Shown here: one piece after another, positions 1 to 35,834 of the stretch
Position numbering within the stretch: position 1 is the first letter of the stretch
Layout: every line of letters begins with the position of its first letter
Virus record (IMG/VR): IMGVR_UViG_3300021197_001663
Coordinates: 1 to 35,834 of that record
Reading direction: 5' to 3' (one strand)
From: a virus
DNA length: 35,834 nucleotides
The notes under the pieces: model-generated
What the model saw: only the letters and a program-made list of their open reading frames with translations
Databases searched by the model: none
What the model was told of the DNA's origin: nothing
Program-made: the position numbers and the translations under genes

Positions 1-131
1 AAGCGAACAAGGTGTTGCTGGCAATCCCTCACCCATTTGGGTTTGCGGGAATTGCTGGCGGGGCGTGTGGTTTCTTGTGTATTCATAGATTTTTAGTGGT
101 TATTCGGGATGCCAGAACTCAGACGTTATCC
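1..131 (-). repeat. attC-like site 1
   Basis: The core AAC at 6-8 pairs with GTT at 125-127. Unpaired segments are AAGGT (9-13) and TCAGAC (119-124). The stem is GTT(14-16)/AAC(116-118), CTGGCA(18-23)/TGCCAG(110-115) and TCCC(25-28)/GGGA(106-109), perfect apart from bulged G17 and A24 on one arm. The central loop is about 77 nt. The outermost bases may be missing because the window starts here. Confidence 0.8.
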
Positions 132-398
132 AAAGAATGCGTAACAGGCCACCCACGCTGAACGCGATACGGTCTTGGCGTGTTCCTCTGCATCGTTTCC
201 GGGGTGCGGTCGAATGCCTGAGCCTACGTCCTCCCACCATTGTTCAAATGGTGCGGATTTCAGATTAGTGTGGGCAAGTGCTTTTTCTAGCCTCTCAACC
301 TCCTCAAGCAAGACAGTGGCGACAGTAGGCCAATGTCCCGCTGACTCGTTTTGCGTGGCAATCTTAGCTTCTTCTAGCGGTGTTGGTTCTTCGTTCAT
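126..398 (-). CDS. Cassette gene, 90-aa hypothetical protein
   Basis: No family is recognised. The protein is acidic and soluble, with an N-terminal helix-prone half (MNEEPTPLEEAKIATQ, then a leucine/glutamate-rich stretch) and a C-terminal part containing FEQWWEDVG and a closing SAWVACYAFFG. It occupies one cassette. The start ATG lies 15 nt after the box GTTATCC (420-414 read on minus) and the stop TAA lies inside the matching box GGATAAC at 131-125. That tight fit between ORF and recombination boxes supports both the gene and the cassette. There is no Shine-Dalgarno; the leader is T/A-rich. An overlapping plus-strand ORF is lower quality and ignores the cassette borders. Confidence 0.62.
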   Translation of the reverse strand: MNEEPTPLEEAKIATQNESAGHWPTVATVLLEEVERLEKALAHTNLKSAPFEQWWEDVGSGIRPHPGNDAEEHAKTVSRSAWVACYAFFG

Positions 399-413
399 AA
401 TATCTCAAAAAAT

Positions 414-472
414 GGATAACAAGGCGATGCACAGGCAACGGCTACGCCGTGCCGTGATCTTGGGCGTTCGCC
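414..472 (-). repeat. attC-like site 2 (59 bp)
   Basis: GGATAAC (414-420) and GTTCGCC (466-472) are the outer boxes, with unpaired segments AAGGC (421-425) and TTGGGC (460-465). The arm 426-442 pairs with 446-459 around a TAC loop, perfect except for bulged G429, A433 and one A at 437/438. The length and the one-sided bulges are typical of minimal integron attC sites. Confidence 0.82.
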
Positions 473-681
473 TGAAACTTGCCCCAGTGGTCGGGGTGTG
501 TCTCGACCCACAGCGAGTGATCGGGGTTGGTTCTCTCTGCCCAAATCTCCATTCGCCCGTCGTGATGCTTCCTCGCCTTCAAACTCATGTATCTGCCGTA
601 TGTCCACGGATCGGAATGGCGAACAAGGCATCGTAGCCAACGCCTTACAGCGCGGGAGGGTTTGAATAATAGTTTTCTCAT
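442..681 (-). CDS. Cassette gene, small basic hypothetical protein (79 aa; 48 aa if started at 588)
   Basis: No family is recognised. The protein is rich in Arg, His and Trp, with SLKARKHHDGRMEIWAE in the middle and a hydrophilic C-terminus that reads through the attC boxes (stop TAG at 444-442, in the stem tip of site 2). The first ATG at 681 lies inside the next attC-like site (618-707), that is, in the preceding cassette in the direction of transcription. The cassette itself begins near 623, so the internal ATG at 588 (MSLKARK) is the start that would travel with the cassette. Translation from 681 would make an N-terminus encoded by the neighbouring attC. No Shine-Dalgarno supports either start. 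Confidence 0.5.
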   Translation of the reverse strand: MRKLLFKPSRAVRRWLRCLVRHSDPWTYGRYMSLKARKHHDGRMEIWAERTNPDHSLWVETHPDHWGKFQANAQDHGTA

Positions 682-707
682 GGCGTGGATAAATTTAGTC
701 GTTCTCT
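618..707 (-). repeat. attC-like site 3 (90 bp)
   Basis: The boxes are GGCGAAC (618-624) and GTTCTCT (701-707), with unpaired AAGGC (625-629) and TTAGTC (695-700). The stem is ATC(630-632)/AAT(692-694), TAGCCA(634-639)/TGGATA(686-691) and CGCC(641-644)/GGCG(682-685), with two mismatches and bulged G633 and A640. The bulges sit exactly as in site 1. Confidence 0.75.
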
Positions 708-1027
708 CTATAATAATTAAGAGCTTTAATCACCCATCTCTCGAACTGGTCTTGGATTTCACACGCATCATCCTCATTCATCCCAAGCCCTCCGCCGTCG
801 CCTATGAGATAGCCCCATGCTCTGATGTCTATCACGTTAGTATCTCCGCATTTGGTTTTTATGAATATCTTTCCCATGTCATATCCGTAGAATTTGCCGT
901 CGAATTGTTTAGGGAGAGAACAAGTCGAAGCACTGCAACCATTCGCCGTATTTAGCGGATGGTCTGGGCATTCAGGCGAATGACCGCTTTTCTGGCAGTC
1001 ACATTTATTACATTTTTCTATGCTCAT
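695..1027 (-). CDS. Cassette gene, cysteine-rich N-terminus plus small conserved-looking domain (110 aa; 60 aa if started at 877)
   Basis: The first 37 residues (MSIEKCNKCDCQKSG..., six Cys) resemble a small metal-binding knuckle but are encoded by the attC-like site at 915-1051. The rest reads FYGYDMGKIFIKTK...VIDIRAWGYLIGDGGGLGMNEDDA, a compact domain that I cannot name. The stop TAA falls two codons past the AGAGAAC box (AAC GAC TAA). The cassette starts near 920, so the in-frame ATG at 877 is the cassette-internal start. However, the sequence just upstream of it (FDGKFYGYD) reads like part of the same domain, so the long form is listed. If the long form is made, the protein is a fusion across a recombination site. 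Confidence 0.5.
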   Translation of the reverse strand: MSIEKCNKCDCQKSGHSPECPDHPLNTANGCSASTCSLPKQFDGKFYGYDMGKIFIKTKCGDTNVIDIRAWGYLIGDGGGLGMNEDDACEIQDQFERWVIKALNYYREND

Positions 1028-1051
1028 AGTGCGTGTTCTTAAACGTTATCA
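915..1051 (-). repeat. attC-like site 4 (137 bp)
   Basis: The boxes are AGAGAAC (915-921) and GTTATCA (1045-1051), with unpaired AAGTC (922-926) and TTAAAC (1039-1044). The stem is GAA(927-929)/TTC(1036-1038), CAC(931-933)/GTG(1033-1035) and GCA(935-937)/TGC(1030-1032), with bulged G930 and T934. The long central loop holds its own perfect 8-bp hairpin (940-947 with 975-982). Confidence 0.75.
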
Positions 1052-1237
1052 CAAAGATTCAATCTTTCCTGTTTCAATGTTGGCACGATACCACTCATCT
1101 GATCCTATAACGGTCATTTCAACGGTGTCATCCCTCATGCAGAGAGCTAGCTGATTGCCCCCCTCCGTTTCGAGAATGATGGAGTTGAATACATCTTTAA
1201 GGACTTGTTGCCCTTGTTCATTTATTTCTATTTTCAT
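1049..1237 (-). CDS. Cassette gene, 62-aa hypothetical protein
   Basis: The ORF begins MKIEINEQGQQVLKDVFNSI and continues with a short beta-rich segment (LALCMRDDTVEMTVIGSDEWYRANIETG). No family is recognised. The start at 1237 is chosen over the upstream ATG at 1342 because it lies 9 nt after the cassette box GTTATCA (1253-1247 on minus) and drops a leucine/serine-rich extension that merely translates attC-like site 5. The stop TGA is part of the box TGATAAC (1051-1045). Gene and cassette coincide almost base for base, the clearest case in the array. Confidence 0.62.
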   Translation of the reverse strand: MKIEINEQGQQVLKDVFNSIILETEGGNQLALCMRDDTVEMTVIGSDEWYRANIETGKIESL

Positions 1238-1246
1238 AAGCAAAAG

Positions 1247-1300
1247 TGATAACAAGCGGTTGCTACCAACCCTTCGGGCGGCAGAACTCAGTCGTTCGAC
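1247..1300 (-). repeat. attC-like site 5 (54 bp), phage-proximal end of the array
   Basis: The boxes are TGATAAC (1247-1253) and GTTCGAC (1294-1300), with unpaired AAGCG (1254-1258) and TCAGTC (1288-1293). The stem has GTT(1259-1261)/AAC(1285-1287), bulged G1262, CT/AG, a mismatch, CC/GG, an internal loop, and CCC/GGG around TTC. The AACTCAGTCGTT side closely resembles known attC ends. No matching GTCGAAC box exists further right, so this is the last site on that side. Confidence 0.75.
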
Positions 1301-1401
1301 TGATATTTCCACGCATAGACCGTGAAGCTCACCGAGAAGCACAGCCAGTGGAAGTTGATGTCGGTGTTTTGGTGGGGGTTATCCTCGGAACATGCACCCA
1401 C
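1288..1401 (-). CDS. Possible 37-aa ORF ending at attC-like site 5
   Basis: A GTG-started frame directly after an in-frame TAG reads VGACSEDNPHQN...VYAWKYQSND and stops at TGA just past the box GTCGAAC, in the same AAC-GAC-stop arrangement as the gene ending at 695. It overlaps the 3' end of the gene at 1379-1573. It could be the remnant of a first cassette or the tail of an eroded gene. There is no further support. Confidence 0.22.
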   Translation of the reverse strand: MGACSEDNPHQNTDINFHWLCFSVSFTVYAWKYQSND

Positions 1402-1573
1402 CTAGCTTCTGCCCAAGTCGGGATATCTTACCGACCGTGTAGGGTTTTTTTAGGTGTTTTTCTGCGTATTCCTTGGCTTTTTCTTTTGTTGGCATGACCA
1501 CATACATAGCGCGTGGTTTGGGTTGCCAGTCGCATTCTGGTAGGATTCCTACTCTCCATAGATGTTCATTCAT
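1379..1573 (-). CDS. Small hypothetical protein (64 aa)
   Basis: Begins MNEHLWRVGILPECDWQPKPRAMYVVMPTKEKAKEYAEKHLKKPY and ends QKLGGCMFRG. It is short and basic, mixing beta strands and one amphipathic helix; no family is recognised. The start at 1573 is preferred to the ATG ten codons upstream (1603) because the upstream extension is only lysine/isoleucine-rich leader sequence. The end reads GGA TAA C, the same stop-in-box arrangement as cassette genes, but no complete attC structure could be traced here. It may be an eroded cassette or an ordinary phage gene. Confidence 0.55.
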   Translation of the reverse strand: MNEHLWRVGILPECDWQPKPRAMYVVMPTKEKAKEYAEKHLKKPYTVGKISRLGQKLGGCMFRG

Positions 1574-1668
1574 AATGTTTATTTTAACCTTCGCGGATAT
1601 CAACGGCTACGCTGATCTCGTGTCTGAGATCTTTTTAAGGCTTTTCTACAGCAGGGTCAAGATTTTTC

Positions 1669-1908
1669 TTATCTTTTCTTCCCTTTATGTAGTCCATGAC
1701 GTGCATACTGCTCCCCCTTGGCAGTCGCTTTTCTCTTTTTCTTATTAGCTTCAGCTAACTTGGCGGCCCCTTTTTTGGTGCTCTTTAGCTTTTCAATTGC
1801 ACGAGAAGGGGCATAAACCTCCCCCGTCTCCCCACTCTTTTTCCCTGAGGGGGTTCTCCATTTTTGTTTGGTCCAACGATCTAAACTCTTTTGGGATGCG
1901 GTTTTCAT
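1669..1908 (-). CDS. Small basic phage protein, DUF5872-like (79 aa)
   Basis: Starts MKTASQKSLDRWTKQKWRTPSGKKSGETGEVYAPSRA and continues with Lys/Ala-rich helices ending GEQYARHGLHKGKKR. The N-terminal pattern of a WTKQKW motif, then SGKKSG, then a Y-x-P-x-x-A-I motif followed by basic helices matches what I recall of the DUF5872 family found in aquatic phages and some giant viruses; the function is unknown. The very high positive charge suggests nucleic-acid contact. The start at 1908 is chosen because it is the family-like N-terminus, 7 nt after the stop of the upstream gene; the ATG at 2001 only reads through that gene in another frame. Confidence 0.72.
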   Translation of the reverse strand: MKTASQKSLDRWTKQKWRTPSGKKSGETGEVYAPSRAIEKLKSTKKGAAKLAEANKKKRKATAKGEQYARHGLHKGKKR

Positions 1909-1915
1909 AGGTAGT

Positions 1916-2101
1916 TTATTTTTTATACCCACCACCTTTTGCTTTGTATTGCTTGGCCAGCATCTGCGCTTTTCTGGCTGACCACTGGCTAGGCTTCCCA
2001 CCCTTACCTCCTGCTTTTATCTTATTAAAAAGACTCTTACGCATGGAGGGCTTCGTGTAGTTCCCAGCTTTGTTGACGGTGCTCTTCTTTGGTGTTGTCA
2101 T
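1916..2101 (-). CDS. Small basic conserved phage protein (61 aa)
   Basis: Reads MTTPKKSTVNKAGNYTKP, then MRKSLFNKIKAGGKGG, KPSQWSARKAQMLAKQYKA and a terminal GGGYKK. The block combining a glycine-rich KAGGKGGKP turn with QWSARKAQMLAKQYK is one I recognise from many environmental phage genomes as a conserved small protein without known function. It is strongly basic and probably binds DNA or RNA. It lies between the DUF6321-like and DUF5872-like genes in one minus-strand run, an association of small basic proteins common in aquatic phages. Confidence 0.75.
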   Translation of the reverse strand: MTTPKKSTVNKAGNYTKPSMRKSLFNKIKAGGKGGKPSQWSARKAQMLAKQYKAKGGGYKK

Positions 2102-2164
2102 GTGTGTATGTTATATGTTGGGGTGGGGGTAGTCAATATGGATGCCATATTTAGTGGAACTCCC

Positions 2165-2455
2165 CTACCATTTAACCTTGTTTGCCCAATAAGCCGCAGA
2201 CAACTTGCCCTTTTTAATGTTACGGCCGTGCCGTGCTTTAAAGCTTCTCCTCTTGGCTTTCATCCGCTCGGACTCCCCCGCCTTAGGTTTCCCTGCGGTC
2301 TTAGCCCCCTGCTCCCCAAATCGGATAGTCTTTATTTTATCCCCCTCCTTAGCGACAACAACGTGACTTTTTTTTGGGTGGCTGGGGGTCCTCTTGGGGT
2401 GGTTAAAGCCTTTAACACCCGCCCTCACCAATCGGCTATCTTTTTTTGAACTCAT
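2165..2455 (-). CDS. DUF6321-like basic phage protein (96 aa)
   Basis: The N-terminus SRLVRAGVKGFNHPKRTPSHPKK is followed by a beta segment HVVVAKEGDKIKTIRFGEQG and a C-terminal KRRSFKARHGRNIKKGK, SAAYWANKVKW. This order matches the DUF6321 family of phages as I remember it; the function is not established. The KARHxxNIxKGKxSAAYWAxKxKW ending is its most distinctive part. Start at 2455 is the first ATG and gives the full family N-terminus. No Shine-Dalgarno is present; the leader is A/T-rich. The gene lies downstream of the RuvC-like gene on the same strand, 51 nt apart. Confidence 0.8.
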   Translation of the reverse strand: MSSKKDSRLVRAGVKGFNHPKRTPSHPKKSHVVVAKEGDKIKTIRFGEQGAKTAGKPKAGESERMKAKRRSFKARHGRNIKKGKLSAAYWANKVKW

Positions 2456-2506
2456 TAGCTAATAAATACCCCTATCTAAAAACAAAGTCAATGGCAAAAG
2501 ACCCCA

Positions 2507-2995
2507 CTACCTCACCTCATTGAGCGTGTAATACCCTATAAGGTATGAATCTACAATACCCATATGTGCTGTTCTCGCCCTCGGTTTTGTAGGGTCTAGC
2601 CACTCTTCTTCAGGGGCGAGTTTTTTTGCGGTGGCGAGAGCATAGTGTTTTGACTTACCCTTAGGGAAATTACCTAGGATCTTTTTCTGCCACTGGTGTA
2701 CTCCGACATCAATAAACTCCCACCCTAGGGCAATACTTAATCCCTTGAGTTGGCCATAACAAAGAGCCATGGACCGCATGGATTGCGAGGAAGGGGCGTG
2801 GTGGAGAGGCTCCTCTACCCCGATCCTGCACGGGGCACCATGCACCTGAATCTTTGATATAAATTTCCCTACGTCTAATTCTGAACGTTTACCTCGGCTA
2901 ATCGAAGGTAGGGGGAAGTATTCGATTATGGTGCCGTCCATTTTTAAGAGGGTTGCACCCCCTGAACTTGATCCATTATCTACCCCTACAACCAT
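2507..2995 (-). CDS. RuvC-like Holliday junction resolvase (RNase H fold, 162 aa)
   Basis: The protein opens with a beta strand carrying the first acidic residue (VVGVDNGSSSG, D6), has a second acidic site in IGVEEPLHH (E61, E62) and ends with the helix HMGIVDSYLIGYY (H144, D149), matching the D-E-...-D pattern of RuvC-type junction endonucleases. The length is normal. Phage enzymes of this kind resolve branched replication and packaging intermediates so that terminase can translocate the DNA. The gene starts one base after the stop of the 77-aa gene, in an operon headed by the small terminase candidate, which fits a packaging role. The specific substrate is inferred from the fold. It is a resolvase, not an integron integrase, so it does not explain the nearby cassette array by itself. 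Confidence 0.8.
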   Translation of the reverse strand: MVVGVDNGSSSGGATLLKMDGTIIEYFPLPSISRGKRSELDVGKFISKIQVHGAPCRIGVEEPLHHAPSSQSMRSMALCYGQLKGLSIALGWEFIDVGVHQWQKKILGNFPKGKSKHYALATAKKLAPEEEWLDPTKPRARTAHMGIVDSYLIGYYTLNEVR

Positions 2996-3229
2996 CTATT
3001 TAGGCATACACCGTTCAGCGATATAAACCCCATCACCTTCGCTTGGGGCAAATGAGTCCACCCCTGTTTCCAGATTGGCGATGTAAAAAACCTCTCGGGC
3101 ATTTGAGGGTATGACTCTATAGAACACCCCTCGTTTTTCTTTCGTGGTGTATGACACCTCGGAACCTATTTTTTGGGTTGCGAGGGTTACCACATGGGGG
3201 TTGGTTGCTTTTTCTCTTAATGTAAACAT
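2996..3229 (-). CDS. Small hypothetical protein between terminase-like and RuvC-like genes (77 aa)
   Basis: Starts MFTLREKATNPHVVTLATQKIG and continues as a beta-rich domain with YTTKEKRGVFYRVIPSNAREVFYIANLETGVDSF, ending in VYIAERCMPK. No family is recognised. It overlaps the upstream gene by one base (TAATG) and abuts the RuvC-like start at 2995, so the three are almost certainly co-translated. The position suggests a packaging or DNA-processing accessory, but nothing in the sequence proves it. Confidence 0.65.
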   Translation of the reverse strand: MFTLREKATNPHVVTLATQKIGSEVSYTTKEKRGVFYRVIPSNAREVFYIANLETGVDSFAPSEGDGVYIAERCMPK

Positions 3230-3861
3230 TAGTCTATGTCGATGGTGTGTGATGGTGGGGCGGGTTTTTTAGTTACCTTGGTGCGTGTTGTCGCGGCGGC
3301 GTCGTTCAGAATAGAAATATCAATAGATAAATTACCAACCCCTGAGGATTCCCGTTGATCCAAACCAAAATGGCGTCGAGCGATCTTATCTAGGACTTCC
3401 ATTTCCCTTACGTTCTTGGGAGGGGCCATGTTCTTCAAACCGTCCCGCATCAGTTTAACGGAATTGGAAGCCATGTAACTCTGATACTGATCAGCGGGTG
3501 TACTCTGGGATCCTGCTAGGTTTGTGATTTTGTTTTCCTCTTCAGCTTTAGCTATGGTGTTGGCCTCATCCACTACGTCTTTAGCTTTCCGTTCCTCAAA
3601 CCCATCAAACACTTTCTTAGGGTCTACCTCTTTTTGATCGTCGAGGTAGGGCTTAGGGTTAGGGACGTTACCATTTAGTTTTGGAGGCAACCCCGCCTGT
3701 CGAAACCACCGTCGTAGAGTCGAAGTGTGTACGTCACAAGCTTTCGAGATCTCCGTTAGTTTATAATCCTCTTCATATAAGTGGATAGCCTTATGGAAGA
3801 GCCGCGCTTTTTTACCATTACGACCGAATGGATTCTTCTTCTTTTTGGAGTTGTTACTCAC
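3229..3861 (-). CDS. Putative small terminase subunit / HTH DNA-binding protein (210 aa)
   Basis: A basic N-terminus (SNNSKKKKNPFGRNGKK) leads into a helix-turn-helix at about residues 33-59 (YKLTEISKACDVHTSTLRRW). A charged linker follows and then a C-terminal part with MASNSVKLMRDGLKNM and REMEVLDKIARRHFG that could oligomerise. A Hin/resolvase-like HTH followed by an oligomerisation region is the usual build of small terminases, which bind the packaging site and deliver DNA to the large subunit. The gene is divergent from the large terminase with only 43 nt between them, an unusual arrangement. The start codon is GTG. A plain transcription regulator remains possible. Confidence 0.62.
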   Translation of the reverse strand: MSNNSKKKKNPFGRNGKKARLFHKAIHLYEEDYKLTEISKACDVHTSTLRRWFRQAGLPPKLNGNVPNPKPYLDDQKEVDPKKVFDGFEERKAKDVVDEANTIAKAEEENKITNLAGSQSTPADQYQSYMASNSVKLMRDGLKNMAPPKNVREMEVLDKIARRHFGLDQRESSGVGNLSIDISILNDAAATTRTKVTKKPAPPSHTIDID

Positions 3862-3899
3862 GACGTCCCCAAGTATAATCTAGCAGACCTTTATTGCAA
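3851..3899. promoter_or_regulatory. Overlapping divergent sigma70-like promoters between terminase genes
   Basis: Plus direction: TTGTTA (3851-3856), 17 nt, TATAAT (3874-3879), start expected about 20 nt before the large terminase ATG. Minus direction: TTGCAA (3899-3894), 16 nt, TATACT (3877-3872), start expected a few bases before the GTG of the small-terminase-like gene. The two -10 boxes overlap by four bases, so the promoters should exclude one another. The call assumes a host sigma70-type consensus. Confidence 0.45.
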
Positions 3900-3904
3900 T
3901 AATA

Positions 3905-5683
3905 ATGAGAACAAAAATTAACACGCAGTTTGAGCCCTACCTGAACCCTGAATCTGGAAACATATCCGTGGGTGACTTAGAAATACCACAGACCAGTTTA
4001 CTTACCTCATTGTTATGTGGGTTTGCAAACCACGAAGGTGTAGAAGAAAAGGTGTATTATTTCTGGAGGATTTGTGATGAGCTATGGAATAGACCTGATT
4101 TCCCAGAGCCTATGATGGAGCGGAACCCGTGGTCCGACCGAATGATAAAAGAAGTGGCAGGGCACAAATACATGGCAATTGGTGGCGCCGCTTCCAGTAC
4201 TAAGTCCCATACAATGGCCGCGTGGGGTATCGTATGTTTCCTATCCCAGCCCAAGGATACGCTGGTCCTTGTCACCTCGACCACGTTACGGGAAGCACGG
4301 AAAAGGATATGGGGTTCAATTATCACCCTCTTGAACGTGGTAGAGGATGCACCATTCAAGATACGGGATTCAATTGGTAGTATCGCGTATGTCTCGCCAA
4401 CGGGGGTGGTTGTGGATAAGGCAGGTATATCTTTAATCGCGGCAGAGAAATCGAAGACGCGAGAAGCTGTGGGTAAATTCATCGGTATTAAACAAAAGAA
4501 CGTATTACTTATCGGGGATGAGCTCTCAGAGTTGTCAGAGGCTATCGTACACTCGGGCCTATCAAACTTATCAAAGAACCCCAACCTGAAAATCATCGGT
4601 ATGAGTAACCCTAACTCTCGCTTTGACGCATTCGGGGTGTGGGCGGAGCCGAGGGATGGTTGGGACTCAGTTGACACAAACGTCGCAGACGAGTGGGAAA
4701 CGAAATGGGGTGGTCAGTACATTCGCCTAGATGGGGAGAGGAGCCCTAACATAATCGCAGGGGAAGTAGTCTACCCATATCTACCAACCCAAGAAAAATT
4801 AGACGAGGACAAGGCATTACTTGGTCCTGAATCTAGGGCTTACATGCGGATGGTTAGGGCGGTGTTTTATGACTCTGATGAAGATGAGGGGATTTACACA
4901 GAAAACGAGATATCAAACAGCGGTTCAATGGGTAGCGTGCAGTGGGCGAGCAGACCGACGAAAGTCGCGGGGCTCGACCCTGCGTTTACTAATGGTGGTG
5001 ATAGGGCGGTGCTCTACACAGGGTTCGTTGGCTACAACTACCACGGAGACTTCGTGTTTGAGTTTGGGCGGAGCTATCAACTAAATGATGATGCCACCAA
5101 CAAAGCGGTCCCAAGGACATACCAGATTGTAACTCAAGTTAAAGACATATGCGTTAAAGAAGGGATCGCCCCTGACGATCTGGCGGTGGATGCCACTGGT
5201 GCGGGGTCGCCTTTCTGTGACGTCTTGGCGGGGGAATGGTCCTCACGATTTTTGAGAGTTCAGTTTGGTGGGAAGCCCTCGGACAAAAGGGTGTCTGTAA
5301 CTTCCACACTCAAGGGGACAGAGCTTTATGTCAACCGAGTCTCAGAACTCTGGTTCGTTGGTAAGGAGTTTATGAGGACTGGGCAGTTGTTTGGGGTAGA
5401 TACAGATCTAGCGCAGGAGATTATAGGACGGAACTATGAGCTCATTAAGACTGGGGGGCTCAAGGTAAAGATAGAGACCAAGGTTGAATTTAAATCAAGG
5501 TTGGGCAGGAGCCCTGACTTAGCGGATGCGGCTTTCCTATGCTTAGACTGCGCGAGACAAAGGCACGGGCTAATAACACAAGAGAAACGGGAGCAGGATA
5601 AGAGTCGAGGGTCATACACACGCCCCAATAGGAACATTAAGTCCATGAAGGACGCCCTACACAACGATGATGCTTACTTATAG
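3905..5683 (+). CDS. terL: Terminase large subunit (592 aa)
   Basis: This is the ATP-driven DNA packaging motor and headful/site nuclease. A Walker A-type loop GGAASSTKS lies at residues 93-101 (K100), a Walker B strand VLLIGDE at 200-206 (D205, E206), and an N-S-like sensor in IIGMSNPNSRF follows. The RNase H-fold nuclease has three acidic sites: GLDPAF (D358), LAVDATGAG (D429) and SPDLADAAF (D538, D541). The length is normal for phage TerL. The gene is divergent from the small-terminase-like gene and is followed by a nested palindrome and the virion genes. The ATG at 3905 is the first in-frame start after the TATAAT box. No Shine-Dalgarno is seen. Confidence 0.95.
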   Translation: MRTKINTQFEPYLNPESGNISVGDLEIPQTSLLTSLLCGFANHEGVEEKVYYFWRICDELWNRPDFPEPMMERNPWSDRMIKEVAGHKYMAIGGAASSTKSHTMAAWGIVCFLSQPKDTLVLVTSTTLREARKRIWGSIITLLNVVEDAPFKIRDSIGSIAYVSPTGVVVDKAGISLIAAEKSKTREAVGKFIGIKQKNVLLIGDELSELSEAIVHSGLSNLSKNPNLKIIGMSNPNSRFDAFGVWAEPRDGWDSVDTNVADEWETKWGGQYIRLDGERSPNIIAGEVVYPYLPTQEKLDEDKALLGPESRAYMRMVRAVFYDSDEDEGIYTENEISNSGSMGSVQWASRPTKVAGLDPAFTNGGDRAVLYTGFVGYNYHGDFVFEFGRSYQLNDDATNKAVPRTYQIVTQVKDICVKEGIAPDDLAVDATGAGSPFCDVLAGEWSSRFLRVQFGGKPSDKRVSVTSTLKGTELYVNRVSELWFVGKEFMRTGQLFGVDTDLAQEIIGRNYELIKTGGLKVKIETKVEFKSRLGRSPDLADAAFLCLDCARQRHGLITQEKREQDKSRGSYTRPNRNIKSMKDALHNDDAYL

Positions 5684-5688
5684 TCACT

Positions 5689-5790
5689 CGCATTAATTAA
5701 ATAACCCCCGTCTGGAAAAGTTTTTATATAGGTTATAACATCTATAATACATATAAAACTTTTTCTATGATTCATTATTTAATTAATGCG
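5689..5790. repeat. Nested palindrome A (102 bp) after terL
   Basis: The outer arms 5689-5704 and 5775-5790 are perfect 16-bp inverted repeats (CGCATTAATTAAATAA). The inner arms near 5716-5730 and 5751-5765 (AAAAGTTTT-type) pair with one extra T. The same design, with matching arm sequences and spacing, recurs at 31788-31887. It stands between terL and the next gene, so it could act as a terminator/promoter unit or a protein-binding site. The remaining 80 nt to the next ATG are A/T-rich with no clear motif. Confidence 0.8.
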
Positions 5791-5870
5791 ACCCAAGCTA
5801 GCCAACCCCCTGAGAAACCTGTATTAGTGCTTGCAGAATTACTATATTTTACGTATATTGGTATTACGTT

Positions 5871-6581
5871 ATGGCAGACCCTGATAAAGACCTTATTAAA
5901 AGACGTCAAAAATTTGCAAAACAACTCCGTGGACAACAACGGAAAGGTAATCTCGGATCCGAGACAGCCAAAAATGAGGATGGTTTCTACGACGATCTTA
6001 CCCAAAGCCTATATGGTAGGGGGGATACTCTAGGCCTAGACCGTGAGAAAGTTGATTCCTTCCTTGCTAAAAATCCTTACGAGGGCACTAATAATTTTGG
6101 GCCAGAAGGTCGCAAAGCTACAGAATATGGCACAGTTGGAGACGCTACCTATTATAGCAAACGGGATGAACGGGCGCAGGGTAGAAACGCCGCAATGGCG
6201 GGACAACGAGGAGCTACTAAAACTCGAGGCTTGGACCGCCAAGCCGCAATGCAGGGAACACCTTTAGGGTCAGCGAGTTCTCTAGGTTCGGGTAGTAATC
6301 GACCATTGGAGTCCGACCTCGGGAGAGCCTTTCGATTAGCTCGAAGGGCTAAACGTGCAGGCCTTGATTCCTCCGCGGAAAGAGTCGTCAGTGGTGCCTT
6401 AGGTAAGGAAATGAATTACCGAACACCCGGAATTAAGACAGAGGATTACCGAGAGCAGGAAGAGGCTAATAGAAGAAAGCTGGCTGAAGACATGCGTGAG
6501 CGTGAGGAAATGCAGAGGGGTGTAATGGACTATTACTCGAGCTTTCTCCGTAAAAAGCAAAGGGACCTCCTAAATGAATAA
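5871..6581 (+). CDS. Putative virion-associated protein (236 aa)
   Basis: This is a highly charged, Gln/Arg-rich protein. The N-terminus MADPDKDLIKRRQKFAKQLRGQ forms a basic helix. A middle with repeated Gly/Ala/Arg (AAMAGQRGATKTRGLDRQAAM, then LGSASSLGSGS) looks disordered. A long C-terminal helix (EEANRRKLAEDMREREEMQ, then MDYYSSFLRKKQRDLL) completes it. No enzymatic motif or membrane segment is seen. Its place between TerL and two internal-virion-type genes, 9 nt before the next start, suggests a small ejection or head-internal protein of the kind podoviruses carry near their largest internal proteins. That role is inferred from context only. Confidence 0.6.
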   Translation: MADPDKDLIKRRQKFAKQLRGQQRKGNLGSETAKNEDGFYDDLTQSLYGRGDTLGLDREKVDSFLAKNPYEGTNNFGPEGRKATEYGTVGDATYYSKRDERAQGRNAAMAGQRGATKTRGLDRQAAMQGTPLGSASSLGSGSNRPLESDLGRAFRLARRAKRAGLDSSAERVVSGALGKEMNYRTPGIKTEDYREQEEANRRKLAEDMREREEMQRGVMDYYSSFLRKKQRDLLNE

Positions 6582-6590
6582 CCCAGAAAG

Positions 6591-7448
6591 ATGGCAGAAT
6601 TTTCAATAGCGGGGGACATTACCCCCTTAAAAGGGGGTTATTTTGATACCCCATCCGTGTACGCCTCCGCCCTAGCGAGGAAGTATGCTGATACTTCTGC
6701 CCCTATAAAGCAGGGCACCATGCAAATGGCTGAGAAGATGATTGATACTGTTGAGAGAACTCGGAGTAGGGATATGCAGTATGAAACCCAAAAGCTAGCT
6801 TTAGATGAGGCTCGTAAGAGGTCTTCCCAGCAACGAGAGTTTAATGATAAAATAGATACCTTATCTTCTGTTTTTGAGGGTATAAACAATTCGGGCGATG
6901 ACCCCTACACTAAGCAACAGAAGTGGGGGAATTACGTGACTACGAATGCGGGGGCTTTTGCAGGGGGTGGGGACTCCATGCGTACGATGCTGAATGCCGC
7001 GAGTGCCACGTTCGGAGCGGCGGCAAAAAGAGATGAAATCAAACGTGTAGAGGAAGCTCGAAAAGAAAGCATAACCCTACGGAAATCTCTTCTACAACAG
7101 GACAAGGATACCAAGATAATTCAAAGTCAGCAGAGAGATCTCGAAAAGAAACTTGGGCGCGAGCGCCAAAAGATAGATGATTACCGCAGTGTTGTCGGGG
7201 GTATCAAATATGAGGATCCCGAGATATACGCGGAGGATCAAAAACCAAAGATGGAGCTCGCAAGCCGCAAGAGGCTAGAAGATCTAGCTATTAGACTTAG
7301 TGGAAAGCCGCGCGGAACTGTTGAGTCCCTCGATGATGACACTTTACGAAACGAACTTAGCATTCTCATAAACAGAGAAGAAAGATTAATACAGCCAGAT
7401 GCGGGGGGAACCACCCGTGGGAAAGGATTCACATCCTTTTTTGAATAG
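6591..7448 (+). CDS. Putative internal virion (ejection) protein with long coiled coils (285 aa)
   Basis: After a short N-terminal segment (AEFSIAGDITPLKGGYFDTP), the protein is mostly helical. Coiled-coil-like heptads run through about residues 45-95 (AEKMIDTVERTRSRDMQYETQ) and 145-205 (RVEEARKESITLRKSL, then IIQSQQRDLEKKLGRERQKIDDY), separated by an Ala/Gly-rich hydrophobic stretch (NAGAFAGGGDSMRTMLNAASATFGAAA). This build, together with the position just before the giant virion gene, resembles ejection proteins that form the trans-envelope channel in podoviruses. No homologue can be named. It starts 9 nt after the previous stop and lacks a Shine-Dalgarno. Confidence 0.62.
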   Translation: MAEFSIAGDITPLKGGYFDTPSVYASALARKYADTSAPIKQGTMQMAEKMIDTVERTRSRDMQYETQKLALDEARKRSSQQREFNDKIDTLSSVFEGINNSGDDPYTKQQKWGNYVTTNAGAFAGGGDSMRTMLNAASATFGAAAKRDEIKRVEEARKESITLRKSLLQQDKDTKIIQSQQRDLEKKLGRERQKIDDYRSVVGGIKYEDPEIYAEDQKPKMELASRKRLEDLAIRLSGKPRGTVESLDDDTLRNELSILINREERLIQPDAGGTTRGKGFTSFFE

Positions 7449-7485
7449 TCCCAACTAACACATCACATTAATACAAGTTACAGAT

Positions 7486-10400
7486 ATGTCTGAACTACCT
7501 AGCCTACTAACGCCTTCGCAAGAAGAGACCACCGCCCCTGAATTTGACTCATACTCCATTTGGGAATCTAAGAATAGTCAGCAGGACCATATTGGGGATC
7601 GCAAGAGATACTCAGATTATGTGCGTCAGTCATACCTACAGGCAGGTTCCTATGATGGGGGCGTCGAGAAATCAATCCGTGATGGGCTAAAGGAATCCCT
7701 AATTCAAGTAGGTGCGGTTGATCAGGGGGACGAGGACACCTTCAACCAGCTATTAAAGACTGAGAAGCCACCACTCGAAGATCAGCTTCGTTTTATACAA
7801 TCAACTGCTAAGTCTGATTCGGAACAGTGGATGTCCGCAACCCAATACTTAGCTTTCCAAAATGCTTTAAATGACGGGGACTTAGAGAACAATCCAGATC
7901 TCGCCCAAAAGGAGAAGGAGCACCGTAGTCGTGCTGAACAGACTGCCAACACGTATTACAATACAGCACTCCGTAATGCAGTATCCGCAGGGGAGATTGC
8001 CATGGCGAAAGTGACTGACTCAGAGGGGATGGAAGAGGTCATCGCTGGACCGCTGATGCGCCACATGAGCTTTAATGAAGCCTTAAAGCAATCAGTATCA
8101 GTTGGGGGTATGAGCTACAGCGATGCCGCTGAAGCACAGAGGATATCTGAAACCCCTATCGGGTATCAGGAACCACGATACAGGGTCAAGGAATATGAGA
8201 ATGTTAGTCTTTTGATTGACTCGTTATCTAAAGAGAACGAAAATGTTAGCAACTTATTTTCTTCGTATCAAGAATCCCTAGCGGAACTTCAGGATGAGGA
8301 CGTATCCCCCGAACGTAGGGAAGTATTAGAAGAGAGAATGGAATCTGCCACCACCACTGTGGAGCACTACTTAAATGTAAGCGGTCTTCGTGAGGGGGAG
8401 GAGGATGTTGACCTCGATAATGTAAGAAAGGCGATGGAGCATAACGCCGCACATGCCCTGAACTCCAGTGGGGGTTTTGAATACTTTGAGGATGCTAAGG
8501 ACGCAGGAAAAAATTTACGGCGATTAGGGTATGCTATGCCCCTTATACACCCAGCCACCATGGCAAACCCTGAGGCGTACGAGGCCACAATAAGTGCAAA
8601 CCCCGACCTAACCCCTGAGGAAGTAAAGCTCCTCGCAACACACCGTGAATTATTCCTCGAGAGTGAGTTTGAGAGTTACAGCAAAACCCTTGTAGACAGC
8701 GATGTCTCGGAAGAGTGGCTTGATGCCCTCCACGAGGGGAGAGCTAACAAAGTTAAGGACACTGACACCTTACAAGAATTTTTAAAAAACCCTGATAATT
8801 ACAGTGCTGTTTCCTCCCGCCTCCGAGGAGTAGGGGGGTCTATTGTAGATGGTGTTGGGGATATGTTTGCGGCCATCCCCGCCATGATGGGTGCAGACTG
8901 GGCTAAGGACTACCTCGTCAACAACATGAGGGAGAAGTCCAACCGCCGAGAAGTCGCACGGTTGTTTGGGGACGATTTTGGTTTAGGGCAAGACATCGCT
9001 GAACAGATCGCCCCGATGCTAGCCGACATGGCGGCAACGACTGCACTCGCCGCCGCTACCGCTCCCGCCGCAGGTGCTGGAGGTGCCGCATACCTTGCCG
9101 CTAAACAAGGTGCGAGATTAACCGCAAAAGGCATCGCAAAAGGATTAGTCACAAACACTTTACGTGCCTCAGGAAGTGAGGCAACTCGCCTAGCCGCGAA
9201 GCGCTTAGTATCACAAGGCCTCATCAAAGGAGCCACCAAGGAAGTAAGTGAGGAAACCGCAATGGGGGTCATCAAAGGTTATAACAAAGCCATAGCCAGT
9301 AAAATGGGTATTATACCTGCTATGTTTATCCCCGCCGCCAACAGATCCGCGGGGGCAACCTACGCCTCTGTTTATGACCAGCTTTCTCGGACAGGTGACC
9401 TGTCTGACGAAGAAATTAGAGATCGCGCACTAGGTGCGGCTATGACCGCAGGAGCGCTAACTGGAACAATTACGGCAAGTTTTTCCGCTTTGGGTCGTGC
9501 TGGTTTGGAAGGCGCATTAATTGGAGGCCTGAACAAGAAACAGGTCAAAGCAGTTTTAGATGGCGTAGCAAACCGCGGAGGTCAGGTTGGTGAGATGTCA
9601 GAGAGTGCGTTCAATACAATTGTTAAGAAAACAATTGCAACGACGTTAGCAAAACACGGTGGCTACACGGGTCTCGCTAAGACTGTGGGGACTAATGTTG
9701 TAGATGAAGCCGTTGAAGAAGGGTTTGACGAGTTTGCGAATACATTCGTAATGGATTCCGCCCTTGACGAGAGCACCCCTTTCCTCGAACGCCTCCAACA
9801 AGCAGGTCATGCCGCTGTTATTGGTGGTATAATGGGTGGTGGCGTCCCAACCATACGCCACGTAGCTGGCTCACTTAACGCCAAGCGTAACATCCTTGCC
9901 GAACAAACGAAAGTAGACCAAGCGTTCAGGGCGGAGGTTGCCACAAATGTCGAGCAAGCGGGGCTACCTATTACGGCAAAGCAAGTAGACTTTTTACTAA
10001 ATCTACCCGCACGTAGGCGTGAAGAAATTACCAATCGTGTATTAAGTGCTAAAGAAACCCTTCAAAAACAAGAAGCTGACCTATCAGAAAAAGCTCAAGA
10101 GGACGCGCCTTCTGTAGAAGAAGTCACTGGGTTCTCGAGGAAGATGGGGGACGGGGTACTAATCCGAAGAGGGACTAGAATCAAAGACCTCTCTATAGAG
10201 CACCGTACCGAGTATGAAGCGGCCCGTAAAGTAATGGAGCAGGACCTATCAATTGATGGGTTAACCAAAGATGGGAAAACAAGGTACTCAGTAACCCCAC
10301 ACAAAGGAAATCGTATCCCAGCAGGCAGACCTATTCACAAGCTGTCACCAACTGAATATGAATTTTATCAGGTAGTGATGAGATCCAAAGCCGCTCGGGA

Positions 10401-13400
10401 AGGTATAGAGTTAGGTGAGTTCCCGCCACAATCAGAGTTTACACCTGAGGAAAAAGTAACTCGGAACACGGACCGTGGGGCTACTTCCAGCCCCTCAGGT
10501 AAGAACCCGAAGAAAACCAAATCCACCAAGAGAAAAAAACCTGCGGTTTCTGAAGATGAAACGGAAGATGAAACAGAGGAGGACACAGATACTGATGTTG
10601 AATCCATCCAATCAGGGGACATCTTCGCTTTGACGGAGGATGGTGTTGAGACACAGATAGAAGTTCTCGAGGTTCTCAGCCCCTCGGAGGCCGCTACGAG
10701 ATATAGTGGGTTAGGTATAGACGAAGGGGAGTATCTTTTTGGTAGCCTAATGGAATCCAACGACGTTGTGGTATCCGCGAGGTCTGTCGTAGTTGGTCAA
10801 GAAACTGAAGGTGAGATCCTATGGTTTATGGGGGACCCCACGGGGTCTGTTCTGGATATGGAACAACTCAGCCAGAGTGCCCCAGACGTAAGTCAAGCTA
10901 ACACCGTAGTGGTAGCCCCCGTGGAGAGTGATATTGTTTTTGGGGACCCCATCAATGAAACCACCCCCGTAAGTTCTTTGCGGGCTATGGAAGAAGCCGC
11001 AGAAGCCGAGCTACGTTCTAACCCATATGACGGCCCCGCCGCCCAGCAGTTGGAACTCGCACAGAGTTTATTAAAAGAGCGTGGTGAACCTACGGCAACA
11101 CAACGCCGTGCGGAACTCCTGAAGAAACAACTACTAGATGAAGAAGTCACACGCACACAAAGCGCACTCGATAATTCGGATGTAACCGAGGAAGAGATCG
11201 AAGAGATGATCCGCACTAAGCGTGAGGAGAATGTGAAAGCAATAGGACGCATTCAACCTCAGGAGGAGACCCCCGAAACCCTTATAGGCTATTTACCTGA
11301 AGTTGAGGGATCCCCGCTCGCCACATTCGCTCTGGATGATAATGCACTCAAGCAACTCTTCCCCCTTGAGACTAAGCCATCCCCGAATCTCCCACCTGTA
11401 AAAGCTGGAAAAGTTCCCGCCACCCCCATCTCAAAAGTCGAGGGCATTACCGCACCGACGGCGGCAGAAATGATCCAACGTCATCAGATGGATCAGTTTA
11501 GAGCCCTTGTCGCGTTAGGTTACCCTGTTACATTTGAAGCTAAGGCAATGAGAGGTATGTATGCCCAATCTGAAGGATCAGGTCCAGAGGCTTACGGTAA
11601 AATATTAGGGCTCGAGAAGGGCGTAGGTTACCGAGCCTACATCAGGCAAAACCTCGCGGCAAAAATAATTGAGGTTTACCCCCATCTCGACATTGGAGAT
11701 GTTGAAAGTCTTATCGTTGAGGACCTAAAATCCGCGGAGAAGAGAGCTTCGAGGGCCGCAGACAGGGAGCCGTTTATAACTATTAAGAAGCTCACCACTT
11801 CCCAACGTCAATCCGTAAATAACAATCTCCTAAAACCTGAGGGTAAAAAGTACACTGAGAAGCAGGCATTGAAGCTCGCTGAGGAGTTACGTAAAGTAGC
11901 TGATAAGAGGGGTGGCCAACTCGCCAAGACCTTAATAACTAAAGCGGATGAGATTGAAGCAAGGGTAGCAGATACGCCCCGCCCTGAACCGAAGGTTAAG
12001 TTAGACAAATCCTATAGACCATTCACTTCTAATAGAAAAGTTTCACAAGCTGTAGTAGATAGCGATGGTAACGTGACCACCGCCCACAAGGTTATTCGTG
12101 GGGCTATCGACCGTGATGGACGTGGGGTATTCAATAATGACCCTGTTCTAGTCGGTGAGATGTTATTAAGTGGTATCCCTATCAAGATACCCGCCGACAT
12201 CCTACGCGGTGTTGGGGATATCCGAAAAGAGCAGATTAACCCCGCTATCAGATACGACCGAGACGGATTTGTCCAAGCTGTTCGGGTGATGAATGCGGAT
12301 GGCACGCATACGGAAGCCTATCAAGCCCCACGGAGGAAACAAAGAACAGCACCTGCAACCACGTATAGTGATTTGACGGCGAACATCGTCGGGATATTTA
12401 ACAAAGGTCTCCCCCTACCCCTACCTAAGGTAAAAAGATTTAACACTTCAGGTGATTTAGATGCTGGGAATATCGCCATTAAAGGTGGTAAGCCAGAGAC
12501 TACATCATTAAATGATTTCCTTAGTGACTTCGAGGGCTTTATCAAAGCTGGTATGGAGGGTATGAGACCCGACACACAGTTGAGTGTGGGGATGGACCAA
12601 GTTTCAGAAGGTAATCTGAGGGAGGAACGCTCACGCGAAGAAGCCAAGATCGTAGCGGAGATATCGGGACTCAAACAAGACCTTGAGGACACTCAGAGGA
12701 TAAACCCTAGAAGCGAAGAGATCACATCACTTCAGGAGGATATTCTACGATTGGAAAACCTCTTAGGGAAGATAGAGGAGAGAAACTCCCGACGCTCCCG
12801 CCCAGAACCCCAAGAAACCACCAGTAAAGCCGCACGTAAATTAAGCATGATGTTGAATGACCCGAAAGGGAAGCTTCTGCATTTACCCCCTGAGTACTTC
12901 TCTACTGCCGTTGCGGCGTTCCATGCGGAGTATGCCTTAACTGCCCAACTCCATGGGATACGAAACCAGATTACTAAGAGAAAAGGTATGGTTAGTCAGG
13001 ATGAGGATGGGGTGTTTTCTATTGCCCCCGATAAGATGGAGCACGCCGCTCGATTGTTCTTAACCTACACTGAGCAACCTGATGGTTCCCGCCCTGATAT
13101 CGGGAGGGTAGCACATCTTTTAGGTAAACGTATGAACCTCCAAGGTTCAGCATATGATGTAGATAACAGATCCAACAAAGATATGAGCAACTCTGAGAAA
13201 CAAGAGATGCACTATGGAACTATCGTTACCTATATTGAATCCCACATCCTGAATCATGAATCCTTACTCTTGGGCAATATGCCCTCGATGGCGACGATTG
13301 CTAAACGAATCAAGGATCGGTATCAGGCACAACGTCTCCTTGAAATAAAGGGCGCCCCCGCCGAGGTGAGCATGGACGCGTTTGAAACTGAAGAGGAACT

Positions 13401-16400
13401 CCAAGCGTTCCTCCAAGCCTACCAAGACACAGAGGTAGGGGAGAAAATGCAAACTACTGGTCGCAGTAGGCGTGATCCATTTAAGGGAGTCCCCGTTGAG
13501 GCTACCCCGCTCACTGTCGAAGAGGACGAGAATGCTATTGCAGAAGCCCTCGACAGGGCGACCCTCGAGTCATACCACCCTGAGGATGTAAAAGATCTAA
13601 GGGAGGTGGCTGACATTGCCATAGAGCTCCGCGACTCCCTCTACAAAAACGCCCGTGAAAGGGTGATTAGCCACATCGAAACAGACCCGACCGCCCGAAA
13701 GGCGTTTATTGATATGTTGAGACGTACGGTTGATCGGAACAATGGCGTGATCCAAAAGTCCTACGACAACATGAATGTAGCAACCGCATGGGACTCATTA
13801 GCTGGAACCATTGACGGCGCCACGTATGAACATGAACCAGAAATCCTCGGGTTCCTGAGGAACCTACGTCTAGGAAAGCTGGAATCTGGAGTAGACCTGC
13901 GGGAGGCATTGAAATTTATTGTGTTCCCAACTGAGGTTAGTGACGAGTTCGCAAGGTCAATGATCAAGCCGCTGAATGACCTAGAGCTTCGGGATTCATC
14001 ATACACGGTGCAGGAAGCAAAGACTATCCTCAATGGACTCGCCGCAGTGATCAGACAGAGGAAGTCAACTTCAATAGCAGACACGGATGCTTCTCGTGAA
14101 GCCGCCCGTAAAGAAAACGGAGAGGTAGTTTCCCAACTCACACTCGAGTCAGGGGATCCCTCTTCGGTCATATCGGCGCTAGAAGAGATCAGAAAATCAG
14201 ATGAAAACGAGAACCACCAATTGGTAGCGGATCTATTACTCGAGGACTCGGAGTTTATCTCAACTGTAAATTTCCACATCGTAGATTCCACTACGGCAGT
14301 AGCTGGGTTATATGAAAAGACCGCAGACGGGGAGCATAACGTGACACTTAACCTTGCAGGCTCGAATGGTCGCGGTTTAGTTAACGTCCTCCTTGAGGAA
14401 TATATACATGCGTTCACGTCTGATATCTTGGCTAGACCTGAGGGCTCACTAACTAAAGCTCAGGCGATGGCTAGGAACAGGCTCAAAGGGTTAATGAAAA
14501 TAGCTAAGGCTGAGTTCGTCAGCCGTGACACCCAGTTTGAAACAGTTAAGCTAGGGTTTGAAAATGTCGATGAGTTCGTTGCTAACTTTTTACTTAACCC
14601 AACATTCCAATCATTCTTAAAATCAGTTGAGACCCCTGCGAAACAGCGAGGGTTGATGTCACGTATTATCGAAGCGATTGTCACCATGTTCCGTAAGATC
14701 ACCAACGGGAAGATAACCCCGAAGGAGGTATCACAATACACCGCCGCGTTGAATGACATCGTAGACCTAACACGGTCAGACATGAAAGGAAGTAGAGGTA
14801 CTGTTGAGCAATCGTTATCCGAAAGCATTGATGACGCAAACTCCAATGCCAAAGACATCGAGTTTCATAAGGGGGAAGGTGCCCAAACTGACATTAAATC
14901 ACCGATAGAAGTCATCGGGTCAACCCAACTAGAACTCGGGTTAGACGTTTTAGAGGAGAGCATGAATGTATCTTCCGAGATGGGGGCAGACATGGAGCGC
15001 AACATACAATCCGTGGTTGAACAGCTTGTTAATAGCCCACACTTACTACCTAGCGGAATGCGAAACTTAGACGCTACAGAGCTCCAAGATCAGCTAGAGG
15101 GGGTCATAGTGTTCTTGAGATCCTATACACCCCCCGAGGTCAACTTCCAAGTTGATTGGGGGCTTGATTCCTCAATGGCCTTCAAAGGCGGGGTTATATA
15201 TCTTAACCCCACTAAAATGGCGGGTGTAGTTAGTGGCATGTCCCAGACAAACTCCAACATTACAATGCTCTCAATCCTAGATGAGGAGCTAGCCCACTAC
15301 GCAAGTTACAATGTCCTAACGGAACAGGAAATCATGCAGGTTGGTCAAGCCTTAGGTGTTGAGGGGCTATCAAAAGTTGCAGAGGATTATTACCAGACTG
15401 ATGAACTACGCAATAGTGCGAAGGAGCGGCTCCGTTCCGAGGACCCAGATGTCGTGGCAGAAGAAACTTATTCCATGGTGGAAGAGTATCTACGCATGAG
15501 GGCTAATAAAGCCATGAAAGGGTTTACTACTGAGCAAGATGTTCAGTTCCTCAAAAGTAACCCATCTCTGACAAGTGTCATTTTCAGGTATGTCCGAGGG
15601 GTGATGGTCTCACTTATCGAGAGATATAAGTTAAGTGGCAGAACTACCAACATTGATAGCAAAGTCAATAGACTTATCATGGAACTCCGCCAAGTTAAAT
15701 CAGGGTACCGCCAAGGCCCCAACGGGGTGGCGTTCGACCCTAATAACCCTGAAGCGAACCTCGTGTTACTCGAGGCTATCATGGGGGAAAAAATTAGCAT
15801 AGATGTAGCCAAAGAAATGGGGTATGACGTTGGACCAAAATACTCTGCCTCCAGCGTAGGGGGATCAGCGGATATTGCGGGGGAGTCCTCACTGGATTTC
15901 TCTTACATACCACAAATATTTGAGGTTCCACTCATGCACGCAGGACCTTATGCCGCACCCAAGAAATTTGCGAGCCTGTTCCAAGGTGATGCAGATCCAC
16001 GGTTGACACGTCTTTATGACCTTTTCCAAGACACACAGCGTTGGGGCGAAAAGATTCTCAAGGACTTCAGCGTGTCGTTTAATAAGGAAGTTAAAAAGGC
16101 ATATGGATCACTCGAGGCCGCCCCAACTGAGTTATTTAATGAAGCGATAGGTAGTAGCGTAGGAGCTGTATTGGATCAGGATGTTTACGACAACCTCGAG
16201 AAAGATCGTCAAGACGCCATCCAACTACTAAACGCCGAGAAGGATCTTACCACAGAAGAAAGGGAGTCTTCCCTCGCGTTGATTGACGCCCGCCATAATT
16301 CTAAGAGATCGGATGCGGAGTCAGCCGCCGCTGACGCGATCCGAGTTAAGCAAGAACTCGCCATGGATCAAATTAGGCAGGCTTCACCGAAGTTGGCAGA

Positions 16401-19005
16401 GCTCATACGCACACTGCGGGTGGACATTATTGATACCCTATCCAAGCGGGTTAGGGATACACATCAAGTATCAGATCAACTCGGAGCAAGGATTGATAAC
16501 CAACTCGGGATTTACATCACCAGAACATATAAGATGTTTACAGAGTCTGGACATTATCAGAGAACCTTGGACGGCATCAAACAAGGTAAAGGCGACTATG
16601 TAGAAATGCGAGACCAAGCGATTGATTTGTTTGAGCGTCAGTTTGTCGAAGCTAGGGTGGAATCCCTACTCAAAGATGAGGAGATGTCATCCTCGGAGGC
16701 GTTAGCCCAAGCCCGTCACGAGCTACGTAGTAATCCAAAACTAGGTTACAACGCACTTATGGATTTCATTTATTCTTACTCACAAGATAGTGAAGTTGCC
16801 CTAGGTAACAGGTCCACGGGATATAAGATGGCGATGAACAACTTACGGAGAAAGCGTCATGACCTACCTGAGGAACTACAAAACATTCTAGGTAAGAATG
16901 ATGACCAAGGATTAGACAACCTACTAAGGACGTTCGCTACTGTGAACACGATGACCGCCACTCAGACATTCCTTGAGCGTGTGAGAGTCATCGGCACTGC
17001 CACCCACCAGAAGGGGGCAACCCTTGAGGATAAATTCCTACTCACCGCGCAGGAGCTTGAGGAAGCTAAGGCTATAAGTGACGAGAATTACCAGAAGTAT
17101 AGCGAGTGGGAGCCTGTTCGCCAGTCTGACCTAGGTGCCGAGGATCCCCTGCATGGTCTTTGGGCCCCAAAAGATATGGTCGATTCGTTCCGCCAGATGA
17201 CTTCCAAACAGAACATGTCTCAGTTCTCTGATACGACAGCGGGTCACGTGGCCGGTAATTTGCTAAAATTAGCTCATAGATCAACAGGTGCGGCTATGGC
17301 AACAAAAACCTTAGGATCCGCAGGGTTCTACGTCCGTAACATACTCTCCAACATACTTTTCTTCGGACCTTCTCAAGGGTTCTGGAGGATGGACAAGATG
17401 TTCAAATCCGCGGCGAAGCACATAACACAAGTCGCAGTCAACCCTAATAAAGTTGATGGGTATATTTCAGAGCTCTATGGCTTGGGGGTTATAGGGGCTG
17501 AGATACAATCTAAGGTGATGATGGACCTGTTTAATGGCACGTCCGATGTCCATTCCCTACAACGTCAGGTTGACGAGCTAACTGCTAAGGCGGAAGCGAT
17601 AGAGCAGGGGGCTGATAAAGCCAAAAAAGTAGTAGGGCAAACAGCAGAAGCGGTCTATAAAAAAGCGGCGGAGATGGCATCCGCAGTAGACGCCTTCTAT
17701 AAGATAGCTTACTTTGAGCACGAGGTATCCCACCTACAGAGAGCACGCGAGGAGGCGCTTGAAGGGGACCGTTACTTCGAGTTATCAGACCGCGTCTTAA
17801 AGGTGGAAGCGGCACGGAAGGTGCGTATGACGTCACAGTCTGCCGACCAAGTGATGCCTATCGTGCAACAGATGACGAAGGCGGGTTACGGTTTAATGTT
17901 CGCCCCGTTCCTTCGATTCAGAACGGAGGTAATACGGATCCCAATTAACACAGTTAAGTTAGCCCTTGAGGAGATAAGATCTGGCAACTCCGTTATGCAA
18001 GCCCGAGGACGTCAACGTATGACGGGTTTATTGACTGTGATGGCGGGGTGGTCAACGGTGTTACCCGCCGTGGTCGCAATGATAGCTGATATCGGTGATG
18101 AGGAGGAGGAGGCTCTCAGAGCGTCTATGCCTGATTATCTCCGTGGGAATACCTTCTTCTACTTACGAGACAAAGAGGGGGAGCTAACCTCCTATGACTT
18201 CACGTACATTAACCCGTTCGCAATGATAGTTGATCCATTTTTACGGGGTTTCAATTCCATGGTGCGGGGGGACATCAGTGATGCCACGGTGGGTGTTGCT
18301 AAAGGATTGGTGTCAGACATACTATTCGATGACCAGATCTTAGCGGGCTCGCTCCTATCTATCTCGAACAATGAAGACCCCACAACGGGTGACCCAATAT
18401 ATGAAGAAACCACTGATTCCGTTGGTGATATAGCGGGGAAGGTTATGGGCCATGTATTTAAAGAAGCCTACAAACCTGACTTCTGGAAACGGGGTGAGGC
18501 AATATATGATGCACAAAGTATAGAGGCGGAGAAATTCGAGGATACATCCGCTGGCATTGTATTAACCGCATTCCGACCCCTGAAGCCACACACGATCGAC
18601 GCGGGCAAGCAATTCCGAAACTTCTTATTCCAGAAGAAGGGCGAGTTTAGCCGCGCTAATAAAAGGCAGTTCAAAATATTTAATAAGAAGCCTATGTCGG
18701 AGGAGTCCATCCGTGAATTGTATCTAAAAGGTATCAAAGATAATAAGATAATCAGTGAAGATATGTTACGTAAGATGGGGGGCTTCGAGAAACTCGGCGT
18801 CAGCAAGAAAGAAATGTATCACACTATGGTCAAAGCAGGGTTCGGGAAACGACGGGTGCAGAACATTATGAATGGTGTAATGGATGTCCCGATGATCAGC
18901 CCGCAGAAGGCAAGGCGACTTCAAGAGGAAGGTATCATCGAGCGAGGTAGGGTCATCTTTGAAGAGAGGGCGAAGCTACCACGCCAGATTGAGCTTAATC
19001 CGTAA
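7486..19005 (+). CDS. Giant internal virion / polyvalent ejection protein (3839 aa)
   Basis: At about 420 kDa this gene fills a third of the window. Visible parts: a helical N-terminus; an Ala/Gly-rich membrane-active region at about 510-560 (MAATTALAAATAPAAGAGG) with further hydrophobic stretches to about 790; an acidic linker (about 1010-1040); two metallopeptidase-like motifs in which the first His of HExxH is Glu, EEYIH at 2304-2308 followed by ENVDEFVANFLLNP, and EELAH at 2600-2604; and a C-terminal module typical of large phage polyvalent proteins, with VDAFYKIAYFEHE at about 3401, FAPFLRFRTEVIR at 3472 and a transmembrane helix at about 3512-3537. Such proteins are packed in the capsid and injected with the DNA. 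No RNA polymerase motifs were recognised. The gene ends at a strong terminator. Confidence 0.82.
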   Translation: MSELPSLLTPSQEETTAPEFDSYSIWESKNSQQDHIGDRKRYSDYVRQSYLQAGSYDGGVEKSIRDGLKESLIQVGAVDQGDEDTFNQLLKTEKPPLEDQLRFIQSTAKSDSEQWMSATQYLAFQNALNDGDLENNPDLAQKEKEHRSRAEQTANTYYNTALRNAVSAGEIAMAKVTDSEGMEEVIAGPLMRHMSFNEALKQSVSVGGMSYSDAAEAQRISETPIGYQEPRYRVKEYENVSLLIDSLSKENENVSNLFSSYQESLAELQDEDVSPERREVLEERMESATTTVEHYLNVSGLREGEEDVDLDNVRKAMEHNAAHALNSSGGFEYFEDAKDAGKNLRRLGYAMPLIHPATMANPEAYEATISANPDLTPEEVKLLATHRELFLESEFESYSKTLVDSDVSEEWLDALHEGRANKVKDTDTLQEFLKNPDNYSAVSSRLRGVGGSIVDGVGDMFAAIPAMMGADWAKDYLVNNMREKSNRREVARLFGDDFGLGQDIAEQIAPMLADMAATTALAAATAPAAGAGGAAYLAAKQGARLTAKGIAKGLVTNTLRASGSEATRLAAKRLVSQGLIKGATKEVSEETAMGVIKGYNKAIASKMGIIPAMFIPAANRSAGATYASVYDQLSRTGDLSDEEIRDRALGAAMTAGALTGTITASFSALGRAGLEGALIGGLNKKQVKAVLDGVANRGGQVGEMSESAFNTIVKKTIATTLAKHGGYTGLAKTVGTNVVDEAVEEGFDEFANTFVMDSALDESTPFLERLQQAGHAAVIGGIMGGGVPTIRHVAGSLNAKRNILAEQTKVDQAFRAEVATNVEQAGLPITAKQVDFLLNLPARRREEITNRVLSAKETLQKQEADLSEKAQEDAPSVEEVTGFSRKMGDGVLIRRGTRIKDLSIEHRTEYEAARKVMEQDLSIDGLTKDGKTRYSVTPHKGNRIPAGRPIHKLSPTEYEFYQVVMRSKAAREGIELGEFPPQSEFTPEEKVTRNTDRGATSSPSGKNPKKTKSTKRKKPAVSEDETEDETEEDTDTDVESIQSGDIFALTEDGVETQIEVLEVLSPSEAATRYSGLGIDEGEYLFGSLMESNDVVVSARSVVVGQETEGEILWFMGDPTGSVLDMEQLSQSAPDVSQANTVVVAPVESDIVFGDPINETTPVSSLRAMEEAAEAELRSNPYDGPAAQQLELAQSLLKERGEPTATQRRAELLKKQLLDEEVTRTQSALDNSDVTEEEIEEMIRTKREENVKAIGRIQPQEETPETLIGYLPEVEGSPLATFALDDNALKQLFPLETKPSPNLPPVKAGKVPATPISKVEGITAPTAAEMIQRHQMDQFRALVALGYPVTFEAKAMRGMYAQSEGSGPEAYGKILGLEKGVGYRAYIRQNLAAKIIEVYPHLDIGDVESLIVEDLKSAEKRASRAADREPFITIKKLTTSQRQSVNNNLLKPEGKKYTEKQALKLAEELRKVADKRGGQLAKTLITKADEIEARVADTPRPEPKVKLDKSYRPFTSNRKVSQAVVDSDGNVTTAHKVIRGAIDRDGRGVFNNDPVLVGEMLLSGIPIKIPADILRGVGDIRKEQINPAIRYDRDGFVQAVRVMNADGTHTEAYQAPRRKQRTAPATTYSDLTANIVGIFNKGLPLPLPKVKRFNTSGDLDAGNIAIKGGKPETTSLNDFLSDFEGFIKAGMEGMRPDTQLSVGMDQVSEGNLREERSREEAKIVAEISGLKQDLEDTQRINPRSEEITSLQEDILRLENLLGKIEERNSRRSRPEPQETTSKAARKLSMMLNDPKGKLLHLPPEYFSTAVAAFHAEYALTAQLHGIRNQITKRKGMVSQDEDGVFSIAPDKMEHAARLFLTYTEQPDGSRPDIGRVAHLLGKRMNLQGSAYDVDNRSNKDMSNSEKQEMHYGTIVTYIESHILNHESLLLGNMPSMATIAKRIKDRYQAQRLLEIKGAPAEVSMDAFETEEELQAFLQAYQDTEVGEKMQTTGRSRRDPFKGVPVEATPLTVEEDENAIAEALDRATLESYHPEDVKDLREVADIAIELRDSLYKNARERVISHIETDPTARKAFIDMLRRTVDRNNGVIQKSYDNMNVATAWDSLAGTIDGATYEHEPEILGFLRNLRLGKLESGVDLREALKFIVFPTEVSDEFARSMIKPLNDLELRDSSYTVQEAKTILNGLAAVIRQRKSTSIADTDASREAARKENGEVVSQLTLESGDPSSVISALEEIRKSDENENHQLVADLLLEDSEFISTVNFHIVDSTTAVAGLYEKTADGEHNVTLNLAGSNGRGLVNVLLEEYIHAFTSDILARPEGSLTKAQAMARNRLKGLMKIAKAEFVSRDTQFETVKLGFENVDEFVANFLLNPTFQSFLKSVETPAKQRGLMSRIIEAIVTMFRKITNGKITPKEVSQYTAALNDIVDLTRSDMKGSRGTVEQSLSESIDDANSNAKDIEFHKGEGAQTDIKSPIEVIGSTQLELGLDVLEESMNVSSEMGADMERNIQSVVEQLVNSPHLLPSGMRNLDATELQDQLEGVIVFLRSYTPPEVNFQVDWGLDSSMAFKGGVIYLNPTKMAGVVSGMSQTNSNITMLSILDEELAHYASYNVLTEQEIMQVGQALGVEGLSKVAEDYYQTDELRNSAKERLRSEDPDVVAEETYSMVEEYLRMRANKAMKGFTTEQDVQFLKSNPSLTSVIFRYVRGVMVSLIERYKLSGRTTNIDSKVNRLIMELRQVKSGYRQGPNGVAFDPNNPEANLVLLEAIMGEKISIDVAKEMGYDVGPKYSASSVGGSADIAGESSLDFSYIPQIFEVPLMHAGPYAAPKKFASLFQGDADPRLTRLYDLFQDTQRWGEKILKDFSVSFNKEVKKAYGSLEAAPTELFNEAIGSSVGAVLDQDVYDNLEKDRQDAIQLLNAEKDLTTEERESSLALIDARHNSKRSDAESAAADAIRVKQELAMDQIRQASPKLAELIRTLRVDIIDTLSKRVRDTHQVSDQLGARIDNQLGIYITRTYKMFTESGHYQRTLDGIKQGKGDYVEMRDQAIDLFERQFVEARVESLLKDEEMSSSEALAQARHELRSNPKLGYNALMDFIYSYSQDSEVALGNRSTGYKMAMNNLRRKRHDLPEELQNILGKNDDQGLDNLLRTFATVNTMTATQTFLERVRVIGTATHQKGATLEDKFLLTAQELEEAKAISDENYQKYSEWEPVRQSDLGAEDPLHGLWAPKDMVDSFRQMTSKQNMSQFSDTTAGHVAGNLLKLAHRSTGAAMATKTLGSAGFYVRNILSNILFFGPSQGFWRMDKMFKSAAKHITQVAVNPNKVDGYISELYGLGVIGAEIQSKVMMDLFNGTSDVHSLQRQVDELTAKAEAIEQGADKAKKVVGQTAEAVYKKAAEMASAVDAFYKIAYFEHEVSHLQRAREEALEGDRYFELSDRVLKVEAARKVRMTSQSADQVMPIVQQMTKAGYGLMFAPFLRFRTEVIRIPINTVKLALEEIRSGNSVMQARGRQRMTGLLTVMAGWSTVLPAVVAMIADIGDEEEEALRASMPDYLRGNTFFYLRDKEGELTSYDFTYINPFAMIVDPFLRGFNSMVRGDISDATVGVAKGLVSDILFDDQILAGSLLSISNNEDPTTGDPIYEETTDSVGDIAGKVMGHVFKEAYKPDFWKRGEAIYDAQSIEAEKFEDTSAGIVLTAFRPLKPHTIDAGKQFRNFLFQKKGEFSRANKRQFKIFNKKPMSEESIRELYLKGIKDNKIISEDMLRKMGGFEKLGVSKKEMYHTMVKAGFGKRRVQNIMNGVMDVPMISPQKARRLQEEGIIERGRVIFEERAKLPRQIELNP

Positions 19006-19009
19006 ACGC

Positions 19010-19055
19010 AAAAAAGGACCCTTAACCCACCAATTAAGGTGGATTAAGGGTCCTT
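19010..19055. terminator. Bidirectional intrinsic terminator between convergent genes
   Basis: A 12-bp perfect stem (19014-19025 with 19044-19055) is extended by a single mismatch and a further CCACC/GGTGG stem around AATTAA. On the minus strand it is followed by six T (19015-19010), a textbook terminator for the gene at 19117. On the plus strand the stem is the same but the T-run is weak (TTGTGTT). It lies 5 nt after the stop of the giant virion gene. Confidence 0.88.
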
Positions 19056-19116
19056 GTGTTATGAATGTATAGGGTAGTTGCCTAGGGTCGTCTCGTATAT
19101 GCGATTCTCAGGGCCT

Positions 19117-19932
19117 TTAACATGCCGTATTAACCGCCTCCAGTGCGCGAACAACGGCTTCGTGATCTACGTTCATGTTCTCAGCCACGTTATATTCTGG
19201 TCTTATAATCTTCGCAACGCTGGTGTCACGAGTCAACTGACTTACCCTCTCCCTACTCACCCCGAACAGTGCCCCCACTCGCCCCATCGTGTAACCGAAA
19301 GATAACAAAAGGAATGCTGTTGGTAGGTGAACCCCTGCGACCCTCCCTCTCGGGTTGGGTTTATACTCAGGGTGCGATGATATGAGGGCACGTAGTTTGC
19401 TAGTAGACAGATCAATTACCCCCCTGAATTTCTCACAGGTCTCCTCAAGTGTTGTATGGTTACTGATATGATACTGAACTATCTCACCGATCAAGACTTC
19501 TTCATCGTGAGATAGCTTCCGCTTACGTCTCGCCTTTGGTTTACCGACGTAATCCCTATGTGTACGCATAGCATATATTGCCGCGCTAACCCCACACCCC
19601 CCGACTTCCTGAACCATCTCCGAGGCTTCCCGCAAATTCATATCTGTGGTGTGGTATTGTAACAGTGCTTTACTTAGGAGCTCATCATAGACCTCAGGGG
19701 CGGCATTCCGCATCCTGTAAAGGGTCATCCGACTACTCTTCGGTACAGGTTCAGGGGTACATACATCACCAAGGATTTGAACTAGAGTCGGCACAGAAAC
19801 GCCGAAGTGATCCGCGGTTTCTTTTTGTGTGTGACCATCTAGGTACTCCTTGGCGTAACTAATCTTCACAGGACTCCACGTAAGTGGCGGTCGTCCTACG
19901 GGTTGGGCGGTTGTATTTTGTGTATCTGACAT
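19117..19932 (-). CDS. Multi-helix-turn-helix DNA-binding protein (271 aa), likely regulator
   Basis: After GRPPLTWSPVK, several HTH-like units follow: YLDGHTQKETADHFGVSVPTL (about residues 30-50), a middle pair around NLREASEMVQEVGGCGVSAAI and TTLEETCEKFRGVIDLSTSKL, and a C-terminal FGYTMGRVGALFGVSRERVSQL (about 215-240) that looks like sigma region 4 or resolvase-type HTHs. Repeated HTHs suggest a regulator binding extended sites, possibly the palindromes or iterons in this genome. Start 19932 (MSDTQNT) is chosen over 19974 because the longer form overlaps the upstream gene by 35 nt and adds only Gln/Asn leader sequence. It is the last gene of the minus block and ends at the hairpin terminator. 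Confidence 0.72.
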   Translation of the reverse strand: MSDTQNTTAQPVGRPPLTWSPVKISYAKEYLDGHTQKETADHFGVSVPTLVQILGDVCTPEPVPKSSRMTLYRMRNAAPEVYDELLSKALLQYHTTDMNLREASEMVQEVGGCGVSAAIYAMRTHRDYVGKPKARRKRKLSHDEEVLIGEIVQYHISNHTTLEETCEKFRGVIDLSTSKLRALISSHPEYKPNPRGRVAGVHLPTAFLLLSFGYTMGRVGALFGVSRERVSQLTRDTSVAKIIRPEYNVAENMNVDHEAVVRALEAVNTAC

Positions 19933-19939
19933 AATGTTG

Positions 19940-20605
19940 TTATTGTTGGTTGGTTGTTGTTGTTTCTGTGTCATAAAACTCGGATGCCTCAGGGAAATCG
20001 CCAGCTTCGGTTTTATTCCAGAAGGCTTTTGCTATGGCTTCATCGTTATTAGCCAATCTGAGGTACTCCTTGCGCTTTTCTTTTCTAACTTGCAAATCAT
20101 AAGCACCTTGCTTGATTAGTTTATAGTCGCTCATCACGTCCTTGCATACTGTGTCCCACTCCTCTTGATCGAAGCCATCTTCTCGGCCTTCTATGCGGTC
20201 AATCTTCTCAGTATATGCTTCAGCCGCAGAACTGTTGAGCCTTGTTTTCATGACTGTAATTTTTCCTTCGCGTGAGATTATATTTTTCTTAGTTGCATTA
20301 TATCCTGTTGACTCAATAAAGATGAATCTTTGCCCGTGGATAAAGTTATCAGCTTCTTGTTCGGTTTCAAAAGATATGCCTGTGCCGATAAAGTTGCCGT
20401 ATCCATTGCTTATAGCAACTTCATAAACGTAGTGTTCGTCCTGCTCAATCCTAAAGCCAAGCGGGGCGACTGCGGTCACCGCTTCGCTAAATGGGATTGG
20501 TGGCTTTACGCCTTTGGCAATTGCCGTTATACGGCAAAGGTCTGGGAGGTCATTATCAGTAAGCGCGAGCTTTTCTTGTTTCGTTAGTTCGAAGTATGTT
20601 TTCAT
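19940..20605 (-). CDS. Phage hypothetical protein (221 aa)
   Basis: Begins MKTYFELTKQEKLALTDNDLPDLCRITAIAKG, an opening common in small phage early proteins. It continues with a beta-rich domain (YVYEVAISNGYGNFIGTGISFETEQEADNFI) and a C-terminal helical half (EEWDTVCKDVMSDYKLIKQG, then EYLRLANNDEAIAKAFWNK). No enzymatic motif is recognised. The start at 20605 drops a Thr/Lys/Asn-rich extension from an upstream ATG at 20650 that would overlap the previous gene. The leader before it is A/C-rich, as elsewhere in this block. Function unknown. Confidence 0.68.
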   Translation of the reverse strand: MKTYFELTKQEKLALTDNDLPDLCRITAIAKGVKPPIPFSEAVTAVAPLGFRIEQDEHYVYEVAISNGYGNFIGTGISFETEQEADNFIHGQRFIFIESTGYNATKKNIISREGKITVMKTRLNSSAAEAYTEKIDRIEGREDGFDQEEWDTVCKDVMSDYKLIKQGAYDLQVRKEKRKEYLRLANNDEAIAKAFWNKTEAGDFPEASEFYDTETTTTNQQ

Positions 20606-20634
20606 AGTTTTTGTAGTAGTTTTTGTGTTGTTGT

Positions 20635-20838
20635 TTATTTGCATTGGCATGGTTGTTCACATTCTTTACATGTGTATTTGTCCCCATCATCAGAGTGGGG
20701 TATTAGTTCGACTCGGGAGTCACAGCATTCAGACCTTTTCCAGAAGAGCCCATTCCGATAGCGGGATGGGTTTGTTCTTATGTCTCGGTCACCTTTACCC
20801 CCGACGGAGCGTTCAAATGGGTGTCTACTATTAGGCAT
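20635..20838 (-). CDS. Small cysteine-rich protein, putative metal-binding (67 aa)
   Basis: An N-terminal basic stretch (MPNSRHPFERSVGGKGDRDIRTN) is followed by SECCDSRVELIPHSDDGDKYTCKECEQPCQCK. A C-C pair and a CxxCxxxCxC cluster could form one zinc knuckle. Many phages carry such tiny zinc-ribbon-like proteins with unknown targets. It overlaps the upstream DnaA-domain-like gene by 8 nt (stop at 20831), suggesting coupled translation. Confidence 0.6.
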   Translation of the reverse strand: MPNSRHPFERSVGGKGDRDIRTNPSRYRNGLFWKRSECCDSRVELIPHSDDGDKYTCKECEQPCQCK

Positions 20839-21196
20839 TACCCGTAGTCCTTTCTTGTTTATTGTTGTGGTTCATAATTTGTTTAGCTTTGTTCAATAGG
20901 TTACTCCATGCAACCTTACTTAATTCGTCGTTGTCAACCATGGCTCTTGCTCGTTTGCAACCTAGCAAGATGGTTGAGGATCCCCTCCCTGCGAAGTAGT
21001 CTCCGATGCGCTGGTAGGTGCACCCACTCTCCCTCAGAATAAGGTATGCGAGTGACCGCCACGCGGAGGCGTTCGCTGAATGTCTTGTCTTACTTAGGAG
21101 GGCATCTACTGGCACCCCCGAAAACTCCGACACATATCGCAGGATATCATCCTTAGCTTCATTACTCAGTTCCATCATACTCATTGGTGTCATCAT
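20831..21196 (-). CDS. Stand-alone DnaA domain IV-like DNA-binding protein (121 aa)
   Basis: The segment VSEFSGVPVDALLSKTRHSANASAWRSLAYLILRESGCTYQRIGDYFAGRGSSTI matches the C-terminal DnaA-box-binding domain of bacterial DnaA in order: the GVxVxxLLSKxR turn, the helix with RxLAxYLxRE, and the signature GRxxST, where DnaA has GRDHST and here reads GRGSST. There is no AAA+ ATPase part. Such a protein could bind DnaA boxes at a phage or host origin, either to recruit replication or to block host initiation; the choice is inference. The start may be 21196 or, with less overlap with the upstream gene, 21178 (MMELSNEA). Confidence 0.75.
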   Translation of the reverse strand: MMTPMSMMELSNEAKDDILRYVSEFSGVPVDALLSKTRHSANASAWRSLAYLILRESGCTYQRIGDYFAGRGSSTILLGCKRARAMVDNDELSKVAWSNLLNKAKQIMNHNNKQERTTGNA

Positions 21197-21443
21197 TCAG
21201 TAATGTGATTTCATGGATGGCGATGGCGATGTAGTCGATGAAAGGATCGCTAGGATCACCCCCACACGCCGCGTTGATGGCTTCAGCCAGAAGGACTCTA
21301 AGTCCTTCAGAGCCCACCTTAGTGGAGCGTATGGAACAGACAGGGGTGAAGGCGATGATCGCCCACCCACTAACCGTATCTTCGCGTCGGGATTTAATTT
21401 CAACGGGTTGGCTATTTACTTCAAGTGCAATTTGGTTCTTCAT
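21162..21443 (-). CDS. Small hypothetical protein (93 aa)
   Basis: Reads MKNQIALEVNSQPVEIKSRREDTVSGWAIIAFTPVC and ends DYIAIAIHEITLLNDDTNEYDGTE. It mixes beta and helix, has a short hydrophobic centre (LRVLLAEAINAACG) and an acidic tail; no family is recognised. The acidic tail overlaps the start of the DnaA-domain-like gene, so the two are probably translated together. A second frame across the same bases exists but lacks a sensible leader. Confidence 0.55.
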   Translation of the reverse strand: MKNQIALEVNSQPVEIKSRREDTVSGWAIIAFTPVCSIRSTKVGSEGLRVLLAEAINAACGGDPSDPFIDYIAIAIHEITLLNDDTNEYDGTE

Positions 21444-21444
21444 T

Positions 21445-21621
21445 TTAATAGAATATAGTTATGATGATTAATAATGTAGCAATAGTTAGAACCGTGGACA
21501 CGATGAGTGATACCACCATCCCCATTAAAGGATGCACGGTAAAGGGTTCAGGGTTTTGCTGTGGGTAGGGGTGCAGTTGTTGCCCCCTTTCGGATTTGTT
21601 TTTTTCGATTGGTGTATTCAT
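21445..21621 (-). CDS. Small single-pass membrane protein (58 aa)
   Basis: The hydrophilic N-terminus (MNTPIEKNKSERGQQLHPYPQQNP) is followed by one strong transmembrane helix at about residues 33-57 (MGMVVSLIVSTVLTIATLLI) and almost no tail. Starting at 21621 gives a clean N-terminus behind a T/A-rich leader; an upstream ATG at 21657 adds twelve basic residues of doubtful use. Roles such as holin-like, superinfection or envelope-modifying protein are possible but not shown. The next 60 nt downstream are GC-rich without a clear feature. Confidence 0.55.
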   Translation of the reverse strand: MNTPIEKNKSERGQQLHPYPQQNPEPFTVHPLMGMVVSLIVSTVLTIATLLIIITIFY

Positions 21622-21716
21622 ATATTTTTTTCTTAATCTAGGGTGTTGCCCACCCACTCCTTGGTTTATCAGGGGCGGATGGGCACGTCAATGTTTTTCT
21701 TAATTAGGGGTTTATT

Positions 21717-23297
21717 TTACAAGTACTTTGATATGCTACTCATCCCTACCCCTGTGTCTAGCCACTGTTGGAAATCAACAGCAAGCCCGCGGATGTGATC
21801 AACAGACGAGGAACTCCCCCGATACATATCCAATATGATTGGCTCACTATCATTAACGAAGTCCCCAAATGTCTTACGGTAGTGCATCGCGTAACACAAC
21901 TCCCGAAATAATCGGAACCGATTAATTAGTTGGGCTCGTGTCTGGACACGGGACACTAACCTGAACTCGACAACCCCGTTCCGTTTGGATCGAATACAGG
22001 CATACCTATCCTCGTGATCATACTCCTCATATGATGGGTTGATACGTTTATTTTTATTGGAGTTATGGTTGTCTAGCCTACCACGATAGAGGGCGTAGAA
22101 TAGACCTGCGTAATCCCTTACCGTTGCTAAGGTGACATTAGGCCCACTCAGATTAACGTGACCCCCACAAGATAAATTGGATGGTAGGTCTACGAGGGGG
22201 CTGTTACCTACATCATCCTTGAACTGATCGAAGTTCATAATAGAGTAGACATGAGTAATCCCCTCTATGCCACATGACGAGTCTGTCTCCCACCCTGCGA
22301 AGAGTGGTTCAGAGGGGAGCACATCCCCGCATTGATTCAAACGCCCTCCCGTATCAGGACATACGGCGTAATTCTTTTCGATTTCAAATCCCAATCCATA
22401 TTTCCATAAGGCGGATCGCCCGCGTTGGTTGCTAAATGTAGCCTCACCTAACCCCACACCTAGCCTACTCACAAGTTGCGGGAAATACATTTTAGGTGGT
22501 GGGGAAGAATGATACTCATGGATGTATCCCCCCATATCAAGCAGGGCTTCATCCTCAGGAATCCACCCCCTAATGTCACAGTGGTAATAACCCTCCTCAT
22601 CTGGAGCGGCATAGAATGCGGCGCCACCACGTGGCTCGATCCGTCTCATGTCATGTACAAAGTACCACCCCCGCTCATGCTCCGTGACATAGCTTACGTC
22701 TGGGTCAACAAATCTGAAATCCCCATAATAGGGGGCTAGCCTTATAGCTTTAACTATAGGGCATACGCCAGAGTCCGTATAGACACAGTCTCTTACCGAC
22801 AAGATCTCATCACCATACAGTACATATCCAGATACTGAATCAACCCTCCCCTCCGCTACCCGTAGAGGCGCACAGTCCTCTGTGGGTATATAAGTCAGGG
22901 GATCATCAGGGCTCTGATAGCAGAAATATCCATCACTCCCACCCATGAGGGGATGTGTCCATTCATCAGCAAGAGCATCCACAAGAATACGCTGACCGAC
23001 CGCGCCGCATCTCTCAGATACTGGACGGATGCTAGCGAGATTGGGGTATGCCCACTCCCCGCCTCGGATGGGGATTGCAAAGCTCAAACACCCACCCATG
23101 TATGGGTCTAGGATGATAGCCCTATCAACGCCAGATGGCACTAGGCTCCTGAATTCTTCTCTTGTGCAACTTACTAAAATAATGTCCTCCAAATGCTCAG
23201 GGAGGTTGAGCTTCTCTCTGCTGGACGCAGGTAATTCAAAGTCCGCTAATGTTGTTTCTTGTTCTGTCATTTTTTCTATTGTTTTTGTTTTGTTCAT
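21717..23297 (-). CDS. Amidoligase-like protein 1 (526 aa)
   Basis: The C-terminal half carries the amidoligase (Amidoligase_2 / COOH-NH2 ligase) pattern: GFEIEKN (E305, E307), GWETDSSCGIEG, CGGHVN (H380), ALYRGRL and VVEFRLVSRV. These enzymes have a glutamine-synthetase-like fold and are predicted to form amide bonds between a carboxylate and an amine using ATP. The N-terminal half (about 1-290) is a beta-rich region full of Tyr, Asp and Gly that I cannot name; it may bind the substrate. It is a paralogue of the protein at 25467-26831 and stands with a glutamine amidotransferase/GGCT fusion, a partnership known for this family. The start at 23297 follows the same AAACTACA-ATG leader as the repeat-protein genes. 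Confidence 0.75.
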   Translation of the reverse strand: MNKTKTIEKMTEQETTLADFELPASSREKLNLPEHLEDIILVSCTREEFRSLVPSGVDRAIILDPYMGGCLSFAIPIRGGEWAYPNLASIRPVSERCGAVGQRILVDALADEWTHPLMGGSDGYFCYQSPDDPLTYIPTEDCAPLRVAEGRVDSVSGYVLYGDEILSVRDCVYTDSGVCPIVKAIRLAPYYGDFRFVDPDVSYVTEHERGWYFVHDMRRIEPRGGAAFYAAPDEEGYYHCDIRGWIPEDEALLDMGGYIHEYHSSPPPKMYFPQLVSRLGVGLGEATFSNQRGRSALWKYGLGFEIEKNYAVCPDTGGRLNQCGDVLPSEPLFAGWETDSSCGIEGITHVYSIMNFDQFKDDVGNSPLVDLPSNLSCGGHVNLSGPNVTLATVRDYAGLFYALYRGRLDNHNSNKNKRINPSYEEYDHEDRYACIRSKRNGVVEFRLVSRVQTRAQLINRFRLFRELCYAMHYRKTFGDFVNDSEPIILDMYRGSSSSVDHIRGLAVDFQQWLDTGVGMSSISKYL

Positions 23298-23320
23298 TGT
23301 AGTTTATTAGTTTTTGTTTT

Positions 23321-23410
23321 GTGTTGCTTGAAAGAATATCAAACACCACATTGCAACCCATCGGTTTAATTGGCGATTAAACCGACGGGCTGAGTATGTG
23401 GGGTTTATTA
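23321..23410 (-). repeat. Repeated intergenic hairpin, copy 1
   Basis: A GC-capped 14-bp stem (CCCGTCGGTTTAAT type) with an outer arm of about 11 bp lies between the stop of the gene at 23411 and the leader of the gene at 23297. It is followed on the minus strand by the conserved block GATATTCTTTCAAGCAAC. One stem pair is G-U in the minus-strand transcript but A-C in the plus. No T-run follows, so it is not a simple terminator. Confidence 0.9.
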
Positions 23411-23860
23411 TTATAAGGACTTCAGTTGATACTTCACACCGTCAACCTCGACGACCTTACCCTCGCAGGTCTTGGATGCTCGCGGTGTTCCCGTCTTGGA
23501 GCCGTTGCTGTTTTCGAAGTATGTCTCATTACCATCAGAGTCATATTCACGCTTAACCCAGGAGCCGTTGCTGTTTTCGAAGTATGTCTCATTACCATCA
23601 GAGTCATATTCACGCTTAACCCAGAAGCCGCCGCTGGTTTCGTAGTGTGTCAAATTCCCCGCTGAGACATACTCACGTTTACACCAGTAGCTGTCGCTGT
23701 TTTCGTAGTATGTCAAATTCCCCGCTGAGTCATACTCATGCTTACGCCAGTAGCCGTCGCTGGTTTCGTAGTATGTCACGTGACCCGCTTCATCTCTGAT
23801 CTCGATTGGGAATGTAAACGCAACTCTCATTTCCTTATATACTTCACTTAGTTTTTTCAT
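23411..23860 (-). CDS. YD/YEN-type 21-residue repeat protein, five repeats (149 aa)
   Basis: The N-terminus MKKLSEVYKEMRVAFTFPIE is followed by five tandem 21-residue units of the form EYDSDGNETYFENSNGSWVKR, then a fixed tail with CEGKVVEVDGVKYQLKSL. The units resemble the short beta-strand repeats of RHS/YD type and probably stack as a small beta-sheet. The family is familiar to me from environmental phages, but its function is unknown. Two paralogues (26958-27344 and 27459-27779) have four and three units, with identical ends, so repeat number is what varies. The gene is bracketed by hairpin copies 1 and 2, and its leader AAACTACA-ATG is identical in all three. Confidence 0.78.
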   Translation of the reverse strand: MKKLSEVYKEMRVAFTFPIEIRDEAGHVTYYETSDGYWRKHEYDSAGNLTYYENSDSYWCKREYVSAGNLTHYETSGGFWVKREYDSDGNETYFENSNGSWVKREYDSDGNETYFENSNGSKTGTPRASKTCEGKVVEVDGVKYQLKSL

Positions 23861-23884
23861 TGTAGTTTATTAGTTTTTGTTTAC

Positions 23885-23971
23885 GTGTTGCTTGAAAGAA
23901 TATCAAACACCACATGGCAACCCGCCGATTTAATTGGCGATTAAACCGACGGGCTGAGTATGTGGGGTTTA
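23885..23971 (-). repeat. Repeated intergenic hairpin, copy 2
   Basis: Same element as copy 1, between the genes starting at 23860 and ending at 23998. The stem has left arm CCCGCCGATTTAAT and right arm ATTAAACCGACGGG on the plus strand. The two non-Watson-Crick positions become G-U pairs only in the minus-strand RNA. Confidence 0.9.
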
Positions 23972-23997
23972 GTTATGCTAGGCGTTGGGTTGAGGTG

Positions 23998-25476
23998 CTA
24001 TAATTTAAAAGCCCCTCTCGAACCTAAGCCCTTGTAGTTGTCAATCCAATCCACCCCCTTGTCGGGTTGGTGCGATGCGTAGTACATCCACGCCGTGACT
24101 TCCTCACCTGAGTCGAGGGTGATGGTTGTCTCCTTTCGGTGGTAATGGGTGGGAACTCCCTCAAGGCAGTCCAGCCCCGCCCACGTCTTACCACTCGATG
24201 GTTTGAATACATCCACCACTAGGTTGTGTCCGTCCTTATGCTCCCCCTCGTAGACATAGGGGATGCCGAAGTCCGCCATGCGGAGTTTCTGTGCAGTCCT
24301 CCCACTACCTACGAAGCTAGACTTATCCCCACCGAGATGATGGTAATGATTACCTTGCCCATTCTTTAGAGTTCCATACACCGCAACCAATTCATTGTTT
24401 GAGGGTAGGCTCTCATTAGCAGGGGAAGTGATGTAGTCATCATACTCATCATACTCATCATACTCATCCACTCTACCACTCCTTGATGGTGCTGAATTGG
24501 CATCATACACATCGTAACCACACAGGCTCGTTCGCCTGTCTAGCTCGGTGTAATACTCTTCCAACGCGTCGGTGGCATCAGGCGATAGAGGTTTGTTGAG
24601 GTGGACGGTTTCGAGTTGATCAATCATGTCGATCAACTCGGTGTCATTTAGGTTGAGCGCAGGCTCATACTTAAACTCCTCATTGAACTGGAGCAATTGT
24701 CTATCATCCATCCGAAGGTCAGGATCTTCCACAGTTAGTGCCTTCTGTGATGCAGACGTATCATCGATTGCATTTTCGTAGGGGTAGTCATTCCTATCTA
24801 GGAACTCATCCATGGAATCCCCGTCTAGTAGGGAGTCCCGCAGAGACTGATCCTCATCGGTGTATTTCCAATACGTTCCCGTATTGTCATACCAGCCGTG
24901 CCTACCGAAGTAATCCGCGTCCTCCTCACCATCATCAACAACGTCGAACCCACATGGGTATTGCTTGCTTGAACCATACCCATACTGAGCATAGGACGTG
25001 CGGAAGCAATTGTCCTTGGAGTAGTAGACACCTTTACGTTTGTGCCACTTACCGTATCGCCTAACCCGTAGGTTGTGGGAGACCACGGCAAACCTAGTGT
25101 CAGTCATTGACAGTAGTTTAGCCCAATGTTTCTCTGGTGTATCCTCTAGGTATTCTGCCACCACGCGGGTGTCAGACTTTTTCTTAGTCCCTAAGGTGGG
25201 GACAGTACCATTCGAGAACAGCCATCCCTTAGAGAAGGGAGCGGGGTGCATGTTCTCTTCGTTGATTGCACCCTGTGTAGCATACCTGAAGTGTGCTACA
25301 TATGGCCGTGGCATGTGGAGTAGACTCTCAGCACGCTGGTAGTCAGCCGTTTTGATTGTCTCTCCATCATCGAGGAACGTGATCCCAAACCCATCTTGAT
25401 TGATGAGCATGGCGTTGTCGATGTACTTCTGTGGTATTGTCTGGTTTGCTTTTGGTTTGTATATAATTAAGCACAT
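23998..25476 (-). CDS. Fusion of class II glutamine amidotransferase and gamma-glutamylcyclotransferase (492 aa)
   Basis: The N-terminal domain (about 1-150) starts MCLIIYKPKANQ and has INQDGFGITF, PYVAHFRYAT and FSNGTV. This is the Ntn-hydrolase glutaminase fold, in which Cys2, exposed after Met removal, is the nucleophile releasing ammonia from glutamine. The C-terminal domain (about 363-470) has VAVYGTLKNG and LDCLEGVPTHYHRKE, the gamma-glutamylcyclotransferase (AIG2/GGCT) fold with candidate catalytic E439, which releases 5-oxoproline from gamma-glutamyl amines. A Tyr/Asp-rich linker with a DEY triplet repeat joins them. The start at 25476 is fixed by the Cys2 requirement; it overlaps the upstream amidoligase end by 10 nt. 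Flanking amidoligases suggest one pathway making and trimming gamma-glutamyl or amide-linked products. Confidence 0.8.
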   Translation of the reverse strand: MCLIIYKPKANQTIPQKYIDNAMLINQDGFGITFLDDGETIKTADYQRAESLLHMPRPYVAHFRYATQGAINEENMHPAPFSKGWLFSNGTVPTLGTKKKSDTRVVAEYLEDTPEKHWAKLLSMTDTRFAVVSHNLRVRRYGKWHKRKGVYYSKDNCFRTSYAQYGYGSSKQYPCGFDVVDDGEEDADYFGRHGWYDNTGTYWKYTDEDQSLRDSLLDGDSMDEFLDRNDYPYENAIDDTSASQKALTVEDPDLRMDDRQLLQFNEEFKYEPALNLNDTELIDMIDQLETVHLNKPLSPDATDALEEYYTELDRRTSLCGYDVYDANSAPSRSGRVDEYDEYDEYDDYITSPANESLPSNNELVAVYGTLKNGQGNHYHHLGGDKSSFVGSGRTAQKLRMADFGIPYVYEGEHKDGHNLVVDVFKPSSGKTWAGLDCLEGVPTHYHRKETTITLDSGEEVTAWMYYASHQPDKGVDWIDNYKGLGSRGAFKL

Positions 25477-26831
25477 AATGTTGTTTCTTGTGTTGTTTCT
25501 TGTGTTGTTTCTTGTGTTGTTACAGGTGTGTTTCTCTCCCCTGCTACGAGTGTGGCACCGCCATCGGCGACCCACTCTGAGATGTCTAAGTGTAGTTCAC
25601 GTAGTTCCACGTATCGCTGGAACTTGTAAGCCAGATCACGGATCATGGCTCGCTTGCAGGGATCAGGATACATGGTGCGTAGGATCTTCCGTGTGCGTCT
25701 CATCAAACCGTTGAAGGACAACTTGTGATGAACACACCACATGATTTCCTTGAACAGCAAGAACCGCCGCCATAAGGTAACACCATTAGTGACCCGCGAT
25801 ACTACGCGGAACTCTATCATCCCACCCCCCTTGTTTTTTATGGCGGGGTAGGTCGACCCCGCCCCCACGTCAAGGCGTATGTTGCCCGCACAGAAGCCGT
25901 TTTTAAGGCGACCTCGGTATAGGGCGTATATCAGTCCCACGTAGGGACGGATCGCTTCTATAGTTAACCCTTCACCGCGGACATTGACATGCCCCCCGCA
26001 ACTCCCGTCGGTTGGCGAGTTGACGAGCGGTGATCGGTCAATATCACTCTTCAGCCGCCCCCCCATATTGAGGGAGTAAGCATTAGTAATACCTTCGACA
26101 CCACATGACGAGTCCGTCTCCCACCCTGCGAAGAGCGGTTGCTCATCAACGGGGTCACCTTCATCGTGGCACCCATCGACGCTGTTCTTCTCAACCTCGA
26201 AGCCTATCGTGTAACTGTCGAACACTTTGTGGTATTCAGGGTTGGGGAGGTATTTCTCTCCGAACCACATTTTCGGGTGGTTCTGATACACCGCCACATT
26301 AGGGGAGCAGTGGTATTCGTTTATCCTGTCGTGCTCGCCGTCAGCACGGGGGTAGTCATCCTCGTGGTAATACTCTTCGTGCCCTTCGTGGTACTGGTAA
26401 TCATCATCCTCGGTGAAGACGTAGATACTCCTTGACTCCACCCATACACAATCCTCGTCCAACGCGTATCGGGAAGTTTCGTCGTATATTTCTACGAGTT
26501 GGTGGTGACCGTCGAGTTCGTACCCCACTACCCCATCGTAGTAGGTTTCCACTGGGACGCAATCGTCACGGTGGGCTACGTACCCATCAAGGTGGGTGTA
26601 CATGGCATCATCGTCTTCGATGAGTTCGCCGTTGTGATCCCACACGAGGTCACCTATGTCATCGTCTACATAGACTACATCGTCCCCATCACGGTGGGTG
26701 GCGTGTTCTACGTCATCCTTATGCCCCCACTCACCCTTGGCGTGACCGTGGGTGATTCGGTAGCAGTCGTTTTCTTCTTGTGAATTACCGAGGTAATCCA
26801 CAACCATCTCTGTTTCTTTTTCTGTTTTCAT
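25467..26831 (-). CDS. Amidoligase-like protein 2 with acidic N-terminal repeats (454 aa)
   Basis: The C-terminal domain has IGFEVEKN (E212, E214), GWETDSSCGVEG, CGGHVN (H281), ALYRGRL and MIEFRVVSRV, the same ordered motifs as the protein at 21717-23297; it should form amide bonds with ATP. The N-terminal 180 residues are extremely rich in Asp, Glu, His and Tyr (VVYVDDDIGDLVWD, then HEGHEEYYHEDD), arranged as loose beta repeats; metal or cation binding is conceivable. The C-terminus ends TTQE three times, encoded by a 12-bp repeat that also forms the leader of the next gene (ATG at 25476). The start at 26831 (MKTEKE) matches the MKTEN starts of neighbouring genes. Confidence 0.75.
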   Translation of the reverse strand: MKTEKETEMVVDYLGNSQEENDCYRITHGHAKGEWGHKDDVEHATHRDGDDVVYVDDDIGDLVWDHNGELIEDDDAMYTHLDGYVAHRDDCVPVETYYDGVVGYELDGHHQLVEIYDETSRYALDEDCVWVESRSIYVFTEDDDYQYHEGHEEYYHEDDYPRADGEHDRINEYHCSPNVAVYQNHPKMWFGEKYLPNPEYHKVFDSYTIGFEVEKNSVDGCHDEGDPVDEQPLFAGWETDSSCGVEGITNAYSLNMGGRLKSDIDRSPLVNSPTDGSCGGHVNVRGEGLTIEAIRPYVGLIYALYRGRLKNGFCAGNIRLDVGAGSTYPAIKNKGGGMIEFRVVSRVTNGVTLWRRFLLFKEIMWCVHHKLSFNGLMRRTRKILRTMYPDPCKRAMIRDLAYKFQRYVELRELHLDISEWVADGGATLVAGERNTPVTTQETTQETTQETTLCA

Positions 26832-26870
26832 TTTACTTTTTGTGTTGTTTGCCAAATGTCTTGGCGAGTA

Positions 26871-26957
26871 GTGCTTGAAAGAATATCAAACACCACATTG
26901 CAACCCGCCGATTTAATTGGCGATTAAACCGACGGGCTGAGTATGTGGGGTTTATTA
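26871..26957 (-). repeat. Repeated intergenic hairpin, copy 3
   Basis: Between the repeat-protein gene ending at 26958 and the amidoligase gene starting at 26831. The stem variant is CCCGCCGATTTAAT, as in copy 2. The sequence on the leader side diverges after GTGCTTGAAAG, so conservation stops where the leader begins. Confidence 0.9.
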
Positions 26958-27344
26958 TTATAAGGACTTCAGTTGATACTTCACACCGTCAACCTCGACG
27001 ACCTTACCCTCGCAGGTCTTGGATGCTCGCGGTGTTTCCCTCTTAGAGCCTCGGCTGTTTTCGTAGTATGTCTCATTGCCTGTTGAGTCATACTCATGCT
27101 TACGCCAGTAGCCGTCGCTGTTTTCGTAGTATGTCTCGTTACCATCAGAGTCATACTCACTCTTGCGCCAGTAGCTGTCGCTGTTTTCGTAGTATGTCCC
27201 ATTACCATCAGAGTCATACTCAAACTTATGCCAGTAGCCGTCGCTGGTTTCGTAGTATGTCACGTGACCCGCTTCATCTCTGATCTCGATTGGGAATGTA
27301 AATGCAACTCTCATTTCCTTATATACTTCACTTAGTTTTTTCAT
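26958..27344 (-). CDS. YD/YEN-type repeat protein, four repeats (128 aa)
   Basis: Same N-terminus (MKKLSEVYKEMRVAFTFP) and C-terminus (CEGKVVEVDGVKYQLKSL) as the 149-residue paralogue, with four 21-residue units between them (EYDSDGNETYYENSDGYWRK type). Near-identical ends with varying internal unit count suggest recent duplication and unit gain or loss by recombination. Bracketed by hairpin copies 3 and 4. Function unknown; the small beta-repeat build suggests a binding protein. Confidence 0.78.
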   Translation of the reverse strand: MKKLSEVYKEMRVAFTFPIEIRDEAGHVTYYETSDGYWHKFEYDSDGNGTYYENSDSYWRKSEYDSDGNETYYENSDGYWRKHEYDSTGNETYYENSRGSKRETPRASKTCEGKVVEVDGVKYQLKSL

Positions 27345-27368
27345 TGTAGTTTATTAGTTTTTGTTTAC

Positions 27369-27458
27369 GTGTTGCTTGAAAGAATATCAAACACCACATG
27401 GCAACCCATCGGTTTAATTGGCGATTAAACCGACGGGCTGTGGATGTGGGGTTTATTA
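27369..27458 (-). repeat. Repeated intergenic hairpin, copy 4
   Basis: Between the two adjacent repeat-protein genes. The stem variant is CCCATCGG/CCGACGGG (G-U in the minus-strand RNA). The internal-loop side reads CTGTGG where other copies have CTGAGT, so change is tolerated in the loop but not in the stem. Confidence 0.9.
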
Positions 27459-27779
27459 TTATAAGGACTTCAGTTGATACTTCACACCGTCAACCTCGAC
27501 GACCTTACCCTCGCAGGTCTTGGATGCTCGCGGTGTTCCCTTCTTACAGCCGCTGCTGTCTTCGGAGTATGTCTCATTGCCTGTTGAGTCATACTCATGC
27601 TTACGCCAGTAGCCGTCGCTGGTTTCGTAGTATGTCACGTGACCCGCTGAGTCATACTCATGCTTACGCCAGCCGTCGCTGGTTTCGTAGTATGTCACGT
27701 GACCCGCTTCATCTCTGATCTCGATTGGGAATGTAAATGCAACTCTCATTTCCTTATATACTTCACTTAGTTTTTTCAT
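27459..27779 (-). CDS. YD/YEN-type repeat protein, three repeats (106 aa)
   Basis: The third paralogue, with the same start (MKKLSEVYKEMRVAFTFP) and end (CEGKVVEVDGVKYQLKSL) but only three units; the first unit lacks one residue (SDGWRKH instead of SDGYWRKH). The 5' leader is identical to those of the other two genes. It directly follows hairpin copy 5 and precedes copy 4. Together with the 128-residue neighbour it looks like a tandem duplication of a hairpin-plus-gene module. Confidence 0.76.
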   Translation of the reverse strand: MKKLSEVYKEMRVAFTFPIEIRDEAGHVTYYETSDGWRKHEYDSAGHVTYYETSDGYWRKHEYDSTGNETYSEDSSGCKKGTPRASKTCEGKVVEVDGVKYQLKSL

Positions 27780-27803
27780 TGTAGTTTATTAGTTTTTGTT
27801 TAC

Positions 27804-27893
27804 GTGTTGCTTGAAAGAATATCAAACAGCACATGGCAACCCGTCGGTTTAATTGGCGATTAAACCGACGGGCTGAGTATGTGGGGTTTATTA
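27804..27893 (-). repeat. Repeated intergenic hairpin, copy 5
   Basis: The fully Watson-Crick version of the inner stem (CCCGTCGGTTTAAT with ATTAAACCGACGGG). It lies between the genes at 27894 (stop) and 27779 (start). Confidence 0.9.
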
Positions 27894-28154
27894 TTATACG
27901 GGAGTGACTTTGAACCACTCCCCTTTATGTTGGGTATTATTATTATTATTTCCCATGTCTCCCCCTTGGTTTAGGGGGCGGATTACCAATGTCAAGTTTG
28001 AATTGACAAATATTAGGCGGGGCTGATCCCCGTTCATGTTCCCTGATTCGAGGATCATGTCCAATGAATCGGGAATCAAGGTGCGGGTTGAGGATTCAAA
28101 GATAACTCCACTGGTGAAGTTACCTTTGCGGAGAGTTGTGATGATACATTCCAT
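27894..28154 (-). CDS. Small hypothetical protein (86 aa)
   Basis: Reads MECIITTLRKGNFTSGVIFESSTRTLIPDSLDMILE, a beta-rich half (PRLIFVNSNLTLVIRPL), then GGDMGNNNNNTQHKGEWFKVTPV. The Asn run comes from an ATT triplet stretch on the plus strand and may vary in length. No family is recognised; an Arc/MetJ-like or immunity-type small beta protein cannot be told apart here. It ends at hairpin copy 5. Confidence 0.55.
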   Translation of the reverse strand: MECIITTLRKGNFTSGVIFESSTRTLIPDSLDMILESGNMNGDQPRLIFVNSNLTLVIRPLNQGGDMGNNNNNTQHKGEWFKVTPV

Positions 28155-28166
28155 GACGTTATGAAT

Positions 28167-28358
28167 TTAGAATGCAAGCACCATAACAAATATGGCATAC
28201 ACCATCGCAAGGATGAATACCGCCGTGAATGAATCCCGAATCACGATCCAACACCAACGATTAAAGGTGAAGGATTCGGGGTTCAGGGTTAAGAGGTTCA
28301 CCATCATGACCCCGATAAAGATCGCGGTGGTGAAGATTATTATTGTAGCGTTGATCAT
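28167..28358 (-). CDS. Small two-pass membrane protein (63 aa)
   Basis: Two hydrophobic helices (residues about 4-25, INATIIIFTTAIFIGVMMVN, and about 40-62, SFTAVFILAMVYAIFVMVLA) flank a short polar loop with NPESFTFNRW. Size and topology fit small phage membrane effectors such as holin-like or superinfection-exclusion proteins, but no lysis enzyme is adjacent and the role is open. A mirror ORF on the plus strand also looks hydrophobic, which is expected of such composition; the minus frame matches the direction of all neighbours. Confidence 0.5.
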   Translation of the reverse strand: MINATIIIFTTAIFIGVMMVNLLTLNPESFTFNRWCWIVIRDSFTAVFILAMVYAIFVMVLAF

Positions 28359-28413
28359 TTTCTTATTTTATTTTCTGGTTTTAGTTTGGTAGTTCGGATT
28401 GGATTAGGTAGGG

Positions 28414-29001
28414 TTAGACATAGAACACAAGGTAATCATGTACATCAAGGATGGCGGGGTCTAAGCCTGTAATTTCCAGCAGGGTGCTGGGGTCTTCATC
28501 CACATGGGCAGTATCAATGATGATGTCCGTGCCGTGGATGTTCATGTATCCAGAGTCTTGAAAGGAATCTATGAGGATGTTCAAGGTTCTGGGTTCAGAC
28601 AAGCGGATGATCACTGTCTTGGCGGTGCGTTGCACTTCGTTGTTGTGGTCGGATTGGATCATTTCTTCTAGGTAGTCTCCCGACTTAGCGAGATCGGCTT
28701 CGTCATACACCATGTAGCTGAGGTGCTTACGTAGCACAGGCACTTCATCGGCTGGCACTTCCTCAACCCCGCCAACTCGATAGGCAAATGACCAGTCGGG
28801 TTCATTACACCATTGGTGTTTGTCCCAAGAGTCTCTGTTCCATTGGAGTTCGTCGGGGTTGTGCGACTCAGCGTAACAGGCATAGTGCCACGCGGTTTCT
28901 GAGTCGGGGGCATGGACTAGCTTACTGTTATGTTTCTCGTGGTCTCCTGATCGAATCTCAACAGTGACGACGTAGGTCTTGTAGTTTTTATTTGGTTTCA
29001 T
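28414..29001 (-). CDS. Hypothetical protein (195 aa)
   Basis: Begins MKPNKNYKTYVVTVEIRSGDHEKHNSK and has APDSETAWHYACYAESHN, a typical edge of small phage proteins with an alpha/beta fold, then VRTAK-like and TVIIRLSEPRTLNILIDSFQDSGYM strands. The C-terminus is acidic (HVDEDPSTLLEITGLDPAIL). No catalytic motif is seen and no family is recognised. The leader is A/C-rich with no Shine-Dalgarno. No hairpin copy precedes or follows it directly. Confidence 0.65.
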   Translation of the reverse strand: MKPNKNYKTYVVTVEIRSGDHEKHNSKLVHAPDSETAWHYACYAESHNPDELQWNRDSWDKHQWCNEPDWSFAYRVGGVEEVPADEVPVLRKHLSYMVYDEADLAKSGDYLEEMIQSDHNNEVQRTAKTVIIRLSEPRTLNILIDSFQDSGYMNIHGTDIIIDTAHVDEDPSTLLEITGLDPAILDVHDYLVFYV

Positions 29002-29036
29002 GGTAGTGTTGTTATTGGTTTTGGTTTTAGTTTGGT

Positions 29037-29246
29037 CTATTCCTCCGAGTGACAGTAGTCAGTGTATCTCTGAAGCTGGGCATCCGTTAGCGTGTTCTTG
29101 GCGGAGTCATCGTGGAACTGGTTGGTATTAGTCTCATCGATGCACACGATGGTGATGATGTGATCTGCCATAGTCTCACAGATTTCCTCCATGAACTCTT
29201 TGGCATGTGCTCCTGTGGGATCGGCAATGTCTAGTATATATCTCAT
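29037..29246 (-). CDS. Small hypothetical protein (69 aa)
   Basis: Begins MRYILDIADPTGAHAKEFMEEICETMADHIITIVCIDETNTN and ends DAQLQRYTDYCHSEE, an acidic alpha/beta protein without recognised family. The start at 29246 is chosen because the upstream ATG at 29336 would translate part of hairpin copy 6 and a Lys/Gln/Asn-rich leader. It is the first gene downstream of copy 6. Confidence 0.55.
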   Translation of the reverse strand: MRYILDIADPTGAHAKEFMEEICETMADHIITIVCIDETNTNQFHDDSAKNTLTDAQLQRYTDYCHSEE

Positions 29247-29295
29247 AGTATTATTGTTTTGGTTTCGGTTTGGTTTTGGTTTTTGTTTTTGTTTT

Positions 29296-29380
29296 GCGTT
29301 GCTTGACAGAATATCAAACAGCACATTGCAACCCATCGGTTTAATTGGCGATTAAACCGACGGGCTGAGTATGTGATGTT
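29296..29380 (-). repeat. Repeated intergenic hairpin, copy 6
   Basis: Between the gene ending at 29379 and the gene starting at 29246. The outer arm differs from copies 1-5 (AAACAGCACAT with ATGTGATGTT) and the block reads GCTTGACAG instead of GCTTGAAAG; copy 7 shares both changes, so copies 6 and 7 form a subgroup. Confidence 0.88.
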
Positions 29381-29642
29381 ATGGGAGCTTGCGGTATTTC
29401 CGCACAAGCCCCAGCTTCCTCCGAGCTGGTGCCGATGCTCGCTGGAATGTCTCCCAGCTTTTTCCCGCATATTTAATGCGGAGATTTTTGATCCTTTCAC
29501 AAGGATCGAAAAACTCCGTTGGGTGAACTCCTAACACGGGGTTTAGGACATTGTGTCCTAGTATCTCGGCAGTTCCGTCGCCGAAAAGTTTTATGGCTAC
29601 TTCACCCAGCGAAGGGTGATTAATTGTGTTTTCTGTTTTCAT
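29379..29642 (-). CDS. Small basic hypothetical protein (87 aa)
   Basis: Begins MKTENTINHPSLGEVAIKLFGDGTAEILGHNVLNPVLGVHP and ends with a strongly basic helix (SAPARRKLGLVRKYRKLP). No family is recognised. The basic tail could contact nucleic acid. The stop overlaps the edge of hairpin copy 6 by two bases and hairpin copy 7 lies upstream, so this gene is one hairpin-bounded unit of the block. Confidence 0.6.
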   Translation of the reverse strand: MKTENTINHPSLGEVAIKLFGDGTAEILGHNVLNPVLGVHPTEFFDPCERIKNLRIKYAGKSWETFQRASAPARRKLGLVRKYRKLP

Positions 29643-29668
29643 GGTAGTATTGTTTTTGTTTTTGTTTA

Positions 29669-29755
29669 CGTGTTGCTTGACAGAATATCAAACAGCACAT
29701 TGCAACCCGCCGATTTAATTGGCGATTAAACCGACGGGCTGAGTATGTGATGTTT
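29669..29755 (-). repeat. Repeated intergenic hairpin, copy 7
   Basis: Between the peptidase-like gene ending at 29754 and the gene starting at 29642. It has the CCCGCCGATTTAAT stem variant (two G-U pairs in the minus-strand RNA) and the GCTTGACAG block of copy 6. Confidence 0.88.
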
Positions 29756-30164
29756 ACTTAAGCCACACCGCTTTGATGTCAAGCACCTTGCGGCGGTCTC
29801 TTTTGCGGGGGGCAGTGTCAATGATGGTCTCCCCCGTGTTGGAGAGGAGAAGCATGTGTCCTGATACATGAATCAGGTAACAGGATGCAGGTGGGTCTTG
29901 CATCTTGCGGATGCTGGTGCGGATGCCCCCAACCGTAGCACCCTTGGGGATGCTGGACTTGCGGGAACGGACTGCGAACCCGTGACGGCGGAGGACGCCG
30001 TAAGTTGCGTTGGCTTTGCTCCGCACAGTCCACGTGGACTGATACTGCGAAGGGTGGATGCCTAGCTTTGCGAGGCAGGCAGATACGCATATCCCCTTGT
30101 GGGACTTGGTGCGCTCCTCGTGGTGGGCAAGATATGCCAGCCCATTATTAATTTGAATGTTCAT
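29754..30164 (-). CDS. Putative papain-like cysteine peptidase or related thiol enzyme (136 aa)
   Basis: The order C26 (SHKGICVSACLAKLG), H103 (CYLIHVSGHMLLLSN) and D116 (GETIIDTAP) matches the Cys-His-Asp triad of small papain-like/C39-like enzymes. The Cys starts a helix, the His sits on the SGHMLLL strand, and the next strand carries the Asp. The size is at the lower limit for the fold. Stand-alone phage members could cut host or virion proteins, or act as amidases or transpeptidases on gamma-glutamyl or peptide substrates, which would suit the amidoligase/GGCT genes downstream. That link is inference. The start at 30164 has an A-rich leader. Confidence 0.58.
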   Translation of the reverse strand: MNIQINNGLAYLAHHEERTKSHKGICVSACLAKLGIHPSQYQSTWTVRSKANATYGVLRRHGFAVRSRKSSIPKGATVGGIRTSIRKMQDPPASCYLIHVSGHMLLLSNTGETIIDTAPRKRDRRKVLDIKAVWLK

Positions 30165-30181
30165 TGTTTTTTTTTTGCTTT

Positions 30182-30239
30182 ACGTTGAACCCATCGGTTT
30201 AATTGGTGATTAAACCGATGGGCTGAGTATGTGATGTTT
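30182..30239 (-). repeat. Repeated intergenic hairpin, copy 8 (truncated)
   Basis: The inner stem is complete, with a compensatory change: CCCATCGG pairs fully with CCGATGGG, where other copies have ...GACGGG. The outer arm on the leader side and the GCTTGAAAG block are missing. A further degenerate stem (GGTTTAATTGGCGATTAAATC) lies near 30748-30768 in the leader of the next gene. Confidence 0.85.
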
Positions 30240-30729
30240 ACTTCAACCCCTTGAGAAACTTTGCCTTGTCAGCCGCTGACAACGCTTCAAACGCTTTGAC
30301 GGCGGCGGCGAGCAAGTCGACTTGCTTCTTACCTTTCTTCCTTCCACCCGCCCGCTTGGCTTTTTGCCCATCGGACAAATTCTTACTTAGCGCGGCGCGG
30401 TGACTGGCAGTATATTCGCCAAACAAGGATTCACATAAGAGCTTGGCAGTGTCACGGGCGAACTTCCCACCTTCCTCTGTATCAGCAAAGGATGCGGCGA
30501 CAAATCGAGCAAGCAATTTAAATTGCAAGCCGCTATACCAAGCCGCTATTTCCTCACCCGCTCCTAGGATCACAGGTTTTATTTCCTTCCATGTTAAGCC
30601 CGTCACTATTTTACTCATTTCCAGAGCAATATCATTAACTCTATTCTCAATGTCTACAATCTGGTTGTCGAGTTCGATAACGGATTGAATCAATGTGGTA
30701 ACTTCATTTACTTTGTTTTCTGTTTTCAT
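30238..30729 (-). CDS. Hypothetical protein with coiled coil and basic hinge (163 aa)
   Basis: Begins MKTENKVNEVTTLIQSVIELDNQIVDIENRVNDIALEM, a clear coiled-coil heptad pattern to about residue 45. A helical middle (AAWYSGLQFKLLARFVAASF) follows, then a Lys/Arg/Gly-rich hinge (KAKRAGGRKKGKKQ) and an Ala/Leu-rich C-terminal helix (AVKAFEALSAADKAKFLKGL). The basic hinge suggests DNA binding, perhaps nucleoid-like. The start at 30729 is chosen because the longer frame only translates the degenerate hairpin upstream. It is the first gene of the long minus block, so its promoter should lie in 30730-31047. Confidence 0.62.
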   Translation of the reverse strand: MKTENKVNEVTTLIQSVIELDNQIVDIENRVNDIALEMSKIVTGLTWKEIKPVILGAGEEIAAWYSGLQFKLLARFVAASFADTEEGGKFARDTAKLLCESLFGEYTASHRAALSKNLSDGQKAKRAGGRKKGKKQVDLLAAAVKAFEALSAADKAKFLKGLK

Positions 30730-31047
30730 TTTCTTTTTTTGGTTTTGGTTTAATTGGCGATTAAATCGGTTGATCGCCTTCATCCTCCAATGGGGGGAAG
30801 CTCTCGACGCAACAGCCATATCTTTAAAATGTCGCGCGGGGAATAGAACGCGCGCGCGAGGTGAACCCTGTTTCCTGTTCCCTTGAACACTCTAACACCC
30901 TCCATTTAGCAGGAATCAGGGTAAATGATGCAGGAATCAGGGAGCACGCCACGGGTAGGGGGTAGGTTTTTCACGTGCAGTTTAATATTATATAGGGGGT
31001 TACACGAAAAAATTTGACGTTTTTTGGCATATAGGGTAGCATAGGGC
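30730..31047. promoter_or_regulatory. Divergent non-coding region (318 bp)
   Basis: This stretch separates the minus block from the plus genes. It holds the degenerate hairpin (30748-30768), a CpG-rich run (30832-30860), two direct repeats GCAGGAATCAGGG (30909-30921, 30930-30942) and an A/T-rich end with a promoter candidate for the plus side. No convincing promoter for the minus genes could be picked by eye. Confidence 0.6.
31014..31042 (+). promoter_or_regulatory. Sigma70-like promoter candidate before the 76-aa gene
   Basis: TTGACG (31014-31019), 17 nt, TAGCAT (31037-31042). The expected start of transcription falls on or next to the ATG at 31048, so the mRNA would be leaderless or nearly so, in line with the lack of Shine-Dalgarno sequences in this genome. 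Confidence 0.42.
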
Positions 31048-31278
31048 ATGGCCAAGAAGACCCCAGCAAAAGTACTCGCGTACAAGCGAAAGTATTACGA
31101 CAAGAACAGAATCAAGCGATTGAGGTATCAAAAGGACCGATACTGGAAGAAGCGCGAGGAGATCCTCGAGGAACGGAAAAGGAGAAAATTGGAGGACCCA
31201 GAATACGCAGAACGTGAGCGGGCATATCACCGCGAATACTACCTCAAAAAGAAGCGAGAGAAGGAAATGAGCGGTTAG
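31048..31278 (+). CDS. Small, very basic helical protein (76 aa)
   Basis: Starts MAKKTPAKVLAYKRKYYDKNRIKRLRYQ and consists almost wholly of Lys, Arg, Glu and Tyr in one or two long helices (KKREEILEERKRRKLEDPEY, then AYHREYYLKKKREK). Similar Lys/Arg/Tyr helices occur at the front of some phage HNH or endonuclease VII-type proteins and as stand-alone small proteins; no nuclease part is present here. Nucleic-acid binding is likely from charge alone. A promoter candidate lies directly upstream. It is the only gene between the minus block and the non-coding region that follows. Confidence 0.58.
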   Translation: MAKKTPAKVLAYKRKYYDKNRIKRLRYQKDRYWKKREEILEERKRRKLEDPEYAERERAYHREYYLKKKREKEMSG

Positions 31279-31366
31279 GGGTTCAAATCACAGGGTGCAT
31301 AACCATTTCACAACTGGAGTAAGCTAGTAAAAAGAAATGGGGGTTTTCAAATCACAAGGTACAGGG

Positions 31367-31406
31367 TCAAGTATTCTCTTCCCAGTCGCAACATGCACAG
31401 GGTGCA
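31367..31406 (+). repeat. 40-bp direct repeat, copy 1
   Basis: A 40-base segment beginning TCAAGTATTCTCTTCCCAGT and ending GCACAGGGTGCA is identical at 31446-31485, 79 bases further on. Both copies are preceded by a GGGT-type context (GGGTCAAG and GGGTTCAAG). The gap contains no gene. Confidence 0.92.
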
Positions 31407-31445
31407 AATACCCACCTTGTAAATATCCCATACTGACAAATGGGT

Positions 31446-31485
31446 TCAAGTATTCTCTTCCCAGTCGCAACATGCACAGGGTGCA
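31446..31485 (+). repeat. 40-bp direct repeat, copy 2
   Basis: Exact copy of 31367-31406. Together they duplicate one ACAGGGT motif. They could arise by slippage or mark a binding site for a repeated protein. Confidence 0.92.
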
Positions 31486-31630
31486 GAGGGTCAAAAAGGG
31501 GCAGGCCGGCGCACGAAAAAGCGTAGGTTACCTACAGGGTTGTTTAATTATTTTCCGCGTGAATCGGGGTTCGGGTGAGACCCATGGAGATTATTGAGGG
31601 TATTTTTGGTATTAGCATAACGCAACTAAT

Positions 31631-31702
31631 GTGCATTAAAGTATTATCTTAGGGGTGCCATGAGGGCATCTCAGAGACCCTAAAATTTATTTAATTAATG
31701 CG
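31631..31702. repeat. Degenerate third nested palindrome (72 bp)
   Basis: The right arm ATTTAATTAATGCG (31689-31702) is the same sequence as the right arm of palindrome A. The left arm is decayed (GCATTAAAGTA near 31633). Inside lies another inverted repeat, TTAGGG (31649-31654) with CCCTAA (31678-31683). The outer arms match the family; the core differs. Confidence 0.55.
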
Positions 31703-31787
31703 TTTATTTTAAAGTCTACACTCATATAGTAGCTAACTCACTGAATGTGAAGGGGTTAAGAATATTAAAGGTTTTGGAGCAGTAACT

Positions 31788-31887
31788 CGCATTAATTAAA
31801 TACCTCGCGTCAGGTAAAGTTTATATATGTAATATATTTCTACAGGGTATATATAAACTTCTTCTAGAATTCATTATTTAATTAATG
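31788..31887. repeat. Nested palindrome B (100 bp) upstream of the portal block
   Basis: The outer arms 31790-31802 and 31875-31887 are 13-bp perfect inverted repeats (CATTAATTAAATA). The inner arms 31817-31828 and 31849-31860 are 12-bp perfect (AAGTTTATATAT). Layout, arm sequence and spacing match palindrome A at 5689-5790. It precedes the plus-strand block that leads to the portal gene. Confidence 0.8.
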
Positions 31888-32013
31888 TTATTTAGTTATG
31901 CAGATGACGTCCCCGCTAGTTGCCCCGCCCCCGCCACCTCCGATAACTTAAAGTTTTCTCTTTTCATAGTATAAAACATGTGATAGGTTATCCGAAACAG
32001 CACCCCCGATACT

Positions 32014-32298
32014 ATGTCAGACTTACCTACACCTGAGCCATATCCGTTACCCGCCAATTGGCGTGACAACTGCGGCGGCAGTAGTTGCACCTGTGGTGCC
32101 TACGATCAGTGTGAGTGTGGTTGCTTTGACGTGGACTGGACACCCTTTGATGTGTATGCCTATCGGGAACTGCTCAATATGATCTACAGACAAACCGTTT
32201 CAGGGGACTCCCCAGAGACCTCCCTGAGTATAATACAAAACCACACCCTCTCCCTCATTGACCCTGAACCCTGTATCATTGACCCTGCATTAGGGTAA
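32014..32298 (+). CDS. Small cysteine-rich acidic protein (94 aa)
   Basis: Begins MSDLPTPEPYPLPANWRDNCGGSSCTCGAYDQCECGCFDVDW, with six Cys in a CxxxxCxCxxxxxCxCxC arrangement that may bind a metal ion or iron-sulphur centre, then a helical part (YAYRELLNMIYRQTV) and a hydrophobic-acidic C-terminus. No family is recognised. The leader is A/T-rich without Shine-Dalgarno. It lies upstream of the NUMOD-like and portal genes in the same direction, so it may belong to that transcript. Confidence 0.6.
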   Translation: MSDLPTPEPYPLPANWRDNCGGSSCTCGAYDQCECGCFDVDWTPFDVYAYRELLNMIYRQTVSGDSPETSLSIIQNHTLSLIDPEPCIIDPALG

Positions 32299-32303
32299 GT
32301 GAA

Positions 32304-32329
32304 CAGGAATCAGGAATCAGGAATCAGGG
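32304..32329 (+). repeat. CAGGAAT tandem repeat before the 166-aa gene
   Basis: Three perfect 7-bp copies of CAGGAAT followed by CAGGG, in the 5' leader of the gene at 32344. The same AGGAATCAGG motif occurs twice at 30909-30942, on the other side of the control region. Confidence 0.85.
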
Positions 32330-32343
32330 TTAAACCAACACCA

Positions 32344-32844
32344 ATGAAACACTACAAAATACCACAATCAGAAAATCATTATGTCACCGAGGACCACAAA
32401 CTATTTGAGCAGGTAGGGGAATCCCCTGACCCCCTCAAAGACAAGGAGGTTGCAACCTACTCAAACTCAGGCAAGTTCCGCGCGACCATCAAGGGTCAGG
32501 ACGGGAAGCGGTACACCATCACCCCTGAAAATATTATCCTCAATCACGAGGATCCGTTCCACGTGGAACCCTTAACCCTCGAGGAGATCTTGCATAAGGA
32601 ACACGCCGTCCCCATCGAGCCCCTCTTCCCTGACTACGCTATCACGGAGGACGGAATGCTATACTGCATAACACCACCCCAGCGAGGTAAGTGGGCTGGT
32701 CGGCTATACGCGAAGGCATCATCTGTTGGCGACGACGGGGTGGAGCGGGTATCTCTGAAACGCTTCGACGGGAAGTACACCACCGCAACTATCACCACCC
32801 TTGTGAAAGCCGCGTGGGGTAGCCCAATGCTCTCATCGGTGTAG
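32344..32844 (+). CDS. Protein with two NUMOD4-like half-domains (166 aa)
   Basis: Two similar halves are visible: HYVTEDHKLFEQ...TYSNSGKFRATIKGQDGKRYTI (about 9-75) and PDYAITEDGMLYCI...VSLKRFDGKYTTATITTLVKAAWG (about 95-163). Each has the pattern of a NUMOD4-type DNA-binding segment: an aromatic-V/I-T-EDG turn, a strand with a repeated V-x-L-x-x-x-x-G-K core, then a helix ending near W/F-G. NUMOD4 is normally found in homing endonucleases, but no HNH or GIY-YIG nuclease part is present, so this may be a cleavage-free DNA binder or the remnant of one. The start at 32344 (MKHYKIPQ) avoids translating the CAGGAAT repeats. Confidence 0.55.
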   Translation: MKHYKIPQSENHYVTEDHKLFEQVGESPDPLKDKEVATYSNSGKFRATIKGQDGKRYTITPENIILNHEDPFHVEPLTLEEILHKEHAVPIEPLFPDYAITEDGMLYCITPPQRGKWAGRLYAKASSVGDDGVERVSLKRFDGKYTTATITTLVKAAWGSPMLSSV

Positions 32845-32902
32845 CTCAACAAAAACCTTGACCCCCGAACCCTTTACCTCTATCCTGCACCACATAATTA
32901 TT

Positions 32903-35146
32903 ATGGCGACCAAACCAAGTTCATTCGCCGTCATTGATGGCCTCGGGTTACAAAACACCGAGCAAGACGGAACCCCAACTAAAACCCGCATCAAGGACGT
33001 TAAGTCCGCGCTTGCGATTTACACAACGCTCCATCAGGCGGATCGGGAAAGCTCACTCCAGCGTGCGCGACTCGACGCCATGTTTGATGGGGCCGCGCCT
33101 TATGACCAAGCAAAGCTTCGGGCTAGTGGTCAGAACATGAAGACCAACTTAAACTTCGGGGAGGCACAGCGCCAACTCGACATTGCATTATCGGCATACG
33201 TCGATCTGTATTCATCCCTTGAACGCTTCGTAGATGTTCGGGGAACAGAAGGTGAATCCAACCAGCGACTCGAGCGTGAGGAGATTGTTGCCGATGAGAT
33301 CTCACACATGCTTCGCGCGTGGCCTGAGTTCCACTCATCCTACCTTCGCTTATGCACGACCTTCATCAAGCACGGCGTAGGCGTGGCTTACTTCGACTCC
33401 CCAACAGGTTGGAGATTCAGGGTCGGATCCTTTGAAGATATCTTGATACCCCGCCAATCCCCCGCGACGGAAGAGGCAGTTGATGTGTCAGTCATTCGAC
33501 GGTCCTATCGGGTAAGCGAGCTAAACCATTTCATTAAGAATGAGAAGACCGCCAATAAAATAGGCTGGAATGTAGACGAGGTTAAGCGGGTCATGGCGAA
33601 GAACGTCAAGACCACTGGTCGCGGTTCCTACGGCGGCGGGGTTGTCTCAGACTTCGAGGCAATGCAAGCCGAGCTCAAGAACAACGATTTATACATGGGG
33701 GTGCAGAACCCCACAGTAGACGTCCTTCACTTTTTAGTCCGCGAAGCGAGCGGCGGGATTTCTCATTACACTTGCGCTGAGTCTAGCCCCGAAGCATTTA
33801 TGTTTCAGAAGGTTGACCGATATCAGTCAGCCGAAGACGCCTTTGTCATGTTCTCGTATGGTGTTGGTTCCAACGGGACATACCATTCAGTCAGGGGTCT
33901 AGGCCAGCGCATCTTCGCCCACATCCAGACATCCAATAGACTTCGTTGCCAAATGGTTGATGGGGCTATGCTCGGGTCCGCGGTGATGATTCAACCAGAT
34001 TCACAGCGAGCCCTTGAGGAGCTCGACTTCACTTTCTACGGTGCTTACGCCGTCCTGTCCCCTAACGTAAACATTATCCCACGCCCATCCCCGAATCTTG
34101 GGACGGCGGTCATGCCTGCGCTAGAGGACATGAATCAGCAGTTGATGCGTAACACTGATGTTGTCAGTAGCTACGGTCCCGACAAGGGTTCACCTTACCG
34201 CAACGAGATGCAGGTGGTGTCCGACATGGATGTTGCCACCCGTTTGAGTGGGGCTTCACTTAATCTGTTTTACGCTTCATGGAACCGCCTAATGCGTAGT
34301 GTGGTTAAGCGTATTGTCTCAGACAAGAACGACCCAGCCATTCAAGAGCTCATTGGTCGGTGTGCTGAAAGAGGGGTTTCAGAAAGCTTCATACGATCAC
34401 TTGATGTCGATAAGACCAAAGCCGTCCGATCAATTGGTGGTGGGTCACAAGCCAACCGCATGGTTGCCCTTCGTGAGCTACAAGGTATTTCAGGACAGTT
34501 CCCTGAATCAGGTCGCCGCAACTTAACACGAGACATAGTTAGCACGAGGGTGGGACATGACCTAGCCGACCGCTACACCCCACGTGAGCAAGGAGCCCCT
34601 GAGACCAGCGCATCGAAGATCGCCTTCTTTGAGAATAGAGACTTGATGGGTGGTAGACCAGTTCCTGTGCTTTCGAGCGAATACCACGGAGCACACTTGG
34701 AAGTTCACCTACCAGAAGTAGAAGGGATCATCGAAGGTCTCGACTCAGGTGAGGTAGATCCAGTTCAGGCACTCCCTGCACTACAAGCGTTCTACCAACA
34801 CCTAGGCGAAACAGTTCAGTTTGCCGCGGGAGACCCTGCACTAGAAGGTCAAGTCGGTTACACAAAGCAGGTAATGCAATACGCCGAGGAAGCCATTAAC
34901 AACACGTCCAAGCATCTCGAGAAATTACAACGGGAGCAGGCAAGCCAAGAGCAACCAGAACAACCAGAACAACCAGAACAACCAGACCCCGCCCAACTCG
35001 CTAAGATGGAAACTCATCAGCAGGACATGATGATGAAGAGGCAAAAAGCTGAGTTGGAAATGGAGTTGAAAAAACGTAAATTTGATGAAGAACAAGCTTT
35101 ACGTGATGCCGAAACTGCGCTAAAGTTCCGCGAAGAGAATACTTAA
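32903..35146 (+). CDS. Portal (head-tail connector) protein (747 aa)
   Basis: The portal forms the dodecameric ring through which DNA enters and leaves the head. The N-terminal helical region (IKDVKSALAIYTTLHQADRES), the LRASGQNMKTNLNFGEAQRQLD segment, HSSYLRLCTTFIKHGVGVAYFDSP and the wing-like VGSFEDILIPRQ are typical of podovirus-type portals. The C-terminus is a long charged helix with an EQP repeat (about residues 686-700) and a Lys/Glu/Met-rich end, consistent with a crown/barrel domain. The length fits. The start at 32903 (MATKPSSF) is preferred to 32858 because the longer form translates the leader. The scaffold-like gene follows, as in other podoviruses. Confidence 0.88.
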   Translation: MATKPSSFAVIDGLGLQNTEQDGTPTKTRIKDVKSALAIYTTLHQADRESSLQRARLDAMFDGAAPYDQAKLRASGQNMKTNLNFGEAQRQLDIALSAYVDLYSSLERFVDVRGTEGESNQRLEREEIVADEISHMLRAWPEFHSSYLRLCTTFIKHGVGVAYFDSPTGWRFRVGSFEDILIPRQSPATEEAVDVSVIRRSYRVSELNHFIKNEKTANKIGWNVDEVKRVMAKNVKTTGRGSYGGGVVSDFEAMQAELKNNDLYMGVQNPTVDVLHFLVREASGGISHYTCAESSPEAFMFQKVDRYQSAEDAFVMFSYGVGSNGTYHSVRGLGQRIFAHIQTSNRLRCQMVDGAMLGSAVMIQPDSQRALEELDFTFYGAYAVLSPNVNIIPRPSPNLGTAVMPALEDMNQQLMRNTDVVSSYGPDKGSPYRNEMQVVSDMDVATRLSGASLNLFYASWNRLMRSVVKRIVSDKNDPAIQELIGRCAERGVSESFIRSLDVDKTKAVRSIGGGSQANRMVALRELQGISGQFPESGRRNLTRDIVSTRVGHDLADRYTPREQGAPETSASKIAFFENRDLMGGRPVPVLSSEYHGAHLEVHLPEVEGIIEGLDSGEVDPVQALPALQAFYQHLGETVQFAAGDPALEGQVGYTKQVMQYAEEAINNTSKHLEKLQREQASQEQPEQPEQPEQPDPAQLAKMETHQQDMMMKRQKAELEMELKKRKFDEEQALRDAETALKFREENT

Positions 35147-35206
35147 CGGCACACCAACAGCCGTGTCACTTGGTGCATACCAAGGAATCAACCAACGCGA
35201 ATCCTA

Positions 35207-35536
35207 ATGTTCAGGAAGAACCCACCAAAACCAATGCCTGTTAAACAGGTAAATCCAATCGACTTGCCATTATGGCATCAAAACCCCGCTAACGGATCCG
35301 CTCTTAGGGAGCTTATTACGTCGGATACTTTTGTATTAGCCGCAGTTTCCTTGAAAGAGGCAGGTAGACCATCATGCACATCCTTAGCTACGGAACATGA
35401 AAACGCTGTCAGCCACACATGGTACGCAGGCTACTGTGACGCTTTCCGTGATCTCCAGAGACTAACCCTACCCACAGGACAACCTGAAACCAACCCCGCA
35501 CTCTCAGAGTGGAACTATATCCAAGATAACATATAA
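35207..35536 (+). CDS. Small hypothetical protein between portal and scaffold-like genes (109 aa)
   Basis: Begins MFRKNPPKPMPVKQVNPIDLPLWHQNPANG and continues with a helical part (ALRELITSDTFVLAAVSLKEAG, then HTWYAGYCDAFRDLQRLTL). No family is recognised. Small unassigned genes often stand between portal and scaffold genes of podoviruses. Start at 35207 is the first ATG; the gene ends 12 nt before the next start at 35549. Confidence 0.62.
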   Translation: MFRKNPPKPMPVKQVNPIDLPLWHQNPANGSALRELITSDTFVLAAVSLKEAGRPSCTSLATEHENAVSHTWYAGYCDAFRDLQRLTLPTGQPETNPALSEWNYIQDNI

Positions 35537-35548
35537 CCATCAAAAACC

Positions 35549-35834
35549 ATGACCAACCCTGAATCCCCTACCGTAGACACCACCCCCGCACCTGAGCCCA
35601 CAGATGTAGCCTCCACACCAAACCCTGTTGATGGTATCCCAGCCACAGAAGATATGGGCTTCGGGGAGTTTTCATTTGATCAGGCTTTAGAGAACGCATT
35701 AAATGGTGGCAACAACACACCAGCACCTGAAGGTGACAACACACCAGCACCTGAAGGTGACAACACACCAGCACCTGAAGGTGACAACACACCAGCACCT
35801 GAAGGTGACAACACACCAGCACCTGAAGGTGACA
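35549..35834 (+). CDS. Scaffold-like protein, partial (at least 95 aa, cut by the window end)
   Basis: The open frame starts MTNPESPTVDTTPAPEPTDV, continues MGFGEFSFDQALENALNGG and then runs into perfect NTPAPEGD repeats to the end of the window. It is acidic, Pro/Glu/Thr-rich and probably disordered. Position directly after the portal, acidic composition and the FDQALENAL helix agree with the scaffolding (capsid assembly) proteins of podoviruses, which sit just before the major capsid gene. The capsid gene itself would lie beyond the window. Confidence 0.68.
   Translation, partial: MTNPESPTVDTTPAPEPTDVASTPNPVDGIPATEDMGFGEFSFDQALENALNGGNNTPAPEGDNTPAPEGDNTPAPEGDNTPAPEGDNTPAPEGD
35714..35834 (+). 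repeat. 24-bp tandem repeat, five copies plus the start of a sixth
   Basis: Five identical in-frame 24-bp units from 35714 to 35833, each coding NTPAPEGD, and one base of the next. The repeat reaches the last base of the window, so the true copy number is unknown. Confidence 0.97.

Follow-up and report, generated by a model that had tools for sequence, protein, structure and literature searches.

Integron gene cassettes are swappable units through which genes are traded among bacteria. Clusters of attC sites lacking an integrase (CALINs) have been described in both virulent and temperate phages by Qi et al. 2023, together with recombination assays, and phage attC sites recombine with attI1 through IntI1 (PMC9892861). 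The cargo of these published phage clusters includes DNA methyltransferases, and the cassettes of two of the phages follow the usual layout, with gene and attC site in the same direction (PMC9892861).

Here we analyze a cassette array at the left end of a 35,834-base virus record, a fragment of a tailed-phage genome whose whole length we refer to as the window. The array resembles the published phage CALINs in being an attC cluster without an integrase in a phage genome, and it shares with sedentary chromosomal and class 1 integron arrays the site architecture, the G|TT exchange point and the border rule, by which each cassette opens with bases reverse-complementary to its own R'' box. It departs from those integrons in that intI was not found in it, in that its R boxes read GTTA or GTTC followed by varied bases instead of GTTRRRY, and in that its cassette genes run antiparallel to attC. 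Unlike the published phage CALINs, for two of which the paper reports a same-direction layout (PMC9892861), it combines antiparallel genes with starts in attC loops, and close phage pairs document cassette turnover. The suggestion, made from the sequence alone, that integron cassettes carried by a phage would be a novelty was too strong given the 2023 report of phage CALINs (PMC9892861); phage cassette arrays are a kind already known, and the features for which we found no earlier description are the antiparallel genes and the starts within attC. We consider it likely that the locus is a genuine integrase-less cassette array (CALIN) of a marine phage, turned over by an integrase supplied in trans.

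Architecture and detection of the attC sites

Five attC-type recombination sites, all on the plus strand, and four complete cassettes occupy positions 1-1300 of the window (Table 1). In each site the cores are AAC...GTT, R'' is followed by 5 nt that open with AAG, and R' is preceded by 6 nt; to this extent the single design that had been proposed for the five sites stands. The clean stems proposed with it, in which single bulged bases would be the sole irregularity, do not: the sites at 618 and 915 pass relaxed rules only, and the stem at 1247 contains one mismatch. The R boxes pair only partly within each site. The border rule holds for all four cassettes at 7 of 7 bases, exactly as first read, including the R boxes on either side of the site at 915; with GTT/AAC given, four free bases match in each of four cassettes, which has a chance probability of about (1/256)^4.

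Table 1. Features of the cassette array and its genomic context in the window. Site descriptions give R'' box / 5-nt segment / L'' ... L' / 6-nt segment / R' box; cassettes run from G|TT to G|TT.
Feature	Position	Strand	Description
attC site 0	2..131	+	AGCGAAC / AAGGT / GTTGCTGGC ... GCCAGAAC / TCAGAC / GTTATCC; long loop, 8/8 L pairs; left end cut by contig edge
attC site 1	414..472	+	GGATAAC / AAGGC / GATGCACAG ... CCGTGATC / TTGGGC / GTTCGCC; best-scoring in window
attC site 2	618..707	+	GGCGAAC / AAGGC / ATCGTAGCC ... GGATAAAT / TTAGTC / GTTCTCT; imperfect stem
attC site 3	915..1051	+	AGAGAAC / AAGTC / GAAGCACTG ... GCGTGTTC / TTAAAC / GTTATCA; long loop, imperfect stem
attC site 4	1247..1300	+	TGATAAC / AAGCG / GTTGCTACC ... 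GGCAGAAC / TCAGTC / GTTCGAC
Cassette 1	126..466	+	GTTATCC start, GGATAAC R'' box; 4/4 free bases
Cassette 1 ORF	126..398	-	90 aa, antiparallel to attC
Cassette 2	467..701	+	GTTCGCC start, GGCGAAC R'' box; 4/4 free bases
Cassette 2 ORF	442..681	-	79 aa, antiparallel; start codon within attC site 2 loop
Cassette 3	702..1045	+	GTTCTCT start, AGAGAAC R'' box; 4/4 free bases
Cassette 3 ORF	695..1027	-	110 aa, antiparallel; start codon within attC site 3 loop
Cassette 4	1046..1294	+	GTTATCA start, TGATAAC R'' box; 4/4 free bases
Cassette 4 ORF	1049..1237	-	62 aa counted from internal ATG, antiparallel
Right edge of variable block	1583..1640	.	attC-like remnant (read by eye) running into hairpin GATCTCgtgtctGAGATC, then TTTTT
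Terminase-like ORF	3905-5683	+	named from sequence and place
Portal-like ORF	32858-35146	+	named from sequence and place

Two methods were used to seek sites. The first, a structure scan that finds bacterial attC sites beside integrases, looks for AAC and 5 nt, then an L'' interrupted by an extrahelical base following its third position, a loop and L', and finally 6 nt and GTT; the second is a position model trained only on 39 bacterial attC sites. The strict L''/L' stem rule, with the extrahelical base at that same position, is passed by three of the five window sites, which are also the top three window matches of the 39-site model (414-472, 23.2; 2-131, 19.1; 1247-1300, 14.2); all three exceed 12.7, the highest value that this model gave in 1.07 Mb of dinucleotide-shuffled sequence (30 windows). 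Retraining on 37 sites, after two outlying training sites (L135) had been dropped, gave scores of 21.1, 17.8 and 10.5, respectively, and one match at 9 or above in 3.0 Mb of shuffled viral loci, the 30-window control applying to the 39-site model only. A relaxed scan recovers all five sites, adding 618-707 (score 11.4) and 915-1051 (score 5.4), for which the boxes, the spacers and the place in the array are the main support.

A covariance model built from 23 bacterial attC sites, whose calibration is rough, was significant for one of the five window sites (414-472, 19.4 bits, E 0.0034) and returned clear sites in the records L002, L064, L086, L206 and L251, with sites of the sister and other phages reaching up to 34.5-42.6 bits (L002, 34.5 bits; L251). 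Of the window sites, when folded as DNA, only 414-472 is more stable than its shuffles (z -2.1); z is near zero for the remaining four, and 618-707 forms no stable long hairpin; sites of L002 and L013 reach z -3.5 to -5.2. Since two stems are weak and four of the five sites fold no better than shuffles, parts of the window array may be decayed. The attC models that had been proposed as a check on the array do detect it, with the qualification that they are bacterial-trained models of our own making and not that of IntegronFinder, and that the covariance model picks up only 414-472. Rfam returned no family at its threshold, and we know of no attC family in that database. Matches in L006, L035, L036 and L049, located downstream of the terminase, were treated as spurious. 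The scan recovered no sites in TJE1 and P12002L, both published CALIN phages; its sensitivity is therefore limited, some attC types being missed, and the absence of sites in relatives is weak evidence.

The sequence-only reading had noted the absence of an integrase and proposed a search for intI. No tyrosine recombinase (PF00589) was matched in the window, and no integron integrase (TIGR02249) in 50 viral records that include a 97.8%-identical sister phage; all of these may be fragments, and an integrase may lie beyond their ends. PF00589 was matched in three of the 13 records examined (L330, L338 and L339, all of which may be fragments). Searching plasmids with IntI1 yielded near-identical class 1 copies only, and of the six loci that an integrase query yielded in viral contigs, five were IntI1 copies at 99-100%. 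One strict pattern found no host with the same attC type among 398 Pseudomonadota genomes. The intI gene that defines a complete integron was not found in the window, a record that may be a fragment, an attI site would lie left of position 1, and the locus agrees with the definition of a CALIN (at least two attC sites without a nearby integrase) in having five sites and no integrase in the record.

A run of leftward genes, facing away from the terminase gene, ends in the array, which thus lies outside the packaging operon at whose 3' end it had been placed. Pfam and PHROG gave no family for either the terminase-like or the portal-like ORF. Candidate stretches of viral contigs include 472 relatives of the terminase-like ORF, and 80 of these were retrieved; cultured phages gave no match to this ORF, which therefore offers no clue to the host. 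Elsewhere in the window, a single plus-strand ORF of 3,839 aa (7486-19005) probably encodes a giant virion protein, and, downstream of the portal-like ORF, the contig ends within an ORF that has tandem NTPAPEGD repeats (35549-35834). Three related small ORFs on the minus strand (23411-23860, 26958-27344 and 27459-27779) start with MKKLSEVYKEMRVAFTFPIEIRDEAGH and contain short internal, YD repeat-like repeats, with many repeat matches to the sister phage that suggest copy change. A stretch of ~60-130 bases, perhaps a common leader or promoter, is repeated in the window and the sister phage, with window copies at about 23284-23418, 26872-26965, 27332-27459, 27767-27894, 29251-29380, 29629-29764 and 30188-30243.

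Cassette turnover between close relatives

Comparison of related phages, another check proposed at the outset, reveals gain, loss and exchange of cassettes, the breaks falling at G|TT in the R' box. For 4,600 bp rightward of the array L012 and L013 have 99.65% identity, which breaks off one base to the left of a common GTTCGAC box, and four different attC-like sequences are joined to the same GTTCGACTCAAAG in L012, L013, L030 and L014. In silico removal of a 1,436-bp cassette from L013 at G|TT reproduces the L030 arrangement, with 94% identity over 590 bp and no gap. Excision or insertion exactly at G|TT is hence observed in relatives of the window (L012/L013/L030), not in the window itself. 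The 1,436-bp cassette encodes QueD, which scores above its NCBIfam cut-off, a Pfam-assigned nucleoside deoxyribosyltransferase and an otherwise unassigned protein in PHROG 15826; this cargo may function in 7-deazaguanine DNA modification. Another part of the same L013 block contains a QueE-like gene.

Within the window's own group (the window, L001 and L002), identity is 93.6-97.9% from about position 1613 rightward, and to the left the three differ apart from one cassette body common to the window and L002; the right edge shows no clean GTT junction in this group. L020, L021, L301 and L305 are without the GTTCGAC border and have no attC there. In L012, the cassette block is bordered on its left by an inverted repeat (TCGTGAAATCT ... 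AGATTTCACGA; 4910-4950).

Antiparallel genes and start codons within attC loops

The longest ORF is antiparallel to attC in all four window cassettes, departing from the usual, though not universal, same-direction arrangement. Across five phage records the antiparallel ORF is the longer one in 11/11 cassettes, whereas the bacterial set, which includes L180, a viral record with an integrase, has a longer parallel ORF in 24 of its 29 cassettes; the unit of both counts is the cassette and not an independent event, and long spurious ORFs may contribute. According to their ORF list, the L330 cassettes are antiparallel too. Two viral records were excluded from the phage arrays for orientation: L180, with its integrase and antiparallel longest ORFs, and L206, whose cassette is canonical-looking and parallel. 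In the latter, a 7.5-kb viral contig, an attC site accompanies a DNA methyltransferase-like gene (7002-7439, minus strand). In the openly accessible papers searched, of which the 2023 CALIN report comes closest, we found no description of an antiparallel layout in phage arrays.

Among sites with loops of at least 30 bases, an antisense start within the loop, defined as an antisense ATG whose frame runs at least 20 codons out through the R'' box, is present in 10 of 15 phage sites and 1 of 17 bacterial sites. The same test in the sense direction gives 7/15 and 2/17, so part of the antisense excess reflects open frames in general. The sites at L086 8617-8715 and L339 4831-4929, in two otherwise different phages, encode a similar leader with an MTTAP start.

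The individual window ORFs differ in their support. The cassette 1 ORF, which starts 15 bases from the R'' box and has its TAA stop within the other box, has no Pfam or PHROG assignment. Cassette 2 makes a weak case for a gene, and a parallel ORF of similar length is present. The cassette 3 ORF matches PHROG 12467 (E 4.4e-5), and its body is the one common to the window and L002; the changes between the two fall 3, 3 and 15 by codon position in the minus-strand frame, supporting real coding. Its protein has no match among cultured phages. Accessory or anti-restriction roles of the cargo appear plausible.

Alternative explanations and a proposed mechanism

The attC model matches, the border rule in four of four cassettes and the G|TT turnover in relatives together support the integron-type array first proposed from the letters alone. 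The imperfect stems at 618 and 915, the weak folds of four window sites and the lack of an integrase in the searched records would also be expected of a decayed, inert array that derives from a single acquisition from a bacterial integron and has since varied only through ordinary homologous recombination among phages. We judge this unlikely in view of the junctions of L012, L013 and L030, which fall exactly at G|TT, the four different attC-like sequences on one box, and the near-perfect L002 site (34.5 bits, z -4.1); homologous recombination between short attC repeats could yield some of the junctions, but without preference for the base left of GTT.

It is far less probable that the sites are attC look-alikes, that is, palindromic mobile or repeat elements in small coding genes. 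The coding loops, and the placing of sites inside small ORFs or at their beginning, are in keeping with such elements, but the 5-nt and 6-nt spacers, the extrahelical base, the border rule and the turnover of whole cassettes fit integron sites, and the sites match a model trained on bacterial attC only. Least credible of all is a chance pattern or an assembly chimera: the array is truncated where the contig stops and the sister contig ends nearby, but shuffled viral sequence produced a single match at 9 or above in 3.0 Mb, and the same right flank with a related cassette occurs in contigs from separate metagenomes.

Under the favored reading of a CALIN served in trans, the integron integrase would most likely be supplied by the host and would act on the folded bottom strand, cutting and joining phage attC sites at G|TT. 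Entire cassettes would therefore enter and leave at a variable spot close to the terminase gene, within the leftward run of accessory genes. The inverted orientation may be kept by selection so that the phage's leftward transcription, presumably as an operon, can read the genes, and a long-looped attC would supply the start codon and first residues of the protein of its own cassette. More speculatively, with somewhat less than even confidence, phages may maintain a cassette pool of their own, in which genes are inverted relative to attC, the loop serves as translation start and leader peptide, and 7-deazaguanine-type modules are swapped between near-identical phages by a host integrase.

These results show that in uncultured phages cassettes turn over naturally, with the exchange at the expected base, and link phage genomes to the bacterial cassette pool. 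They suggest that a gene can begin within the recombination site itself, and they make the use of a host integrase by phages directly testable.
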